Shown here: positions 1 to 64,000 of the stretch, one piece after another | Numbering within the stretch: the stretch's first letter is position 1 | Layout of the letters: every line of letters begins with the position of its first letter | DNA from: Pilimelia terevasa | GTDB taxonomy: Bacteria; Actinomycetota; Actinomycetes; Mycobacteriales; Micromonosporaceae | Assembly (NCBI RefSeq): GCF_014647915.1 | Contig: NZ_BMQC01000003.1 | Location: forward strand, 186,001 to 250,000 | DNA length: 64,000 nt | Reading direction: 5' to 3' | The notes under the pieces: model-generated | Seen by the model: the letters and a program-made list of their open reading frames with translations, nothing else | What the model was told of the DNA's origin: nothing | Database searches by the model: none | Position numbers and translations under genes: made by a program

Positions 1-2
1 TC

Positions 3-1991
3 CCCGCGCTGCACGCGGCCCTGCGCGACGCCGCGCCGCAGTCGTGGAGCACCGACACCGCGGGCGCGCACGAGTTCCTGCGCGACAGCGCCCCGCTGCT
101 GCGGGCGGCCGGGTTCGGCGTCCAGCTCCCGGCGTGGGCCGGGCGGACGAGCCTGGGCGTGCGGCTGACCGCGCGCAGCCGCCCCGACGGCCCCGGCGCG
201 GTCGGGTCGGCCGGGGTCGGCCGGACCGAGCTGGTGGACTTCTCGCTGTCCCTGGCGATCGGCGACGCCGCGGTCGACGAGGCGGCGCTGACGGCCCTGG
301 CGGCGCAGAAGGTGCCGCTGATCCGGGTCCGCGGGCAGTGGGTCGAGCTGGACGACCGGCAGCTCTCGGCGGCCCTGGCGCTGCTGCGCCGCCGCCGGTC
401 CGGGACGCTGACCGTGGCCGAGGCGCTGCGCGAGGTGGCCGGCGGCGAGGACATCCTGCCGATCACCCACGTGGACGCCGACGGCGTCCTCGGCGACCTG
501 CTCTCCGGCGCCGCCGACCAGCGCCTGCGGCCCACCCCGACGCCGGCCGCCCTGGCCGGGTCGCTGCGGCCGTACCAGCAGCGGGGGCTGTCCTGGCTGG
601 CCTTCCTCGCCCGCGCCGGACTGGGCGGGATCCTCGCCGACGACATGGGCCTGGGCAAGACGGTCACCACGCTGGCGCTGCTGCTGCACCAGCGGGAGGC
701 CGGCCGGGCCGGCCCGACGCTGATGGTGTGCCCGATGTCGCTGGTCAGCAACTGGGAGCGGGAGGCGGCGCGGTTCGCCCCGGACCTGCGGGTGCACGTG
801 CACCACGGCGGCGGGCGGCTGCGCGGCGACGCGCTGGCCGCCGCCGTCGCCGACCACGACCTGGTGATCACGACGTACGGCACGGCGCTGCGCGACCTGG
901 ACGAGCTGCGCGCGCAGCCGTGGGACCGGGTGGTCTGCGACGAGGCCCAGGCGATCAAGAACAGCGGCACCCGGCAGGCGCGCGCGGTGCGGGCGATCCC
1001 GGCCCGGACCCGGCTGGCGCTCACCGGCACGCCGGTGGAGAACCACCTGGCCGAGCTGTGGTCGCTGATGGAGTTCTGCAACCCCGGCCTGCTCGGGCCG
1101 GCCGCGTCGTTCCGCGAGCGGTACCAGCGGCCGATCGAGACCGGGGCCGCCGACGCCGACGACGCCGCCGCGGCGCTGCGCCGCGCCACCGGCCCGCTCA
1201 TGCTGCGCCGGCTCAAGACCGACCGGACGATCATCACCGACCTGCCGGAGAAGGTCGAGGTGACCGAGTGGTGCCGGCTCACCCCGGAGCAGGCGACGCT
1301 GTACCAGGCGGTGGTCAACGACATGATGGGCGTGATCGCGGCGTCGGCGGGCATGGAGCGCCGGGGCAACGTACTGGCCGCGATGACCAAGCTCAAGCAG
1401 GTGTGCAACCACCCCGCCCACCTGCTCGGCGACGGCTCCCGGCTGCCGGGGCGCTCGGGCAAGCTGGCCCGGCTGGAGGAGTTGGCGGCCGAGATCGTCG
1501 CCGAGGGCGACAAGGCGCTGGTCTTCACGCAGTACGCGGCGTTCGGCACGATGCTGCGGCCGTACCTGGAGGCGCAGCTCGGCCGGCCCGTCCTCTGGCT
1601 GCACGGCGGGCTGCCCAAGGCGCAGCGGGACGCACTGGTGCACCGGTTCCAGACCGACGACGAGCCGATGATCTTCCTGCTGTCGCTGAAGGCCGCCGGT
1701 ACCGGGCTCAACCTGACCGCCGCCAACCACGTCCTGCACGTCGACCGCTGGTGGAACCCGGCCGTCGAGGACCAGGCCACCGACCGGGCGTTCCGCATCG
1801 GCCAGCGGCGCAACGTGCAGGTCCGCAAGTTCGTCTGCGTGGGCACGCTGGAGGAGCGCGTCGACGCGCTGATCCGGTCGAAGCGCGCGCTGGCCGAGCG
1901 GGTCGTCGGGGCGGGCGAGGACTGGCTGACCGAACTGTCCACCGACGACCTGCGCGACCTGCTGCGCCTGGACCCGGCGGCGGTGGCGTGA
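3..1991 (+). CDS. SNF2-family DEAD/DEAH helicase, 5' end outside the window
   Basis: The frame is open from the first bases, so the N-terminus is missing. The visible part starts in the SNF2-associated region (AGFGVQLPAW near nt 115). It then shows the full Snf2 ATPase: Walker A DDMGLGKT near nt 645, the DEAQ box near nt 940, TGTPVEN near nt 1025, and the C-terminal helicase motifs HGGLPKAQRD, AAGTGLNLT and DRWWNPAVEDQATDR up to nt 1790. Such bacterial Snf2 enzymes are ATP-driven DNA translocases of largely unknown cellular role. Its stop overlaps the next start by one base (TGATG), so it is co-transcribed with the SWIM protein, a pairing common in actinobacteria. Confidence 0.93.
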   Translation, partial: PALHAALRDAAPQSWSTDTAGAHEFLRDSAPLLRAAGFGVQLPAWAGRTSLGVRLTARSRPDGPGAVGSAGVGRTELVDFSLSLAIGDAAVDEAALTALAAQKVPLIRVRGQWVELDDRQLSAALALLRRRRSGTLTVAEALREVAGGEDILPITHVDADGVLGDLLSGAADQRLRPTPTPAALAGSLRPYQQRGLSWLAFLARAGLGGILADDMGLGKTVTTLALLLHQREAGRAGPTLMVCPMSLVSNWEREAARFAPDLRVHVHHGGGRLRGDALAAAVADHDLVITTYGTALRDLDELRAQPWDRVVCDEAQAIKNSGTRQARAVRAIPARTRLALTGTPVENHLAELWSLMEFCNPGLLGPAASFRERYQRPIETGAADADDAAAALRRATGPLMLRRLKTDRTIITDLPEKVEVTEWCRLTPEQATLYQAVVNDMMGVIAASAGMERRGNVLAAMTKLKQVCNHPAHLLGDGSRLPGRSGKLARLEELAAEIVAEGDKALVFTQYAAFGTMLRPYLEAQLGRPVLWLHGGLPKAQRDALVHRFQTDDEPMIFLLSLKAAGTGLNLTAANHVLHVDRWWNPAVEDQATDRAFRIGQRRNVQVRKFVCVGTLEERVDALIRSKRALAERVVGAGEDWLTELSTDDLRDLLRLDPAAVA

Positions 1992-2848
1992 TGCCGGTCG
2001 GGCCGGACGGGTGGTTCGCGGCGGGGCGGCCGATCAAGGTGGACGGCGGGATCCGGGCGCGCGGGCAGCGCGGGTCGCTCGGCGCGCAGTGGTGGTCGCG
2101 GCGGTTCGTGGACCTGCTGGAGTCGCTGTGCGACGGGGGTCGGCTGGCCCGCGGGCGGGCGTACGCGCGGCAGGGCCAGGTGCGCGACTTCACCGTCGGC
2201 CCCGGACTGGTCGAGGGGCGGGTGCAGGGCTCCCGGCCGCAGCCCTACCACGTGGCGATCCGCATCGAGGCGTACGGCGACCGGGTGTGGGCGGCGCTGC
2301 GCGACGCGCTGGCCGCCCGCGCCGGGTACCGGGCCGCCCTGCTGGCCGGCGAGATGCCGCACGAGATCGTCGACGTCTTCGCCGCGGCCGGGGCGCCGCT
2401 GTTCCCCGACGCGCTGGAGATGGCCTGCTCCTGCCCCGACCCCGGGTGGCCGTGCAAGCACCTGTCGGCGGTCCTGTACCTGCTCGCCGAAGCCTTCGAC
2501 GACGACCCGTTCCTCGTCCTCGCCTGGCGCGGCCGGGACCGGGACACGCTGCTGGCCGCGCTCCGCGGCGAGCCGGCCCCCGGCGGGACCGACCCGGCCG
2601 GCCCCCACCCGGGCGACCCCGGCCCGGGGCCGGCCGGCGCCGCCGTGCCGGAGCCGCCGGTCGACGTGGACGCCTTCTATGGCGGCCCGGTGTCGGTCGC
2701 CCGGCTGCGCGAGCGGGTGACGGTCGCGTCGGCGGCGCCCCCGGAGCTGCTGCTGCGCGTCCTGGAGGCGCCGCCGGTCCGCGTCCGGCACATCCCGCTG
2801 GTGGACATCCTGCGCCCGGCGTACCGCGCGATCCCGCCGCCGGGCTGA
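1991..2848 (+). CDS. SWIM zinc-finger domain protein
   Basis: This 285-aa protein starts at the ATG that overlaps the helicase stop. A SWIM-type zinc-binding motif, CSCPDPGWPCKHL (CxC...CxH), lies about residues 140-152. SWIM domains bind zinc and are thought to contact DNA or partner proteins. In actinobacteria this family is regularly encoded directly after a SNF2 helicase, so it is probably the accessory subunit of that enzyme (inference from the one-base overlap). The stretch from residue 190 to 220 is a low-complexity Gly/Pro linker. The C-terminal 60 residues match no motif I know. No signal peptide or membrane segment is visible. Confidence 0.85.
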   Translation: MPVGPDGWFAAGRPIKVDGGIRARGQRGSLGAQWWSRRFVDLLESLCDGGRLARGRAYARQGQVRDFTVGPGLVEGRVQGSRPQPYHVAIRIEAYGDRVWAALRDALAARAGYRAALLAGEMPHEIVDVFAAAGAPLFPDALEMACSCPDPGWPCKHLSAVLYLLAEAFDDDPFLVLAWRGRDRDTLLAALRGEPAPGGTDPAGPHPGDPGPGPAGAAVPEPPVDVDAFYGGPVSVARLRERVTVASAAPPELLLRVLEAPPVRVRHIPLVDILRPAYRAIPPPG

Positions 2849-2854
2849 CTCGGG

Positions 2855-4066
2855 CTACCGCAGGGTCGGCGGGAGGGCGGGAAAGCCGCCGACCCCGGCG
2901 CGCGCGGTCGGGGCCGTCGGGCACAGGCCGCCGTACAGCACGTTCGCCTGCGCCCGGGCCAGCGCCTCGGTCAGCACCGGCGCGTTCTCGCCGACGGTGA
3001 GCTGCCGGTCGGTGCCCGCCACGTGGTACGAGTGGGTGGCGTAGCCGATCACGTAGCCGTTGTGGCCCCACACGTCCAGCACGGCCGTCCCGCACGGCAG
3101 CCGCAGGTGCATCAGCCCCAGCCCGTAGGCGACGCCGGGCGCGCCGGGCACCGGTACCGTCGTGCGCATCGCCGTCCACTGCGCCGGGGCCAGCAGCCGC
3201 CCGTCGAACAGCGCCCGGAAGAACCGGTTCAGGTCGGCGGCGGTGGAGACCAGGTCCCCGGCGGCGCCCGCGATCGTGACGTTGGACCGGCTCACGTCCC
3301 GCGGCACGCCCCGGGCGTCCGGCTCGTAGGCCCGCGCGTGCGGCCCGCGGATGACGGTCTCGGTCCCCGGGCGGTAGGTGTCGCGCAGTCCGAGCCGGTC
3401 GATGATCCGCCGCTGGATCTCCCGCTCCAGGGTGCGCCCGGTGACTTTCTCCACGATCAGGCCCAGGCCGATGTAGTTGGTGTTGGAGTACGACCAGCGC
3501 GCACCCGGCGCGTGCGTGACCGGCAGCGCCAGCCCCAGCCCGAACAGCGCGGCCGGGGCGAACGTGGTCCGGCGCGCCCAGTCCCCCACGGCGGCGGTGG
3601 CCAGCAGCGCCCCGTACTCGCCCAGCCCGCTGGTGTGCTGGAGCAGGTGCCGGACCGTGATCCGCTCCCGCCGGGAGTCCGGCAGGCCGTCGGGGCCGAC
3701 GGGCGGGAACACGTCCGCGTCCAGGTAGCGGCCGACCGGCGTGTCCAGCCCGATCCGGCCCTCGGCCACGAGCTGGAGCACGGCCACCGCGACGAAGGTC
3801 TTGGTGATGCTGCCGACCCGGTGGCGCAGGTCCGGGCGCATCGGGGTGCGGCGGGCCAGGTCGGCGACGCCCACGGCGAGCGCCGCCCGGTCCCCGCCGT
3901 CGGCCGCCTCGGCGAACAGGCCGGGCATCCCGGCGTCGCGCTCGGCGCCCATCAGCGCGCGCAGCCGCGCCCGGTCCACGCTCGCCGACGCCGGTGCCGG
4001 CCCGCCGAGCGCGGCGACCACCCCCAGGACCAGCCCCGCCACACCGAACCGCCTGCGCCACCGCAC
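2855..4066 (-). CDS. Secreted serine hydrolase of the S12 family (DD-carboxypeptidase / class C beta-lactamase fold)
   Basis: The 403-aa product has an Arg-rich N-terminus, a hydrophobic segment (residues 8-22) and an Ala-Ser-Ala cleavage region, so it should be exported. All three active-site motifs are present: SITK with Ser86 and Lys89, YSN at Tyr193, and HNG at His335 (an HxG-type third motif as in Streptomyces R61 DD-peptidase). It should cleave or transfer D-Ala-D-Ala or related esters and amides; the exact substrate cannot be read. Two adjacent GTG codons could start it; the second (4066) sits 7 nt after GGAGG and is preferred over 4069. A hairpin lies about 40 nt upstream. Confidence 0.85.
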   Translation of the reverse strand: MRWRRRFGVAGLVLGVVAALGGPAPASASVDRARLRALMGAERDAGMPGLFAEAADGGDRAALAVGVADLARRTPMRPDLRHRVGSITKTFVAVAVLQLVAEGRIGLDTPVGRYLDADVFPPVGPDGLPDSRRERITVRHLLQHTSGLGEYGALLATAAVGDWARRTTFAPAALFGLGLALPVTHAPGARWSYSNTNYIGLGLIVEKVTGRTLEREIQRRIIDRLGLRDTYRPGTETVIRGPHARAYEPDARGVPRDVSRSNVTIAGAAGDLVSTAADLNRFFRALFDGRLLAPAQWTAMRTTVPVPGAPGVAYGLGLMHLRLPCGTAVLDVWGHNGYVIGYATHSYHVAGTDRQLTVGENAPVLTEALARAQANVLYGGLCPTAPTARAGVGGFPALPPTLR

Positions 4067-4106
4067 CACGCCACCTCCGAAAGCTCGACTGACCGCAGCG
4101 TAGGGA

Positions 4107-4137
4107 GCGCGGGCCGCCGGCGCCGGACGGCCCGCGC
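4107..4137. terminator. Hairpin between selD and the S12 hydrolase gene
   Basis: A perfect 10-bp stem (GCGCGGGCCG with its complement) closes an 11-nt GC-rich loop. It lies downstream of the selD stop codon and just upstream of the next minus-strand start, so it probably ends selD transcription. There is no T-tract, as is usual for actinobacterial terminators. The other roughly 80 bases up to selD hold nothing recognisable. Confidence 0.5.
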
Positions 4138-4215
4138 CGTGGTCACCCGGACGACTGCCGGAAGGGCCGAAGGTCCTGGTGATCGCGTACGGCGTCCTGC
4201 GTGGTCGTCCGCTCG

Positions 4216-5202
4216 TCAGCGGAGGCGCAGGGTCGCCGCGTCCGCCGTGGCCGCCCGCAGGACGCCGACGACCGGCGCGCCGGGGACCTCCCCGGCGACG
4301 AGGAGCCCGCCGGAGGTCTGCGCGTCGGCGAGCAGCAGCACGGCGTCCTCGGCGGCGGTACCGGCGTCCAGGTGCGGCGCCACCCAGTCGAGGTTCCGCC
4401 GGGTCCCCCCGGAGACGTACCCGTCGCGGACCGCCTCGGCGGCCCCCGCCAGCAGCGGTACCGCGGCGACGTCCAGGTCGGCGCCGAGCCCGCTGGCCCG
4501 GCACAGCTTGTACAGGTGCCCCAGGAGGCCGAACCCGGTCACGTCGGTGCCGCACCGGATGCCGGCGGCGCGGGCGGCCCGGGCGGCGTCGCGGTTCAGC
4601 GTGGTCATCGCCTCGACCGCCGCCGGGAACACCTCGCCGGTCGCCTTGTGGCGCGAGTTCAGCACGCCGACGCCCAGCGGCTTGGTCAGCGACAGCGGGA
4701 GCCCGGCGCGGCCGGCGTCCAGCGTGATGAGCTGGGCCGGGTCGGCGGTGCCGGTGACGGCGAGGCCGTACTTGGGCTCCCGGTCGTCGATGCTGTGCCC
4801 GCCCGCCAGCAGGCACCCGGCCGCCGCCGCCACGGCCGCGCCCCCGCGCAGGACCTCGGCCGCCACGTCCATCGGCAGCAGCTCCCGCGGCCAGCTCAGC
4901 AGGTTCAGCGCCACCAGCGGCTCCCCGCCGACGGCGTACACGTCGGAGATCGCGTTGGTCGCGGCGATCCGCCCGAAGTCGTACGGGTCGTCGACCACCG
5001 GCGCGAAGAAGTCCGCGGTGGCGACCACGGCCGGACCGCCGCCGGGCGGCTGGACCACGGCCGCGTCGTCCCCGTGCGCCAGCCCCACCAGCAGCCGCTC
5101 GTCGGTCTGGCCGGCGAGCCCGGCGAGCATCGCCTCCAACTCGCCCGCCGGCAGCTTGCAACTGCACCCGCCACCGGCCGCGTACCCCGTCAGTCGCACC
5201 AT
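4216..5202 (-). CDS. selD: Selenide, water dikinase
   Basis: SelD makes selenophosphate, the selenium donor for selenocysteine, from selenide and ATP. The 328-aa length is typical. The N-terminal catalytic segment reads GGGCSCKL, with Cys13, Cys15 and Lys16, so this SelD carries Cys and not Sec at the active site. The glycine-rich ATP-site regions HGDDAAVVQ and GGHSIDD are clear. It is divergent from tRNA-Sec, selA and selB, which confirms the role. A -10-like TAGGCT lies 6 nt before the ATG and there is no Shine-Dalgarno, so the mRNA is probably leaderless. Confidence 0.95.
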   Translation of the reverse strand: MVRLTGYAAGGGCSCKLPAGELEAMLAGLAGQTDERLLVGLAHGDDAAVVQPPGGGPAVVATADFFAPVVDDPYDFGRIAATNAISDVYAVGGEPLVALNLLSWPRELLPMDVAAEVLRGGAAVAAAAGCLLAGGHSIDDREPKYGLAVTGTADPAQLITLDAGRAGLPLSLTKPLGVGVLNSRHKATGEVFPAAVEAMTTLNRDAARAARAAGIRCGTDVTGFGLLGHLYKLCRASGLGADLDVAAVPLLAGAAEAVRDGYVSGGTRRNLDWVAPHLDAGTAAEDAVLLLADAQTSGGLLVAGEVPGAPVVGVLRAATADAATLRLR

Positions 5203-5208
5203 CCGCCC

Positions 5209-5214
5209 AGCCTA
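5209..5214 (-). promoter_or_regulatory. -10-like box of selD, leaderless arrangement
   Basis: TAGGCT on the minus strand ends 6 nt before the selD ATG, so transcription would begin at or next to the start codon. No convincing -35 hexamer is visible at 16-19 nt spacing. The same geometry recurs before mqnA, the STAS gene, paaA, arsR and the Lrp-type gene. Confidence 0.45.
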
Positions 5215-5270
5215 GCCACGGACCGCCATCGACGCCGACCCATGGCGCCCCCGGCGGGCGGCGGCCGGGT

Positions 5271-5276
5271 TAGGGT
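5271..5276 (+). promoter_or_regulatory. -10-like box of tRNA-Sec
   Basis: TAGGGT ends 6 nt before the first base of the mature tRNA-Sec. That spacing would put the transcription start at or very near the 5' end of the tRNA. No clear -35 element is seen. Confidence 0.4.
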
Positions 5277-5282
5277 GTGCGC

Positions 5283-5378
5283 GGAGGTGTGTGGGTGCCT
5301 GGTGGCCCTCCTGGTCTTCAACACCAGTGGGCGGCGCGACGCGTCGTCGGCGGGTTCGATTCCCGTCCACCTCCGCCA
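5283..5378 (+). tRNA. selC: tRNA-Sec (anticodon TCA)
   Basis: A 96-nt tRNA including an encoded 3' CCA. The acceptor begins GGAGGTG and pairs with CACCTCC; the discriminator base is G. The anticodon arm is CTGGT-CTTCAAC-ACCAG with TCA at 5318-5320, which reads UGA. The variable arm is long, and the T arm has the loop TTCGATT closed by five pairs. Length, extra-long variable arm and TCA anticodon identify selenocysteine tRNA. It lies between selD and selA, the usual actinobacterial order. Confidence 0.96.
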
Positions 5379-5439
5379 TCCGGGGGTCCGCCCGCACGGG
5401 AGCCGCCGCACGGACGGTTCCGCCGCACGGGAGGCAAGA

Positions 5440-6714
5440 GTGGACAGGCGACGCCGGATCCCCCGCACCGACACGGTCCTGGCCGACCCGCGGCTGGTGG
5501 CCGCGGCGGTCCGCCTCGGCCGGCACCGGGTCAAGGACGCCGTGGCCGCGGCGGCGGCGCTCGCCCGCGCCGGCCGGCTCGACCCCGGTGACCTGGCCGA
5601 CGCCGCGCTGGCCGCGCTGCCGCCGGCCGCCACCGGCCTGCGAGCGGTGATCAACGCGACCGGCGTCCTGGTCCACACCAACCTCGGCCGGGCGCCGCTG
5701 TCCCCCGCCGCCCTCGACGCGGTGCGGCTGGCGGGCAGGACCGTCGACATCGAGCTGGACCTGGTTGACGGCCGCCGCGCCCCCCGCGCCCGCACGGCGG
5801 TCGACGCGCTCGCCGCGGCCGTCGGCGGCGCCGTCGGCGCCCACGTGGTGAACAACAACGCGGCGGCGCTGACGCTGGTCGCCGCCGCCCTGGCCGGCGG
5901 CCGGGAGATCCTGGTCAGCCGCGGCGAGCTGGTCGAGATCGGCGACGGCTTCCGGCTGCCGGCGCTGCTGGCCGCGGCGGGCGCGCGCCTGCGCGAGGTC
6001 GGTACCACCAACCGCACCCACCTCGCCGACTACGCCGAGGCGGTCGGCCCGGACACCGCGCTGATCCTCAAGGTCCACCCGTCCAACTTCCGGCTCACCG
6101 GGTTCGTCGCCGAGGCGCCGGTGGCGGCGCTGGCCACGCTCGGCCCGCCGGTGGTCCACGACATCGGGTCCGGCCTGCTGGTACCCGAGCCGCTGCTGCC
6201 CGACGAGCCCGACGCCCGCACGTCCCTGCGCGCGGGCGCCGCCCTGGTGACGGCCAGCGGCGACAAGCTGCTCGGCGGCCCGCAGTGTGGCCTGCTGCTC
6301 GGGGACCCGGAGCTGGTCGGCGCGCTGCGCCGGCACCCCCTGGCCCGCGCGCTGCGGATCGACAAGCTCACCGCCGCGGCCCTGGAGGCGACGCTCACCG
6401 GGCCGGAGCCGCCGGTCACCGCCGCCCTCCGCGCCGACCTGGCCGGGCTGCGCCGCCGGGCGGAGGCCGTCGCCCGCGCGGCCGGCGGCGCGCCGGCCGT
6501 CGTGGACAGCACCGCCACGGTCGGCGGGGGCGGGGCGCCCGGCGTCGACCTGCCCAGCGTGGCGCTCGCGCTGCCCGCCGCCGCGGCCGCCGGCCTGCGC
6601 ACCGGCACCCCGGCGGTACTCGGGCGGGTGGCCGGCGGGCGGCTGCTGCTGGACCTGCGCACCGTCGACCCCGCCGACGACGCGGCGCTGGCCGCGCGGC
6701 TGGCCGCCCGCTGA
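5440..6714 (+). CDS. selA: L-seryl-tRNA(Sec) selenium transferase
   Basis: SelA is the PLP enzyme that converts Ser-tRNA(Sec) to Sec-tRNA(Sec) with selenophosphate. The 424-aa protein has the SelA features: NATGVLVHTNLGRAPLS near residue 70, VNNNAAA near residue 140, and the PLP-binding lysine in SGDKLLGGPQ at about Lys276. The GTG start has GGGAGG 5 nt upstream; longer upstream extensions of the frame would run through tRNA-Sec and are rejected. The stop overlaps the selB start by one base (TGATG), so selA and selB are translationally coupled. Confidence 0.95.
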   Translation: MDRRRRIPRTDTVLADPRLVAAAVRLGRHRVKDAVAAAAALARAGRLDPGDLADAALAALPPAATGLRAVINATGVLVHTNLGRAPLSPAALDAVRLAGRTVDIELDLVDGRRAPRARTAVDALAAAVGGAVGAHVVNNNAAALTLVAAALAGGREILVSRGELVEIGDGFRLPALLAAAGARLREVGTTNRTHLADYAEAVGPDTALILKVHPSNFRLTGFVAEAPVAALATLGPPVVHDIGSGLLVPEPLLPDEPDARTSLRAGAALVTASGDKLLGGPQCGLLLGDPELVGALRRHPLARALRIDKLTAAALEATLTGPEPPVTAALRADLAGLRRRAEAVARAAGGAPAVVDSTATVGGGGAPGVDLPSVALALPAAAAAGLRTGTPAVLGRVAGGRLLLDLRTVDPADDAALAARLAAR

Positions 6715-8459
6715 TGTACCTCGTCGCCACCGCCGGCCACGTCGACCACGGCAAGTCGACGCTGGTCGAGGCGCTGACCGGTACCCACCCCGACCGGCTC
6801 GCCGAGGAGCGGCGCCGCGGGCTCACCATCGACCTCGGCTTCGCCTGGACCGCGCCGGCCGCCGGCCCGCCGACCGCCTTCGTGGACGTACCCGGACACC
6901 GGCGCTTCGTCGCCACGATGCTCGCGGGCGTCGGCCCGGTCCCGGCCGTCCTGTTCGTCGTCGCCGCCGACGAGGGGATGCGCGCCCAGTCGTACGAGCA
7001 CCTACGCGCCCTGGACGCGCTGCGCGTCCAGCACGGCCTGCTCGCCGTGACCCGCGCCGACCTCGCCGACCCGACGGCGGCGCTGGCCGAGGCGCGCCGG
7101 GCGCTCGCCGAAACGACCCTGGCCGGCATCGAGGCGGTACCGGTCAGCGCCCGGACCGGTACCGGCCTGCCCGAGCTGCGCGCGGCCCTGCACCGCGCGA
7201 CCGCGGCCCTGCCGCCCGCCGACCCCGGCGCCGACGTCCGGCTCTGGGTGGACCGCGGCTTCACGATCGACGGGGCCGGCACCGTCGTCACCGGCACCCT
7301 CCAGGCCGGCCGGCTGCGGGTGGGCGACGTGCTGCTGCGCGACGACGGCACCCCCGTGCGGGTCCGCGGCCTGCACGCCCTCGGCCGCGCGCGCGAGGAG
7401 GTCGCGGGTACCGCCCGGGTCGCCGTCAACCTGCGCGGCGTGGACCGCGCCGACGTGCACCGCGGCGCGGCCCTGCTCACCCCCGGCGCCTGGCTGCCCA
7501 CCGCCGAGGTCGACGTGCGACACGACCCGGCCGGGGCGCCGCCGCGGGAGGGGGTGCTGCACATCGGCGCCGCCGCGGTACCGGCGCGCTGGCGGCCCGT
7601 TGGCGACGGCCTCGCGCGGCTGCGGCTCTCCCGGCCCCTGCCGCTGCGCACCGGGGACCGGGCGCTGTGGCGGGACCCGGGCACCGGCGCGGTCGTCGGC
7701 GTGACGGTCCTGGACGTCCGGCCGCGCGCCCTGGACCGCCGGCACCGGGCCGCCGACCGGGCCGCGGCGCTCGGGGCCGCCGGCAGCCCGCCGGACGGCG
7801 CGGCGCTGCTCGCGCTGCACGGCCTCCTGCGCGCCCCGACCATGCGGGCGATGGGGGTGGCTCCGCCCGGTACGCCGGTCGCCGCCGACTGGCACGCCGA
7901 CGCCGGCACCTGGGCCGGCCTGCGCGACCGGCTCGCCGCCGCCGTCGCCGCCTACGCCGCCGCGCACCCGCTGCACCCGGCGATGCCGGTCGAGGCGGCG
8001 ACGACCGCCCTGGCCCTACCCGACCCGGCGCTGGCGGCCGCGCTCGTGGCGCCGCCGCTGGCGCTGCGCGAGGGGCGGATCACCGCGCCCGGCACCGCGC
8101 TGCCGCCGCGCGTGCGGGAGGCCGTGGCGACCCTGCTGGCGCCCCTGGCGGCGACGCCGTTCGCGGCGCCGGACAACGACCGCCTCGCCGCGCTGGGCCT
8201 GGGCAGCCGGGAACTCGCCGCCGCCGCCCGCGCCGGCCTGCTCCTGCGGCTGCCCGGCAACGTGGTGCTGGGGCCGGACGCCGCCGGCCGCGCGGCGGCG
8301 GCGCTGGCCGGGCTGCCCGCCGCGTTCACGGCCAGCGACGCCCGTCGCGCCTGGGGCACGACCCGCCGGGTGGCGATCCCGCTGCTGGAGCACCTGGACG
8401 CCGCGGGGGTCACCGTCCGGGTCGACACCGCCCGCCGCCGCCTCGCCGCCGGCGCCTAG
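6714..8459 (+). CDS. selB: Selenocysteine-specific elongation factor
   Basis: SelB delivers Sec-tRNA(Sec) to the ribosome at UGA codons followed by a SECIS hairpin. The 581-aa protein starts with a GTPase domain: G1 GHVDHGKST at residues 8-16, the switch motif GLTIDLGF, and G3 DVPGHRRF. EF-Tu-like beta-barrel domains follow, and then a C-terminal region (residues 370-581) fitting the winged-helix repeats that bind the SECIS. Its TAG stop overlaps the TAG stop of the convergent propeller gene within CTAG. The presence of selA, selB, selD and tRNA-Sec means the organism decodes Sec somewhere, though no clear selenoprotein lies in this window. Confidence 0.95.
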   Translation: MYLVATAGHVDHGKSTLVEALTGTHPDRLAEERRRGLTIDLGFAWTAPAAGPPTAFVDVPGHRRFVATMLAGVGPVPAVLFVVAADEGMRAQSYEHLRALDALRVQHGLLAVTRADLADPTAALAEARRALAETTLAGIEAVPVSARTGTGLPELRAALHRATAALPPADPGADVRLWVDRGFTIDGAGTVVTGTLQAGRLRVGDVLLRDDGTPVRVRGLHALGRAREEVAGTARVAVNLRGVDRADVHRGAALLTPGAWLPTAEVDVRHDPAGAPPREGVLHIGAAAVPARWRPVGDGLARLRLSRPLPLRTGDRALWRDPGTGAVVGVTVLDVRPRALDRRHRAADRAAALGAAGSPPDGAALLALHGLLRAPTMRAMGVAPPGTPVAADWHADAGTWAGLRDRLAAAVAAYAAAHPLHPAMPVEAATTALALPDPALAAALVAPPLALREGRITAPGTALPPRVREAVATLLAPLAATPFAAPDNDRLAALGLGSRELAAAARAGLLLRLPGNVVLGPDAAGRAAAALAGLPAAFTASDARRAWGTTRRVAIPLLEHLDAAGVTVRVDTARRRLAAGA

Positions 8460-9595
8460 GGCAGCGGGTCGAAGGCGAGCAGCTCGTCGTCCACCGCCGC
8501 GTACACGCCGGTGGCGTCGGCCGTCAGCCGCGTGACGTACCCGGGCCACGCCCCGCCGCGCGGCGCGCCGGTCGCCGCGTCCAGCGGGTACACGGTCGCG
8601 TTGTACCTGACGAGCAGGGTGCCGCCGCTGACCGCCAGCCGCATCCGCTCGAAGCCCCGGGCGACGTCCACCTGCCAGCGCGGCGCGCCGGTCGCCGCGT
8701 CGAGGCTGCGGACCGTGCCGACGGCGCCGCCGACCAGGACCGAGTCGCGGTAGGGCACCGCCTCCTGGAGCAGGTCCGCCGGCACGCTCCAGACCGTGCC
8801 CCCCGTGGCGGCGTCCAGGCGGCGCACCCCGGCCCCGACCCCGGCACCGTCCGCCTCGGTAGGCAGGACGAGGTGGCCGCCCGAGTCGTACCCCCACTCC
8901 CCCCCGCTCAGGACTCCCTCCAGCGTCCAGGAAGGGGCACAGGTCCGGACGTCCACCAGCGACGCGCTGGCGGGCCGGTCCTCGGTGCGGTCGCGGACGA
9001 GCAGTGCGCGGGCGGAGACCTGTCCGGCCAGCGGCCGGGTCGCCAACCACGCCCGACGGCTGCCGCCGTCCGAGGTGGACCACAGCGGGCTGCCGTCCTC
9101 GGCGTGCGCCGCCACCCAGTGGTAGCTGGAGTTGCTGGCCTGCACCGCCCGGACCAGGGTCGAGTCGAACCAGTAGGGCACACCGCTGCACGAGCGCACG
9201 GCGCCCAGGGGCCGGCCGCCGCCGTCGACGGTCTCCGCGTGCGCGTCGTACGCCGGTGACCCGGCCTTGCGGTACCGGGCGACGGCGGCGACGGCCCGCG
9301 GCCCGGCCGCGACGAGGTGGGCGGCCTCCTTCGCCTGTACGTGCGACGGCACCTCCCACCGCACCGCGCCGTCGGCGGCCGCGTGGGCGTGGAGCTTGCC
9401 CGGGGTGCTGCGGTAGACCGTGCCGGCGTGCACGTCGAAGGCGCCGGGGAGCGGAGCGCGCCACCGGACCGCCGGCAGCTCACCCGCGCGGCGACGGCGC
9501 GCCCGCGCGGGCGGGGCGCCGACGACGCTGAAGGCGCCCAGCGCGGCGCCCCCCAGCAACGCGCGCCGGGACAAGGTCGTGAAAGGACTCGCCAT
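8456..9595 (-). CDS. Tat-exported PQQ-like beta-propeller protein
   Basis: The 379-aa product begins with a twin-arginine signal (SRRALLGGAALGAF) and an Ala-rich cleavage region, so it should be folded before export. The mature part is built of repeated blades with DAATGAPRW-type signatures (DAATGGTVWSVP, DAATGAPRWQVDV), as in PQQ-binding-like quinoprotein propellers. No dehydrogenase active-site signature is evident, so it may be a binding or scaffold protein and not an enzyme. A paralogue with the same layout lies at 18790-20010. It converges on selB, the two stop codons sharing CTA. Confidence 0.8.
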   Translation of the reverse strand: MASPFTTLSRRALLGGAALGAFSVVGAPPARARRRRAGELPAVRWRAPLPGAFDVHAGTVYRSTPGKLHAHAAADGAVRWEVPSHVQAKEAAHLVAAGPRAVAAVARYRKAGSPAYDAHAETVDGGGRPLGAVRSCSGVPYWFDSTLVRAVQASNSSYHWVAAHAEDGSPLWSTSDGGSRRAWLATRPLAGQVSARALLVRDRTEDRPASASLVDVRTCAPSWTLEGVLSGGEWGYDSGGHLVLPTEADGAGVGAGVRRLDAATGGTVWSVPADLLQEAVPYRDSVLVGGAVGTVRSLDAATGAPRWQVDVARGFERMRLAVSGGTLLVRYNATVYPLDAATGAPRGGAWPGYVTRLTADATGVYAAVDDELLAFDPLP

Positions 9596-9871
9596 GTGCC
9601 ACCCCCGTGGACAGGATCACGCAGGCCGCCCCGCGGCCCGCGCCGCCATCATGCTCCCCCCGGGCGCACGCCGCCACCCCGCCGCCTGCCACCTCGCAGC
9701 GGAGGCTCTCGTCCGGGGCAGCACCGCCTGAACGGACTTCGGCCAGGTGAGGATCGACGGTCCCCGCGCGCCGGGCGCAGCTCCCGCGGGCGCGGGGTGC
9801 CGGAGTGGCGGTTCAGTTTCGGGCGACGCGGTGGACTCGCCGGTGAGCTGCTGGTGGGGTCCCCGAGCGGC
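9596..9871. other. Intergenic region without a supported gene
   Basis: These 276 bases separate the propeller gene start from the end of the next minus-strand gene. They should hold the propeller promoter. GGGGG about 5 nt before the propeller ATG may serve as ribosome-binding site. I see no strong hairpin, tRNA or conserved motif; open frames here have no credible start signal. Confidence 0.4.
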
Positions 9872-10429
9872 TCAGCACGGCGTCGCCGCGGCGGCGACCG
9901 CCAGGCACACCGCCGCGGCCGCCCAGCCCACGGCCGCCAGCAGGTGCCGGCGGCGCCGGTGGGCGGCGTCCCAGGCGGTCGCGTCGCCGCCGGCCAGCAC
10001 GGCCCACACCATCACGGTGCGGGCGGCGCCGAAGGCCGCCCCGAGCACCGGCGCGAGCCACCAGGGCGCCACGAGCAGCGCGCCGCCGAGCGCCACGTAC
10101 GGCAGGTGGCCGGGCAGGTACGTCCGCAGCCCGGTACCCATCTCGAAGCCGAACCGCAGCGCCCCCGCCCCACCGGCGTCCACGATGATCGAGCTGGGTA
10201 CCTGCCGGGCGTTCTGCGGCAGCCGCCAGCGCACCAGGCCGCCGTCGCAGGCCGCGCACACGAGGACCAGCAGCGCGTACAGCGCCCACCGCCACCCGGC
10301 CGGCAGCACCGCCTGCGCCACCGCGGCGGGCAGCAGGGCGAGCACCCCGGTCGCGGCCCCGCCGAGGACCAGCCCGCGGCGGAAGTACGCGGCACTCCGG
10401 TCACCCCGCCAGACCGACGAGGCCAGCAA
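9872..10429 (-). CDS. Polytopic membrane protein of unknown function (last gene of the thiol/Tat cluster)
   Basis: The frame gives about 185 residues with four or five hydrophobic segments, and a central charged stretch LPQNARQVPSS followed by RFGFEMGTGLRTYLPGH. I do not recognise the family with certainty. The start is unclear: a TTG at 10429 is the first usable codon, 7 codons after an in-frame TGA that ends the preceding 52-aa ORF in the same frame. It is the last of five tightly packed minus-strand genes that include a thioredoxin-fold protein and a Tat-exported Cys-rich protein, so a role in assembling or exporting that protein is plausible (inference). Confidence 0.6.
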   Translation of the reverse strand: MLASSVWRGDRSAAYFRRGLVLGGAATGVLALLPAAVAQAVLPAGWRWALYALLVLVCAACDGGLVRWRLPQNARQVPSSIIVDAGGAGALRFGFEMGTGLRTYLPGHLPYVALGGALLVAPWWLAPVLGAAFGAARTVMVWAVLAGGDATAWDAAHRRRRHLLAAVGWAAAAVCLAVAAAATPC

Positions 10430-10447
10430 CGCGGCTGAGTTGTGGCT

Positions 10448-10606
10448 TCACACCGACCCGGACACCGAGTGCCCGGCGACGACGCAGAGGCCCACGGCGG
10501 CCACGACCGCGGCAGCCGGCCCGCCCGCGCCGAGTGCGGCGGCCGCCGCCCCGCCGGCCGCGCCGGCCACGGCCAGCGTCACCGGCAGCGGGCGGTACCC
10601 CCTCAC
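10448..10606 (-). CDS. 52-aa hydrophobic peptide
   Basis: The GTG start overlaps the stop of the upstream Cys-rich gene in a four-base GTGA, a strong sign of translational coupling. The peptide has a short basic N-terminus, then two hydrophobic stretches (about residues 8-25 and 30-45), the second holding a single Cys (GLCVVAGHSV). It is too small to assign to a family. Its TGA stop is in frame with the next ORF, which opens directly after it; whether this TGA could be recoded is discussed as a finding. Confidence 0.5.
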   Translation of the reverse strand: MRGYRPLPVTLAVAGAAGGAAAAALGAGGPAAAVVAAVGLCVVAGHSVSGSV

Positions 10607-11199
10607 GCCAGCTCCTGCCGGCAGCTCGTCGTCGCGTAGTGCGCCCGGCCGCTGTGCGCGTCGCGCACCCGGACGTACCCGTCCCAGCAGTTGATCGTCC
10701 GGCCCTGGCTGCGCCAGAACCAGCCGGCGTACCCGCCGCACGTCGGCTCCCACCCGTGCGCGTACGTCGCCCCGGCGGTCCGCACGGTGTCGGTGCGGTG
10801 CTGGCCGTCCTCGGCGCAGTAGCTGGCCGAGATCAGCTCCCGGCCCCAGCACGGGGTGTCGCCGGGGACGTCGACGTCCATGCAGCGCTGGGGGTGCAGC
10901 GAGTCGCGGGCCGGCGGCGCGGCCGACGCCGGCAGCCGCTCCCCGAGCCAGGTCAGCCCGGACAGCGCCAGCGCCCCGACGCCGGCCAGGGCGGTCCGCA
11001 GGAACGTCCGCCGCGCGAACCCGCCCGCCCGCGGCCACCCCCCGGGCTCGGGCCGCCCGCCGGTCCCGGCCGGACCGCCGGAGTCGGGCGGGCCGGCGGA
11101 GTCGGGCGGGCCGGCGGAGGGGGGCCGCCCGGCGGCCGGCCCGGCGCCGAGCTGGCCCGGGGTGAAGGTCGGGATGTCGACGAAGAAGTCAGCGCTCAC
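10603..11199 (-). CDS. Tat-exported six-cysteine protein, unknown function
   Basis: A 198-aa protein in three parts: a Gly/Pro-rich cytoplasmic N-terminus (residues 11-60), a twin-arginine signal (ARRTFLRTALAGVGALALSG, Arg63-Arg64), and a mature domain of about 105 residues with six Cys (106, 117, 128, 154, 171, 193) and several Trp, two of them next to Cys (PCWG, NCWDGY). Six cysteines fit three disulfides. Size, Tat signal and a neighbouring thiol-oxidoreductase gene recall methylamine dehydrogenase light chain (MauA) beside MauD, but the cysteine spacing differs, so I make no family claim. The GTG at 11199 overlaps the upstream stop by 11 nt; a GTG at 11235 with GGAGGA upstream is the alternative. 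Confidence 0.65.
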   Translation of the reverse strand: MSADFFVDIPTFTPGQLGAGPAAGRPPSAGPPDSAGPPDSGGPAGTGGRPEPGGWPRAGGFARRTFLRTALAGVGALALSGLTWLGERLPASAAPPARDSLHPQRCMDVDVPGDTPCWGRELISASYCAEDGQHRTDTVRTAGATYAHGWEPTCGGYAGWFWRSQGRTINCWDGYVRVRDAHSGRAHYATTSCRQELA

Positions 11200-11692
11200 C
11201 GGGTACCGCCGTCCCGTCCGCGGCGAGCGCCGCACACAGCTCCTCCAGCCGCCGGACGGACCCGACGGGCTCGGTCGACCGGACCGCGCCGTGGTGGTCG
11301 ACCACGGCCAGCGCCGGCTGGTAGGCCAGCAGCAGCGGCGCCGACAACTGGGACTGGAGGACCAGCCGGTCCTCGGGGTCCAGCTCCCAGTGCGCGGACC
11401 CGTCGGCGCTGAGGACCGCGGTGTGCAGGCCGCGGGCGCGCAGCAGCCGGGCGGCGTTGCCCCACGCGGGGAACACGGTGCGGCAGGTGCCGCAGCTCTG
11501 CGCCACCACGAGGACCACGGTCCGCGCCCGCGGGGCGGCCAGTTCGTGGACCCGCGCCGGGCCGGCCAGCCCGGCGGGGCCGCCCGGCCCGCGCAGCTCC
11601 CGCACCTGGACCGTGAGCGCGGCGTAGCCGGCGGCCAGCAGCCCGATGGCCACCCAGGACAGCGCGAGCGCCGCGGTCAGGACGCCGGTCAC
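11189..11692 (-). CDS. Membrane-anchored thioredoxin-fold protein (MauD/TlpA-like)
   Basis: The 167-aa protein has one N-terminal transmembrane segment (residues 5-29) and an extracytoplasmic thioredoxin-like domain with the redox motif SCGTC (Cys67, Cys70). It should form, reduce or isomerise disulfides in exported proteins; the obvious candidate substrate is the six-Cys Tat protein encoded next. The GTG start overlaps the upstream stop as GTGA. The fold resembles MauD, which helps mature methylamine dehydrogenase light chain, but none of the other diagnostic mau genes is recognisable here. Confidence 0.75.
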   Translation of the reverse strand: MTGVLTAALALSWVAIGLLAAGYAALTVQVRELRGPGGPAGLAGPARVHELAAPRARTVVLVVAQSCGTCRTVFPAWGNAARLLRARGLHTAVLSADGSAHWELDPEDRLVLQSQLSAPLLLAYQPALAVVDHHGAVRSTEPVGSVRRLEELCAALAADGTAVPGER

Positions 11693-12450
11693 GACGGCGC
11701 CCCGGCCCAGTCCACGCGCAGGGATTCGAGCAGGTCGGCGACGCTGGCATCGGAGGCGTCGGCCTCGATCCCGCGCTCGTCGCGGACCATCGCCACGGCT
11801 GTCGGCCCGGCGTGCACGAAGTAGCCGCCGGTACCGGGCGCGAAGCCGGCGGTCGTGGTCCAGAGGCGCCCGTGCGCGACCGCCTTGCCGGGCGTCGCGG
11901 GCACGAGTCCCGCGGCCTCGGCGCGCGGGTAGACGGTGAGCGTGCCGACGCCGGCCACGTACTGCCGGCCGCACACCCCCCAGAGCCGGGTGTCGCCGCG
12001 CGTCCGCAGGACCAGCCCGCCCGGGGCGTCGGCGGGGTCCAGGTCGGCGAGCAGCGCGACGAGGTCGGCCAGCCGCGGCGGCGCGCCCGGGCCGGCGCAC
12101 ATGAGGTCGTGCCGGGCGCCGCGCAGGCCGGCGAGCCAGCGCGGTTCGGCGGCGGTACCGCCGGAGCGCAGCGCCAGCTCCCGCCCCCGGTAGGTGACCG
12201 CCTCGACCGGGGTGGGGAACTCGGCCGCCCGCAGGCCCAGGTAGCCGGCGGCGCCGACGGTGAGGCCGACCGACGCCCGCGGGGAGGTCGCCCGCAGCGA
12301 CCAGAACCAGTCCCCGGACAGCGCGCCGACCCCGCTGACGGCGACGACGGCGCCGTCCGGCGCCCGGCCGGTCTGCCGGCGCCAGGCGCGACCCGACCGG
12401 GTCGGCTGGACCGGCGGCGGCGCGTGCTCGGGCGCCACGGCGCCGGACAT
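11689..12450 (-). CDS. Unknown protein, first gene of the thiol/Tat cluster
   Basis: A 253-aa protein with a Pro-rich N-terminal 20 residues, no signal peptide and no membrane segment. The body has mixed beta-rich sequence with single Cys residues in LMCAGPGAP and WGVCGRQY. I recognise no domain. It is coupled by a GTGA overlap to the thioredoxin-fold gene and so belongs to the same pathway. The ATG at 12450 is chosen; a TTG at 12462 also follows the purine run GGGGGTGGAG. A 14-bp palindrome and an AT-rich patch lie 50-70 nt upstream and probably mark the operon promoter. Confidence 0.6.
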   Translation of the reverse strand: MSGAVAPEHAPPPVQPTRSGRAWRRQTGRAPDGAVVAVSGVGALSGDWFWSLRATSPRASVGLTVGAAGYLGLRAAEFPTPVEAVTYRGRELALRSGGTAAEPRWLAGLRGARHDLMCAGPGAPPRLADLVALLADLDPADAPGGLVLRTRGDTRLWGVCGRQYVAGVGTLTVYPRAEAAGLVPATPGKAVAHGRLWTTTAGFAPGTGGYFVHAGPTAVAMVRDERGIEADASDASVADLLESLRVDWAGAPS

Positions 12451-12503
12451 GCGGTCACGCAACGCTCCACCCCCAGGATCACCGGCCGTCCGTGCACCAT
12501 ATT

Positions 12504-12517
12504 CGATGAGATCATCG
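12504..12517. promoter_or_regulatory. Palindrome upstream of the thiol/Tat cluster
   Basis: CGATGA-GA-TCATCG has two perfect 6-bp arms around a 2-nt spacer. On the minus strand it is followed at once by AATATGGT, an AT-rich patch that could hold the -10 region. Position and symmetry suggest an operator for the five-gene cluster; no regulator gene is adjacent. Confidence 0.35.
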
Positions 12518-12637
12518 GCGCCGTCCAGCGGCCGTTCGGCCCCGGCCGCCCTCGCCGCCGGGGTCGACGCGTAGCAGGTCAGGACGTTCCGGGCCAGGCG
12601 GACACGAGGTGTCGGTGGATACCGGTCAGGGCGCGCC

Positions 12638-13750
12638 TCAGGCGTCGAAGTCGACCGTCAGCGCGTCGGTCAGCGGCGTCGACTGGCAGGTCAGGACGTA
12701 CCCGCGGGCCAGCTCGTCGGGCTCCAGCGCGTAGTTGTGCGCCATCTCCACCTTCCCGACGGTGACCTTGGCGCGGCAGGTGGAGCACACGCCGCCCTTG
12801 CAGGCGTACGGCAGCTCGGCGCGCACCCGCAGCGCCGCGTCCAGCACCCGCTCGCCGCGCGCCATCGGGAACGTCGACGCGCGCCCGTCCAGCAGCAGGG
12901 TCACCTCGGTGTCGCCGGCCGCCGCGTCCACGACCGGGGCCGGGGCGGCGGACGCGGAGGCGACGAAGAACAGTTCGCTGTGCACCCGCTCGGCCGGCAC
13001 GCCTCGCTCCCGCAGCAGCGCGTGCGCCGTCTCGACCATCTCGAACGGCCCGCACAGGAACCACTCGTCGATCCCGGCGGGCGGCACCAGCGTGGCGAAC
13101 AGCCGGGCCAGCCGGTCGCGGTCCAGCCGGCCCGAGAGCAGGGCGGCCTCCTGCGCCTCCCGGGAGAGCACGTGCAGCACGTGCAGGCGGGCCGGGTACC
13201 GGTCCTTGAGGTCGGCCAGCTCCTCGGCGAACATCACGCTGCGCGCGTACCGGTTGCCGTACAGCAGCGTCACCGTGCTGTCCGGCTCGGTCTCCAGGGC
13301 GGTGGCGGCCAGCGACAGGACCGGCGTGATCCCGGACCCGGCGACGATCCCGGCGTACCGGCGGGCCCGGCCCGGGTCGAACTCGGTGGTGAAGTGGCCC
13401 AGCGGCGGCAGCACGTCGATCGTCTGGCCGACCCGCAGGTGGGCGGCGGCCCAGGCCGAGAACGAGCCCCCGGGGATCGCCTTCACGCCGATCCGCACCG
13501 TCCCCCCGGCGGCGAGCGCGCGCGGCGTCGAGCAGATCGAGTACGACCGCCGCACCTCCTCGCCGGACTCGTCCACCCGGCGGACCGTCAGGTGCTGCCC
13601 CGCGGTGAACGCGAAGTCCCCGCGCAGCTCCGCCGGTACGGCCATGGTGATCGCCAGTGCCTCGTCGGTGAGCTGGTCGATCGCCGTCACCGGCAGCGCG
13701 TGGAAGACCGGCCGGCGGCGGGTCGGCTTGCGGACGGTCACGCTGGACAA
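12638..13750 (-). CDS. paaE: Phenylacetyl-CoA epoxidase, reductase subunit PaaE
   Basis: PaaE passes electrons from NADPH to the PaaA di-iron centre. The 370-aa protein has an FAD domain (RRSYSICSTP), an NAD(P) domain (AGSGITPVLSLA) and a C-terminal plant-type 2Fe-2S ferredoxin domain (CKGGVCSTCRAKV, last ligand in LTCQSTP). It is the final gene of the paaABCDE operon, 46 nt after paaD. The start is a TTG placed 6 nt after GAGGAGG; the in-frame GTG at 13741 would be 15 nt away and is less likely. Confidence 0.93.
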   Translation of the reverse strand: MSSVTVRKPTRRRPVFHALPVTAIDQLTDEALAITMAVPAELRGDFAFTAGQHLTVRRVDESGEEVRRSYSICSTPRALAAGGTVRIGVKAIPGGSFSAWAAAHLRVGQTIDVLPPLGHFTTEFDPGRARRYAGIVAGSGITPVLSLAATALETEPDSTVTLLYGNRYARSVMFAEELADLKDRYPARLHVLHVLSREAQEAALLSGRLDRDRLARLFATLVPPAGIDEWFLCGPFEMVETAHALLRERGVPAERVHSELFFVASASAAPAPVVDAAAGDTEVTLLLDGRASTFPMARGERVLDAALRVRAELPYACKGGVCSTCRAKVTVGKVEMAHNYALEPDELARGYVLTCQSTPLTDALTVDFDA

Positions 13751-13796
13751 CGCCAGCCTCCTCGGTCGCGGGTGGTCACAGGGGCTTCGCGGGTGC

Positions 13797-14288
13797 TCAC
13801 AGGGGCTTGAAGTGGTCGAACGGCTCGGCGCACGCCCGGCACCGGTGCAGCGCCTTGCAGGCGGTCGAGCCGAAGCGGCTCAGCACCTCGGTGTCCGGCG
13901 AGCCGCAGCGCGGGCAGCGGGCGGCCAGCGTCAGCGGCACCGGGCCGGCGCCCCGGGCGGCCGGCGGCGCGACGCCCGCGGCGGCGAGCTTGTCCCGCGC
14001 CGCGGCCGTCATGTCGTCGGTGGACCAGGCGGGGTCGAGCACCGTCTCGACCCGCGCCCGCGGGTAGCCGGCGGCGGCGAGCGCCCGCCGGATGTCGGCG
14101 CGGATCGCGTCCATCGCCGGGCAGCCGGTGTACGTCGGGGTGATCGTCACCGTGACGCCGTCGGCGTCCACGGCGACGTGGCGCAGGATGCCGAGGTCGG
14201 CGATGGTGACCACGCGCAGCTCGGGGTCGGCGACGGCGCCCGCCGCCGCCCACGCCCGCTGCGTCGCCGCCGCCGTCGCCGCGGTCAC
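13797..14288 (-). CDS. paaD: Phenylacetyl-CoA epoxidase maturation subunit PaaD
   Basis: The 163-aa protein has the MIP18/DUF59 fold (VADPELRVVTIADLGILR, TPTYTGCPAMD) and a C-terminal zinc-ribbon-like tail (CPRCGSPDTE and CRACAEPFDHFKPL), as in PaaD. PaaD proteins help assemble the iron-sulfur or di-iron centres of the epoxidase. The GTG start overlaps the paaC stop in GTGA, so translation is coupled. Confidence 0.93.
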   Translation of the reverse strand: MTAATAAATQRAWAAAGAVADPELRVVTIADLGILRHVAVDADGVTVTITPTYTGCPAMDAIRADIRRALAAAGYPRARVETVLDPAWSTDDMTAAARDKLAAAGVAPPAARGAGPVPLTLAARCPRCGSPDTEVLSRFGSTACKALHRCRACAEPFDHFKPL

Positions 14289-15061
14289 CAGCGGGCGCCC
14301 GGGTGCGCGCGGTGCAGGGACTGCATCTCGGCGAGCAGGTAGCTCAGGTGCTCGGTGTGCAGGCCGTCGCGCCCGCCGCCCGGCGCCCAGCCGTCGGCGG
14401 GGCGGGCGAGGGTCGCCTCGGCGAGGACGGCGGTGACCGTGCGCTCCCAGTCCGCCCGCAGCGTCGCCGGGTCGATCGGGCCGCCGGCCAGCGGCGCGAA
14501 CAGCTCGTGCGTGTACGGCCACAGCGCGTCCACCGCCGCCTGCGCGCGGCCGTGCGACTCGGCCGTGCCGTCGCCGAGCCGGCGCACCCAGGTGGCGGCG
14601 TGGTCGAGGTGGTACGCCACCTCCTTGCGGGTCTTGGCCGCGATGGCCGCCAGTCGCGGGTCGTCGGCGGCGGCGAGCCGGTCGTACAGCGGCACCTGGT
14701 ACGCGGCCAGCAACAGCAGCCGGGTGACGACGTGGGCGAAGTCGCCGTGCGGCAGCTCGGTCAGCAGCGCGTTGCGGAACTGGCGGTCGTCGCGCCGGTA
14801 CGCCAGCGCGTCCTCGTCCAGCGGCCGCGCGGCGACCGGCAGGGGGCCGCCGGTCCGCGCTGGCAGGGCCGTGTCGGGCACCTCGGCGGCGTAGGACAGC
14901 AGCAGCCGGGCGGCGCCGAGCTGGTCCAACGCGATGTTGGCCAGCGCGATGTCCTCCTCCATGGCCGGCGAGGACGCGTACCACTCGCCCAGCCGCTGGG
15001 CGGTGACCAGGGCGTCGTCGCCGAGGGCGAGCAGGTAGTCGAACAGGCCGGGGCGGCTCAC
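14285..15061 (-). CDS. paaC: Phenylacetyl-CoA epoxidase structural subunit PaaC
   Basis: PaaC is the catalytically inactive ferritin-like partner of PaaA in the ring-1,2-epoxidase. The 258-aa sequence is helix-rich with typical PaaC segments (LGDDALVTAQRLGEW, IALANIALDQLGAAR, KTRKEVAYHLDHAATWV, LHTEHLSYLLAEMQSLHR). It starts with GTG in a GTGA overlap with paaB and ends in a GTGA overlap with paaD. Confidence 0.95.
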   Translation of the reverse strand: MSRPGLFDYLLALGDDALVTAQRLGEWYASSPAMEEDIALANIALDQLGAARLLLSYAAEVPDTALPARTGGPLPVAARPLDEDALAYRRDDRQFRNALLTELPHGDFAHVVTRLLLLAAYQVPLYDRLAAADDPRLAAIAAKTRKEVAYHLDHAATWVRRLGDGTAESHGRAQAAVDALWPYTHELFAPLAGGPIDPATLRADWERTVTAVLAEATLARPADGWAPGGGRDGLHTEHLSYLLAEMQSLHRAHPGARW

Positions 15062-15357
15062 AGGTGGGCCACCCCCTCGGGCACGTCGTAGAAGGTGGGG
15101 TGCCGGTACACCTTGTCGGCCGCCGGGTCGAAGAAGGCGTCCTTCTCGTCCGGGCTGGAGGCGGTGAGCGCCGCGGCGGGCACGACCCAGATGGAGACCC
15201 CCTCCTGCCGGCGGGTGTACAGGTCGCGGGCGTGCCGCAGGGCCAGCTCCGCGTCGGGGGCGTGCAGGCTGCCGACGTGCCCGTGCGACAGCCCGCGGCG
15301 GGGCCGCACGAACACCTCCCACAGCGGCTCGGCCGGGGTGGGGGTCTGGCCGGTCAC
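15058..15357 (-). CDS. paaB: Phenylacetyl-CoA epoxidase subunit PaaB
   Basis: PaaB is the small linker subunit that bridges PaaAC heterodimers. The 99-aa length and the segments [39 protein letters not shown] and [13 protein letters not shown] match the family. It is coupled to paaA and paaC through GTGA overlaps at both ends. Confidence 0.95.
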
Positions 15358-16487
15358 GCCGGTACCGCCTCTCTGTCGCTGGCCCGCTTCGCCGCGTAGG
15401 CCGCGGCCGCCTCCCGGACCCACGCGCCGTCGGCGTGCGCCTGCCGCCGGAACGCCATCCGCTGCCGGTTGCACGGTCCGTCGCCCGAGATGACCCGCAT
15501 CAGCTCGTCGTAGTCGGGCTGGGTGTAGTCGTACGCCCGGCGCTGCGCGTTCCACCGCAGGTCGGGGTCGGGCAGGGTCAGGTTCAGCGACCGCGCCTGG
15601 TCGACGCACATGTCGACGAAGCGCTGGCGCAGTTCGTCGTTGCTGAACCGCTTGATCTTCCAGGCCATGGACTGGGCCGAGTGGGTGGAGTCGGCGTCCG
15701 GCGGCCCGAACATCGCCAGCGACGGGTACCACCAGCGGTCCACCGCGTCCTGGGCCATCGCCCGCTGCCCCGGCGTGCCGTGGCCGAGGACGTGCAGGAC
15801 CTCGTACCCCTGCCGCTGGTGGAACGACTCCTCCTTGCACACCCGGATCATCGCCCGGGCGTACGGGCCGTACGAGCAGCGGCACAGCGGCACCTGGTTG
15901 ACGATGGCGGCGCCGTCCACCAGCCAGCCGACCGCGCCGACGTCGGCCCAGGTCAGGGTCGGGTAGTTGAAGATCGAGCTGTACTTCTGCCGGCCGCTGA
16001 CCAGCATCTCCACCAGCTCCTCGCGGGTGATGCCCAGCGTCTCGGCGGCGGCGTACAGGTACAGCCCGTGGCCGGCCTCGTCCTGGACCTTGGCCAGCAG
16101 GATCGCCTTGCGCTGGAGCGAGGGCGCCCGGGAGATCCAGTTGCCCTCCGGCTGCATCCCGATGATCTCGGAGTGCGCGTGCTGGGCGATCTGCCGGATC
16201 AGGGTCCGCCGGTACTTCTCCGGCATCCAGTCACGGGGTTCGATCTTCTGGTCGGCGGCGATGACGGCGTCGAAGTACGCCTGGAGCGCGGCCTCGTCGG
16301 CGTCGGCGGCGGCCCGCCCGACGGTACGGCCGGCGGCCTCGGCCAGCGCCGCCTCGGCGGCCGCCACCTCGCCCAGCAGGCCCTCGCCCAGCGCCGCGGC
16401 GGCGGCGTCGGCGTGCGCGGTGTCCCGATCAGGGTCTTTGACCTGATCAACGCCCTCGTCGGGCGGCCCGAAATCATTCCCGTACAC
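15354..16487 (-). CDS. paaA: Phenylacetyl-CoA epoxidase catalytic subunit PaaA
   Basis: PaaA holds the di-iron site that epoxidises the ring of phenylacetyl-CoA with O2. The 377-aa protein shows the ferritin-like helices with carboxylate/His ligands, for example [17 protein letters not shown] and [14 protein letters not shown], and the characteristic [21 protein letters not shown]. The GTG at 16487 is chosen because a good promoter puts transcription onset right there. paaA heads the paaABCDE operon. No PaaR/TetR regulator or paaG/Z/K genes are adjacent, so the rest of phenylacetate catabolism must lie elsewhere. Confidence 0.94.
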
Positions 16488-16494
16488 CCCCCCA

Positions 16495-16523
16495 GTGTTA
16501 CAGCTACGGGCCACGGGCGCCAA
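16495..16523 (-). promoter_or_regulatory. paaA promoter (leaderless)
   Basis: On the minus strand TTGGCG (16518-16523) and TAACAC (16495-16500) are separated by 17 bp, matching an actinobacterial housekeeping promoter. The -10 box ends 7 nt before the paaA GTG, so the transcript would start at the start codon; the G-run between them is not needed as a ribosome-binding site. Confidence 0.55.
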
Positions 16524-16704
16524 GCGGTGTCACAGTCGGGTACCCCGGGGGGCCACTCGGTCGGACCTCGCCGGCCGACCGCCCGAACCCTGCCGGGCCC
16601 CCGGCCAACTCATCGACGGCGGCTCTAGACTTCGCACACCCCCGCACCACCCCTCGCGCGGCATACCCCGCCGCGACGCACGTCCCCCTCGGAGAACAGC
16701 CCCC

Positions 16705-17613
16705 ATGACGCGCCTCCCCCAGGCGTCGGCGGCCACCCGGAAGCCCCGGGTGCTGCGCATCGGCGCCGTCCTGCTCGCGCTGGCCGTGGCCGGCGGCGTA
16801 GCCGTCAGCTACCTGCGGCCGTCGGCCGTGGCCGGCAGGCCGGCGTGGGTCGGTGCCGGCGCCGGCACCGGCGTCAGCGCCCCCGCCGGCACCCCGGCGC
16901 CGAAACCCAGCCGCGCCGCGGCGCCGCTGGCGGTCCGGCCGGTGCGGCTGGCGCTGCGGTCCGCCGGGGTCGCCGAGTGGGCCATGCTCGACCGCCGCAG
17001 CGGGCGGGTGTTCGGCTCGACGGGCCTGTCCACGACGAACCGCACCGCCTCCCTGATGAAGGCGTGGATCGCCGCCGACTACCTGCGGCGCCGCGCCGCC
17101 GCGGGCGAGACGCCGACCGCGGCCCGGATGGAACAGCTCAGCCGGATGATCCGCGACAGCGACAACGAGGCCGCGATCGCGCTGTACGAGGCCGTCGGCA
17201 ACCTGGAGTCCGGCCGGCGGATGATGCGCCTGTGCGGCCTGACCGACGGGGAGCCCAGCGGCGACTGGAGCGTGGTGCAGCTCTCCGCCCGGGACATCGC
17301 CCGGCTGGGCGGCTGCATCGCCGGGGGGCGCGCGGCCGGCCCGACGTGGACCGGGTGGCTGCTCGACGAGATGCGCGCGGTCCGCGGCGTGGGCGACTTC
17401 GGCGTCCGGGACGCGTTCACCGGGCGCACCCGCGCCGGCATCGCGATCAAGAACGGCTGGGTGGTCCGGGAGGACACCGGCCTGTACGAGGTCAACTGCC
17501 TGGCCATCGGCGACCGCTGGAGCGTCGGCGTCGTCACCCGCTACCCGGCCGAGCTGGGTCACGACTACGGCGCCGGCCTCTGCAAGAAGGTCGGCGCCGC
17601 CCTGCGCGCCTGA
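16705..17613 (+). CDS. Membrane-anchored class A beta-lactamase-fold serine hydrolase
   Basis: The 302-aa protein has one N-terminal transmembrane or signal-anchor segment (residues 17-36), an Ala/Pro linker and a penicillin-recognising domain. The motifs are SLMK (Ser116, Lys119), SDN (152-154) and KNG (Lys249) in place of the usual KTG. No Glu166-type omega-loop signature is obvious, so a D,D-peptidase-like or non-hydrolytic cell-wall role is as likely as beta-lactam resistance. The ATG has GGAG 12 nt upstream. A TAGACT hexamer at 16626-16631 could be its -10 box. It is divergent from paaA. Confidence 0.8.
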   Translation: MTRLPQASAATRKPRVLRIGAVLLALAVAGGVAVSYLRPSAVAGRPAWVGAGAGTGVSAPAGTPAPKPSRAAAPLAVRPVRLALRSAGVAEWAMLDRRSGRVFGSTGLSTTNRTASLMKAWIAADYLRRRAAAGETPTAARMEQLSRMIRDSDNEAAIALYEAVGNLESGRRMMRLCGLTDGEPSGDWSVVQLSARDIARLGGCIAGGRAAGPTWTGWLLDEMRAVRGVGDFGVRDAFTGRTRAGIAIKNGWVVREDTGLYEVNCLAIGDRWSVGVVTRYPAELGHDYGAGLCKKVGAALRA

Positions 17614-17698
17614 CCGCCCCGCCGGCCGGGACCGGGTACCGGCCGGGACCGCGCCGGTCCGGGTCGCGCCGGGTCGGTCCGGGGCGCGCCGGGTCGGC

Positions 17699-20010
<2,312 letters not shown>

Positions 20011-20081
20011 CCGCCCCGCGGCCCGGGTAGCCCCGCGCCGCCCCCGACGCACGCGCCGCCGGCCGGTGCGGGCCGGACGCG

Positions 20082-20120
20082 CGCGGGCGGCGGATCCCGG
20101 TCAGGGATCCGCCGCCCGCG
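20082..20120. terminator. Strong bidirectional terminator hairpin
   Basis: A perfect 17-bp stem (arms 20082-20098 and 20104-20120, core GGCGGATCCC) with a 5-nt loop GGTCA lies between two convergent genes. It should end both the propeller and the protease transcripts. Confidence 0.8.
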
Positions 20121-20137
20121 GCACACCGGTGCCGGTA

Positions 20138-21397
20138 CTAGCCGGTGATGATGGTGGAGTTGTGCCGGACGAGCGCGTTGGGCACGTCGGCGTACCACAT
20201 CCGCCAGGCGCAGATCCGGTTCCCCTCGCCGGTGCAGGCGACCTGGGTGCCGCCGTCGATCGCCGTGTTGGTACCGAGCGCGCGCGCCCGGTTGCCCTCG
20301 TCGGCGAACGCCGGGCCGCCGCTGTCGCCCTGCCCGACCGCGTTCTGGCGGTAGTACTGCTCCGCCCGGACCAGCGGGTACACCCAGCCGATCCCGGTGA
20401 TGTTGACCCACTCGTTGGTCCGCACCACCTGGATGGCGCAGCGGGTGCCCGAGAACGAACCCGACGTGCAGATCCACTGCCCCGCGAAGCTGTAGCCGGC
20501 GCCGGTGACCGGGAACGACGCGGACGACGTCGTGCCGCCGACGTAGATCCGGCCGCCCGCGCTGACCGGGATCACCATCGTGTCGGCGCTGGCCACCTTC
20601 GCGGTGGCGTAGCCGATGTGCCGCCCGGTGGGCGTGGTGAACCGGTCGCCGTTCTCCCCGCAGTGCGCGGCGAACAGCAGGCCCGTGGCCCCGCTGGAGC
20701 GGCTGCGGATGCCGAAGCCGGCGGTGCAGCGGCCGCCGCGGGTGGCGTTGTGCACCCGCGAACCGCCCCAGAACGGCGGCGAGTCGTCGAGGCGGTGGTA
20801 CGCGGGGTCGGCGGCCCTGCCGGTGCCGACCCGCAGGGCCACCCCGGCGGTGCGGGTCGCGCTGGCGGCCCGGGCCCCGGTGACGGCGCCGCTGACGCCG
20901 ACCTCCAGGGCGGAGCCGTCGGTCGCCGCGGCCAGCCGGACGACGCGGGCACCGTCCACGGTGCCCGCCCGGGTCAGCTTCGTGGCCGCGGCCCGGAGCT
21001 GCCGGGCCGAGTACCGGGCCGACCGCACCTCGGCGCGCGGCGCCAGCGCGGCCACCTTCGCCGCCGTGGACCGGGACATGCCGCCGTGCCAGAACAGGTT
21101 GATCCGGCGCTCGCTGACGGCCAGCTCGATGCCGGTGAAGCCGGCCTGGCCGCCGGTGGCCCGCTGCAGCCTGGTCGCCTGGCGGTACAGGTCCGTCTGC
21201 GCGGCGGCCAGGGCCGCCCACGACGCGAACCCGGCCGGCGGCGCCCCCGCCACGTCCGCCATCGTCGCCGTCCGGGTCGACTTGCGCGGCGCGGCCTCGG
21301 CAGCGGCCACACCGCCGAACGCCGACACGGCGGCGGCGGCGACGACGGCGACCAGGCGTACCCCGGCCCGCCGTGAACTGATGTGCTTCATGGACAT
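20138..21397 (-). CDS. Secreted chymotrypsin-fold (S1) serine protease
   Basis: The 419-aa precursor has a basic N-terminus and hydrophobic signal (about residues 13-32) ending in an Ala-rich cleavage site. A propeptide-like helical region (residues 40-165, ASWAALAAAQTDLYRQATRL) follows. The protease domain shows AAHCG (His245), ADTMV (Asp) and GQGDSGGP (Ser near 358), the complete triad, plus Cys pairs as in streptogrisin-type enzymes. It probably degrades extracellular protein. Three in-frame ATGs are close; the one at 21397 lies 6 nt after AGGGGGG and is chosen. Confidence 0.88.
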   Translation of the reverse strand: MSMKHISSRRAGVRLVAVVAAAAVSAFGGVAAAEAAPRKSTRTATMADVAGAPPAGFASWAALAAAQTDLYRQATRLQRATGGQAGFTGIELAVSERRINLFWHGGMSRSTAAKVAALAPRAEVRSARYSARQLRAAATKLTRAGTVDGARVVRLAAATDGSALEVGVSGAVTGARAASATRTAGVALRVGTGRAADPAYHRLDDSPPFWGGSRVHNATRGGRCTAGFGIRSRSSGATGLLFAAHCGENGDRFTTPTGRHIGYATAKVASADTMVIPVSAGGRIYVGGTTSSASFPVTGAGYSFAGQWICTSGSFSGTRCAIQVVRTNEWVNITGIGWVYPLVRAEQYYRQNAVGQGDSGGPAFADEGNRARALGTNTAIDGGTQVACTGEGNRICAWRMWYADVPNALVRHNSTIITG

Positions 21398-21456
21398 CCC
21401 CATCCCCCCTGATGGAACCGGACATTTCACCAGCACAGCACAGGGCTGCGCCGCGT

Positions 21457-21741
21457 CTACGGGCGGCCTGCGCCGCGGGTGCAGTGCACGGGGAGGGGCC
21501 GGTCCGCGTACAGGCGCTCGACCAGGCTGCGGGCCCACGCCGAGCGGCGCGCGGCCGTCTCGGGGTGCTCGCCGTACGACGTGGCCATCTCGGCCAGGCA
21601 GCCGCGCAGCCCGCCGTGCACCCGGACCGCGGCGCGGATCGCGTCGTCGGCCTGCCGCCGGCTGGCCGGCACGCCCGTCCCCAGGCTGCTGGCGAACAGC
21701 GCCTCGACCCGCGCCGCGGTGAACATCTCGGTGGCGTTCAT
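21457..21741 (-). CDS. Small unknown protein (94 aa)
   Basis: ATG with AGGGGGG 8 nt upstream. The soluble 94-aa product (ATEMFTAARVEALFASSLGT, then SYGEHPETAARRSAW) is helical with one Cys near the middle and one near the end (VHCTRGAGRP). No signal peptide or known domain. It lies divergent from the 132-aa gene at 21940, upstream of a two-component system. Confidence 0.6.
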   Translation of the reverse strand: MNATEMFTAARVEALFASSLGTGVPASRRQADDAIRAAVRVHGGLRGCLAEMATSYGEHPETAARRSAWARSLVERLYADRPLPVHCTRGAGRP

Positions 21742-21939
21742 CCGGCTCACCCCCCTGCCTCTCGTGCTGTCGATGCACCCACGTTCCCGCCGCGGGCGCC
21801 CCGGCCGACAGGGACACCTGTCCCGGCCGGGCGGGAGGTCCGCCCGAGCGGCTGCGCCGGGCCGCCGCGCGGCGGCAAGCTGAGGGCAGGGGACATCTCC
21901 CGGCCGGCGGCCCGCCGCCGGGGACATCAGGAGGTAGCC

Positions 21940-22338
21940 ATGAGCCTGGAGTGGCCAGTGATCGCGATCAGCGGCAACGACCGCTGGGCGCGCACGTTCA
22001 GCAGCGAGGACGACCTGCGCGTGGCGATGACCGCCCGGCCCGAGCTGCGCGGGCGGGTGGACTTCTACGACGCCCGGGCGACGCGGGCCCGGGTGGGTGC
22101 CGGCGGGGACCTGCTGGTCCCGGACCGGCGGTACGCGGGGCACCCGGCCGCCCTGCGGCGCCGGATCAGCGGGGTGCTCGGCGCCGGGATCCAGCGGGCC
22201 GAGGTGCCCGACCTGATCGGCCTGTTCGCCGAACCCGAACCGCCGACCGCGCCGACGGCGGTGCCCGGGGGCGGTCCCGTCCTGGCGCTGGCCGCCGGCC
22301 ACCGCTGCAACTTCTTCTGCCGCCTGTTCCGGCACTGA
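21940..22338 (+). CDS. Small unknown protein with C-terminal Cys pair (132 aa)
   Basis: A clear ribosome-binding site (AGGAGG, 6 nt before ATG) supports this gene. The 132-aa soluble product starts SLEWPVIAISGNDRWARTF and ends in a hydrophobic Cys-containing tail, GHRCNFFCRLFRH, after a Pro-rich linker. I know no family. It is only 5 nt from the histidine kinase start, so it is probably co-transcribed with the two-component system. The C-terminal Cx3C could be a modification, lipid or redox site (inference), or the mark of a ribosomal-peptide precursor, for which no maturation gene is seen. Confidence 0.7.
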   Translation: MSLEWPVIAISGNDRWARTFSSEDDLRVAMTARPELRGRVDFYDARATRARVGAGGDLLVPDRRYAGHPAALRRRISGVLGAGIQRAEVPDLIGLFAEPEPPTAPTAVPGGGPVLALAAGHRCNFFCRLFRH

Positions 22339-22343
22339 CGGCC

Positions 22344-24377
22344 ATGGCCCTCGGGGTGCGGGCGGCGGCCGGCGGCGTCCTGGCCGCCGGTCTCGTCGCG
22401 GCCGGGTTGGCTGGCGGCGGCGGGCGCGGGGTGCCCGAGGACATCTGGCAGTGGACGGCGCTGGCACTGGCGTTCCTGCCGTTCGGCCTCGTCGTCGTGC
22501 GGCGGCACCCCGGCCACCGCGTCGGCCGCGGCATGGTCGCCACCGGCGCGCTGGCCGGCGCCGAGGTCGTCGCCCTGTGCGGCAACGCGTGGGCGCCCGC
22601 GGCCTGGCTGAGCCAGTGGCTGTGGTTCCCGCCGTACGCGGCGATCGGCCTGACCCTGCTCGTGTTCCCCGCCGGCCGGCTGCCCTCGCCGCGCTGGCGG
22701 GCGCTGCCGCCGCTGCTGGCCGGCGCGGCCGCGGTGTCGGCGGCCGCGCTCGCGGTGGCCGCGCTGGACCACCCGTTCGACCTGCTGACCGGCGACGAGC
22801 CGGTGCTCACCGACCGGGCGCGGGCCGCGCTGGCCGTCGCCCGGTACGCCACCGCCGCCTGCCTGGCGCTGCTGCTGGTGGCCGTCGCGAGCATCGGCCT
22901 GCGCTGGCGGGGCGCGCGCGACGAGCGCCGCCGGCAGCTCGCCTGCCTGCTGGCCGGCGGGCTGGTCCTGCTCGCCGGGATCGCGCTGAACATCGCCACC
23001 GTGCGGTGGGCCGGCGTCTGCGCGGCGGTCGCGCTGCCGCTGGCGATGACCGTGGCGGTGCTGCGGTACCGGCTGTACGCGCTCGACCAGGCGATCAACC
23101 GGACCCTGGTCTGGCTGATCATGAGCTTCCTGGTGGTGACCGGCTTCCTGGCGCTGGTGTACGTCCTGCGCGAACTGCTCCTGCGCGCGTGGTCGCCGGC
23201 CGCCGCCGGCCAGTCCAACCTGCTGGCGACCGTGGCGGTGGCGATCTGCTTCGGACCGGTGCGGCGGCGGGTCCAGCACGGCGTCGACCGGCTCGTCTAC
23301 GGCGACCGCGACGACCCGTACCGCGTGATCGCCTGCCTCGGCGACGTCCTGGGCCGGACCGTCGAGCCGACCGCCCTGCTGCCGATGCTCACCGACGCGA
23401 TCGGCCGGTCGCTGCAGGTCGGCTACGTCGCCGTCGAGCTGACCGGGACCGCCGCCCCGGTCGAGTACGGCACCTGCTGCCCGCACGTCGAGGCGTTCCC
23501 GATGGTGGCCCACGGCGAGTACGTCGGCCGGCTGCTGGTGGCCACCCGCAGCCCGGGCGCCCGGTTCGGGCGGCGGGAGCGGCGCCTGCTCGCCGACGTG
23601 GCGACGCAGGCGGCGGTGGCCGCGGAGTCCACCCGGCTCACCCGCGACCTGCAGCGCTCCCGCGAGCGCCTGATCGCCGCCCGCGAGGAGGAGCGGCGGC
23701 GCCTGCGGCGCGAGCTGCACGACGGCCTCGGCCCGACCCTGACCGGCATGGCCATGCAGGTGCGGGCGGCGAGCCGGCTGACCGCCGACCCGGACCGGGT
23801 GGCCGGACTGCTGGCGGCGCTCGCCGACGACCTGCGGCTGGCCAGCGCCGAGGTCCGGCAACTGGTGGACGGGCTGCGCCCGCCGGCCCTGGACCGGGGC
23901 CTGGCGGCGGCGCTGCGCGACCAGGTCGCGCGCTTCGACTCGCCTGCCCTCGGGGTGTCGCTGGACGTCTCGGGCGCCGAGGGCGAGCTGCCGGCCGCGA
24001 TCGAGGTGGCCGCCTACCGGATCGTCGCCGAGGCACTGCACAACGTGGCCAGACACGCCCGCGCGCGGACCTGCCGCGTCGCGGTCCGGCGGGGGCGGAT
24101 GCTGGAGCTGACGGTGGCCGACGACGGCGTCGGCATCCCGGCCGGCGTGGCGGTCGAGGGCGCCGCGGGCGCCCGCGCGGCGCAGGGGTCGGGGGTCGGG
24201 CTCGGGTCGATGCGGGAGCGGGCGGTGGAGCTGGGCGGGGACTGCACGGTGGCCACCGGCCCCGGGGGCACCACGATCACCGTCCGGCTGCCGGGCGGGG
24301 CGACCGCGGCCGGCCCGGCGCCGACGCTGCCGGTCGCCCGGGCGGCGGTCGGCGTGGGAGGGGCGGAGCTGTGCTGA
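22344..24377 (+). CDS. Membrane sensor histidine kinase (HisKA_3 type)
   Basis: The 677-aa protein has about eight N-terminal transmembrane segments (residues 8-290), a GAF-like region around 340-430, and the NarL-family kinase core: dimerisation/phosphoacceptor helix REEERRRLRRELHDGLGPTLTG (His near 464) and HATPase_c with NVARHA and DDGVGIP. It should autophosphorylate and pass phosphate to the LuxR-type regulator encoded next. The signal is unknown. The gene overlaps the regulator by 7 nt. Confidence 0.9.
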   Translation: MALGVRAAAGGVLAAGLVAAGLAGGGGRGVPEDIWQWTALALAFLPFGLVVVRRHPGHRVGRGMVATGALAGAEVVALCGNAWAPAAWLSQWLWFPPYAAIGLTLLVFPAGRLPSPRWRALPPLLAGAAAVSAAALAVAALDHPFDLLTGDEPVLTDRARAALAVARYATAACLALLLVAVASIGLRWRGARDERRRQLACLLAGGLVLLAGIALNIATVRWAGVCAAVALPLAMTVAVLRYRLYALDQAINRTLVWLIMSFLVVTGFLALVYVLRELLLRAWSPAAAGQSNLLATVAVAICFGPVRRRVQHGVDRLVYGDRDDPYRVIACLGDVLGRTVEPTALLPMLTDAIGRSLQVGYVAVELTGTAAPVEYGTCCPHVEAFPMVAHGEYVGRLLVATRSPGARFGRRERRLLADVATQAAVAAESTRLTRDLQRSRERLIAAREEERRRLRRELHDGLGPTLTGMAMQVRAASRLTADPDRVAGLLAALADDLRLASAEVRQLVDGLRPPALDRGLAAALRDQVARFDSPALGVSLDVSGAEGELPAAIEVAAYRIVAEALHNVARHARARTCRVAVRRGRMLELTVADDGVGIPAGVAVEGAAGARAAQGSGVGLGSMRERAVELGGDCTVATGPGGTTITVRLPGGATAAGPAPTLPVARAAVGVGGAELC

Positions 24378-25015
24378 GCGACCTGCGCGTCCTGGTGGTT
24401 GACGACCACCCGGTGTTCCGCCGGGGGCTGGGTGCGCTGCTGCACCTGGAGCCGTGGGTGGCGCAGGTCGCGGAGGCGTCCACGGTCGCCGACGCGCTGC
24501 GCGAGGCCACCGGCTGCCGGCCGCACGTGGTGGCGATGGACCTGGCGCTGCCCGACGGCGACGGGATCGAGGCCGCGGGCCGGCTGCTGAAGCTGGTCCC
24601 CGGGGTGCGGGTGCTGATCCTGACGATGACCCGCGACGCCGGGGTGGCCGCGCGGGCCCTGCGGACGGGCGTGCACGGGTACGTCGTCAAGGACGCCGAC
24701 CCGGACCTGGTGGTCGAGGCCCTGCGGACGGTCGCGGCCGGCGGCAGCGTCCTGGGTCCGGGGCTGGGGCCGGCGCTGCTGACCGGGCCGGCCGGGCCGC
24801 CCGCGCCGTTCGACCGGCTGACGTCCCGGGAGCGCGACATCCTCCGGCGGCTGGCCGCCGGGGCGTCCAACGCCCGCATCGCGCACGCGCTGGGCCTGAG
24901 CGAGAAGACGGTCCGCAACCAGCTCTCGGCGGTGTTCGCCAAGCTGGGCGTGGCCGACCGGGTGCAGGCCGCCCTCCTGGCCCGCGACGCCGGCCTGGCC
25001 GACACCGCCCGCTGA
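24371..25015 (+). CDS. NarL/LuxR-family response regulator
   Basis: A 214-aa protein: an N-terminal receiver domain with the acidic pocket VVDDHPVF, phosphoacceptor Asp in AMDLALPDGDG and Lys in VVKDADPDL, and a C-terminal LuxR HTH (LTSRERDILRRLAAGASNAR, SEKTVRNQLSAVFAKLGV). It should be phosphorylated by the kinase encoded just upstream. The GTG start overlaps the kinase end and follows the purine run GGGAGGGGCGGAG. Confidence 0.93.
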   Translation: MLSDLRVLVVDDHPVFRRGLGALLHLEPWVAQVAEASTVADALREATGCRPHVVAMDLALPDGDGIEAAGRLLKLVPGVRVLILTMTRDAGVAARALRTGVHGYVVKDADPDLVVEALRTVAAGGSVLGPGLGPALLTGPAGPPAPFDRLTSRERDILRRLAAGASNARIAHALGLSEKTVRNQLSAVFAKLGVADRVQAALLARDAGLADTAR

Positions 25016-25088
25016 CCGGGCGGGCCGGCCCGGCGCGCTGGCGGGCCGCGCGGCGGGCCGGCGACGGTCCGCCGCGGACGGTCAGCGG
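25009..25088. terminator. Bidirectional terminator structure
   Basis: Perfect 10-bp arms CCGCTGACCG (25009-25018) and CGGTCAGCGG (25079-25088) enclose a further GCCGGCCC/GGGCCGGC inverted repeat. The arms overlap both stop codons of the convergent regulator and peroxiredoxin genes. Confidence 0.6.
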
Positions 25089-25720
25089 TTCGGCTGGGGC
25101 GTCACCCGCAGGTAGGGCTTGCGGGCCTCGAAACCCTTCGGGAAGCGCGCCCGCGCCTCCTCGTCGGACAGCGCCGGCACGACGATGCAGTCCTCGCCGT
25201 CGCGCCAGTCCGCCGGGGTGGCCACGGCGTACCCGGCCGTGAGCTGGAGCGAGTCGATCACGCGGAGGACCTCGTCGAAGTTGCGGCCGGTCGAGGCCGG
25301 GTAGGTCAGCGTCAGCTTGATCGTGTTGTCCGGCCCGATCACGAACACCGAGCGCACCGTCAGCGTGTCGTCGGCGTTCGGGTGGATCATGTCGTACAGG
25401 TGCGCGACCTTCCGGTCCGGGTCGGCGATCAGCGGGAAGTTCAGGGCGTGCCCGGTGACGTCCTCGATGTCCCCCGCCCAGGCGCGGTGCTCCTCCAGCG
25501 AGTCCACCGAGACGCCGGCCACCTTGACCCCGCGCCGGTCGAATTCGGGCTTGAGCCCGGCCACCCGGCCCAGTTCCGTCGTACACACGGGCGTGAAGTC
25601 CCTCGGGTGTGAGAACAGCACGGCCCAGGCGTCGCCCTTCCAGTCGTGGAAGTCGATCGTGCCCTCGGTGCTCGATGCGCTGAAGTCCGGGGCCTTGTCG
25701 CCCAGCCGCAGGGTTGTCAT
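25082..25720 (-). CDS. 1-Cys peroxiredoxin (Prx6 type)
   Basis: The 212-aa length and sequence fit the Prx6 group, which reduces H2O2 and organic peroxides with one catalytic cysteine. The peroxidatic Cys46 lies in the family motif HPRDFTPVCTTELG with Thr43. The C-terminal arm (WRDGEDCIVVPALSDEEA) holds the typical second conserved Cys of this group. The enzyme uses Cys and not Sec, although the host has the Sec machinery. AAGGGA precedes the ATG at 25720. Confidence 0.95.
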   Translation of the reverse strand: MTTLRLGDKAPDFSASSTEGTIDFHDWKGDAWAVLFSHPRDFTPVCTTELGRVAGLKPEFDRRGVKVAGVSVDSLEEHRAWAGDIEDVTGHALNFPLIADPDRKVAHLYDMIHPNADDTLTVRSVFVIGPDNTIKLTLTYPASTGRNFDEVLRVIDSLQLTAGYAVATPADWRDGEDCIVVPALSDEEARARFPKGFEARKPYLRVTPQPNR

Positions 25721-26004
25721 AGTGATCCCTTCCGATGCGTCACAACCGTCGGGGCGGAACCTAGCGCGTTCCGGCGCCGATCGGGAGTCCCGGGCGGCCG
25801 GTTGTCCACCGACAGTGGCGCGCCGGGGGGGTGCCGCGCCCACCGGTCGCGGTGGCGGTTCGCCCGGGGGCGACACGCCTGACAGAATGCACCCGACCGG
25901 TCGGTAGCCGGGTTGCGGTACGGTCACCGATCGGCGATCGTCCCCCGCCCCACCGCCGCAGCCCGACGCACCACTGCCTCGCCTTGTCCCGGGAAGGTAC
26001 TTCG
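25721..26004. promoter_or_regulatory. Divergent intergenic region with a 12-bp palindrome
   Basis: This gap holds the promoters of the peroxiredoxin (minus) and of the secreted coiled-coil gene (plus). CCGACCGGTCGG at 25893-25904 is a perfect 12-bp palindrome about 14 nt upstream of TACGGT (25919-25924), a possible -10 box for the plus-strand gene. On the minus side GGAAC...GTTCC (7-nt spacer) lies upstream of the peroxiredoxin. No gene is supported. Confidence 0.35.
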
Positions 26005-27030
26005 TTGGTCCGCACCCGCCTGTCCGCCGGCCTCGCCGCGCTCCTGACCGTCGTCGCCGGGGCGCCGGCCGCGGCCGCTCCCCCGCCCTCGCCCACGCCG
26101 AAGGCGACCCCGACGGCGACGGCGCCCAAGCCCAGCGGCGAGGAGAACTCCCCCCTGCTGCGCGACGTCCTGGACCAGGTCGGCCGGGGCTGGTCGGTCG
26201 CCAAGGCCAACGCCGAGTCCTCGAAGCGCCGGCAGGAGGCGCTGGCGGCGCAGGTGGCGGCGGCCCAGAAGCGCCACGACGCGCTCCTGCCGCAGGTCTC
26301 GAAGATGGCCGCCGGCTCGTACCGGATCGGCCGGCTGGGGATGGCCGCGACGCTGCTGGAGAACGCGGACGCCGGCACGTTCGTCAGCCGGGCCACCCGC
26401 CTCGGCGAGCTGAACACGATCAACGACACCAAGCTGCACGAGCTGAACCAGGCCATCACCGAGCTGAACCGCGCCCACCAGGCGCTGGCCGCCGAGGCCC
26501 AGGAGGAGCAGCGGCAGCTCACGATCATGGACAAGCAGAAGCGCGAGGCGGAGAAGGCCCTGGCGCTGGTCGGCGGCCGCGGCCTGACCGGCGGCCTGGT
26601 CAGCGCGCGCTCGCCCGTCGCCAAGGCGGCCCCGCGGGCCGCGGACGGTACCTTCCCGCCCCAGTCCTGCGACCTGGACGACCCGACGACCGGCGGCTGC
26701 GTGACGGCCCGGACACTGCACGCGTACCGGGAGACCAAGCGGGCGGGGTTCAACCGCTTCGTCGGCTGCTACCGCCCCGGCGGTCCGTTCGAGCACCCGA
26801 AGGGCCGCGCCTGCGACTGGTCGCTGCTGCGCCGCGGCTTCCGGCCGGCCGCCAACCAGGACGAGAAGATGTACGGCAACAACCTGACCGCGTTCCTCGT
26901 CCGCAACGCCGACCGCCTGGGGATCCTCTACGTGATCTGGTACCGCCAGATCTGGTTCCCGGCCACCGGCTGGGCCGGCTACAGCGGCGACAGCGACCAC
27001 ACCGACCACGTCCACATGTCCATGCTCTAG
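26005..27030 (+). CDS. Secreted coiled-coil protein with a C-terminal HTDHVH domain
   Basis: The 341-aa product has a signal peptide (VRTRLSAGLAALLTVVAGAP), a Pro/Thr linker, a long coiled coil (residues 60-195) and a C-terminal globular domain with Cys residues and the ending GDSDHTDHVHMSM. This C-terminal domain is widespread in actinobacterial secreted proteins attached to coiled coils and is reminiscent of M15-type peptidases, but I cannot assign a reaction. The TTG at 26005 is chosen because it precedes the signal peptide and follows GGGAAGG; longer starts would add a non-signal extension. Confidence 0.75.
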   Translation: MVRTRLSAGLAALLTVVAGAPAAAAPPPSPTPKATPTATAPKPSGEENSPLLRDVLDQVGRGWSVAKANAESSKRRQEALAAQVAAAQKRHDALLPQVSKMAAGSYRIGRLGMAATLLENADAGTFVSRATRLGELNTINDTKLHELNQAITELNRAHQALAAEAQEEQRQLTIMDKQKREAEKALALVGGRGLTGGLVSARSPVAKAAPRAADGTFPPQSCDLDDPTTGGCVTARTLHAYRETKRAGFNRFVGCYRPGGPFEHPKGRACDWSLLRRGFRPAANQDEKMYGNNLTAFLVRNADRLGILYVIWYRQIWFPATGWAGYSGDSDHTDHVHMSML

Positions 27031-27033
27031 CGG

Positions 27034-27047
27034 TCCGCCTGTGCGGA
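27034..27047. terminator. Small hairpin after the coiled-coil gene
   Basis: TCCGC-CTGT-GCGGA, a 5-bp stem with a 4-nt loop, begins 4 nt after the stop codon. It is weak and only possibly a terminator. Confidence 0.25.
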
Positions 27048-27050
27048 GGG

Positions 27051-27078
27051 TGAACACTCCGCCACGGCTATCTACTAT
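27051..27078 (+). promoter_or_regulatory. Candidate promoter of the inorganic-carbon operon
   Basis: TGAACA (27051-27056) and TACTAT (27073-27078) with a 16-bp spacer lie in a local AT-rich patch about 110 nt before the first gene. The -35 matches the consensus at 4 of 6 positions. Confidence 0.35.
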
Positions 27079-27189
27079 GGACACGGCCCGCACCCGTCGC
27101 TAGCGTATCGACACACATCGAAGTGCGGTCAACGGGGCGTGCACGGACCGTCGCTGCCCCGCGCACCCACCGTGACGGGGGAGGGACGC

Positions 27190-27564
27190 GTGCCGCACAT
27201 CGCCACGCTCGCGTGCCTGCTCGCCACGCTGGTCTTCGGCGGCCTCCCGCCCTGCGCGGCCCACCACCACACCGCCGCCGGCCACACCGCCGCCGCGGTC
27301 GCCGCCGCCGCCGGACAGGGCGGCCACACCGCGGCCCGCGCACCCGCCCGCACCTGCGACACCGCGGCCGCCCCGACGACGCAGGCCGGCGACCGGTGCA
27401 CCCACCTCGCCGACGCCGTCGACGACTGCTGGTGCCCCGCCGACCAGTCCGGCCGGCGCGCGCCCGCCTCCACCCCCGCGCCGTCGGCGTACGCCCGGGG
27501 GGACCACACGGACCGGGAGATCCGGGGCGCGCGCGCCCCGCCGCGGGAGCGAGGCGGGCGCTAG
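27190..27564 (+). CDS. Small secreted His/Cys-containing protein, unknown
   Basis: A GTG start after GGGGGAGGGA gives 124 residues: a signal peptide (PHIATLACLLATLVFGGLPP), then a polar, low-complexity chain with CAAHHHTAAGHTA, CDTAAA, CTHLAD and CWCPAD. The clustered His and Cys could bind metal (inference). It lies 80 nt upstream of the SulP gene on the same strand, so it may belong to the carbon operon. No family recognised; composition resembles its neighbours. Confidence 0.5.
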   Translation: MPHIATLACLLATLVFGGLPPCAAHHHTAAGHTAAAVAAAAGQGGHTAARAPARTCDTAAAPTTQAGDRCTHLADAVDDCWCPADQSGRRAPASTPAPSAYARGDHTDREIRGARAPPRERGGR

Positions 27565-27644
27565 CCCGCACCCCGCCATCCGCACCGCACCCGCGCGCCG
27601 CAACCACCGCGCGGGGCGGATCCCCCACCGCCGAAGGACCTGCC

Positions 27645-29282
27645 GTGCCGCTTCCGCGCCCGTCCGCGCCCCCGTCCCCCGCCACGCCCACGCCCGCGCC
27701 GACCTCCCTGGCCGCCGACCTGCGGGCGGGCTTCCTCGTCTTCCTCATCGCCCTGCCGCTGTGCCTGGGCATCGCCATGGCCAGCGGGTTCCCGCCGGTC
27801 GCCGGGGTGCTGACCGCCATCGTCGGCGGCGTCCTGGTCACCCTGCTGGGCAGCGCCCGCCTCACCATCAAGGGACCCGCCGCCGGCCTCATCGTCATCG
27901 CGGTCGGGGCGGTCACCGAACTCGGCGGCGGCGACCTCGCCGTCGGGTACCGCCGGGCCCTGGCCGTGGGCGTCGTCGCCGCCGTACTCCAGATCCTGCT
28001 CGGGCTGCTGCGGACCGCCAGCGTCGGCGTGGCCATGTCCCCGTCGGTCGTCCACGGGATGCTCGCCGCGATCGGCGTCATCATCATCGCCAAGCAGGCC
28101 CACGTGCTGCTCGGCGTGAAGCCGCACGGTACCGAGCCGCTGGAGCTGCTCGCCGAGATCCCGTCCAGCGTCGCCCGCGCCAACCCGCAGATCCTGCTGC
28201 TGGGGCTGCTGTCGCTGGCGATCCTGTTCGGGCTGCCGCTGGTCCGCGCCCGCTGGGTGCGCAGGGTCCCGGCGCCGCTGGTCGTCCTGGCGGTCGCGGT
28301 ACCGGTCGGGCTGTGGCTGCACCTGTCCGCGCCGCACGACTACCGGATGCTCGGCGGGGTCCACCACCTCGGCCCCGAGTACCTGGTGCGGCTGCCCGGC
28401 AGCATCGTGGACGCCGTCGCGTTCCCGGACTTCTCGGTGGTCACCAGCCTCACCTCGATCAAGTACGTGATCATGTTCGCCCTCATCGGCAGCATCGAGT
28501 CGACCCTGACGGTGCTGGCGGTCGACGCGATGGACCCGCACAAGCGGACCTCCAACTACGACCGCGACCTGGTCGCCCTCGGCGGCGGCAACCTGGTGTC
28601 CTCGCTGATCGGCGGCCTGCCGATGATCTCGGAGATCGTCCGGAGCCGGGCCAACATCGACGCCGGGGCGACGTCCCGGTGGGCGAACTTCTTCCACGGC
28701 GCGCTGCTGCTGGCGTTCGTCGCGCTGGCGCCCGGCCTGCTCCAGACCATCCCCCTGGCCGCCCTGGCGGCGATGCTCATCTACACGGGCAGCCGGCTGG
28801 CCTCGCCCCGGGAGTTCCGGCACGTCAGCAAGGTCGGACCGGACCAGCTCGCCCTGTTCCTGACCACGCTGGTGGTCACCCTCGCCACGGACCTGCTGAT
28901 CGGCGTGGCCGCCGGCCTGGCGCTGAAGCTGGTCCTGCACCTCGTGCGCGGCGTACCGGTCCGGGCGCTGCTGCGGCCCCGCCCGCAGGCCGTCCGCGAG
29001 GAGAACCGGCTGCGGGTGGCGCTGCCGGCGGCGGCGACGTTCGCCAGCCTGCTGCCGGTCCGCGCGGCGGTCCGCAGCGCCCAGGGCGACGCGACCGGAC
29101 CGAAGATCGACGAGCTGGTGATCGACGTCCGGGACGCGGCGGTGGTGGACCACACGTTCCTGTCCCGACTGTCGACCATGGCCCAGGAGTGGCCGCACAC
29201 GACGCTCACGGTGCAGGGGTTGGACACCCTGCGCCCGGTCTCCGACCACCCCGAGGCGACCCACCGCCGGAGCCGGCGGTGA
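27645..29282 (+). CDS. SulP-family anion transporter (probable bicarbonate)
   Basis: The 545-aa protein has 10-12 transmembrane segments of the SulP/SLC26 fold (ADLRAGFLVFLIALPLCLGI, GPAAGLIVIAVGAV) and a C-terminal STAS-like tail (IDELVIDVRDAAVVDHTFLS). SulP proteins carry sulfate, bicarbonate and other anions. Here the next gene is dabA, coupled by GTGA, so bicarbonate is the likely substrate (inference from context). The GTG start follows GAAGGA by 6 nt. It would raise cytoplasmic inorganic carbon for carboxylases. Confidence 0.85.
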   Translation: MPLPRPSAPPSPATPTPAPTSLAADLRAGFLVFLIALPLCLGIAMASGFPPVAGVLTAIVGGVLVTLLGSARLTIKGPAAGLIVIAVGAVTELGGGDLAVGYRRALAVGVVAAVLQILLGLLRTASVGVAMSPSVVHGMLAAIGVIIIAKQAHVLLGVKPHGTEPLELLAEIPSSVARANPQILLLGLLSLAILFGLPLVRARWVRRVPAPLVVLAVAVPVGLWLHLSAPHDYRMLGGVHHLGPEYLVRLPGSIVDAVAFPDFSVVTSLTSIKYVIMFALIGSIESTLTVLAVDAMDPHKRTSNYDRDLVALGGGNLVSSLIGGLPMISEIVRSRANIDAGATSRWANFFHGALLLAFVALAPGLLQTIPLAALAAMLIYTGSRLASPREFRHVSKVGPDQLALFLTTLVVTLATDLLIGVAAGLALKLVLHLVRGVPVRALLRPRPQAVREENRLRVALPAAATFASLLPVRAAVRSAQGDATGPKIDELVIDVRDAAVVDHTFLSRLSTMAQEWPHTTLTVQGLDTLRPVSDHPEATHRRSRR

Positions 29283-32209
29283 CCGCCGCGCCGGCCCAGC
29301 CGGGTACCGCCGCCGGCCCCGGGGAGGGGGTGCCGGCGCTGATCGCGCGGGCGGCGCGGCTGCTGCCCGCCCAGGCGCCGCTGTCGGCGTTCGTCCACCA
29401 CAACACCCTGCACGCCTTCGAGGACCGGCCGTTCGAGGAGGCCGTCGAGCACGCGGCCCGGCTGTTCGGCACCGAGCCGTACCTCGCCGAGTCCGCCTAC
29501 GCCGCGCTGCTCGCCGAGGGCCGGATCACCCCCGCTGACCTCGACGCCGTCGTCGCCGACGCCCCCGCCGGGCCACCGGCGCCGCCCGGCGGCCCCACCT
29601 GGCGGGCGTACCTGCGGGCCCGGCTGGGGACGCACCTGGACATCCCGCGCGGCGCGGCGCTGGACTGGCTGCTCGCCGAGACCCCGGCCCTGGCCGCCCT
29701 GCCCGCGGACCTGCCGCCGGAGCGCGCGCGGTACCTGCGCGCCGCCGCCGCGCGGCGCCGCCCGCAGGCCGGGGCGGACGCCGTCCGCCACCTGCTGGCC
29801 GACCTGTGGACGGCGCTGCGCAGGGCCGCCCCGGCCGGTCCCGCGGCCCCGCCGCCCGCCGCCCGGCCCCGCGACCTGCTACTGGCCCGGACCGGCCACG
29901 ACACCGACACCGACACGCACCCGCTGCTCATCCGGTTCGCGGCGGCGTACCTCGACCAGGGCGTCGCCTACTGGGCGATGCCCGGCCGGGAGGAGGGCAT
30001 CCTGGCGGCGTTCCGCAGCCTGTACGGCCGGCGCGGCGGCCCGCCCGAGCCGTGGCTGCGCGACCTGCCGGCGGTCCTGGCCGCGCAGGCGGGCTGGTCG
30101 GCGGCGCGCACCGTCGCATGGGCGCTGACCGCGCTGCGGGTACCCGAGCCGGCCTGGGGGGCGGCGATCGAGGCGACGCTGCTGTCCCTGCGCGGCTGGG
30201 CCGGCATGGTCCACCACCTGGAGCACGCGCCGCACCGGGCGCCCGTGGCCGCGCCGCCCGCCCGGCTGGCCGACCACCTCGCCGTCCAGCTCACGCTGGA
30301 CCTGCTGGCCACCCGCGCCGCCGTCCGCGCGCACCTCGGCCCGGCGGCGACCGTCGCCGACCTGGACCTGCTGGACGCCGGGCCGCCGCCCGCCCGCGCC
30401 GCGCGCCGGGAACTGGCCTACGAGGCGTACCGGCTGGCCCAGCTCCTGCCCGTCGACGTGGACGCCCTCTGCGCGCCCGCGCCCGCGGCCGCGTGGCTGA
30501 GGACCGTCGCCGCCGCCGACGAGGTGCTCCGGCGCCGCCTGCTGCACCTGGCCTACGAGCGCCGGCACCGGGTGGGTGTCCTCGACGGGCTGCACGCCCA
30601 CGGCCGGTACGCCGCCCCGCTGTCGCGGCCGCCTGCCTTCCAGGTGGTGTTCTGCATCGACGAGCGGGAGGAGTCGCTGCGCCGGCACCTGGAGGAGCAC
30701 TGCCCGTCGGTGGAGACGTTCGGGTACGCGGGCTTCTTCGGCGTGCCGATGTCCTACCAGGGCGTCGACGACGTCCGCCCGCGGCCGCTGTGCCCGGTCG
30801 TCCTCACGCCCCGCCACCTGGTGGTCGAGGAGGCGCGCGCCCCGCGGGCGAAGCGCCACCGCGGGGGCGCGGCGCGGCGCGGGTACGACGTCGGGACCCG
30901 GACCCTGGCCCGCGGCGCGGCGCTGAGCCTCGGCCTCGGCCTGGCCCACGCCGTACCGTGGGTCGGGCGCACCCTGTTCCCGCGCCGCTTCGACCGCTGG
31001 CTGCGCCGCCTGGACCACCCCGGCGGGCCGCCGACCCGGCTGGACCTGCACCACCGGCCGGCCGAGGACGCCGGGCTGCGCCGCGGCTTCACCGTCGCCG
31101 AGATGACCGACATCGTCGCCGCCGCGCTGCGCACCACGGGCCTCGGCGCCGGACCGGCCCCGGTGGTCCTGCTCGTCGGACACGGCTCGGCGAGCCTGAA
31201 CAACCCGCACGAGGCCGCGCACGACTGCGGCGCCACCGGCGGCGGCCGCGGCGGCCCCAACGCCCGCGCCCTGGCCGCCATGGCCAACGACCCCGAGGTC
31301 CGGGCGGCGCTCGCCGCGCGCGGCACCGCGCTGCCGGCGCACGTCTGGTTCGTCGGCGCGTACCACAACACCTGCGACGACTCGGTCACCTACTACGACG
31401 AGGACCTGGTGCCGGCGCGCACCAGGCCCGCCCTGCGCGCGGCGCAGGCCGCGCTCGCGCAGGCCTGCCGGCTCGCGGCGCACGAGCGCTGCCGCCGGTT
31501 CGCCACGGCGCCGCCGGACCTGCCCGTCGACCGGGCGCTCGCGCACGTGGAGACGCACACCGTCGACCTCGGCCAGCCCCGGCCCGAGTACGGGCACGCC
31601 ACCAACGCGGTCTGCGTCGTCGGCCGGCGCTGGCGCACCCGCGGCCTGTACCTGGACCGGCGCGCGTTCCTCGTCTCCTACGACCCCACCGCCGACCCCG
31701 GCGCCGAGATCCTGGCCGGCCTGCTCGCCGCCGTCGGCCCGGTCTGCGCCGGCATCAACCTGGAGTACTACTTCAGCCACGTCGACCCGGTCGGCTACGG
31801 CTGCGGCACCAAGCTGCCGCACAACATCACCGGACTGCTGGGGGTGATGGACGGCCACGCCTCCGACTTGCGCACCGGCCTGCCGTGGCAGATGGTCGAG
31901 ATCCACGAGCCCGTCCGGCTGCTGCTCGTCGTGGAGGCGGCCCCGGCCGCGCTCGCCGCGGTGATCGCCGCCAACCCGGCCCTGGACCGGCTCGTCCGGC
32001 ACCGGTGGATCCAGCTCGCCGCCTGGCAGCCGGACGGCGACGCGCTGTCCTGGTACGACGGCGGCCGGTTCGCGCCGCACCGGCCACCGGCGGCCCCGCT
32101 GCCGCTGGCCGGCCGCTCCGTCGAGGTGTACACCGGGCGGCGCGACCACCTGGGCTGCGCCCACGTCCTCGCCGGCTGCCCCGACGCACCCGCGGAGGTG
32201 CTCCGGTGA
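29279..32209 (+). CDS. dabA: DabA-type inorganic carbon uptake protein (DUF2309/UPF0753)
   Basis: DabA is the beta-carbonic-anhydrase-like subunit of the DAB complex, which hydrates CO2 vectorially and traps bicarbonate in the cell. The 976-aa protein carries the zinc-site residues with the expected spacing: Cys459 and Asp461 in FCIDERE, His635 in GHGSASLNNPH and Cys650 in HDCGA. The Cys-Asp (2) and His-Cys (15) spacings equal those described for Halothiobacillus DabA2. It lacks transmembrane segments and should bind the membrane subunits encoded next. Start and stop both sit in GTGA overlaps. Confidence 0.93.
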   Translation: MTAAPAQPGTAAGPGEGVPALIARAARLLPAQAPLSAFVHHNTLHAFEDRPFEEAVEHAARLFGTEPYLAESAYAALLAEGRITPADLDAVVADAPAGPPAPPGGPTWRAYLRARLGTHLDIPRGAALDWLLAETPALAALPADLPPERARYLRAAAARRRPQAGADAVRHLLADLWTALRRAAPAGPAAPPPAARPRDLLLARTGHDTDTDTHPLLIRFAAAYLDQGVAYWAMPGREEGILAAFRSLYGRRGGPPEPWLRDLPAVLAAQAGWSAARTVAWALTALRVPEPAWGAAIEATLLSLRGWAGMVHHLEHAPHRAPVAAPPARLADHLAVQLTLDLLATRAAVRAHLGPAATVADLDLLDAGPPPARAARRELAYEAYRLAQLLPVDVDALCAPAPAAAWLRTVAAADEVLRRRLLHLAYERRHRVGVLDGLHAHGRYAAPLSRPPAFQVVFCIDEREESLRRHLEEHCPSVETFGYAGFFGVPMSYQGVDDVRPRPLCPVVLTPRHLVVEEARAPRAKRHRGGAARRGYDVGTRTLARGAALSLGLGLAHAVPWVGRTLFPRRFDRWLRRLDHPGGPPTRLDLHHRPAEDAGLRRGFTVAEMTDIVAAALRTTGLGAGPAPVVLLVGHGSASLNNPHEAAHDCGATGGGRGGPNARALAAMANDPEVRAALAARGTALPAHVWFVGAYHNTCDDSVTYYDEDLVPARTRPALRAAQAALAQACRLAAHERCRRFATAPPDLPVDRALAHVETHTVDLGQPRPEYGHATNAVCVVGRRWRTRGLYLDRRAFLVSYDPTADPGAEILAGLLAAVGPVCAGINLEYYFSHVDPVGYGCGTKLPHNITGLLGVMDGHASDLRTGLPWQMVEIHEPVRLLLVVEAAPAALAAVIAANPALDRLVRHRWIQLAAWQPDGDALSWYDGGRFAPHRPPAAPLPLAGRSVEVYTGRRDHLGCAHVLAGCPDAPAEVLR

Positions 32210-33546
32210 CCGCGCTCCTGCTGCTGGCCGCCGCCCTCCTGCCGCTGGCCGCGTGCGGCGCGCTGGCCGTACCGGCGTGGTGCGGGGCCCGGTGGTCCGA
32301 GCGGGTCAGCGCGGGCGTGGTGACGGCGGCGTTCGCCGGCTCGGCCCTCGCGGCGACGCTCCTGCTGCCGGCCGCGCTGCGCGGCCCGGCCGGCACGGCC
32401 GCGACCTGGCTGCGCCTGGACGGGCTCACGCTGCGCGGCGGGCTGGTCGACGACGCGCTGGCCGCGCCGTTCGCCGTCCTCGCCCCGGCGCTGCTGGCGC
32501 TGGTGTCGGCGTTCTCCCGGCGGTACCTGCACGCCGAACCGGGCCACCGGCGCTTCTACCTGCTGCTGGCGCTGTTCGGCGGCGGCGTGCAGACGGTGTT
32601 CCTGGCCGGCACGCTGGAGACCGCGATCGCCGGGTGGGAGCTGGCCGGCCTGGCCTCCGCGCTGCTCATCGGCTTCTTCCACGAACGGCCGGCGCCGCCC
32701 GCGAACGGCCTGCGCGCCTTCGCCACCTACCGGCTGTGCGACGTGGGCCTGCTCTGCGCGCTGGCCTGGCTGCACCACGCCGGCACCGGTACGGCGTTCA
32801 CCGGCGGGGCCGGCCGCGTCGCCACCCTCCCGGCGCCGCCGGGGGCGGCGGCCGCGGTGGTCGGCGCCGCGCTGCTGTGGGCCGCGCTGGGCAAGAGCGC
32901 CCTGTTCCCCCTGGGCGGCTGGCTCCCCCGGGCGATGGAGGGGCCTACGCCCTCCAGCGCGATCTGCTACGGCGCGCTCTCGGTGAGCCTCGGCCCGTAC
33001 CTGCTGCTGCGCACCTGCGCCGGCTGGCCCGGCCACGCGTGGCTGGCCGCCGCGACGGTCCTCGTCGGACTGCTCACCGCGGCCCACGCCACCCTCGTCG
33101 GCCGCGCGCAGACCGACGTCAAGTCCAGCCTCGCGTACGCCTCGATGGCGCAGCTCGGCCTCGTCGTCGCCGAGGTCGGCCTCGGCCTGCACCGGCTCGC
33201 GGTCCTGCACCTGGTCGCGCACGCGCTGCTGCGCAGCGGCCAGATCCTGCGGGCGCCGAGCCTGCTGCACGACCACCAGCACCGCGAGCGCGCCCTGGGC
33301 CGCCCGCTGCCGGCCACCGGGGACCACCTGGCCCGGCTCGTCCCGCCGGGCGCGCAGCGCTGGCTGTACCGGCACGCGCTCGAACGCGGACACCTGGACG
33401 GGCTGCTCGCGGCCCGCGTCCTGGCCCCGGTGGCGCGCGCCGTGCGCGCGTGGGACGCCTGCGAGGACCGCTGGGCCGCCCGCCTCGCCGGTCCCCCCGC
33501 CCCGGCGGCGCCCCGGGTCCACGCCGGTTCGGGAGGTACGCGATGA
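32206..33546 (+). CDS. dabB: NuoL-like membrane subunit (DabB-type proton channel)
   Basis: The 446-aa protein has 10-12 transmembrane segments of the NADH-dehydrogenase antiporter family, with ALWAALGKSALFPLGGWLPRAMEGPTPSSA-type sequence around residues 225-250 (conserved Lys and Glu of the proton path) and KSSLAYASMAQLGLV near 308. In DAB systems such a NuoL-like protein couples the proton gradient to CO2 hydration by DabA. The C-terminal 80 residues are soluble. The GTG start overlaps the dabA stop (GTGA); the end overlaps the next gene by ATGA. Confidence 0.88.
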   Translation: MTALLLLAAALLPLAACGALAVPAWCGARWSERVSAGVVTAAFAGSALAATLLLPAALRGPAGTAATWLRLDGLTLRGGLVDDALAAPFAVLAPALLALVSAFSRRYLHAEPGHRRFYLLLALFGGGVQTVFLAGTLETAIAGWELAGLASALLIGFFHERPAPPANGLRAFATYRLCDVGLLCALAWLHHAGTGTAFTGGAGRVATLPAPPGAAAAVVGAALLWAALGKSALFPLGGWLPRAMEGPTPSSAICYGALSVSLGPYLLLRTCAGWPGHAWLAAATVLVGLLTAAHATLVGRAQTDVKSSLAYASMAQLGLVVAEVGLGLHRLAVLHLVAHALLRSGQILRAPSLLHDHQHRERALGRPLPATGDHLARLVPPGAQRWLYRHALERGHLDGLLAARVLAPVARAVRAWDACEDRWAARLAGPPAPAAPRVHAGSGGTR

Positions 33547-34853
33547 TCCTCGCCCTGACGCCCTGCCTCGGCGCCGCGCTGCTGCTGGTCGGCGCGCGCC
33601 ACGCCGGCCGCACCGCCGCCCCGGCGGCGGCCCGCGCCGTCGCGGTCGCCGCGGCCACGGCGGCGACGGTCGTCGCCGCCGTCGGCTGGCCACTGGCCCT
33701 GCTCGACCCGCTGGGCCGCGCCGGCCCGGTGACGGTACTCGCCGCGCCCGGCGGCCCCGGCCCGGCGTGGGCGCTGACGGCCGCCGTCGGCACCCTGCTC
33801 GCCACCGCCCTCGCCCCGGTCGCCACCCACCCGCCGCCGGTCCAGCGCCGGATCCTGCTGCTGGCGGCGACGGCGGCGGCCGGTACCGCCACCGACCAGC
33901 CGGGCCTCGCCGTCGCCCTGTGGGCGGCCGGCGCGGGGCTGCTGTGGTCGTGGCTCGACACGCCGCCGGGGGCGGCGGGCCGACGGCGCCTGTTCGGCCT
34001 GTACCACGGGTTGAGCGTCGCCGCCGTCGCGCTGGGCGCCCTGGTCACCGCGGTCGGGGCGCCCCGGGCGGGCGCCGTCCTGCTCGCCGCGGGCGTCCTG
34101 GTCCGGGTGGGCGCGCCGCCGGCCCACGCGTGGCTGCCGGTGTGCGTCGGCCGCACCCCGCCCGGGCTGCTGGTCGCGTTCCTGACCACGGTCCCGGTCG
34201 GGCTGTCGCTGCTGGCGCGCGCCCCCGTGCCGGCCGGGGCGGCCGCCGCCGTCGGCGCCTGCGGCGCGCTCGGCGCGGGGCTGCTGGCGGTCGTCCAGCG
34301 CTCCGTCTGGCGCTGCCTGGCGTACCTGCTCGCCGCGCAGGCGGCCCTGGAGGTCGCCGCCTGGGGTACCGCCGGAGCCGCCGGGGTGGCCCTGGGCTGG
34401 GGGGCGACCATGCTGGGCGGCGCCGGCCTGCTGATGACGACGGCGGCGCTGGAGGCCCGCCGCGGCCCGCTGCACCTGGGTACGCCGCTGGGCAATCTGG
34501 CCCGGACCCCGCGCCTGGCCTGGGCGTTCCTCGTGTGCGGACTGGCCGGGGCCGGCTTCCCGGCGCTGGCCGGCTTCGTCGGCGCGGAGCTGGCGGTGCA
34601 CGCCGGCACCGCGGTCTCGCCGTGGTGGACGCTTCCGCTGGCGGGGGCGGTGAGCCTGGCCGGGGTGACGGTGCTGCGGGCGTACACGTCGCTGTTCACC
34701 GGCCGGCGCGACCACCCCGGCCACCCGGACCTGACCCGGCGCGAGACGTACGCGCTGGGCGTGGCCCTGGCCGCCGTGGTCTGCGGCGGCCTGGCCCCGG
34801 GCGGCGTCGCGGCCGACGCGCCCGCCCCGCCGCCGGCCGGCCGGCACGGCTGA
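33543..34853 (+). CDS. Second NADH-dehydrogenase-antiporter-like membrane subunit
   Basis: A 436-aa protein with about 12-13 hydrophobic segments, similar in build to NuoL/M/N subunits (GVLVRVGAPPAHAWLPVCVG resembles the GAxPxHxWLPxA motif; VWRCLAYLLAAQAALEV). Key charged residues are fewer than in the preceding protein. The canonical two-gene DAB locus has one NuoL-like subunit, so this is an additional component or a diverged second channel. ATGA coupling with the preceding gene makes co-assembly likely. Confidence 0.8.
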   Translation: MILALTPCLGAALLLVGARHAGRTAAPAAARAVAVAAATAATVVAAVGWPLALLDPLGRAGPVTVLAAPGGPGPAWALTAAVGTLLATALAPVATHPPPVQRRILLLAATAAAGTATDQPGLAVALWAAGAGLLWSWLDTPPGAAGRRRLFGLYHGLSVAAVALGALVTAVGAPRAGAVLLAAGVLVRVGAPPAHAWLPVCVGRTPPGLLVAFLTTVPVGLSLLARAPVPAGAAAAVGACGALGAGLLAVVQRSVWRCLAYLLAAQAALEVAAWGTAGAAGVALGWGATMLGGAGLLMTTAALEARRGPLHLGTPLGNLARTPRLAWAFLVCGLAGAGFPALAGFVGAELAVHAGTAVSPWWTLPLAGAVSLAGVTVLRAYTSLFTGRRDHPGHPDLTRRETYALGVALAAVVCGGLAPGGVAADAPAPPPAGRHG

Positions 34854-34855
34854 CC

Positions 34856-34903
34856 GGGCGCCGACCGCCGCGCCGGCTTCCCTGGCGCGGCGGTCGGTCG
34901 CCC
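34856..34903. terminator. Bidirectional terminator hairpin
   Basis: A perfect 14-bp stem (34861-34874 with 34884-34897, core CGACCGCCGCGCC) with a 9-nt loop extends by five further pairs past a bulged T. It lies between the carbon operon and the convergent SRPBCC gene. Confidence 0.75.
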
Positions 34904-34932
34904 CGTCGCCCGCGGCGCGCCGGACCGGGCGG

Positions 34933-35436
34933 TCAGCGGCTGAACGCGTGACCGGTCTCCAGCAGCGACTTGAGGTCGCTGAGCACCCACGGCCAGCCGC
35001 CGCCGCCCGCCTGGGCGTCGCCGTCGCCGAGCGTCATCGCCGCGGTGGCCGGCGCGCCGGTGGCCTCGTGGGTCAGGGTGAGCCGGCACAGGCCGTCGCC
35101 CTGCTCCTGGATCTCGTACGTCAGAGTGGTGTACGGCTCGGCGGCCGTTCCCGGGTCCATCAACATCCGCCACGTCTGGACCAGGCGGCGGGGCGGGTCG
35201 CACTCCAGCACCTCGCCGTCGACGATCACCTCGGGGATGTCGTAGCCGGCGGCCCTGCCCTCCTGCTGCATCTTCTCGTCCGCGCGGTGCCGGTAGGCGC
35301 CGCCGGCGGACAGCGCGTAGTCGGCGTAGCCGCCGTAGCCGTACCGGACCGTCCAGTCCGGAGAGGTGATCGCCTCCCAGATGCGGGCGGCCTCGGCCTT
35401 GATGTAGATGCGGTGTACCTGCACGTCAGTGGTCAT
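34933..35436 (-). CDS. SRPBCC/AHSA1-family protein
   Basis: The 167-aa protein has the START-like hydrophobic-ligand fold: HRIYIKAEAARIWEAITSPD at the N-terminus, GEVLECDPPRRLVQTW, and a C-terminal helix with GGWPWVLSDLKSLLETG. Ligand unknown. It overlaps the arsR-type gene by 11 nt; such ArsR-SRPBCC pairs are common and usually autoregulated. Confidence 0.88.
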   Translation of the reverse strand: MTTDVQVHRIYIKAEAARIWEAITSPDWTVRYGYGGYADYALSAGGAYRHRADEKMQQEGRAAGYDIPEVIVDGEVLECDPPRRLVQTWRMLMDPGTAAEPYTTLTYEIQEQGDGLCRLTLTHEATGAPATAAMTLGDGDAQAGGGGWPWVLSDLKSLLETGHAFSR

Positions 35437-35749
35437 CTCGCTGCTCCAGTTCGCGTTTCAGCTCGGTCAGCGCCGCCAGCCGGGGCGCCGCGTACTTGTC
35501 GATCCACCTGTCGTGGATCAGCCGGATCGGTACCGGGTTGAGGTAGTGCAACTTCTCCCGCCCGGACCGCCGCACGACGACCAGGTCGGCCTCCTCCAGG
35601 ACCTTCAGGTGCTTGGCGACGCCGAACCTGGTCATCGAGACCTCGGACTCCAGCTCGGTGAGGGTGCGGCCGTCGCGGGCGTACAGCAGGTCCAGCAGGA
35701 AACGCCGCGTCCGGTCGGCCAGCGCCTTGAAGACACGGTCATCGTCCAT
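35426..35749 (-). CDS. ArsR-family winged-helix repressor
   Basis: A 107-aa protein: DDDRVFKALADRTRRFLLDL, LTELESEVSMTRFGVAKHLK (recognition helix) and VVVRRSGREKLHYLNPVPIR (wing). No metal-binding ELCVCDL-type motif, so it is probably not a metal sensor. A longer start at 35779 is rejected: it would begin inside the palindrome described below, and a good promoter puts transcription onset at the ATG of 35749. It should repress its own operon with the SRPBCC gene. Confidence 0.9.
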   Translation of the reverse strand: MDDDRVFKALADRTRRFLLDLLYARDGRTLTELESEVSMTRFGVAKHLKVLEEADLVVVRRSGREKLHYLNPVPIRLIHDRWIDKYAAPRLAALTELKRELEQRDDH

Positions 35750-35756
35750 CTCCCAC

Positions 35757-35786
35757 AAAATAGGTGACCATTTGGTCACGTGTCAA
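35757..35786 (-). promoter_or_regulatory. Promoter with embedded operator of the arsR-SRPBCC operon
   Basis: On the minus strand TTGACA (35781-35786) and TATTTT (35757-35762) are separated by 18 bp. The spacer is almost entirely filled by a palindrome, GTGACCA-AA-TGGTCAC (35764-35779), with perfect 7-bp arms. A repressor bound there would block RNA polymerase. The -10 ends 7 nt before the arsR ATG, so the mRNA should be leaderless. Confidence 0.75.
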
Positions 35787-36012
35787 GCCCTGGCCGGCAG
35801 TTTCCCGAGGCAGCGCAGGACGCCTGCCGAACCGCACGCTGACCGCCAGATCCGCACCGTCGCGGCTGCGAATATCGGTGGCCTGCTCCCGCGTGCGGCA
35901 TCTAGGCTGGTCAGCTGTGCGTGGGCGTGGGACGCCCGCGCCGGGCACTGCCGGTACCGCCATCAGGTGGCCGGGCGGCCCGGGTCAGGACACACCGACC
36001 GGGAGCGCCCAC

Positions 36013-38073
36013 ATGACTGAATCGGCCGCCAGCCCAGCCGACCTCGATACCGAACTGGCTGCCGAGCGCGCCCACCTCGCCGCCGCCCGCGCCGCCCTGC
36101 ACGCCATGCGCGGGCGGGCCGAGCAGATGTACGACGCCGGCCACCTCATCGCCGGCGACCCGTTCGCCGCCGAGACCCTCGGCATCGCCCTGGCCCGGCG
36201 CGTCGCCGAACTCGCCGACGACCCCCGCACCCCGCTGTTCTTCGGACGCCTGGACCTCGACGGCGCCGCCGTGGTCGACGACGCCGGCACCGACCACGGC
36301 GAGACCGTGGCCGGCCGGTTCCACATCGGCCGGCGGCACGTCAGCGACGAGGCCGGCGAGCCGATGGTGCTGGACTGGCGGGCGCCGTTGTCCCGCGCCT
36401 TCTACCGGGCCAGCGCCGCCGAGCGGCAGGGTGTCACCGTGCGTCGGCGGTTTGGTTTCCACGAGGGGGAGTTGACCGGGTTCGAGGACGAGCGGCTGGA
36501 CCGCGGTGAGGAGCTGGGCACCGCCAGTCGGCTGTTGACCGAGGAGATCGAGCGGCCGCGGGTCGGGCCGATGCGGGACATCGTCGCCACCATCCAGCCC
36601 GAGCAGGACGAGCTGGTCCGCGCCCCGCTGGAGACCAGCATCTGCGTCCAGGGCGCGCCGGGCACCGGCAAGACCGCCGTCGGCCTGCACCGGGCCGCGT
36701 ACCTGCTGTACGCCCACCGCGAGCGCCTGCGCCGCGCGGGTGTCCTGATCGTCGGGCCGAACGACGCGTTCCTCGGCTACATCGCGGCCGTCCTGCCCGC
36801 GCTGGGCGAACTGGAGGTCACCCAGGCGACCGCCGACGACCTCCTCACCCGCGTACCGGTCCGCGGCACCGACCCCGCCGAGGTGCAGGTGATCAAGCAC
36901 GACGCGCGGATGGCGCAGGTCCTGCGCCGGGCCGTGTGGGCGGGCGTGGCCCCGCCCGCGGGGCCGATCCAGGTCTCCGACGGCGCCTACCGCTGGCGCG
37001 TCGACGAGGGCGTCCTGGCCCGCGTCGTCGCCGAGGTCCGCCGCGAGGACCTGCCGTACGCCCTGGGCCGCGAGCGGGTCCGCGCCCGAGTGGTGGCGCT
37101 CCTGCAGCGGCAGGCCGAGTCCCGCAGCGGCGAGTCGCCGGGCGAGCCGTGGCAGCGCCGGATGGGCCGGACCGCGCCGGTCACCGCGTTCCTGGACCAC
37201 TGCTGGCCGCCGCTGACCCCGGAGGCCGTGCTGCACCGGCTCCTGTCCGACCCGGCGGCTCTCGCGGCGGCCGCTGACGGGATCCTGACCGGGTCGGAGC
37301 AGGCGGCCCTCACCTGGTCGAAGCCGCCGCGGACGCCGAAGTCCGCCCGCTGGAGCAGCGCCGACGCCGTCCTGCTGGACGAGGTCGCCGGCCTGGTCAC
37401 GCGCCCGCCCACGCTCGGCCACGTCATCCTCGACGAGGCGCAGGACCTCTCCCCGATGCAGTGCCGGGCGATCGCCCGGCGCACCCCGCACGGCTCGGTC
37501 ACCGTCCTCGGCGACCTCGCCCAGGGCACCACGCCGTGGGCCGCCCGCACCTGGGCCGACACGATGGCGCACCTCGGCAGGCCCGGCGCCCGGGTGGTAC
37601 CGCTGACCACCGGCTTCCGGGTGCCCGAGGTGGTGGTCGCGCTCGCCAACCGCCTTCTGCCCGCCCTGGACGTCGACGTACCGGCGGGGGTGTCGCTGCG
37701 CCGCGACGGCGAGCTGACGATCACGGCCGTCGAGGACCTGGCCGCCGCGGTCGTCGCCGAGGTCCGGCGCGCGGGCCGGCAGCCGGGGTCGATCGGGGTG
37801 ATCGCCCCGGACACCCTCGTCGCCGCGCTGCGGGCGGCGCTGGCCGACGCCGGGGAGAGCGTCGCGGCCGGCGCGGCCGACGGGCCGCTGGCGGTGGTCC
37901 CGGCCACGGTCGCCAAGGGGCTGGAGTACGACCACGTGATCGTCGCCGAGCCCGCCGCCATCGTCGCCGCGGAGCCCCGCGGCCTGCACCGCCTCTACGT
38001 CGTGCTCACCCGCGCCGTGTCCCGCCTGTCCGTCCTGCACACGACACCCCTGCCCGCGGCCCTGCGGGGATGA
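36013..38073 (+). CDS. HelD-like superfamily 1 helicase
   Basis: The 686-aa protein fits actinobacterial HelD, which releases stalled RNA polymerase using ATP. It starts with a coiled-coil N-terminal arm (residues 8-45, TELAAERAHLAAARAALHAM), then the split SF1 core: Walker A QGAPGTGKTAVGLHRAAYLL near residue 215, the long HelD-specific insert, Walker B LGHVILDEAQDLSPMQ near 475, and motif VVPATVAKGLEYDHVIV near 635. HelD proteins differ from UvrD in the N-terminal arm. A TAGGCT hexamer at 35904-35909 may be its -10 box. Confidence 0.88.
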   Translation: MTESAASPADLDTELAAERAHLAAARAALHAMRGRAEQMYDAGHLIAGDPFAAETLGIALARRVAELADDPRTPLFFGRLDLDGAAVVDDAGTDHGETVAGRFHIGRRHVSDEAGEPMVLDWRAPLSRAFYRASAAERQGVTVRRRFGFHEGELTGFEDERLDRGEELGTASRLLTEEIERPRVGPMRDIVATIQPEQDELVRAPLETSICVQGAPGTGKTAVGLHRAAYLLYAHRERLRRAGVLIVGPNDAFLGYIAAVLPALGELEVTQATADDLLTRVPVRGTDPAEVQVIKHDARMAQVLRRAVWAGVAPPAGPIQVSDGAYRWRVDEGVLARVVAEVRREDLPYALGRERVRARVVALLQRQAESRSGESPGEPWQRRMGRTAPVTAFLDHCWPPLTPEAVLHRLLSDPAALAAAADGILTGSEQAALTWSKPPRTPKSARWSSADAVLLDEVAGLVTRPPTLGHVILDEAQDLSPMQCRAIARRTPHGSVTVLGDLAQGTTPWAARTWADTMAHLGRPGARVVPLTTGFRVPEVVVALANRLLPALDVDVPAGVSLRRDGELTITAVEDLAAAVVAEVRRAGRQPGSIGVIAPDTLVAALRAALADAGESVAAGAADGPLAVVPATVAKGLEYDHVIVAEPAAIVAAEPRGLHRLYVVLTRAVSRLSVLHTTPLPAALRG

Positions 38074-38207
38074 GCGCGGGGCCCCACTCGGGGCACTTCC
38101 CCAGGTCATGTCGGCGACGGCCGGGGCGACGCGGGCGGGCGAGACGGACGTCGGCGCGGGCTGACGCGGGGCGGATCCGGGGACGGGTGTCACAGGAGGA
38201 TGCCACG

Positions 38208-38282
38208 ATGCGGAAGGGTCCAGACGACGACCCGCGCCACCACACGACCCGCGCCACCACACGACCCGCGCCACCGAAGTAA
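38208..38282 (+). CDS. Possible 24-aa small ORF
   Basis: ATG with CAGGAGGA 8 nt upstream, the best ribosome-binding site in the vicinity. The peptide is polar and repetitive (DPRHHTTRATTRPAPPK at its C-terminus), rich in Arg, His, Thr and Pro. It could be a leader peptide for the VOC gene 93 nt downstream, or chance. No homologue is known to me. Confidence 0.25.
   Translation: MRKGPDDDPRHHTTRATTRPAPPK
38227..38275. repeat. 17-bp tandem repeat, about 2.9 copies
   Basis: The unit ACGACCCGCGCCACCAC is repeated exactly at 38227-38243 and 38244-38260, with 15 bases of a third copy from 38261. It lies inside the 24-codon ORF; the 17-bp period is not a multiple of three, which argues against selection on the peptide. 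Confidence 0.8.
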
Positions 38283-38375
38283 CGCACGTACCGAGACGAC
38301 GCACGCCCACCGGCCGGCACGCGCCGAGCAGCAGGCGCGGACGCCGGCACCGACACGGGACAGGAGTCACCACCG

Positions 38376-39128
38376 ATGAGCAGTACCCCCACGAAGCCGA
38401 TCTGGACCGACCTGGGCACCTCGGACATCGAGGCGGCCACCCGCTTCTACGGCCAGGTGTTCGGCTGGGAGGCCGAGACCGACCCGGTGATGGGCTACAC
38501 GACGTTCCGCAAGGACGGCAAGCGGGTGGCCGGCGCCATGCAGATCGAGCAGGAGGACCAGCCGGTCGCCTGGTCGACGTACATCGGCACCGACGACGCC
38601 GACGCCGTCTCCAAGCGGGTCGAGGCCGCGGGCGGCACTGTCATCATGGCGCCGATGGATGTCGCGCCCCACGGCCGGATGGCCTTCTACGGCGACCCGG
38701 CGGGCGCCGTGTTCGGCGTCTGGCAGCCGGCGGAGCACCGGGGCTTCGAGCTGGCGGAGTCCGAGGGCGCCTACTGCTGGACCGAGCTGACCACCACCGA
38801 CCCGGCCGGCGCGAGGACGTTCTACCGGGACGTCTTCGGCTGGACCGCGCACGAGCACGCCCAGCCCGACGGCACCTACGTCGAGTTCAAGGCGGCCGAC
38901 ACCTCCGTCGCCGGCCTCATGGACCAGCAGGGCGGGCCGGCCGCGCCGCCGCACTGGCTGGTGCACTTCGCCGCCCGGGACGTGGACGGCACCGCGGCGC
39001 GGGCCACCGCGGTGGGCGCCTCCGTGATCGTGCCGGGCACCGACTTCCCGGGCGGCCGGTTCGCGATCCTGGCCGACCCGCAGGGCGGCGCGTTCGCCGT
39101 CGTCCACATGGACCAGCCGCCGGCCTGA
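38376..39128 (+). CDS. Two-module VOC (glyoxalase/dioxygenase-like) protein
   Basis: The 250-aa protein consists of two VOC modules, each with beta-alpha-beta-beta-beta repeats: PIWTDLGTSDIEAATRFYGQ (residues 8-27) to FYGDPAGAVFGVWQ, and CWTELTTTDPAGARTFYRDV (near 135) to ILADPQGGAFAVV. Such proteins form a closed metal or ligand site; function ranges from isomerase to antibiotic-binding and cannot be told here. AGGAG precedes the ATG. Confidence 0.88.
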   Translation: MSSTPTKPIWTDLGTSDIEAATRFYGQVFGWEAETDPVMGYTTFRKDGKRVAGAMQIEQEDQPVAWSTYIGTDDADAVSKRVEAAGGTVIMAPMDVAPHGRMAFYGDPAGAVFGVWQPAEHRGFELAESEGAYCWTELTTTDPAGARTFYRDVFGWTAHEHAQPDGTYVEFKAADTSVAGLMDQQGGPAAPPHWLVHFAARDVDGTAARATAVGASVIVPGTDFPGGRFAILADPQGGAFAVVHMDQPPA

Positions 39129-39150
39129 GCCGGGTCGCCCGACCGACCGC

Positions 39151-39187
39151 ACGCGGCGGCGGCGCCGTCCACCGGCCGCCGCCGCGT
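39151..39187. terminator. Bidirectional terminator hairpin
   Basis: A perfect 13-bp stem (ACGCGGCGGCGGC and its complement) with an 11-nt loop between convergent VOC and carboxypeptidase genes. Confidence 0.7.
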
Positions 39188-39195
39188 CGCGGGCG

Positions 39196-40497
39196 TCACT
39201 TGCAGTACTGGTCCTGCTTGCCGATCAGCTTGTACGGGCAGTCCGCGGTCTCCATGAAGAACAGCGACGCCTCCTTGTTCCGCGTCGTCTCCTTCTCGAT
39301 CACGGTGTCCGGCGGGTAGAAGCCGGGGCTGGCGCCCTTGGGGTACATCTCGAAGGTGTAGCCGAAGATCTTGTGCTCGGCCCACAGCCAGTCCAGGCTC
39401 GACCCGTCGGTGATGTACAGCCCCGAGGCCTGCTTCGGCGTGTAGCCGTTGCTCTCGGCCATCTTCTTGCCCCAGGTCTGGAACGTGCTGGCGTCGTCCT
39501 GGGTGAGCCCCGGCTCGACGGCCTTGTTCGTGTACCCGTAGGGCCAGAGGATCAGCTCGCTGTACGAGTGCCAGTCGAGGTTCGCCTTGATCTGCTGCTT
39601 GCCGCCGACCACCCGGCTGTTGACGAAGTCGCGGACCCGGCTGACCTCGGTGGAGGAGAACGCGGCGGTACCGCGGTACGTGTCCGAGCTGGGGGTGCCG
39701 GACGAGCCGTTGCAGCAGCCCCACTTGTAGCCGTAGTTGCGGTTGGGGTCGATGCCGTACGTCTTGTCGCTGTTCGGCTGGCGCGTCTTGCGCCACATCG
39801 CGAGGCGGGAGCCGGCGATGTCGTGGGCGCCGCCGTCGGGGTTGATGTTCGGGACGACCCAGATCTCGCGGGAGTCGACGATCCGGGTGACCCGCTCGTC
39901 CTTGCCGTAGTTGTCGACGAGCAGGTGCATCAGGTACAGCGCCATCTCGACGGTCAGGTGCTCGCGCGCGTGGTGGTGCGAGGTGATCAGCACCTCCGGC
40001 TCGGCCTCGTCGTCGGCGACCTTGTCCGAGATCTTGATCAGCGGTAGGTCCCGGCCCTCGTGCGACTTGCCGATGCTGGACTTGGCGGCGATCTGCGGGT
40101 GCGCGGCGACGAGGTCGTTGATCTCCTTCGTCATCTCGTCGTAGTCGTGGTACTTCTGCATGTTCGCCGGGAAGCCGGCCAGGAGCGCGTCCAGGCCCTG
40201 CTCGGCGGGCGGGGCGACCGGGCTGACGGCCAGGCCGAGGCGCCGGATGGCGGCCGCCTCGGTCAGCGTGGCGGAGACGTAGATCTGGCCGTGCTCGATG
40301 GAGTCGATCGCGGCGCCGGTGGCGGCGACGGCGTCGCGGTCGGCGAGGGTCTGCGCGCCGCCGACGACGTAGGACTGCGCGGAGCGGGGGACGTGGACCG
40401 GTCCGGCGGAGACCGGTGCGACGCCGGCCGCCAGACCGCCGAGGGCGAGCGTCAGCGCGAGACCGGCGCGACGCCAGGTACGGGCGGGCGTGGGCAT
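39196..40497 (-). CDS. Secreted zinc carboxypeptidase (M14)
   Basis: The 433-aa precursor has a signal peptide (residues 8-31), a propeptide-like region and an M14 domain with the zinc ligands in HAREH (His176, Glu179) and WHSYSE (His). Arg/Asn substrate binding lies in [11 protein letters not shown] and the catalytic Glu in YTFEMYPKG. It removes C-terminal residues from peptides outside the cell and may act with the secreted S1 protease. AGGAGG lies about 11 nt before the ATG. Confidence 0.92.
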
Positions 40498-40532
40498 GAG
40501 GTGGTACCTCCTGGGGTGGTCAGGGCGGCACT

Positions 40533-40546
40533 GTGAGCGAACTCAC
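40533..40546. promoter_or_regulatory. Inverted repeat upstream of the carboxypeptidase gene
   Basis: GTGAG-CGAA-CTCAC, perfect 5-bp arms, 36 nt before the ATG. In the minus-strand transcript it would form a small hairpin with loop UUCG; as DNA it could be an operator. Confidence 0.3.
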
Positions 40547-40617
40547 TCCCTGAGTCTAGGAGCCTCAATATAGATGTGCGTCGCTAGATTGCCAACGGCC
40601 CGCGACACCCGTCCTGA

Positions 40618-40884
40618 TCAGGTCCGCGGCCGTGCCGGCTCGTCCTCGCCCGCGAGCGCCGCGCGCAACTGCGCCTTCTGCGCCCGCCGCCGCTCGACGC
40701 CCGCGGCCAGGTCGGCGGCCACGCGGTCGCGCAGCCTGCGGAGCAGGAAGTACGACAGGACCGCCGAGACCGCGACCGCGATCAGCAGCGTGACGAACAG
40801 GTTCAGCCCCAGCGGCAGCAGCGCCGCGGTGACCGCGACGAGCAGGCCGAGGCGGGCCAGCGTGTACGTGACGGGGGCCTTCAT
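40618..40884 (-). CDS. DUF4229-type small membrane protein
   Basis: An 88-aa protein with two transmembrane segments (residues 6-50), then a basic amphipathic helix (FLLRRLRDRVAADLAAGVE) and polar tail, the layout of the actinobacterial DUF4229 family. It is coupled by ATGA to the preceding membrane gene, third in an operon headed by mqnE, as is common around menaquinone genes in actinobacteria. Confidence 0.75.
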   Translation of the reverse strand: MKAPVTYTLARLGLLVAVTAALLPLGLNLFVTLLIAVAVSAVLSYFLLRRLRDRVAADLAAGVERRRAQKAQLRAALAGEDEPARPRT

Positions 40885-41303
40885 CGATCCGCGCTCCGTT
40901 CTGCGCGGGCGCTCGCGGCCCGCACGCCGTAGAACCACAGCGGCGCGAACAGCGCCGTCGTGACCGTCGCGCCCAGCACCCCGCCGGCCAGCGGCGGCCA
41001 GGCGACCAGGCCGGCGGCGAGCAGCCCCGCGGCGCCGGCGGCGACCACCGCCCCCGCGGCGGCCCACACCCGACCCCAGCCGTACCACGCGCGGAACTCC
41101 TCGACCGCCAGCATCACCGGCAGGATCACCGCCAACCAGCCGTTGACCCGCCCGAACTCGCCCAGCCCGGCCACGGCGAACAGCCCATCGAACAGCGCCA
41201 GCGCGGCCGCCCCGGCGACGACCCCGGCGAGCTGCATCCCCAACAGGTCGGTCAGCGCGACGATCCGCCGGTGGGCGTCGCGCCGCGGGAAGGACTCGGT
41301 CAC
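40881..41303 (-). CDS. Four-helix membrane protein of unknown function
   Basis: The 140-aa protein has four hydrophobic segments (about residues 20-44, 56-70, 78-98, 106-128). No motif recognised. GTGA overlap with mqnE and ATGA overlap with the DUF4229 gene place it in the mqnE operon. Confidence 0.7.
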   Translation of the reverse strand: MTESFPRRDAHRRIVALTDLLGMQLAGVVAGAAALALFDGLFAVAGLGEFGRVNGWLAVILPVMLAVEEFRAWYGWGRVWAAAGAVVAAGAAGLLAAGLVAWPPLAGGVLGATVTTALFAPLWFYGVRAASARAERSADR

Positions 41304-42499
41304 TCCCACACCTGCTGCGGCTCGGCCCGGCGCTGCGCCAGCGGTACCGGTCGGTCGTACTCCCGGACCACCTCGTAGCGGGTGTTGCGCTCGACCGGCT
41401 GGAAGCCGGCGTCCCAGATGAGGGTCAGCAGGTCGTCGCGGTGCATGGTCGCCGGGGTGCCGTACTCGTCCGCGTCGTGCGTGATCTTGTACTCCACCAC
41501 CGAGCCGTCCAGGTCGTCGACGCCGAAGTTCAGCGAGAGCTGGGCCACCGACAGGCCGTGCATGACCCAGAAGCACTTGACGTGCGGCACGTTGTCGAAC
41601 ATCAGCCGGGAGACGGCGAACGTCTTCAGCGACTCGGCCGGCGAGGCCATCGTCGTGCGGGCCTGGATCCGGTTGCGGACCTTGCCGTCGCGGGCGTCGT
41701 GGAAGTCGTGCTGGTACCGCAGCGGGATGAAGGTGACGAAGCCCCCGGTCTCGTCCTGCAGCTCGCGCAGGCGCATGACGTGGTCGACGCGGTGCCGCGG
41801 CTCCTCGATGTGCCCGTACAGCATGGTCGCGGGGGTGCGCAGGCCCTTGCCGTGCGCCAGCCGGTGGATCCGGGACCAGTCCTCCCAGTGGCAGGCGTGG
41901 TCGACGATGTGCTGCCGGACCTCCCAGTCGAAGATCTCGGCGCCGCCGCCGGTGAGCGAGCCGAGGCCGGCGTCGATCAACTCGTCGAGGATCTCGTCCG
42001 CCGACAGGCCGCTGATCTTCTCGAACCACTGGACCTCGGTGGCGGTGAACGCCTTGAGGGTCACGTCCGGCAGGACGGCCTTCAGCTCCCGCAGCACCTT
42101 CGGGTAGTACCGCCACGGCAGGGTGGGGTGCAGGCCGTTGACGATGTGCAGCTCGGTCAGGCCCTCGCCCTCCATCTCGCGGGCCTTCTCGACGGCCTGC
42201 GCGATGCGCATGGTGTACGCGTCCTTCTCCCCCGGCTTGCGCTGGAAGGAGCAGTAGGCGCAGCTCGCCGCGCAGACGTTGGTGAGGTTCAGGTGGCGGT
42301 TGACGTTGAACACCACCCGCTCGCCGTTGTCGGCCACCCGCTTGTGGTGGGCGAGGCGGCCGAGCCAGGCCAGGTCGTCGGAGGCGTAGAGGGCCTCGCC
42401 GTCGGCGCGGTCGAGGCGCTCCCCGGCGTACACCTTCGCCTCGATCTCCCGCCGCCGGCCGGGGTCGATGCCGGTGCTGCGCGCGGTCGTGGCCGTCAT
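41300..42499 (-). CDS. mqnE: Aminofutalosine synthase (radical SAM)
   Basis: MqnE joins 3-enolpyruvylbenzoate to the adenosyl radical, giving aminofutalosine (the step after MqnA). The 399-aa protein has the radical-SAM cysteines Cys76, Cys80, Cys83 (CAASCAYC) and family segments LHIVNGLHPTLPWRYY, SLTGGGAEIFDWEVRQHI and LIWDAGFQPVERNTRYEVV. The C-terminal signature separates it from the related MqnC. ATG with GGAGG 7 nt upstream. It heads an operon with two small membrane proteins. Confidence 0.93.
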   Translation of the reverse strand: MTATTARSTGIDPGRRREIEAKVYAGERLDRADGEALYASDDLAWLGRLAHHKRVADNGERVVFNVNRHLNLTNVCAASCAYCSFQRKPGEKDAYTMRIAQAVEKAREMEGEGLTELHIVNGLHPTLPWRYYPKVLRELKAVLPDVTLKAFTATEVQWFEKISGLSADEILDELIDAGLGSLTGGGAEIFDWEVRQHIVDHACHWEDWSRIHRLAHGKGLRTPATMLYGHIEEPRHRVDHVMRLRELQDETGGFVTFIPLRYQHDFHDARDGKVRNRIQARTTMASPAESLKTFAVSRLMFDNVPHVKCFWVMHGLSVAQLSLNFGVDDLDGSVVEYKITHDADEYGTPATMHRDDLLTLIWDAGFQPVERNTRYEVVREYDRPVPLAQRRAEPQQVWE

Positions 42500-42934
42500 C
42501 GGTCGCCTCCGGGGTCCGTCCCTGCCGCGGGGCGGGCGGCCCGGCGGAGCGGTCGCCGGGACCGCCGGGTACGAGCCTACGTCCCGGGTACGACGGGGCC
42601 GCCGCGCCGTCCCGGGCGGGCCGCTGCGCCGTTCGGGGCCGGAAAATGCCTGTGGATTCCGGACAAAGAGGCGTCGGCTGTGGACGGGGGACCTGCTTTT
42701 TCCCCATAGTGTCAATATCCGACACGGGTCTGCCTGCTCGGGCACCGTCCGCCGCGGGTGAGCCCGGGAGACCGGGCGGCCTGGGACGCTGGTGCACAAA
42801 TCCGCCGTTCGGCGGCGCCCGCGTGGACGGCGGCGCGACACGGGGTACAGGCGGACAGGAAACCGGCACGCGACGGCGTGGCCCCAGCGGTCACAGCGCA
42901 GCGGTGCCGGACGCTCCACGGAGGGAGACGCGCA
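42500..42934. other. 435-bp divergent intergenic region
   Basis: No gene is supported between mqnE and the NlpC/P60 gene. A local AT-rich patch (42690-42725, CATAGTGTCAATATCC with a GTGTC/GACAC inverted repeat) probably holds the plus-strand promoter. From there to the GTG at 42935 the transcript would have a leader of about 200 nt, which contains the structured-RNA candidate listed separately. Confidence 0.5.
42781..42870 (+). ncRNA. Candidate structured leader RNA (riboswitch-like)
   Basis: In an otherwise GC-monotonous leader, three segments stand out: GGTGCACAAATCC (42791-42803), GCCCGCGTGGACGG (42817-42830) and GGACAGGAAACCGGC (42853-42867). Their order and spacing resemble the cobalamin-riboswitch boxes (GGTGcAAATCC, GCCCGCaACGGT, TCAGGAnACCTGCC). 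A CCGCCG-TT-CGGCGG hairpin lies between the first two. The matches are imperfect and cobalamin control of a wall hydrolase would be odd. Leaders of NlpC/P60 genes in this phylum more often carry a c-di-AMP riboswitch, whose core I do not find. Confidence 0.25.
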
Positions 42935-44386
42935 GTGGGTACGCCGAGGGCGGCACGGCGACTGGGGCCGCGCAACTGGCCGGAGCTGGTCGGCGCGGTC
43001 GCGCTCGTCGGCGTCCTGCTCGCCGCGCCGGCCGCCGCCGCGCCGGTCACCCCGCCGGACCGCATCCCCGACACCGGGAGCCGGCCGGTCGCCGCCGCGC
43101 CGCTGGGCCCCGCCGCCGGCGGTATCGGCGCCGGAACCAGCGCGCCGGGCGCGCTCGGCGCGCTGGCCGGCAGGCTGGCGGCGGCCGAGGCCGCGGTGCA
43201 GCGCTACGGCCAGCAGCTCACCCAGGCCGCCGTCGACCGGGACCAGGCGGCCCAGGAGGTGGCCACCCTCACCACCACCGTCCGCGAGGCGCGGCACGCC
43301 CGCGAGGAGGCCCGCCGCACGGGCCAGCTCGCCGCCTACGAGGCGTACCGCAGCGCCGCCGGCCTGCCCTCCCGCATCCTCGGCTCCGACCTGGCCCGGG
43401 TGACCGCCCTGAGTGGACCGCGCGGCCAGGCGCCGGAGTCGCTCGCCGCCAGCGGCCAGCTCGCCCGGACGGTGCGCACCGCGGCGGCGGCCGAGGCCGC
43501 GCTCACCGGCGCCCGCACCCGCCTGCGGGACGCGACCGGGCGCCACCGGGCGCTGACCGCCGGCCTCGCGCGCGCCGGAGCCGCCCTGGCGGCGCTGCGC
43601 CGCACCCACGCGCGCCAGCTCGTCCCGGTCGAACGGGAACGCGCGCGCCGCAACGAGGTCATCGGCCGGGACCGGCACCGGGACGCGCGCGGCCTGGTGG
43701 CCCACCGGCAGGCGCGGGTGGCGCTGGCGTACGCGCGCCGGCAGCTCGGCAAGCCGTACCTGCTCAACAGCGAGGGACCCGACACCTTCGACTGCTCGGG
43801 GCTGATCATGATGGCGTACCGCGCCGCCGGCTACGGCCTGCCCCGGGTGGCCGCCCAGCAGTACGCCGCCACGGCCGGCAAGCGCGCCGACCCCATGGCC
43901 CTGCTCCCCGGCGACCTGCTGTTCTTCAACCTGACGACCGATCCGGCGGCGATCCACCACGTCGCCCTGTACCTCGGCGGCGGCCTCATGATCCACGCTC
44001 CGCAGCCGGGTCAGCAGGTGTCGGTCGCGCCCGTGTCGTGGTCCTCGTTCTTCGCCGCGACGCGGATCTTCGCCGGGGTGCCGACCGCCGCCGCCGGGCG
44101 GCCCCGGCCGTGGAAGCCCAGGCCGCCCACCGCCGCGCCGACGGCCAAGCCCACCCCGTCGCCGGACGGCGACAAACCCGGCGGGGGCGGCCCCGGCAAG
44201 CCGGGCGGCGACAAACCGGGGGGCGGCACCGGTAACCCCGGGGGCGGCAACCCCGGTAGTCCCGGTGGCGGCACCAACCCGGGCGGCACGCCGACACCGG
44301 TCGGGAGCCGGACGCCCGTTCCGCACGCCGGAGGAGGCGGCACGCCGGCCGCCCCGGGGTCCGCAGGAGCGAATATCCGGCCTTGA
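42935..44386 (+). CDS. Secreted NlpC/P60 peptidoglycan hydrolase with coiled coil
   Basis: The 483-aa protein has a signal peptide (about residues 17-37), a coiled-coil region (residues 70-260), an NlpC/P60 domain with Cys287 in FDCSGLIMMAYRAAGY and His342 in HHVALYLGGG, and a Gly/Pro-rich repetitive tail (KPGGGGPGKPGGDKPGGG). It is the layout of RipA-like endopeptidases that cut D-Glu-mDAP bonds, with the coiled coil probably holding the enzyme in check. GTG start after GGAGGGAG. The long leader suggests RNA-level control. Confidence 0.9.
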   Translation: MGTPRAARRLGPRNWPELVGAVALVGVLLAAPAAAAPVTPPDRIPDTGSRPVAAAPLGPAAGGIGAGTSAPGALGALAGRLAAAEAAVQRYGQQLTQAAVDRDQAAQEVATLTTTVREARHAREEARRTGQLAAYEAYRSAAGLPSRILGSDLARVTALSGPRGQAPESLAASGQLARTVRTAAAAEAALTGARTRLRDATGRHRALTAGLARAGAALAALRRTHARQLVPVERERARRNEVIGRDRHRDARGLVAHRQARVALAYARRQLGKPYLLNSEGPDTFDCSGLIMMAYRAAGYGLPRVAAQQYAATAGKRADPMALLPGDLLFFNLTTDPAAIHHVALYLGGGLMIHAPQPGQQVSVAPVSWSSFFAATRIFAGVPTAAAGRPRPWKPRPPTAAPTAKPTPSPDGDKPGGGGPGKPGGDKPGGGTGNPGGGNPGSPGGGTNPGGTPTPVGSRTPVPHAGGGGTPAAPGSAGANIRP

Positions 44387-44476
44387 CCCGTCACGCCGGC
44401 CGGTCGGCGTGACACGGTAAGAATGACCAGACACCCGGCGGTCCACGCCGGATGGCCGGCGGCCTTGGGAGGGCGC

Positions 44477-45553
44477 ATGGAGCAGCAGGACGGCACCGGG
44501 CAGGGGGGCGCGACGACCCTCGCCACGCCGCCCGCGTCGAAGGTCCCGCCACACCCGACGGACCCGGTCCGGCCGGGGACCGACGCGCCCCGCGGCCGGG
44601 CCGCCGAGGCAGGCGGCGCCACGGACACCCGCAAGACCGCCAAGTCCGGCAAGGCCGCCCGGTCCCGCAAGGCGGGCGCGCCCCGTCAGTCCGCCGGGTC
44701 TCCCGCGCCGGCCCCGGCCGCCGCGCCGCCACCGGCCGCCGCGGCGCGCCGCGCCGCCGGAAAGCGCAAGGCGGCCGGGAAGGCCGCGCCGGGCCGGGCC
44801 ACGGCCGCGGCCGAGCCCGCGGAACCGCCCAGGGCTGTAGTACCCCCCAAGCCCGCCGAACCACCCAAGCCCGCCGAACCACGCAAGCCGGCGGAACCGC
44901 GCAAGCCCGCCGAACCCCGCAAGCCCGTCGGACCGCCCGAGCCGGCGCAGCCGCCGACGCCCGCCGAGCCAGAGCCCACCGGGCCGCCCGAGCGGCCCGA
45001 GCGGCCCGAGCCGGTGCACCCGGAGCCCGTCCCCGATCCCGGCCCGGCCCCGTCGCCGACCCCGCCGAAGCCGGTGCCGCCGGGTCCCGCGCCGACTCCC
45101 CGGCCGGTACCGGCGCCACCGCCCGGTCCGATCCCGGCGCCGCCGCCCTCGCCGATCCCGGCGCCCCCGCCCTCGCCGATCCCGCCCGGCCCCGCGCCGG
45201 TGCCGCCGGGTCCCGGCCCGATGCCGGCGCCGCCGTTCCCGCCGCCGCTGCCCACGATGGGACCGCCCCCGCCGCCGCGCCCGCGCGGCCGCGGCACGAT
45301 GTACGGCGGCAGTACCGGCGTGAACCCGCGCCTGCCGGTCTTCGGCAACCCCGCGGTGGAGAACACCGGCTCGCTGACCGGCCACATCCTCGCCCACGGC
45401 CAGCTCGACCTGCCGACGCCGGAGAAGGAGACCCGCAAGGTCGTCGTCGTGGGCCTCTCCATGCTGGGCGCGATGATCGTCGTTGGGCTGATTGTCGGCC
45501 TGGTGGCCGGCAGCCAGGTGTCGGCCCTGGTGCACGCCGTGATCAACGGTTAG
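44477..45553 (+). CDS. Proline-rich membrane protein with Lys-Pro-Ala-Glu repeats
   Basis: A 358-aa protein with a Lys/Ala-rich basic N-terminal part (RKTAKSGKAARSRKAG), a long Pro-rich region with hexapeptide repeats of the KPAEPR type and later PPPSPIPA units, then a conserved-looking segment (NPAVENTGSLTGHILAHGQL) and one C-terminal transmembrane helix (residues 318-342). It is probably a tail-anchored or wall-spanning protein. No catalytic domain. ATG at 44477 preferred (GGGAG 5 nt upstream); ATG at 44423 is possible. Confidence 0.65.
   Translation: MEQQDGTGQGGATTLATPPASKVPPHPTDPVRPGTDAPRGRAAEAGGATDTRKTAKSGKAARSRKAGAPRQSAGSPAPAPAAAPPPAAAARRAAGKRKAAGKAAPGRATAAAEPAEPPRAVVPPKPAEPPKPAEPRKPAEPRKPAEPRKPVGPPEPAQPPTPAEPEPTGPPERPERPEPVHPEPVPDPGPAPSPTPPKPVPPGPAPTPRPVPAPPPGPIPAPPPSPIPAPPPSPIPPGPAPVPPGPGPMPAPPFPPPLPTMGPPPPPRPRGRGTMYGGSTGVNPRLPVFGNPAVENTGSLTGHILAHGQLDLPTPEKETRKVVVVGLSMLGAMIVVGLIVGLVAGSQVSALVHAVING
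44843..44939. repeat. 18-bp repeats encoding KPAEP(R/P)
   Basis: Five imperfect copies of an 18-bp unit (AAGCCCGCCGAACCACGC and variants) encode tandem hexapeptides in the proline-rich protein. Third-position differences between copies (GCCGGCGGAACCG, GCCCGCCGAACC) suggest the peptide repeat, not the DNA, is maintained. Confidence 0.75.
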
Positions 45554-45742
45554 GCGGACGGCGGGTTCGGCCCGTACACTCGACAGGTTGTTCGTGTGCG
45601 GAACCGTCTCTGGTGGCCGCGCCACGGTCGCCCACCCGGCGCCGCGGCGCGCGGGCCGCCGACCGGGAGGCGGCTGCCCGCGCCCCGCTCGCGGCGGCTG
45701 CCGCCGACCAGCGCCGGGCGCGCCCACCTCCGAGAGGTTCCC
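45554..45742. other. Leader region of the DEAD-box helicase gene
   Basis: A 189-bp gap. TACACT at 45575-45580 could be a -10 box, giving a leader of about 155 nt. It is rich in short inverted GC segments but shows no named RNA motif. Long leaders are usual for cold-inducible RNA helicase genes. Confidence 0.35.
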
Positions 45743-47032
45743 TTGTCGTCGTTCGCTGCCGCCCGCGCGTTCCCTACTCTCCTGGAGCCGACCGAGACCC
45801 AGTGCGGTGACGCGGCCACCCGCGCCCCCGCCGAGGTCCCGGCCGACTTCGCCGCCCTGGGCCTGCCCGCCCGCCTGGTCCGCGCGCTGGCCGCGGAGGG
45901 CATCGACACGCCCTTCCCGATCCAGGCGGCGACCATCCCCGACGCGCTCGTCGGCCGCGACGTGCTCGGCCGCGGGCAGACCGGCTCCGGCAAGACGATG
46001 GCCTTCGGGCTGCCGCTGCTGGCGCGCATGGCGAGGTTCGGGCGCTCGCTGCCGAACCGGCCGTTCGGCCTGGTCCTCGTACCGACCCGCGAGCTGGCCT
46101 TCCAGGTCGCCGACGCGCTGCGGCCGCTGGCCCGGCAGCTCGGGGTCTACCTGAGCACGGCCATCGGCGGGGTGCCCTACGACCGGCAGCTTGAGGCGCT
46201 GGAGCACGGCGTACACCTGATGGTCGCCACGCCCGGCCGCCTCGGCGACCTGGTCGAGCGCGGCGCCTGCCACCTCGACCGGATCGAGGTCACCGTCCTG
46301 GACGAGGCAGACCAGATGGCCGACATGGGCTTCCTGCCCGAGGTGACGGCGCTGCTGGAGAAGACCCCGGCGGTCGGCCAGCGGCTGCTGTTCTCGGCGA
46401 CGCTGGACAAGGACGTGGACGCCCTCGTCAACCGCTTCCTCGTCGACCCGGTGACGCATTCGGTGGACCCGTCCACCGCGGCCGTCGACACCATGGACCA
46501 CCACGTGCTCGTGATCCCGCCCCGGGAGAAGTTCACGATCACCGCGTCGATCGCGGCCCGGCCCGGGCGGACGATCCTGTTCGCGCGCACCCAGGCCGGC
46601 GTCGACCGGCTGGTGGAGCAGCTCGGCGAGGTCGGCGTCTCGGCCGGCGCGCTGCACGGCGGCAAGACCCAGCGGGTCCGCACCCGGACGCTCGCCGAGT
46701 TCCGGGAGGGCCGCACGAGCGTGCTGGTGGCCACCGACGTCGCCGCCCGCGGCATCCACGTCGACGGCGTCTCCCTGGTCCTGCACGTGGACCCGCCGCG
46801 GGACTCCAAGGACTACCTGCACCGGGCGGGCCGCACCGCGCGGGCGGGCGAGTCGGGGGCCGTGGCGACGCTGGTCCTGCCCAAGCAGCGCCACCAGACC
46901 ATGAAGATGCTGTCGACGGCGGGCGTGGCGCCGACCGAGACGAAGGTCCGCCCGGGCGACCAGGCGCTGGTCGACATCACGGGCGCCCGCACGGACCTGC
47001 CGGCGCGCCGCCGCAGCCAGTACGCCGCCTGA
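45743..47032 (+). CDS. DEAD-box RNA helicase
   Basis: The 429-aa protein has the full core: Q motif FPIQAATIPDALVGRD, Walker A GQTGSGKTMAFG, PTRELAFQVA, TPGRLGDLVERG, VLDEADQMADMGF, SATLDKDVDALV, ATDVAARGIHVDGVSLV and HRAGRTARAGESG. It unwinds structured RNA, probably in ribosome assembly or cold adaptation. The C-terminus is short, without an RNA-binding extension. The TTG start follows GAGAGG by 5 nt; upstream in-frame codons lack conserved sequence. Confidence 0.92.
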   Translation: MSSFAAARAFPTLLEPTETQCGDAATRAPAEVPADFAALGLPARLVRALAAEGIDTPFPIQAATIPDALVGRDVLGRGQTGSGKTMAFGLPLLARMARFGRSLPNRPFGLVLVPTRELAFQVADALRPLARQLGVYLSTAIGGVPYDRQLEALEHGVHLMVATPGRLGDLVERGACHLDRIEVTVLDEADQMADMGFLPEVTALLEKTPAVGQRLLFSATLDKDVDALVNRFLVDPVTHSVDPSTAAVDTMDHHVLVIPPREKFTITASIAARPGRTILFARTQAGVDRLVEQLGEVGVSAGALHGGKTQRVRTRTLAEFREGRTSVLVATDVAARGIHVDGVSLVLHVDPPRDSKDYLHRAGRTARAGESGAVATLVLPKQRHQTMKMLSTAGVAPTETKVRPGDQALVDITGARTDLPARRRSQYAA

Positions 47033-47066
47033 GCGCACCCCGCAGCCGCAGCCGCAGCCGCGGGCC

Positions 47067-47540
47067 TCAGCCGGGAGTGGCGGCGGCCGGCGGCTTGCGG
47101 TGCGGCTGGGGGCGCTGCTCCCACTTCGTGGACAGCGCGATCGTCGTGCGGGTCGAGGCGACCCCCGGCACCCGGTTGATCCGGCCGATCAACTGCTCCA
47201 GCTCGGCGATCGTGCCCAGTCGTGCGATGAGCAGGAAGCTCTCGTGCCCAGCCATGAAGTAGCAGGACTCGATCTCGGGCTGCTGGCGGAACCGGATCGT
47301 CATGTCCTCGATCTCGTGCCCCGGCTCCTGGACAATCATGATCATGGCGGTGACGCCCAGGCCGATCGCCTCGGGGTCGACGTCCGCGCGGTACGCCTTG
47401 ATGACGCCGGTGGACTCCAGCTTGCCGAGGCGGTCGTGGACCGAGGGCGGCGAGAGGCCGACCTGGCGGGCGAGTTCGGCGTAGGAGAGCCGGGCGTTGT
47501 CGCGGAGGAGCTCGATGAGCGTCCGGTCGATGGCGTCCAC
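47067..47540 (-). CDS. Lrp/AsnC-family regulator
   Basis: A 157-aa protein: N-terminal HTH (DAIDRTLIELLRDNARLSY, VGLSPPSVHDRLGKLESTGV) and C-terminal RAM effector domain (MIMIVQEPGHEIEDM, CYFMAGHESFLLIARLG). It probably senses an amino acid. The GTG at 47540 is chosen; TAGGGT ends 7 nt before it, indicating a leaderless mRNA, and an upstream extension is less family-like. It is divergent from bldC across an AT-rich gap. Confidence 0.9.
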   Translation of the reverse strand: MDAIDRTLIELLRDNARLSYAELARQVGLSPPSVHDRLGKLESTGVIKAYRADVDPEAIGLGVTAMIMIVQEPGHEIEDMTIRFRQQPEIESCYFMAGHESFLLIARLGTIAELEQLIGRINRVPGVASTRTTIALSTKWEQRPQPHRKPPAAATPG

Positions 47541-47547
47541 GGACGAG

Positions 47548-47553
47548 ACCCTA
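47548..47553 (-). promoter_or_regulatory. -10-like box of the Lrp-type gene, leaderless arrangement
   Basis: TAGGGT on the minus strand ends 7 nt before the GTG start codon. No clear -35. Confidence 0.35.
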
Positions 47554-47606
47554 GCGGGCGGGCGCGGCGGACCCGTCGCCGATACATAGCCGAATAATGC
47601 TCGCAA

Positions 47607-47631
47607 ATCTTACACATCGATAGTACAAGAT
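47607..47631. promoter_or_regulatory. AT-rich dyad between the Lrp-type gene and bldC
   Basis: ATCTT (47607-47611) and AAGAT (47627-47631) flank an AT-rich centre with ATCGAT, in the least GC-rich stretch of the window. The position suits a binding site for the Lrp-type protein or another regulator of bldC, whose promoter must lie in the following 100 bases. Confidence 0.35.
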
Positions 47632-47766
47632 AGTCGTTTTCCTCGTTTGTCGGACATTGCCTAATCCCGGTGCTCTAATGGGCGTACATCCCTATGGACG
47701 GCCCGTGTCATCACCCGAACGGGCGTAACTCACCTGAGCAGACCTCATCGACGCGAGGAGGGGACC

Positions 47767-47988
47767 GTGGACACGGGAGATCGTCTGCTGACGCCTGGCG
47801 AAGTGGCCGCGTTGTTCCGCGTCGACCCGAAGACGGTGACGCGGTGGGCGGCCGCCGGCAGGATCGGCAGCATCCGCACACCGGGCGGACACCGCCGGTT
47901 CCGGGAATCCGAGGTGCGCGCGCTCCTGGAGGGCGAGGCCGACTTCGACGCGCTGGACGGCGACTTCAGCGCCAACAGCACCTACTGA
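47767..47988 (+). CDS. bldC: BldC, MerR-like developmental regulator
   Basis: A 73-aa MerR-like DNA-binding protein: RLLTPGEVAALFRVDPKTV (HTH), RWAAAGRIGSIRTPGGHRRF (wing), followed by a short acidic tail. This matches Streptomyces BldC (68 aa), which controls entry into development by binding direct repeats. GTG start 4 nt after GAGGAGGGG. The gene is near-universal in mycelial actinobacteria, supporting the host assignment. Confidence 0.92.
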   Translation: MDTGDRLLTPGEVAALFRVDPKTVTRWAAAGRIGSIRTPGGHRRFRESEVRALLEGEADFDALDGDFSANSTY

Positions 47989-48036
47989 GCACTCTGCCGA
48001 CCCACACGCCCCCCGCACGGACGCGGTGTCCGGCCG

Positions 48037-48669
48037 CTAGTCCCGTGCCGCACCCAGCGTGCCGGACCAGCGCCGGAACAGGTCGTGCGGGACGCCGGCC
48101 GCGTCGAGCACCTTCCCCGCCACGAAGTCGACGAGCTGCGCCGCCGTGGCCTGCGCACCCGCGCCGTAGAAGCCGGGGCTGGCCGGCAGCACCACCGCGC
48201 CCGCGTCGTGCAGGGTGATCAGGTGCTCCAGGTGCCCCCGCGTCACCGGCGTCTCGCGCGGTACCACGACCACCGGGCGCCGCTCCTTGAGGTTGACCTC
48301 CGCCGCGCGCTGGAGCAGGTCCTTGGACAGCCCGATGGCGATGCCCGCGCAGGCGGCGGTGCTCGCCGGTACGACGATCATCCCGCGGGCCGGGTACGAA
48401 CCGCTGCTCGGGCCGGCCGCCAGGTCGCCCGCCGGCCAGTACCGCAGGTCGCCGCCCGCCGGCCGGCCCAGCCACGCGGCCAGGTCCCCGGCCCAGTGGG
48501 CGTCGCGGAAGGCGGCACCGGTCTCGTCGAGGATCGTCAGGCGCGCCGCCCGCGAGACCACCAGGTCCACGGGCGCGCCCGCGTCGAGCAGGCCGCGCAG
48601 CACCGCGGCGGCGTACGGCGTCCCGGAGGCCCCGGAGACGCCGACCACCCACGGCCGCCGTTGATCCAC
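48037..48669 (-). CDS. UbiX-like flavin prenyltransferase
   Basis: UbiX-type enzymes make prenylated FMN, the cofactor of UbiD decarboxylases. The 210-aa protein has the FMN site VVGVSGASGTPYAAAVLRGL, VVPASTAACAGIAIGLSKDL and RPVVVVPRETPVTRGHLEHL, then PGFYGAGAQATAAQLVDFV. It serves the UbiD-like gene at 51992-53449; in futalosine organisms this pair is thought to decarboxylate 1,4-dihydroxy-6-naphthoate. GTG start. Confidence 0.9.
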   Translation of the reverse strand: MDQRRPWVVGVSGASGTPYAAAVLRGLLDAGAPVDLVVSRAARLTILDETGAAFRDAHWAGDLAAWLGRPAGGDLRYWPAGDLAAGPSSGSYPARGMIVVPASTAACAGIAIGLSKDLLQRAAEVNLKERRPVVVVPRETPVTRGHLEHLITLHDAGAVVLPASPGFYGAGAQATAAQLVDFVAGKVLDAAGVPHDLFRRWSGTLGAARD

Positions 48670-48701
48670 CCGCCCATCCTCGCACCCGCCGCGGGCGCGG
48701 C

Positions 48702-50996
48702 TCAGGACAGGCGCGCGACGGCGTCCACGCCCACCAGCGGGCGGCCGGCCGGGGAGACGTTGACGATGCGGACGGTGTGCCTGCCGGCGGCCGGCCAGGT
48801 GTGGACGAAGACCTGCTGGCGCGGGGTGAGGCGGGCCGCGTACAGGTCCACCGTCGCGGCCTTCACGCCGTCGACGTAGACGGCCGCTCTGCCGCGGGTC
48901 GGCCCCTTCGCCGCGACCCAGCCCACCGAGCGGGTGCTGACCGGGTAGCTGAACGCCGCGCCGACCGTGCGGCTGAGCTGCTCGCCCCCGCCGACGTAGC
49001 CGGAGCCGGCCGCCGTGGTCCAGCCCCGGGAGTACCGGCTGTCGCGGGTGTGCTGGGCGTCCAGCGTCGCGGTCGCGGCGGGGCCGGCGACGACGTTGAC
49101 GTTCCAGCGGCAGTCGTACGCGGCCAGCGACCAGCGGGTCGCCTCGCCGGGCCGCACGGTGCCGCCGACCGACCGCGCGGTCGTGGCCGGCCACGAGCTG
49201 ACGCCGGGGATCCGGGTCAGGGTCTGCTGGCAGATGCCGCCGCTGTCGGTGACCCCCCAGCCGACCGCGACCGGTACCGCGGTGGTCGTCACCGGGCCGC
49301 GGGCCAGGCCCGGCAGGGGTGCGGGCGTGAGTGTCGGCGGGGTGCTGTCCACCACGATCGGCACCGCCGCGCCGAGGGTCTCGTTGCCGGCGCCGTCGCG
49401 GACCCGCAGCCGCAGGGTGTGGGCGCCGTGGGCGACGTCGACAAGGTCGAGGGACGAGGCGATCGCCGCGCCGCTGCGCACGACCGCCGCGGCGGCCACC
49501 CCGTCGATCTCGACGGCCACCCGGGCGATGCCCGAGCCGGCGTCCGAGGCGGCCCAGGAGACGGTGAAGTCGCTGCTGAGCTGCGCGTTCGCGCTCGGGT
49601 GGAGGACGGTGGCGGTCGGCGCGCTCACGTCCTGCGGACGGAGCACGGAGATGGTCGCGCCCGTGGGGTCGGCGGCGTCGACGCGGAAGCCGACGGCGCC
49701 GTCGGCGGACACCCAGAACTCCCCGGCGCCCAGTCCGCGCACGTCGGCGCTCCACAGCGGGTGGAAGTCGAGGACGGCGTACATCTCGTCCTCCGGGCTG
49801 GGCAGCGCGGCGTCGGTCCGGCGCACCACCAGCCCGCCGCCGGGGTACGCCGCGCCGTGGCCGCCGCCCCCGCCCAGGTACTGGCGGTCGTCGGTCCAGT
49901 CGTCGAGGCCGGTCGGGGTGCGGTACTCCAGGTGGTAGGTCAGGTCGCCGACCGGCACGACCACGTGGCGGACGCCCGTCGCGGCGCCGACCGGCGCCAG
50001 CCGCACCTGCGCGCCGGCCGTCACGTACTCCTGCGCGGCCGGCGGCAGCACGCCGAGCTGGGCGAGCCGGGCCGTGGACAGGTGGCCGACCCGGCCGTAC
50101 GGCGAGCTGCCCATGATGTCCCACGGGTCGTCGTAGGCGGCGACGGTGCACGAGTCCGACTGCGTGACGGGTAGGCCCCCGGCGGTGCAGCGCAGCCCGC
50201 CGGAGTGGTGCAGACCGAGGTTGTGGCCCAGTTCGTGGGCGAAGACCCGGACGTCGGCGTAGCTGTTCAGCCAGATCATCCCGTACGAGCCCCAGCCGGC
50301 GCCGACGGTGGCCAGGCCGGCCCACCCGCACCCGGCCGCGGGCGGGAAGTACGCCACGAGGTGGTGCGCCGGGCTCTGCGTCATCGTGCCGGCCAGCCGC
50401 AGCGCCTCGGTCTGGGCGCGGCCGGTCTGGGTGTTGCAGGTGGCGCCGTCCGGCATGGTGATCTTCGTCCAGGGCAGGGTGCGGTACGCGTTGACCCGCA
50501 GGGCCCCGTCGGTGACCTCGTCGTAGTAGGCATCGACGTCGCCGACCGCGGCCGCCAGCTCCGCGGACGTCGGCTCGCCGGCCGGGACCGCGGCGGTCGC
50601 CCAGTACATCGGCACGAGGGTGATCTGGTGGGCGCCGGGGGCCGCCGCCGCGGCGGCGGCCCGCACGACCCGGACGCCGGTGACCCGCGCCGCACCGGCG
50701 GCGAGCGCCCCGGCCAGCGCCGCGCCGGTCCGCCCGCCGCCGGTGCGGACCGTGACCTCCACGAGGCTGCGGCCGGGCACGCCCGCGACCGCCGACCGGG
50801 GTACCGGCACGTCCGCGCCGTCGATCCGCACGGTGGCCTGCTCCCGTGCGTGGCCGCCGTCGAACGCGTCGCCGACGGTGACCTGCAGCGGCCCGCGGGC
50901 GGTGACCTCGGCGGCCGCCGCCGCGGCCGGCGGCGCGGCGGCCAGTACGGCGAGAACGGCCGTGCCGACGACCCCGCAGATCCGTACCGCAGTCAT
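48702..50996 (-). CDS. Secreted metzincin-type metalloprotease
   Basis: The 764-aa precursor has a signal peptide (residues 5-27), a propeptide, and a zinc site HELGHNLGLHHS (HExxHxxGxxH, metzincin), followed by DIMGSSPYG with the Met-turn. The second half has Ig-like/beta-sandwich repeats (TATVLHPSANAQLSSDF, GHTL-type segments) and a C-terminal lectin-like beta-sandwich with VGWVAAKGPTRGRAAVYVDG. Such gene products are often annotated as reprolysin-like or M6/M12-like; the class cannot be fixed by eye. It interrupts the menaquinone block. Confidence 0.85.
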   Translation of the reverse strand: MTAVRICGVVGTAVLAVLAAAPPAAAAAAEVTARGPLQVTVGDAFDGGHAREQATVRIDGADVPVPRSAVAGVPGRSLVEVTVRTGGGRTGAALAGALAAGAARVTGVRVVRAAAAAAAPGAHQITLVPMYWATAAVPAGEPTSAELAAAVGDVDAYYDEVTDGALRVNAYRTLPWTKITMPDGATCNTQTGRAQTEALRLAGTMTQSPAHHLVAYFPPAAGCGWAGLATVGAGWGSYGMIWLNSYADVRVFAHELGHNLGLHHSGGLRCTAGGLPVTQSDSCTVAAYDDPWDIMGSSPYGRVGHLSTARLAQLGVLPPAAQEYVTAGAQVRLAPVGAATGVRHVVVPVGDLTYHLEYRTPTGLDDWTDDRQYLGGGGGHGAAYPGGGLVVRRTDAALPSPEDEMYAVLDFHPLWSADVRGLGAGEFWVSADGAVGFRVDAADPTGATISVLRPQDVSAPTATVLHPSANAQLSSDFTVSWAASDAGSGIARVAVEIDGVAAAAVVRSGAAIASSLDLVDVAHGAHTLRLRVRDGAGNETLGAAVPIVVDSTPPTLTPAPLPGLARGPVTTTAVPVAVGWGVTDSGGICQQTLTRIPGVSSWPATTARSVGGTVRPGEATRWSLAAYDCRWNVNVVAGPAATATLDAQHTRDSRYSRGWTTAAGSGYVGGGEQLSRTVGAAFSYPVSTRSVGWVAAKGPTRGRAAVYVDGVKAATVDLYAARLTPRQQVFVHTWPAAGRHTVRIVNVSPAGRPLVGVDAVARLS

Positions 50997-51067
50997 CGGT
51001 CCCCCGCCCTCGTCCGTCGCAGCGAGGGAGGGATCGGCGCGGCTGTCGGGCTCCTGAGCGCGCTGAG

Positions 51068-51928
51068 TCAGCGCCGGATCAGCATGTCCAACAGGGCGCA
51101 CAAAAACAGGGCGATACCGACAAAACCATTGGCGGTGAAGAAGGCGCGGTTGACCCGGGACAGGTCCGCGGGCGTGACGACGACGTGCTGGTACACGAAC
51201 GCGCCCGCCGCCAGGACCAGCCCGATCCACCAGACCCGGCCGAGACCGGCCAGCGCCCCGAACCAGACGAACAGCCCGAAGGTCAGCACGTGGACCGCGG
51301 CGGAGGCGCGCAGCGCGAACGGCACGCCGTACCGGGCCGGGACGCTGCGGACCCCGATCCGGCGGTCGACCTCGGCGTCCTGGCAGGCGTAGATCAGGTC
51401 GAAGCCGCCGATCCACAGCCCGACGGCCGCCCCCAGCACCCACGCCGGGCCGGTGCCCGCGAACGTGCCGGTGACCGCCAGCCACGCGCCGACCGGCGCC
51501 ACGAACTGCGCCAGCGCCAGGATGGCGTGCGGCCAGTCGGTGAACCGCTTGCCGTACGGGTAGACGACCAGCGGCGCGACGGCCAGCGGCGCCAGCGCCA
51601 GGCACAGCGGGTTCAGCGCGGCCGCGGCGCCGAGCAGCACCGCCAGCGACACCGCGGCCCCCGTCCAGGCGGTGCGGACGCTGACCGCCCCGGTCACCAG
51701 CTCTCGGCCGGCGGTCCGCGGGTTGCGGGCGTCCACGTGCCGGTCGATGATCCGGTTCGCCGCCATGGCGAACGTACGCCCGCCCACCATCGCCGCCGTG
51801 ACCAGCACCAACACCCCCCAGCGCACGCCGGGCCGCATGGCGGTCAGGGCCGCCAGGTACGCGAACGGCAGCGCGAACACCGAGTGCTCGATGGCCACCA
51901 GCCGCAGGAACGCCTTCACCGCTGTCAC
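51068..51928 (-). CDS. UbiA-family prenyltransferase (probable menaquinone pathway)
   Basis: The 286-aa membrane protein has eight or nine transmembrane segments and both Asp-rich motifs: NRIIDRHVDARNPRTAGRE and YACQDAEVDRRIG. UbiA enzymes attach prenyl chains to aromatic acids. Between UbiX- and UbiD-like genes it should be the prenyltransferase acting on 1,4-dihydroxy-6-naphthoate (MqnP-type). GTG at 51928 is listed; GTG at 51919 has better spacing from GGCGGAG. Confidence 0.9.
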   Translation of the reverse strand: MTAVKAFLRLVAIEHSVFALPFAYLAALTAMRPGVRWGVLVLVTAAMVGGRTFAMAANRIIDRHVDARNPRTAGRELVTGAVSVRTAWTGAAVSLAVLLGAAAALNPLCLALAPLAVAPLVVYPYGKRFTDWPHAILALAQFVAPVGAWLAVTGTFAGTGPAWVLGAAVGLWIGGFDLIYACQDAEVDRRIGVRSVPARYGVPFALRASAAVHVLTFGLFVWFGALAGLGRVWWIGLVLAAGAFVYQHVVVTPADLSRVNRAFFTANGFVGIALFLCALLDMLIRR

Positions 51929-51991
51929 TCCGCCAGTCTTCCCCGGTGGCGGCGCGCGGGCGCCCGCGGGGTGGCCGCCGACGCCGGGGCG

Positions 51992-53449
51992 CTACAGGCC
52001 GTACTCCCGCCAGCGCTTGTCGACCAGCGAGACCACCTCGGGCGACATGCTCATCTCCTCCGGCCAGCCCCGGTGGTACCCCTCGGCGGGCAGCTTGCGG
52101 GTGGCGTCCACGCCGGCCTTGCCGCCCCAGAACTGCTGGTACGAGGCGTGGTCGAGGTGGTCCACCGGCCCCTCGGTGAGCAGCAGGTCGCGGGCGTAGT
52201 CGACGTTGCCGAAGGCGCGGAAGGCGACCTGCGCGTAGTCGTGCACGTCGCAGTCCTCGTCGACCACGACGACCAGCTTCGACAGCGACAGCAGGTGCGC
52301 GCCCCAGATCGCGTTCATCACCTTCTGCGCGTGCTTGGGGTACCGCTTGCGGATCGACACGATCACGCAGTTGTGGAACACCCCCGCGGCCGGCAGGTCG
52401 TAGTCCACGATGTCCGGGATGAGGAGCTTGAGCAACGGCAGGAAGATCCGCTCGGTGGCCTTGCCGAGGCCGTGGTCCTCCTGCGGCGGGGCCGAGGTGA
52501 CGATCGAGTGGTAGATCGGCCGGCGGCGGGTGGTCATCGCCTGCACGTGCAGCACCGGGAACGGCTCGACCGGCGTGTAGAAGCCGGTGTGGTCGCCGAA
52601 CGGCCCCTCCGGCTGCCGCTCGCCCGGCTCCAGGTACCCCTCCAGGACGATCTGCGCCGACGCCGGCACCTGCAGCGGCACGGTCAGGCAGTCGACCATC
52701 TCGACGCGCTCGCCGCGCAGGAAACCGGCGAACAGGTACTCGTCGATGTCGCCCGGCAGCGGCGCCGTGGCCGCGTACGAGACGACCGGGTCGGCGCCGA
52801 TGGCGACGGCGACGGGCAGCCGCTGGCCGAGCCGCTCGGCGACGGCGTGGTGCGCGGTGGAGTCCTTGTGGATCTGCCAGTGCATCCCGAGGGTGGTGCG
52901 GGAGTGCTGCTGGAGGCGGTACAGGCCCAGGTTCCGCTTACCGGTCTCCGGGTGCTTGGTGTGGGTCAGGCCGAAGTTGTGGAAGATGCCGCCGTCGCCG
53001 GGCCACACCTGGAGGCCGGGCAGGCGGCCCAGGTCGACGTCGTCGCCGCGGTACACGACCTCCTGGCAGGCCGCGGTCTTGACCCTGCGCGGGGGTACGG
53101 CCTTGAGTTGCAGGACCTTGCCGAGGCCCTCGCGGATCCCGGACCAGCCGACGGGCAGCTCCGGGCGGACCAGGGCGCCGATCCGCGCGCCGATCTCGTC
53201 CAGCGACTCCACGCCCAGCGCCAGCGCCGTCCGCCGCGCGGTGCCGAACAGGTTGACCGCCACCGGCATGTCGCCGCGGGTGGGCTGCTCGAACAGCAGC
53301 GCCGGCCCGCCCGCCCGGACGGTGCGGGTGACGATCTCGCTCATCTCCAGCGTCGGGTCGACCGGGACCCGGACCCGGTGCAGTTCGCCGGCCCGCTCCA
53401 GGGCGCGCAGGAACTCGGGCAGGTCGGCGTACGGGAAACCACGGGCCAT
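51992..53449 (-). CDS. UbiD-family decarboxylase (probable menaquinone pathway)
   Basis: A 485-aa UbiD-type enzyme that needs prenylated FMN: FPYADLPEFLRALERAGEL, GDGGIFHNFGLTHTKHPETG, GEWQPEGPFGDHTGFYTPVE-like sequence (PEGPFGDHTGFYTPVEPFP) with the catalytic Glu/Arg region, and DVDYARDLLLTEGPVDHLD. In this context (mqnA, mqnE, UbiX-, UbiA-like genes) it is most likely the naphthoate decarboxylase of the futalosine route. ATG 8 nt after GGAGG; a GTG 18 nt upstream is rejected. Confidence 0.92.
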   Translation of the reverse strand: MARGFPYADLPEFLRALERAGELHRVRVPVDPTLEMSEIVTRTVRAGGPALLFEQPTRGDMPVAVNLFGTARRTALALGVESLDEIGARIGALVRPELPVGWSGIREGLGKVLQLKAVPPRRVKTAACQEVVYRGDDVDLGRLPGLQVWPGDGGIFHNFGLTHTKHPETGKRNLGLYRLQQHSRTTLGMHWQIHKDSTAHHAVAERLGQRLPVAVAIGADPVVSYAATAPLPGDIDEYLFAGFLRGERVEMVDCLTVPLQVPASAQIVLEGYLEPGERQPEGPFGDHTGFYTPVEPFPVLHVQAMTTRRRPIYHSIVTSAPPQEDHGLGKATERIFLPLLKLLIPDIVDYDLPAAGVFHNCVIVSIRKRYPKHAQKVMNAIWGAHLLSLSKLVVVVDEDCDVHDYAQVAFRAFGNVDYARDLLLTEGPVDHLDHASYQQFWGGKAGVDATRKLPAEGYHRGWPEEMSMSPEVVSLVDKRWREYGL

Positions 53450-53497
53450 GACGCCATCCTCCCGCACGCCCGCCGCGTCCTCCGCGGGTGGTCGGGC

Positions 53498-53746
53498 TCA
53501 GCGGGTGGTCAGGCAGAGGGCGGCCGCCGCCGCCGCGCAGAGCAGGAGCACCCCGCCCCGGAGCAGGCGCCGGCGCCGGACCCGCCGCCGGCCCGCGCCG
53601 ACGACCGCCTCCACCGGCAGCGGCCCGCGCCAGCGGGCGGCCCGCTCCGCCAGTGCCACGGCCACCGCGCCGGCCACCCACGGCTCGTCGCCGGGCAGGC
53701 CCGCGCCCGCCGGCCGCGGGCGGCGCGGCCCCCCGAAGACGCTCAC
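53498..53746 (-). CDS. Small membrane protein coupled to the ECF sigma factor
   Basis: The 82-aa product has a soluble N-terminal part (LPGDEPWVAGAVAVALAERA), a basic stretch (RRRVRRRRLL) and one C-terminal transmembrane helix. The GTG start overlaps the sigma-factor stop in GTGA. A small single-span protein directly after an ECF sigma gene is a candidate anti-sigma factor or its remnant, but no zinc-binding anti-sigma motif (HxxxCxxC) is present. Confidence 0.65.
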   Translation of the reverse strand: MSVFGGPRRPRPAGAGLPGDEPWVAGAVAVALAERAARWRGPLPVEAVVGAGRRRVRRRRLLRGGVLLLCAAAAAALCLTTR

Positions 53747-54249
53747 GCCGCCACCTCCGGGCAGGGCTCGGTCATCCGGCGGCGCAGCGCGGACATCGCG
53801 CGCGACGTGTGGCTCTTGACGGTGCCCCGCGACACCTCCAGCACCTCGGCGATCTCCGCTTCGGACAGTCCCTCGTAGTACCGCAGCACCAGCACCGCCC
53901 GCTGCTTGACGGGCAGCGCCGCGAGCTGCCGCCACATCGCGTCGCGCTCGGCGACGGCGTCCGCGGCGTCGGGTACCGGCCGGGCCGGCGCCTCGGCCAC
54001 CGGGTGCTCCCGGAACCGCAGGCCGCGCCACCACGACGTCGCCGTGGTGACCATGACCCGGCGCACGTACGCCTCCAGCGCCCCGGCGTCGCGGATCCGC
54101 GGCCAGGCCGCGTAGGTCTTGGCGAGCGCGGTCTGCACCAGGTCCTCGGCGCGGCCCCGGTCGCCGACCAGCAGGTACGCGCTGCGCAGCAGCGCCTCCG
54201 AGCGGCCCAGCACCAGTTGTCGGAACCGCAACTCCTCGGCCGGCTTCAC
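53743..54249 (-). CDS. ECF sigma factor (SigE family)
   Basis: A 168-aa ECF sigma factor: region 2 (LLRSAYLLVGDRGRAEDLVQ, TALAKTYAAWPRI), followed by region 4 (LPVKQRAVLVLRYYEGLSEAE, EVLEVSRGTVKSHTSRAM). It belongs to the short SigE-type group common in actinobacteria. GTG start 8 nt after GGGGGAGG. Its position before the cytochrome c genes may be chance. Confidence 0.92.
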   Translation of the reverse strand: MKPAEELRFRQLVLGRSEALLRSAYLLVGDRGRAEDLVQTALAKTYAAWPRIRDAGALEAYVRRVMVTTATSWWRGLRFREHPVAEAPARPVPDAADAVAERDAMWRQLAALPVKQRAVLVLRYYEGLSEAEIAEVLEVSRGTVKSHTSRAMSALRRRMTEPCPEVAA

Positions 54250-54340
54250 CCGACGACCTCCCCCGTGGTCCTGACACCCGCGCCCGCGGCCGTGATCCCG
54301 CGTACCCAGTAGGACGCGCGCGCGACGGCCGCCGGTTGTC

Positions 54341-54393
54341 ACCGCGGTCCGCCCGTCCGCGCGGCGGGCCGGCCCCCGGGGAGCGGCCGCGGT
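54341..54393. terminator. Possible terminator after ccsA
   Basis: ACCGCGG (54341-54347) pairs with CCGCGGT (54387-54393, touching the ccsA stop); a CCGCC/GGCGG stem lies inside. A moderately stable structure at the end of the cytochrome c operon. Confidence 0.35.
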
Positions 54394-55424
54394 CAGTCGG
54401 CGTCGGCGTAGGAGTGCAGGCCGTCGAAGAACAGGTTGACGCCGTAGAGGTTGAACAGCATGGTGGCGAAGCCGATCACGGCGATCCACGCCGCGGTGCG
54501 GCGGCGCACGTACGGGGTGGCGCGGGCGTGCAGGTACCCGGCGTAGACGACCCAGGAGATGAAGGCCCAGGTCTCCTTCGGGTCCCAGCCCCAGTACCGG
54601 CCCCACGCCGACTCGGCCCAGATCGCGCCCGCGGCGACGGCGAAGGTCCACAGCGGGAACGCGAAGGCGTGCAGCCGGAACGTCAGCCGCTCCAGCGCCG
54701 CCGCGGCGGGGACCCGGGCGCCGAGGCTGTACGGGAAGGAGCGGCGGCCCGCCTCGTACCCGTCGCGGATCAGGTACATCGCCGCCGGTACCACGCCGAG
54801 CAGCAGCAGCCCGGAGGCGACGATGATGCTGGACACGTGCACCAGGTACCAGGCGGACTGCAGCGCCGGCACCAGCGGCTTGGCCTCGGTGTACGCGGTC
54901 ATGCCGGTGGCGCCGAGCAGGAGCACGTCGGCGAGCGCGACGAACAGCCCCAGGTGCCGCAGCTCGGGCCGGCGGGCCAGCGTCACCAGCCAGGCGACGA
55001 CGCCGACGAAGGTGATCGCGACGGCGAACTCGTACATGTTGCCCCACGGCATCCGCCCGGCCGCCAGGCCGCGGGTGACCAGCACCCCGAGGTGGGCGAG
55101 CGCGCCGAGGACCGTGGCCAGCACGGCGGCGTGGCCGGCCCACCGCTCCGCCTGGGCGGCGGGAATCGCGCCCGACCCCGCGGGCGCCCCGCCGCCTGCC
55201 GACCCGCCGCCGGACCCGGCGGTCGCCGGGACGGGCGGGTGGTCCGGCGTGGACTCCGGGGCGGGCGGCGCGCCGCCGCCGACCGCGGCGAGCTGCGGCA
55301 CGCGGGTCGCCGCGCGGCCCACCACGCTGCGGTGGCCGAACGCGTACTCCGTCGCGTGGGCGATCATCGCCGCCAGGTAGGCGAGAATCGTCGCCACCAG
55401 CAGTTGGTCGGACAGTGCGGCCAT
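54393..55424 (-). CDS. ccsA: Cytochrome c biogenesis protein CcsA (ResC, system II)
   Basis: The 343-aa polytopic membrane protein carries the haem-handling WWD motif (WGRYWGWDPKETWAFISW) and conserved His residues (WYLVHVSSIIVA, LHAFAFPLW). With ResB it exports haem and attaches it to c-type apocytochromes. A variable Pro/Gly-rich loop at residues 45-90 is unusual but in a non-conserved region. TGATG overlap with resB. Confidence 0.93.
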   Translation of the reverse strand: MAALSDQLLVATILAYLAAMIAHATEYAFGHRSVVGRAATRVPQLAAVGGGAPPAPESTPDHPPVPATAGSGGGSAGGGAPAGSGAIPAAQAERWAGHAAVLATVLGALAHLGVLVTRGLAAGRMPWGNMYEFAVAITFVGVVAWLVTLARRPELRHLGLFVALADVLLLGATGMTAYTEAKPLVPALQSAWYLVHVSSIIVASGLLLLGVVPAAMYLIRDGYEAGRRSFPYSLGARVPAAAALERLTFRLHAFAFPLWTFAVAAGAIWAESAWGRYWGWDPKETWAFISWVVYAGYLHARATPYVRRRTAAWIAVIGFATMLFNLYGVNLFFDGLHSYADAD

Positions 55425-56983
55425 CAGTCGGTACCTCCCCGGTCACGCACCTGCGCGGGCGCGCCGACCGCACCCGCGACGACCTGCGAGAACTCGTCGG
55501 CGAAGCCAGGGTAGTCCGTGCGGGGCAGGCCGCCCGCGCGCACCTGGCAGCCGCCGCCCGCGGCCGGCGTGAACCGCAGGAACACCCGCCGCCGCCGGCC
55601 GAACAGCGACCCGGTCAGGCCCACCAGCACCACCGCCACGCCGGCCAGCACCGGCACCTGGCCGGGGTCGTGCCGCACCGAGACCGTCACCCAGCGCCGG
55701 GTGCCGAGGAACTCGACCGTCGTCCGGTCGTCGAGGGTCCACGTCTCGCCCCGCCGCAGCAGCTTCGGCTCGCCCACCTGCTTCAGGGCACCCGCGGCGA
55801 CCGCCGCCTGGTCCAGCCGGTACACCGAGCCGGGGATGCCGGCGTCCTCGCCGAGGTTCCCCCGGTACGCCCACAGCAGCACGCCCGGCGCCCGCTCCTC
55901 CGGGAACGCCGACCGGGTGAACGGCGGCGCGTCGGGCACGGTCGGCAGGAACAGGCCCTCGAAGGCGACCTGGAGCCGCGGGTCGCGGGCCCCGGTGCGC
56001 GGGTCGACGTTGGCGTCGGGGAACTTCGCCGCGCCCTCGCCGGTGGACAGGTCGTCGACGGGCAGGAACGGCACCGCCGTGGTCTGCGCGCGCCCGAACC
56101 GGTCGGTGTACCGCAGGACCGGCGCGAAGCCGTGCCCGAGCAGGTAGGCGTTGGCGCCGTCCAGTCGCAGCGGGTTGTTGACCGCCACCGGTACCTCCCG
56201 GCGCGGCCGGCCGTCGCCGTCGACGGCGACCCGGGCGCGGAAGGCGGCCGGCTGTCCGCTGGGCAGGAAGCGGGCGTGGAAGTCGGTCAGTTCGATGCAG
56301 AACGGCGGCAGGGCGGCCGGGTCGACCCGCGGGCCGGCCGTGAACTCGTCGTACTGCTGCACGGTGTTGCAGAACGCGTAGTCCGGCCCGGCGACGACGA
56401 GCCGGTTGCCGGACCAGCCGTACCAGGAGCCGACCGCGACGCCGAGGAGCACCGCGATGAGGGCCGTGTGGAACAGCAGGTTCCCGGTCTCCTTCAGGTG
56501 GCCCTTCTCGGCGCTCACGCCCCAGGCGCCCTCGCCCTCCGCGCGGGCGGCCACCCGCCAGCGCCCGCGGCGCAGCCGCGCGGCGGCCGCCGCCGCCGCG
56601 GCCGCGGCGTCCCCGGCCGCGTCGGCGGGCGCGGCGTGCTGCGGCAGCCGGTCCAGGTTCCGCGGTACCGCGGGCGGCCGGGCCCACACCGCGCGCCAGT
56701 GCGCCCGCGCCCGCGGCAGGATGCAGCCGACCAGGGAGGTGAACAGCAGCAGGTAGATCGCGGCGAACCACGGCGAGGTGAACACCTCGAAGCCCCAGAG
56801 GCGGTCCACCCAGGGCGCCAGGTCCGGGTGCGCGCGGGCGTACGCCTCGACGTCCTCGACCTTGACGCCCTTCTGCGGCAGCACCGACCCGGGCACGGCG
56901 GCCACGGCGAGCAGGAACAGCAGGACCAGGGCGGTCCGCATACTGGTGAGCTGGCGCCAGGAGTTGCGCAGGAAGGCGGTCAC
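55424..56983 (-). CDS. resB: Cytochrome c biogenesis protein ResB (Ccs1, system II)
   Basis: The 519-aa protein has the family's layout: N-terminal membrane segments (RTALVLLFLLAVAAVPGSVL, SPWFAAIYLLLFTSLVGCIL), EKGHLKETGNLLFHTALIAV with the conserved His, a large extracytoplasmic domain, and a C-terminal segment PVLAGVAVVLVGLTGSLFG. It forms the haem lyase with CcsA. GTG start in GTGA overlap with ccdA. Confidence 0.93.
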   Translation of the reverse strand: MTAFLRNSWRQLTSMRTALVLLFLLAVAAVPGSVLPQKGVKVEDVEAYARAHPDLAPWVDRLWGFEVFTSPWFAAIYLLLFTSLVGCILPRARAHWRAVWARPPAVPRNLDRLPQHAAPADAAGDAAAAAAAAAARLRRGRWRVAARAEGEGAWGVSAEKGHLKETGNLLFHTALIAVLLGVAVGSWYGWSGNRLVVAGPDYAFCNTVQQYDEFTAGPRVDPAALPPFCIELTDFHARFLPSGQPAAFRARVAVDGDGRPRREVPVAVNNPLRLDGANAYLLGHGFAPVLRYTDRFGRAQTTAVPFLPVDDLSTGEGAAKFPDANVDPRTGARDPRLQVAFEGLFLPTVPDAPPFTRSAFPEERAPGVLLWAYRGNLGEDAGIPGSVYRLDQAAVAAGALKQVGEPKLLRRGETWTLDDRTTVEFLGTRRWVTVSVRHDPGQVPVLAGVAVVLVGLTGSLFGRRRRVFLRFTPAAGGGCQVRAGGLPRTDYPGFADEFSQVVAGAVGAPAQVRDRGGTD

Positions 56984-57726
56984 AGGCCCACCTGGCCGAC
57001 GCCGACCGCCCCGCGCAGCCAGATCACGAACGCCGCCCAGCCGCCGCTGACCAGCGCCAGCCCGACGGCCACCAGCAGCGCCCCGCCGACCCGGGTGACC
57101 CAGCGGGAGTGCCGGCGGACCCCGGCGACCAGGCCGAGCAGCCGGCGGAACCCGAGCCCGAAGACCACGAACGGCAGGCCGAGCCCGAGGGTGTACGCGA
57201 CGGCCAGCACGACCGCCCGCCCCGCCTGGCCGGAGGTCGCCGCCAGGCCGAGGACCGCGCCGAGGGTCGGCCCGACGCACGGGGTCCAGGACAGCGCGAA
57301 GACGGCGCCGAACACCGGCGCGCCGAGCAGGCCCGCCGCCGGCAGCCGCAGCCGCCGCTGCCCGCCGAGCCCCGGCACGAGCCCGAGGAAGGCGAGGCCG
57401 AGGCCGATGACCAGCAGGCCGACGCCGGCCTCCAGGGCCCGCTGGTGGTCGGCCAGCAGCCGCCCGAGCGTGCTGAACAGGACCGCCAGCGGTACGAAGA
57501 CCGCCGCGAAGCCCACCACGAACAGGCTGGTGCCGAGCAGGACCCGGCCGCGGCGCGGCGCCGCGTCGAGGTCGGCGCCGGCCAGCCCGGTCACGTACGA
57601 CAGGTAGCCGGGGACCAGCGGCAGGATGCAGGGCGACAGGAAGCTGACCAGGCCGGCGAGCGCCGCCGCGGCGACGGCCAGCAGGACCGGCCCGCCCTGG
57701 ACCGCGGCGGCGAAGCGCTCCCCCAT
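56980..57726 (-). CDS. ccdA: CcdA, thiol-electron transporter for cytochrome c maturation
   Basis: A 248-aa membrane protein with six transmembrane segments and the two redox cysteines in FLSPCILPLVPGY (Cys33) and ALSWTPCVGPTLG. CcdA carries electrons from cytoplasmic thioredoxin to the extracytoplasmic ResA, keeping the CXXCH of apocytochrome reduced. TGATG overlap with the TlpA/ResA gene confirms the partnership. Confidence 0.94.
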   Translation of the reverse strand: MGERFAAAVQGGPVLLAVAAAALAGLVSFLSPCILPLVPGYLSYVTGLAGADLDAAPRRGRVLLGTSLFVVGFAAVFVPLAVLFSTLGRLLADHQRALEAGVGLLVIGLGLAFLGLVPGLGGQRRLRLPAAGLLGAPVFGAVFALSWTPCVGPTLGAVLGLAATSGQAGRAVVLAVAYTLGLGLPFVVFGLGFRRLLGLVAGVRRHSRWVTRVGGALLVAVGLALVSGGWAAFVIWLRGAVGVGQVGL

Positions 57727-58286
57727 CAGGCGGCGTCCGGTTCGGCGAGGACCTCGCGGACGACCGGCTCCAGGGTCGCGCGCTGGACCGCCTTGCGGAT
57801 CACCCGGGCGATCCGGCCGCGCCGGTCCAGGACGACGGTGGCGGGGACGGCGTTGGGGGGGAGGTCGTAGCCCAGCGCCACCCGGCCGGCCGGGTCGAAC
57901 ACGCTCGGGTAGCTGGCGCGGCCCCGCTCGAACGCGACCGCCTTGTCCCGCTCGTCGCGGGTGTTGACGCCGAGGAACGCCGCGCCGTCGGCCCTGACGG
58001 CCCGGTACGTCGACTCCAGGTCGTCGGCCTCCGCCCGGCAGGGCGCGCACCAGGAGCCCCAGAAGTTGACGACGACGACCCGGCCGGCCCACGCGGCGGC
58101 GTCGACGGGCCGGCCGTCGAGCAGCGTCCCGCCGGGCGAGGGGGCCGCCGCGCGGGCGGCGGCCGGGCAGCGCACCCAGCCCGCCTGGTCGGTCGCGCAG
58201 CGGGCCTCGGCCGCCCGGCCGCAGCCGACCAGCCCGGCGGCCGCCCCCAGCGCGAGCGCGAGGGCGAGGGCCGCCGGGCGCGGCAC
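57726..58286 (-). CDS. TlpA/ResA-like thiol-disulfide reductase, lipoprotein
   Basis: A 186-aa lipoprotein (lipobox LVGC, Cys22) with a thioredoxin-like domain and the motif FWGSWCAPC (Cys80, Cys83). It should reduce the haem-binding cysteines of apocytochrome c, fed by CcdA. Additional Cys at 30 and 40 precede the domain. GTG start one base past the phosphatase stop. Confidence 0.92.
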   Translation of the reverse strand: MPRPAALALALALGAAAGLVGCGRAAEARCATDQAGWVRCPAAARAAAPSPGGTLLDGRPVDAAAWAGRVVVVNFWGSWCAPCRAEADDLESTYRAVRADGAAFLGVNTRDERDKAVAFERGRASYPSVFDPAGRVALGYDLPPNAVPATVVLDRRGRIARVIRKAVQRATLEPVVREVLAEPDAA

Positions 58287-58287
58287 G

Positions 58288-58929
58288 TCAGGCGCCCTTG
58301 GCCGAGGGCGCCGCCGACATCGCGACGAGGTGCGCGGCCGGCTCGGCGTACGAGACGTCGACCAGCCGGTCCCCGGCGAAGTGGAACGTGGTCAGCGACG
58401 CCAGGCCGCACTGCCGGCGGCGCGGGTCGTGCCACAGGCGCCGCCGCTGCATGGCGCGGCGCAGGATCTCGATGGGGAGCTGGTGCGAGACGCAGACGGC
58501 CTCGTGGCCGCGCGCGGCGTCGCGGGCGGCCAGCAGCGCCCGCCGCATCCGGGCCGCGATCTGGGTGTACGGCTCGCCCCAGCTCGGCGTCCGGGGGTTG
58601 CGCAGCACCCACCAGTTGCGCGGGTCGCGCAGCGCGCCGTCGCCGACCGAGACGCGCTTGCCCTCGAACCAGTTCGCGCTCTCGATCAGCCGCTCGTCGG
58701 CGCCGACCTCGCTGCCGAACGCGGCGGCGAACGGCGCGGCGGTCTGCTGGGCGCGCTCCAGGGGGCTGGCCACGACGTGGGTGACGTCGCGCCCGCCCAG
58801 GTACTCCGCCGCCGCCTTGGCCATCTGGACGCCCAGCTCCGACAGGTGGTACCCGGGCAGCCGGCCGTACAGGACCTTGTCCGGGTTGTACACCTCGCCG
58901 TGTCGCAGGACGTGCACCAGGGTGTTCAC
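58288..58929 (-). CDS. Histidine phosphatase (phosphoglycerate-mutase family)
   Basis: The 213-aa protein has the RHG motif ([13 protein letters not shown]) and [34 protein letters not shown] with the second catalytic His. It belongs to the family often located beside hemL in actinobacteria; substrate unknown. GTGA overlap with hemL. Confidence 0.92.
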
Positions 58930-60257
58930 GCGCACACCTCCGCGGCGGCCCGGGCGGCGTGCGGCAGCGCCGCGTCGAGGACGTCCAGCGCGCCGGGGGC
59001 GGCGAGCGCGGTGGAGACGAACCACGCCTCGAAGGCGCTCGGCGGCAGGTACACGCCGCGGGCGAGCATGGCGTGGAAGAAGGCGGCGTACGCGTCGGCC
59101 CGCTGCCGCCTGGCCCCGGCGTAGTCGGTGACGGGTTCCTCGGTGAAGAAGACGGAGAACATGTTGCCGGCGGTGGAGATCCGGTGCGGCACGCCCGCCC
59201 TGGCCAGCTCCTCGGCGACCCGGCCGCCGACGTGGGCGGCGAGCCGGTCCAGCGTCGCGTAGCAGGCGGCGTCGGCCAGCCGCAGCGTCGCCAGGCCGGC
59301 GGCGCAGGCCACCGGGTTCCCGGACAGGGTGCCGGCCTGGTAGACCGGGCCGGCGGGGGCGAGCCGGTCCATCAGCTCCGCCCGCCCGCCGAACGCCGCC
59401 GCGGGCAGGCCCCCGCCCATGACCTTGCCGAACGTCCACAGGTCGGCGTCGACCGGTTCCCGCTCGCTCCAGCCGCCGCGGGCGACCCGGAAGCCGGTCA
59501 TCACCTCGTCGACGACGAGCAGTGCGCCGTGGGCGTGGGCGATCCGGGCCAGGCCCTCGTTGAAGCCGGCGGCGGGTGCCACGACGCCCATGTTGCCGGG
59601 GGCGGCCTCGGTGATCACGGCCGCGATGGTCTCGCCGTGAGCGGCGAACGCCTCGGCCACCGCCGCGAGGTCGTTGTAGGGCAGCACGACCGTCTCCGCG
59701 GCCGCCGCCCCGGTGACGCCGGGGGTGTCGGGGAGCCCGAGCGTGGCGACGCCGGAGCCGGCCGCGGCCAGCAGCGCGTCCACGTGCCCGTGGTAGCAGC
59801 CAGCGAACTTCACGATCCTGGTCCGCCCCGTGCAGCCGCGGGCGAGCCGGATCGCCGACATCGTCGCCTCGGTACCCGAGGACACCAGCCGCACCCGGTC
59901 GACCGGCGTCCGGTCGACGATCTCGGCCGCGAGCGCGACCTCGCCGGCCGTGGGCGTACCGAAGCTGGTCCCCGCGGCGGCGGCGGCCTGGACGGCGGCG
60001 ACGACCTCGGGGTGGGCGTGGCCGTGCAGCAGCGGCCCCCACGAGTTCACGAAGTCGACATATCGACGCCCGTCCGCGTCGTACAGCCACGGGCCGGCCC
60101 CGCGCACCATGAAGCGGGGCGTCCCGCCGACGGCCGCGAAGGCGCGCACCGGCGAGTTGACCCCGCCCGGCACCAGGGCGCGGGCGCGGTCGAACAGTTC
60201 CTGGGAGGCGGGCGCGTCAGCCGGGTACGGCCGCCCCGCGGCAGCGGTCTCACTCAC
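58926..60257 (-). CDS. hemL: Glutamate-1-semialdehyde 2,1-aminomutase
   Basis: HemL makes 5-aminolevulinate, the haem precursor, from glutamate-1-semialdehyde with PLP. The 443-aa protein has [60 protein letters not shown] and the PLP-lysine in [16 protein letters not shown]. Haem supply fits the cytochrome c genes it heads. GTG start without a clear ribosome-binding site. Confidence 0.96.
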
Positions 60258-60344
60258 AGTTGGGCCATTCTGACAGCGCTACCTGAGGACCGTCGCAGCG
60301 GCCCGGCCGGGAACCGCCGCCCGGCGGGAAGCCGGCGCCCCGGC

Positions 60345-60350
60345 TACCGT
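60345..60350 (+). promoter_or_regulatory. -10-like box of the STAS gene, leaderless arrangement
   Basis: TACCGT ends 6 nt before the ATG, with a run of six G between. Same geometry as mqnA. No -35 seen. Confidence 0.35.
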
Positions 60351-60356
60351 GGGGGG

Positions 60357-60677
60357 ATGAACGGTTCCCGCCTGCGGATCGACGTCCGGCGCGACGCCTC
60401 CGGCGCGCCGGAGCTGACCGTGGCCGGGGAGATCGACATGCTGTCGACCGGCGAGCTGTCCGACGCCGTCAGGGCCGCGCTCGCCGACGCGCCGCACCGG
60501 GTGGTCCTGGACCTGGGCGGCGTGACGTTCTGCGACTCGCTCGGGCTGGGCACGCTGATGCTGCTCAACCGGGAGGCCGCCGCCGCCCGGTCGGTGCTGG
60601 TCCTGACGAACGTCGGGGACAGCCTGCTGCGCACGCTGGACATCACCGGCCTGCGGGCCCTGCTGACGATCCACTGA
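60357..60677 (+). CDS. STAS-domain anti-sigma factor antagonist
   Basis: A 106-aa single STAS domain: LTVAGEIDMLSTGELSDAVR, HRVVLDLGGVTFCDSLGLGT with the phosphorylatable Ser, and LDITGLRALLTIH. Such proteins release a sigma factor by binding an anti-sigma kinase in their dephosphorylated form. No kinase gene is adjacent. It converges with the pilin operon. Confidence 0.93.
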   Translation: MNGSRLRIDVRRDASGAPELTVAGEIDMLSTGELSDAVRAALADAPHRVVLDLGGVTFCDSLGLGTLMLLNREAAAARSVLVLTNVGDSLLRTLDITGLRALLTIH

Positions 60678-60692
60678 CCCGGGCCGCCCGCG

Positions 60693-62537
60693 CTAGTCGG
60701 TGGCCGGGACCTCGATGAGGTCGCGCAGCGGCGCCGTGGGGTACGCCCCCGGCGCGGTGCCGTCCGACCCGCCCGGGGCCGTCGGCGCCGCCGTGGTCGG
60801 CGCGGTGGTGGCCGGCGCGCCCGTGGTGGCCGGCGTCGAGGGGGCCGCGGTGGGCAGGCTGGTCGGCAGGACGGCCGGGGCGTTCCACTTCTGGCACTTG
60901 ACCCACGACGGCTGGTTGTACGTCTCCCTGTCGTACGGGTCCTGCGACTTGCTCAGGCACGAGTCGAACCGGATCTTGTAGTTGTAGACCGCCCCGGACC
61001 AGATGAACACCATGCTCGTGTCCGAACTGCCGGTGTAGTCGGTCGGGTGGGTCATGCAGCGGCCGCTGGAGTCCACGACGCGGTACATGGTGTTGTAGTT
61101 GCCGGTGTTGGTGTACCGGGTGAACCGCTGGTTCGCGGCCGGGTTCCGCGGGTCGCAGGCCGCCTGTGTCGGGAACCTGCTGGAGCCGGCCGAGGTCAGG
61201 CACCACTTCCTGCCCGAGGTGTCGACGGTGTAGATCGGCGCCGCGAAGCCCGCCGTGCCGTCGGGGGCGCGCGGGAAGCGCCAGAGCTGGTTCCAGCGCA
61301 GCTTGGCCGGGTCCGGGTGCTGCACGCACTCCATGTTGCCCATGATCGAGGTGTACTTGTCCAGGCACCGGCCGGGGCCGGCGTGCAGGAACACCTGGGT
61401 GATGTCGCAGGGGTACCCGGCCTCGTCGGTGCAGTCGACGGGCCGCGCGCCGGCCTGGCCCGGCCCGACCGACGGCGAGATGCCGAACGTCTGCCTCGTG
61501 TTGTACGTCGCGCTGTTGCAGTTGGACCCGCCGCCCAGGACGACGCCGGTGCCGGAGGTGCCGGGGCTCTGCACGTTGACGCACAGGCCGCTCAGGCCGC
61601 TGCCGCTGTCGCTGCCCATCTCGATGTTGTAGACGTTGTTGTGGTACCACCGCTGGCGGGCCGGCGTCGGCGTCACGCAGGTCTGGAGGGTGAGCGCCGT
61701 GTTGACGGCCGGGCTGGCCCCGGCGTCGAGGCAGAGCGGCCTGTTGGCCAGGATCGAGCCGACCGTCGCGATCTGGAGGTTCTGCCGGTAGAAGAAGAAC
61801 TGCTTGAAGGCCCGGTCCTTGGTCGCCACGAAGTCGCAGGTGCGGAACTTGACCAGGGTGCCGACGGGCGGCGAGGACGAGCCGGCGTCGATGCAGACGC
61901 TGGAGTTCGAGCTGGCGGCCCAGGAGTGGATCTTGCGGGCGTGCGGGGTGGTCTCGCCCTCCGGGCCGTAGGTCGGGCCGGTGGTCGGGGCCGGCGCGGT
62001 GGTGGTCGGCGCGGCCGTGGTCGGGGCGGCGGTGGGCGCGGCCGGCGCCAGCCGCAGGTCGTACACAGCGCGCAGCCGGCGCTGGGTCGGCGTCGCCTCC
62101 AGGGTGCTGCCGGTGGCGGTAAGCTCGACGTACGGCGGCGTCGCCGCGCCGACCGGGCCGGAGCCCTGCGTGCAGCCCACGGCGGCGGGCGCGGGCGAGG
62201 CGGTCGGCTCGGTGAGGTAGTACCGGAAGCGCACCGCGTAGCTGGTCCGCGCCTCGCCCCCGGGCTGGCCGGCGATCTCGTTGCAGGGCAGCGCCGCGCG
62301 CACGCCGACCTCCCCGGTCCGGGCGGCGCGCACATGCGCGATGCCGACCTCCAGCCCGGTCCGGGCGGCCTGGAGGGCGTGCGCGCGGTTGATCGTCGTC
62401 CGGGTCGACACCGTCTGGGTGACCACGGTCGGCAGCGCGACCGTACTGAGTGAGGTGGCCACCAGCGTGAGCAGCAGCGCCATCGGCATCGAGCCGGCGT
62501 CGTCGCGCCACCGCAGGGTCCGCAGCATCCGCATCAT
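60693..62537 (-). CDS. PilX-like pilin protein with ricin-type lectin region
   Basis: The 614-aa protein starts with a pilin-assembly-type segment: charged leader, then hydrophobic SMPMALLLTLVATSLSTVALP, resembling the N-terminus of PilX-type minor pilins. A Thr/Pro/Ala linker leads to a large Cys-rich region (residues 205-570) with repeats such as SVCIDAGSSSPPVG, PLCLDAGASPAVNTALTLQ and GLCVNVQSPGTSG that look like ricin-B beta-trefoil lectin motifs. A second Thr/Pro linker ends the protein. It may present carbohydrate binding on a pilus or be a secreted tip protein (inference). ATGA overlap with the preceding pilin gene. Confidence 0.75.
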   Translation of the reverse strand: MMRMLRTLRWRDDAGSMPMALLLTLVATSLSTVALPTVVTQTVSTRTTINRAHALQAARTGLEVGIAHVRAARTGEVGVRAALPCNEIAGQPGGEARTSYAVRFRYYLTEPTASPAPAAVGCTQGSGPVGAATPPYVELTATGSTLEATPTQRRLRAVYDLRLAPAAPTAAPTTAAPTTTAPAPTTGPTYGPEGETTPHARKIHSWAASSNSSVCIDAGSSSPPVGTLVKFRTCDFVATKDRAFKQFFFYRQNLQIATVGSILANRPLCLDAGASPAVNTALTLQTCVTPTPARQRWYHNNVYNIEMGSDSGSGLSGLCVNVQSPGTSGTGVVLGGGSNCNSATYNTRQTFGISPSVGPGQAGARPVDCTDEAGYPCDITQVFLHAGPGRCLDKYTSIMGNMECVQHPDPAKLRWNQLWRFPRAPDGTAGFAAPIYTVDTSGRKWCLTSAGSSRFPTQAACDPRNPAANQRFTRYTNTGNYNTMYRVVDSSGRCMTHPTDYTGSSDTSMVFIWSGAVYNYKIRFDSCLSKSQDPYDRETYNQPSWVKCQKWNAPAVLPTSLPTAAPSTPATTGAPATTAPTTAAPTAPGGSDGTAPGAYPTAPLRDLIEVPATD

Positions 62538-63172
62538 GAGAACCCCAGGAGGTCTTCGCAGGTGTCCAGGTTCGCGCGGCCCGGCGCGCCGTCCTCGGCG
62601 GCCGGGGCCTGGGTGAGGGTGTTGGGCAGGTAGAAGTCCTGGCGGAGTTGCCGCACGCTCTGGTGCGCGGCCCCGCCGGCCGTCACCGCCAGCGCCAGCC
62701 GGACCGTCGCCGGCATTCCCTCGGTCTCGGACTCGACGACCTCGAACACCGGTTCGTCCTCGATCCGCCCCACGTTGACCGCCAGCACCTGCGGGGCCGG
62801 GGGCGGCGGCGTGCCGGAGGCCGACCAGCTCTGCCGGTACAGGGTGCCGCCGTCGAGCCACACGCGGTAGCACTGGCCGGTGCCGGCGGCGTTCACCACG
62901 TACTCCAGCCGCGGCCGCTGCACCCCGTCGACCTCGGCGTTGGGGCTCTTGGCCTGCGCCGCGTACCGCAGCTCGGTGTCCAACCGGGTGAAGGCCCGGC
63001 TGACCTGGGCCTGCGCGTCGGCGATCGCCTCGTTGCCGCGGGCGACCCGCATCGCCGCGACGATGCCGCTGGTGAAGACGACCATCACGACGGCCATCAG
63101 GCCCAGGCCGACGAGCACCTCGACCAGGGTGACCCCGGCGTCGTCGCGCCGGTCGGGCGGGAGCGCGGTCAC
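62534..63172 (-). CDS. PilW-like minor pilin
   Basis: The 212-aa protein has a class III/type IV prepilin start, RRDDAGVTLVEVLVGLGLMA, with cleavage expected after Gly and the +5 Glu retained, followed by an alpha helix and a beta-rich body with Cys near the middle (TGQCYRVW) and at the end (LDTCEDLLGF). It is second of three pilin genes with GTGA coupling to the first. Confidence 0.85.
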   Translation of the reverse strand: MTALPPDRRDDAGVTLVEVLVGLGLMAVVMVVFTSGIVAAMRVARGNEAIADAQAQVSRAFTRLDTELRYAAQAKSPNAEVDGVQRPRLEYVVNAAGTGQCYRVWLDGGTLYRQSWSASGTPPPPAPQVLAVNVGRIEDEPVFEVVESETEGMPATVRLALAVTAGGAAHQSVRQLRQDFYLPNTLTQAPAAEDGAPGRANLDTCEDLLGFS

Positions 63173-63657
63173 GACGGGAACTCCGGGTCGCTGGGGGTCG
63201 CGCCGAGCAGCGCGGTGGCGGTCTCGGTGCAGGTACCCCCGGTGCCGCACTCGGTGCTCGGCCAGGTGACGGTGACGGTGAGGCTGACGAGCTGGGCGGC
63301 CCGCACGCCCGCGGCGGGGCTGGCGGCCGCGCAGGCGCCGCTGGCCGTCGTCTGCCAGCACGGGGCGGGGGTCCCGTAGGTGACGGTGTACGGCACGTCG
63401 TTGACGAGATGGGGCCGCGGCGCGGGCCGGTTGGCGACCATCGCGGCACCGCCCGCGGCCTGGGCGGCCTCGACGGCCCCGGCGGCCACCTGGGCGGCGG
63501 CCTGCCGGCCGGCCTGGCGGTGGGTGGTGCTCATGGCGCCGGTGAGGAACACGGCGACGGAGGCCATGACCACGCCGATGAGACCGAGGGCCACCAGGAC
63601 CTCGATCAGCGTGAATCCGCCGTCCGCGACGGCAGCTCGGCCCTGACCCGCGCGCAA
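63169..63657 (-). CDS. PilV-like minor pilin
   Basis: About 162 aa. The prepilin motif is VADGGFTLIEVLVALGLIGV, with cleavage between Gly and Phe and Glu at +5. The mature domain has Cys in PCWQTT, GACAAA, TECGTG and GTCTET. TTG at 63657 has AGGGGGAG about 7 nt upstream and gives a normal short leader; an ATG at 63675 in the same frame is possible but lacks such a site. No pilin peptidase or ATPase gene is in view, so this is a satellite minor-pilin operon. Confidence 0.85.
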   Translation of the reverse strand: MRAGQGRAAVADGGFTLIEVLVALGLIGVVMASVAVFLTGAMSTTHRQAGRQAAAQVAAGAVEAAQAAGGAAMVANRPAPRPHLVNDVPYTVTYGTPAPCWQTTASGACAAASPAAGVRAAQLVSLTVTVTWPSTECGTGGTCTETATALLGATPSDPEFPS

Positions 63658-63734
63658 GCTGGCACTCCCCCTCATAAGACAAGTCGGCCATCTCATCGGC
63701 CGGCCGGCGGGGCGTAGCAGGAAAGTGGCGCCGG

Positions 63735-63752
63735 GATTACCTGCCGGTAATC
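63735..63752. terminator. Hairpin after the quinone-oxidoreductase-type gene
   Basis: GATTACC-TGCC-GGTAATC, perfect 7-bp arms with a 4-nt loop, touches the stop codon of the minus-strand gene. It also lies about 80 bp upstream of the pilin start, so it may alternatively be an operator. Confidence 0.5.
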
Positions 63753-64000
63753 AGACAAGCACCACTTTTCCGCGCACGTGGCCCGTTTCCAGCAGGGCGT
63801 GCGCGGCGACGGCCTCGGCCAGCGGGAAGGTGCGGGCGACCTCGACCCGCAGCCGGCCGGCGACGCAGAGGCCGACGAGGTCGGCCAGCCGGCCGGCGGT
63901 GCGGGTGCCCTGCAGGGTCCGCACGCCGAGCGCGGCCGCGCCCGCCCAGTCGGCGATCGTCAGCACCCGGGCCGGGTCCGCGACCAGCTCCAGCGACGGC
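63751..64000 (-). CDS. Zinc-binding/NADPH:quinone oxidoreductase-type protein, C-terminal part
   Basis: Only the last 83 codons are inside the window; the gene continues beyond its right edge. The sequence fits the end of MDR-superfamily quinone oxidoreductases: RVLTIADWAGAAALGVR, then RLADLVGLCVAGRLRVEVA and AVAAHALLETGHVRGKVVLV, the typical closing strand. Cofactor-binding motifs lie outside the window. Confidence 0.8.
   Translation of the reverse strand, partial: PSLELVADPARVLTIADWAGAAALGVRTLQGTRTAGRLADLVGLCVAGRLRVEVARTFPLAEAVAAHALLETGHVRGKVVLV

Follow-up and report, generated by a model that had tools for sequence, protein, structure and literature searches.

Organization and conservation of the gene cluster

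The window analyzed here is a 64,000-nucleotide stretch of the Pilimelia terevasa genome (contig NZ_BMQC01000003.1, positions 186,001 to 250,000), and all coordinates are counted from its first letter. We confirmed on its minus strand the five open reading frames, A to E, proposed in an earlier sequence-only reading, together with the overlaps described there, 4 nt (GTGA) for A/B and C/D and 11 nt for B/C. A (11689-12450) encodes a 253-aa protein with relatives of about 230-270 aa; Pfam and further searches placed it in no known family, and PHROGs gave a chance-level match only. B (11189-11692) encodes a membrane-anchored thioredoxin-like protein with a CGTC motif, and C (10603-11199) a Tat-type exported protein with six Cys, W-x-W and C-x-D motifs and an RR-x-F-L-type signal. 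As called, D has 52 codons (10448-10606) and E extends from 9872 to 10429, where a TTG start was assumed. We describe the two as one selenoprotein gene, DE (9872-10606), with a presumed GTG start at 10606 and 244 residues, residue 53 being selenocysteine (Sec).

The cluster was compared across 83 DE loci, 80 of which came from a genome scan and were the best 80 of the 178 relatives found. Gene clustering placed A around the DE homologue in 75 of the 83 loci, B in 74 and C in 68. Conservation of the gene neighborhood, a check proposed in the sequence-only reading, was borne out: A, B and C precede DE in exactly the same order in at least 59 of the 83 loci. Among the loci missing from this count are some with truncated contigs, some where gene calling failed and some whose C, like that of the window, is too diverged to be clustered. 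One locus (L067) is rearranged. The clustering supports the earlier proposal of a thiol-type gene set, distinct and conserved, centred on a small exported protein rich in Cys and Trp, and the cluster seems to be an operon that handles the thiols of this protein.

An in-frame UGA codon in DE

D and E share a single reading frame, split by one TGA at 10448-10450 (minus strand) in the context SGSV-U-SHNSA. A single in-frame TGA was found at 17 of 17 loci and then at 80 of 80 loci of the genome scan; with TGA at this position in all 83 loci, the earlier description of D and E as two genes has to be given up. The Sec site of the family reads SGSx-U-[ST]xNS. This strict motif was found in 77 of the 80 scan loci, and in the other three (L093, L114 and L118) the site was located separately and is also TGA. 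None of the 83 close homologues has Cys at the Sec position. TGA accounts for 79.4% of the stops in 1,020 neighboring genes, and for 66 non-redundant sequences, if taken as independent, the chance of meeting no TAA or TAG at the site is about 2e-7.

At 66 of the 83 loci the 14 codons that follow the TGA include no ATG, GTG or TTG, and the conserved protein sequence starts immediately. The called start of E at TTG 10429 is therefore an ORF-calling artefact; at the other 17 loci a start codon does fall in this interval. The AF2 model of the read-through protein has a pLDDT of 94.1 and a pTM of 0.91.

SECIS-type hairpin and selenocysteine machinery

In the bacterial SECIS model (PMC13188914, section 5), a hairpin lies 16-37 nt after the UGA and its first loop positions contain G. 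A hairpin of this type lies at 10404-10422 on the minus strand (core CTCGTC-GGTCT-GGCGGG), its apical loop lying 32 nt downstream of the Sec codon, and has a folding energy of -11.1 kcal/mol with flanking pairs and -5.8 for the core alone. Hairpins satisfying the criteria were found at 75 of the 83 DE loci, including the window, compared with 96 of 807 and 70 of 789 controls (9-12%); the Fisher values for these counts treat related sequences as independent and are not given here as probabilities. The other eight loci (L048, L053, L056, L062, L074, L080, L101 and L103) fail the criteria. The six core pairs are paired in 99.6% of cells over 77 distinct sequences, counts that leave out three of the 83 loci with a codon deletion (L057, L067 and L101), and one pair of the core shows compensatory change with 21 double changes. 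In a sister family described below, the hairpin is present in 19 of 20 Sec genes and in none of the five Cys genes.

The window also carries the machinery for selenocysteine, all of it about 6 kb or less from DE. The tRNA-Sec gene (selC) lies on the plus strand at 5283-5378 by ARAGORN (Rfam RF01852, 70.2 bits at 5283-5374), followed on the same strand by selA (5440-6714, start approximate; TIGR00474, 389.4 bits, cut-off 267.9) and selB (6714-8459; TIGR00475, 248.9 bits, cut-off 242.25), while selD is on the minus strand (4288-5196, the extent of the profile match; TIGR00476, 365.9/365.6 bits, cut-off 125). A gene labelled selA, selB or selD was present in the fetched flanks of 25 of the 83 loci, the labels being assigned by sequence and profile-tested in the window only. 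A tRNA-Sec match of at least 62.7 bits was found in all 50 other carrier genomes tested. In the family survey, tRNA-Sec was detected in 11 of 12 carriers versus 56 of 109 non-carriers, at a threshold (E<=1e-11) chosen after seeing a gap between 64.2 and 55.6 bits and after two weak E matches (G132, E 7.6e-4; G134, E 9.2e-4) were dropped, reducing the carriers from 14 to 12. The lone exception among the 12 is G041, a genome 80% complete in 650 contigs. No match to formate dehydrogenase containing an in-frame TGA was found in the P. terevasa genome, and the DE-type system may for this reason be the sole cause for which the Sec machinery is kept there.

We consider it near certain that DE is a selenoprotein whose UGA is read through, and the computational evidence that it is a single membrane protein containing selenocysteine is strong. 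The frequency of TGA among local stops and the early start codons of the minority of loci would suit two separate, translationally coupled genes with an ordinary stop, a reading to which we give almost no credence against the invariant TGA, the conserved sequence that follows it without a start codon in most loci, the hairpin downstream, the five of 25 sister loci in which the frame is unbroken and has Cys at the corresponding position and the tRNA-Sec in every carrier genome of the 50 tested.

Selenoproteins are easily lost in annotation; the UGA is taken as a stop, and selenoprotein finders lean on Cys homologues. According to the deep-Sep paper (PMC12013277), selenoproteins that have no homologue with Cys may be filtered out, and DE could have been overlooked so far because no close Cys form exists among the 83 loci. 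No earlier description of DE or its operon was found in the literature and model libraries searched, and no NCBIfam 20.0 or Pfam model matches DE. A 2026 review lists 119 prokaryotic selenoprotein families in its Table 1, including membrane-type and DsbD-like entries (YeeE/YedE and the TsoB rhodanese/DsbD fusion-like protein; PMC13188914). Neither SGSxU[ST]xNS nor WSPUGxSM, the motif of the sister family, appears among the names and motifs of that table, in which some entries carry no motif. DE resembles known prokaryotic selenoproteins in its UGA, SECIS hairpin and genome-linked Sec machinery, and differs from them in that its motif is absent from the names and motifs of the 119-family table and no NCBIfam 20.0 model matches it. 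If true, our reading would add two families of selenoproteins to a phylum with many antibiotic producers and would give the Sec machinery a purpose in genomes without a detected Sec formate dehydrogenase.

Sister family and comparison with DsbD/CcdA

By hhalign (99.3%, E 3e-20), the DE family is related to a sister family whose members carry either Sec or Cys and in part match DsbD/CcdA transmembrane models. The sister motif, WSP[U/C]GxSM, carries Sec in 20 and Cys in five of 25 loci, in a search that admits only U or C and that covered 25 of 29 loci of the sister or a related type; of the remaining four, L154 and L165 show U, L148 is masked and L137 is an SGSxU-type fragment. Cys homologues at the Sec site are confined to these five sister loci, and the local alignment of DE with the sister family begins after the site, 19 and 24 residues past Sec, so that the equivalence of the two Sec sites rests on position. 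At E<=0.1, 11 of 22 sister members match DsbD_2 and six of 22 match DsbD_TM. The L182 protein reaches 28.2 bits against PF13386 (cut-off 24.9), and of three sister proteins scanned none is matched by an NCBIfam 20.0 model. The Cys form L167 is one sister locus, at least, that has no MauE, MauD-like or Cys-rich neighbor.

DE itself matches neither PF02683 nor PF13386, and comparison with the genome's own CcdA gave probabilities of 0.2% for DE and 2% for the sister family. A PDB sequence search with DE returned nothing credible (best E 0.53). Foldseek gave no PDB match at E<=0.001, the CcdA structure 5vkv ranking 13th (E 0.91, TMq 0.32). With VIA the best Z was 5.5, common to a transporter and NqrE, and we claim no fold for DE because transporters are mixed in; absence from the match lists of fold searches excludes no fold.

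Like DsbD/CcdA (PF13386, PF02683), DE is polytopic, conserves a chalcogen residue next to a short helix and is accompanied by a thioredoxin-like partner, B, and members of its sister family match the models. Unlike DsbD/CcdA, DE has Sec in place of Cys, an extra N-terminal two-helix part (D) and no match to either model. Sec is the only invariant redox residue in DE and in the sister family; DE has no second conserved redox residue, and therefore no CcdA-like intramolecular pair is possible. The best reading is that DE is a new membrane selenoprotein, distantly DsbD/CcdA-like.

Partner proteins and proposed function

Each of the 77 clustered B relatives has exactly one CxxC. B of the window has weak matches to Redoxin and Thioredoxin in Pfam, below the cut-offs; proteins of the Redoxin/Thioredoxin type are the partner type of CcdA. 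The sequence-only reading drew a comparison with mau operons and their MauD-like thiol protein. The resemblance of B to MauD is weak: TIGR02661 (MauD) matches B of L074 over residues 6-34 only (4.4e-5, 23.0 bits) and B of the sister cluster L182 (1.2e-9, 37.9 bits), both far below the cut-off of 188.6, while B of the window has no match. The same reading recognized no MauE, and the window has none. By clustering, 34 of the 83 loci have a MauE gene in their fetched flanks, and in 23 of these it lies between A and B. CGC is present in all 34 MauE proteins, and the two members scanned against PF07291 (cut-off 27) scored 67.4 bits (L074) and 44.2 bits (L021 2018-2545).

The sidedness of DE and B was assigned by the positive-inside rule only. 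Sec lies directly after TM2, and the charge bias of DE places it on the cytoplasmic side; the TM6/TM7 loop, expected inside, is net negative (K+R 1.77, D+E 3.08). In B, K+R are more numerous after the transmembrane segment than before it in 76 of 77 proteins.

From these features we infer the function of the DE system and its direction of electron flow. The selenol after TM2 would exchange electrons on the cytoplasmic side with the CxxC of B and, where MauE is present, with its CGC. B would make or correct the three disulfide bonds of C ahead of export or in its course, a timing suggested by the fact that Tat carries folded proteins, and A may be a cytosolic escort of C. We prefer a net oxidative flow (disulfide formation) over a reductive one (DsbD-like reduction or isomerisation). 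The cluster is probably a thiol-handling operon in which a new membrane selenoprotein, DE, works with B on the disulfides of the Tat-exported C. If so, a selenium-dependent thiol relay would be tied to Tat export, and the acquisition of disulfides by Cys-rich Tat substrates would become directly testable. A broader reading, which we hold tentatively and at somewhat short of an even chance, is that a two-branch DsbD/CcdA-like membrane selenoprotein superfamily (SGSxU and WSPUG) is a main client of the Sec machinery in many Actinomycetota and drives an unrecognized, cytoplasm-facing, selenium-dependent installation of disulfides, perhaps with a Trp-derived cofactor, in Cys/Trp-rich proteins before their Tat export to the cell wall.

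DE could instead be a selenoprotein of the DsbD/CcdA importer type, passing electrons from cytoplasmic thiols through Sec to an outward-facing B that reduces or isomerises the exported C or another partner. The DsbD_2 and DsbD_TM matches of half of the sister family and the weak Redoxin/Thioredoxin matches of B are in keeping with such an importer, and we rate it as unlikely, though well worth considering, given that the charge bias puts the B domain inside in nearly all relatives and that one redox residue alone is invariant in either family.

Protein C and comparison with the mau system

The twin-arginine signal of C was assigned by sequence; the NCBIfam TAT model gives 10.9 bits (cut-off 16.7). 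The mature domain comprises about 105 residues and was modelled by AF2 with a pLDDT of 82.4. W-x-W is invariant in all 73 aligned C proteins, five of which were added by a filter (at least 5 Cys and at least 3 Trp), and nine aligned Cys-rich proteins of the sister clusters have an invariant WW pair. In the L074 group, C is fused to peptidoglycan-binding domains. Searches of C against Pfam, NCBIfam and PHROGs yielded this TAT match below the cut-off, and PDB searches nothing credible: one PDB sequence search with C found nothing and the other had a best E of 0.31, the sister Cys-rich protein and its profile reached best E values of 0.19 and 0.65, and in fold searches C had no match at E<=0.001, with a best VIA Z of 4.2.

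Passages on decRiPPter propose mauE/mauD families of Streptomyces as candidate RiPPs: three mauE families, all with a predicted precursor that contains 8 or more Cys and one of them with mauD as well (PMC7794033). The likeness to DE loci lies in MauE/MauD beside small Cys-rich proteins in Streptomyces, and the two sets probably overlap in part; the difference is that those passages treat the families as candidate RiPPs and mention no selenoprotein. C might by analogy be a disulfide-rich RiPP or bacteriocin-like precursor, with B, MauE and DE as modification enzymes. We find this very improbable for a mature protein of the size of C that is modelled as folded and, in the L074 group, carries a fused peptidoglycan-binding part unlike a leader-core precursor.

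The mau genes offer another comparison. The MauE near 34 of the 83 clusters, the membrane-anchored CxxC protein and the small exported Cys/Trp-rich protein recall the maturation genes of methylamine dehydrogenase, and these MauE genes and the invariant W-x-W and WW pairs would be expected if C were a MauA-like light chain that carries a quinone derived from tryptophan and owes its maturation to B and MauE. Unlike the mau system, the cluster adds a selenoprotein and A, and C showed no relationship with MauA in the searches made: neither C nor the sister Cys-rich proteins matched MauA in Pfam, NCBIfam or PDB searches, and none of 45 C domains matched the methylamine dehydrogenase light-chain family at E<=1. 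No conserved heavy-chain-like gene was found around the clusters. The neighboring gene at 8456-9595, the sole heavy-chain candidate seen, encodes a PQQ_2 propeller (Pfam, NCBIfam and PHROGs on the window ORFs), and phmmer against the called genes of the 83 loci recovered only itself at E<=1e-3, so it was rejected as part of the system. We therefore consider a MauA-like C very improbable, and MauA membership and Trp modification of C, as suggested by the mau comparison of the sequence-only reading, are unsupported, the invariant W-x-W pair being the one feature that bears on such a modification. Our preferred reading is still that DE and B act on the disulfides of C.

In Nonomuraea, a 12-Cys protein was tried as a relative of C and rejected (hhalign 0.2%), and a membrane protein without Sec (L021 3600-4169) may be a relative of E (hhalign 68%, E 4.7e-5). 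The P. terevasa genome has a second copy of the cluster (L036), in which a Tat-signal propeller-like ORF lies upstream of A.

A single read-through gene in place of D and E

The cluster comprises minus-strand ORFs A (11689-12450), B (11189-11692, the membrane-anchored CGTC protein), C (10603-11199, the six-Cys Tat-type protein), D (10448-10606) and E (9872-10429); the overlaps described in the sequence-only reading were correct when the coordinates were re-read. Its treatment of D and E as two separate genes did not hold. They lie in a common frame, parted in the window by a single codon, TGA at 10448-10450. This TGA is followed by six codons, none of them a start, and then by the TTG at which an ORF finder begins E. 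Homologues of E were first met in the same family (Micromonosporaceae) and then, via C, in Nonomuraea. In all 17 loci read, one TGA is the only interruption as the E frame extends upstream, where it encodes a D-like peptide with SGS[VT] at its end. When a species-genome collection was scanned with the E alignment, 178 relatives were confirmed, and TGA stands at the equivalent place in 80/80 loci examined (the best 80 of the 178). With the window, a second genomic copy (L036) and a Nonomuraea locus (L021) added, the count is 83/83, the downstream stretches being distinct in 80 of these loci.

SGS stands one residue ahead of the site and NS one residue after it in all 83 loci, and these flanks are invariant in an alignment of 66 proteins as well. 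Directly ahead of the site stands V in 52 loci, T in 22, A in six, and S, I or P in one each. None of the 83 loci has Cys, any other sense codon, TAA or TAG at the position itself. Constancy of a stop alone is unlikely, because TGA makes up 79.4% of the stops of 1,020 neighbouring genes. ATG, GTG and TTG are absent from the first 14 codons past the TGA in 66/83 loci, though conserved sequence is already under way there. Judged from these sequences, D and E are one gene (DE, 9872-10606, minus strand), almost certainly encoding a selenoprotein with selenocysteine (Sec) at the TGA.

A SECIS-type hairpin behind the TGA

Two hairpins are predicted directly 3' of the TGA in most sequences. The second (CTCGTC-GGTCT-GGCGGG in the window) keeps 99.6% of its pairs (six pairs counted, 77 distinct sequences), and at one pair 21 of these sequences carry a double change, UG or UA becoming GC. 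The first is less regular, with 75.5% of cells paired, and we make no claim for it in the window. Hairpins were tested against the SECIS criteria of a 2026 review (loop of 3-9 nt, early G in the loop, spacing of 16-37 nt, MFE <= -7.5; PMC13188914), with a minimum stem length of 6 bp as an added demand. Such a hairpin was found in 75/83 DE loci, compared with 96/807 ordinary TGA stops and 70/789 coding windows of the same loci; L048, L053, L056, L062, L074, L080, L101 and L103 failed. In the window the hairpin qualifies at -11.1 kcal/mol, against -5.8 for the six-pair core by itself.

Selenocysteine machinery and gene surroundings

The window holds a compact, complete Sec locus (4288-8459) consisting of selD (4288-5196, minus strand) followed on the plus strand by tRNA-Sec (5283-5378), selA (between tRNA-Sec and selB) and selB (6714-8459), all above curated cut-offs. 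About 1.4 kb separates the end of selB from the end of DE. Genes clustering as selA, selB or selD occur within the fetched flanks of 25/83 loci. All 50 carrier genomes tested (those with a DE-type gene, from 50 of the 80 scan loci) gave a tRNA-Sec match scoring no less than 62.7 bits. In a family sample of 121 genomes, tRNA-Sec was found in 11/12 carriers versus 56/109 others (Fisher P 0.006). The remaining carrier, G041, is an 80% complete genome and has a formate dehydrogenase match with TGA. A single family search, counting stops inside matched stretches only and not surveying all selenoproteins, gave formate dehydrogenase matches with in-frame TGA in 6/12 carriers (G019, G041, G050, G057, G090, G125) and none in the other six, the window's genome included. 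Orphan SelD is recorded for several actinobacteria in Table 1 of PMC5029168.

Between selB and DE lies a Tat-type PQQ_2 beta-propeller protein (8456-9595, minus strand), which has no relative among the called genes beside other clusters. A propeller-like ORF is also found upstream of L036, a second A-B-C-DE cluster in the same genome (contig C3, 282500-298500, ~93 kb from the first; motif SGST-U). Genes that look like the paa (phenylacetate-degradation) type lie upstream of the window's cluster (12638-16523, minus strand). Rhodanese-looking proteins beside the cluster in the flanks of L028 and L021 may be tied to selenium/sulfur supply.

Conserved partners of DE

Conservation of the gene order was borne out, with A, B and C upstream of DE in that order in 59/83 loci. 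Gene clustering placed A in 75 loci, B in 74 and C in 68; it missed C in the window and in a few other loci, where the gene is plain by eye. MauE occurs in the flanks of 34 loci, between A and B in 23, after DE in six, before A in three and elsewhere in two, with CGC in 34/34. B relatives have one CxxC in 77/77. The alignment of C (n=73) shows invariant W-x-W, C-x-D and five Cys, with a sixth Cys in 66. In a group comprising 22 loci C carries further Cys, and its scanned member L074 has peptidoglycan-binding domains as well. No kinship of C with MauA emerged from the searches made.

Fold and relatives

AlphaFold2 modelled the read-through protein from 66 sequences, with Sec entered as Cys, as continuous across the Sec site without a break (pLDDT 94.1, pTM 0.91). 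PDB searches with DE gave nothing significant, NCBIfam 20.0 and Pfam hold no model for it, and its alignment matched 38 of 396 genomes of the phylum, its own among them.

The fetched loci beyond the DE branch mostly encode a sister family of ~200-230 residues with WSP[U/C]GxSM or close variants. Actinobacterial loci L138-L183 hold a second selenoprotein family (WSPUGxSM), of which Cys forms exist, within MauE/MauD-like gene sets. The motif site is TGA in 20 and TGC in five of 25 sister genes examined, and the SECIS hairpin is present in 19/20 TGA genes versus 0/5 TGC genes. DE and the sister family align over 167 columns (E 3e-20, probability 99.3%); the aligned block begins 19 and 24 residues past Sec, placing the two Sec sites within five residues of each other. 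At E <= 0.1, DsbD_2 picks up 11 and DsbD_TM six of the 22 sister members (best 2.1e-6 and 3.8e-6, respectively), and L182 exceeds its model cut-off; three members scanned had no NCBIfam match. DE itself matches neither DsbD model. CcdA bears an SPC motif, visible in the alignment with the genome's own CcdA (window 57049-57681), the probability of which is only 2%. Because the sister family aligns with DE and partly matches DsbD models, DE is best read, on sequence grounds, as distantly CcdA-like, its Sec occupying an SPC-type site, and we do not count it as a DsbD/CcdA member.

Several sister clusters (e.g. L166, L168-L171, L177, L179-L183) combine MauE, a MauD-like protein and an E-like protein with a Cys-rich, mostly Tat-type protein and usually a ~150-170-aa protein. 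A WW pair is invariant in the nine Cys-rich proteins aligned, and two scanned cases carry LGFP repeats. L167, a Cys form, showed no MauE, MauD-like or Cys-rich neighbours. Given these sets and the A-B-C/MauE surroundings of DE, the membrane protein tends in both branches to be accompanied by thioredoxin-like partners, MauE and an exported protein rich in Cys and Trp.

Among the 119 families tabulated in the 2026 review, no entry has the DE or sister motifs (PMC13188914), and DE is unmentioned in the retrieved portions of PMC12013277, PMC5029168 and PMC1242214. Among the open-licence papers listed for selenoproteins together with Actinomycetota, Streptomyces, Pseudonocardia, methylamine dehydrogenase or DsbD/CcdA, none describes it in its title or abstract opening. 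In the decRiPPter study, Streptomyces mauE/mauD families with Cys-rich small proteins are taken as candidate RiPPs (PMC7794033).

Sidedness and a possible thiol relay

The charge distribution of DE places its N terminus, post-Sec loop and LPQN loop inside; the TM6/TM7 loop, with its net negative charge, fits a charge-based topology poorly. In 76/77 B relatives, positive charge is greater after than before the single helix, and the CxxC domain would lie inside by the positive-inside rule. Tat exports folded proteins, so C would need its disulfides ahead of export. The main rival is an outward, CcdA-like direction of electron flow. On account of the charge-based sidedness of DE and B and of Tat's need for a folded C, we favour a relay C - B - DE/MauE that would face the cytoplasm and may form or proofread the disulfides of C.

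In Nonomuraea gerenzanensis (L021), a divergent set at 3600-6341 adjoins the DE cluster. It has MauE-like and MauD-like genes, an RRKFLG protein with 12 Cys and a membrane protein that is E-like but lacks Sec; positions 294-3085 hold another set, B-C-DE-MauE. A ~105-aa protein that may be an additional thiol partner, with the sequence DVxCPxCSRIARELP, immediately follows DE in L054 (9588-9896) and 13 further loci (Pseudonocardia and some others).
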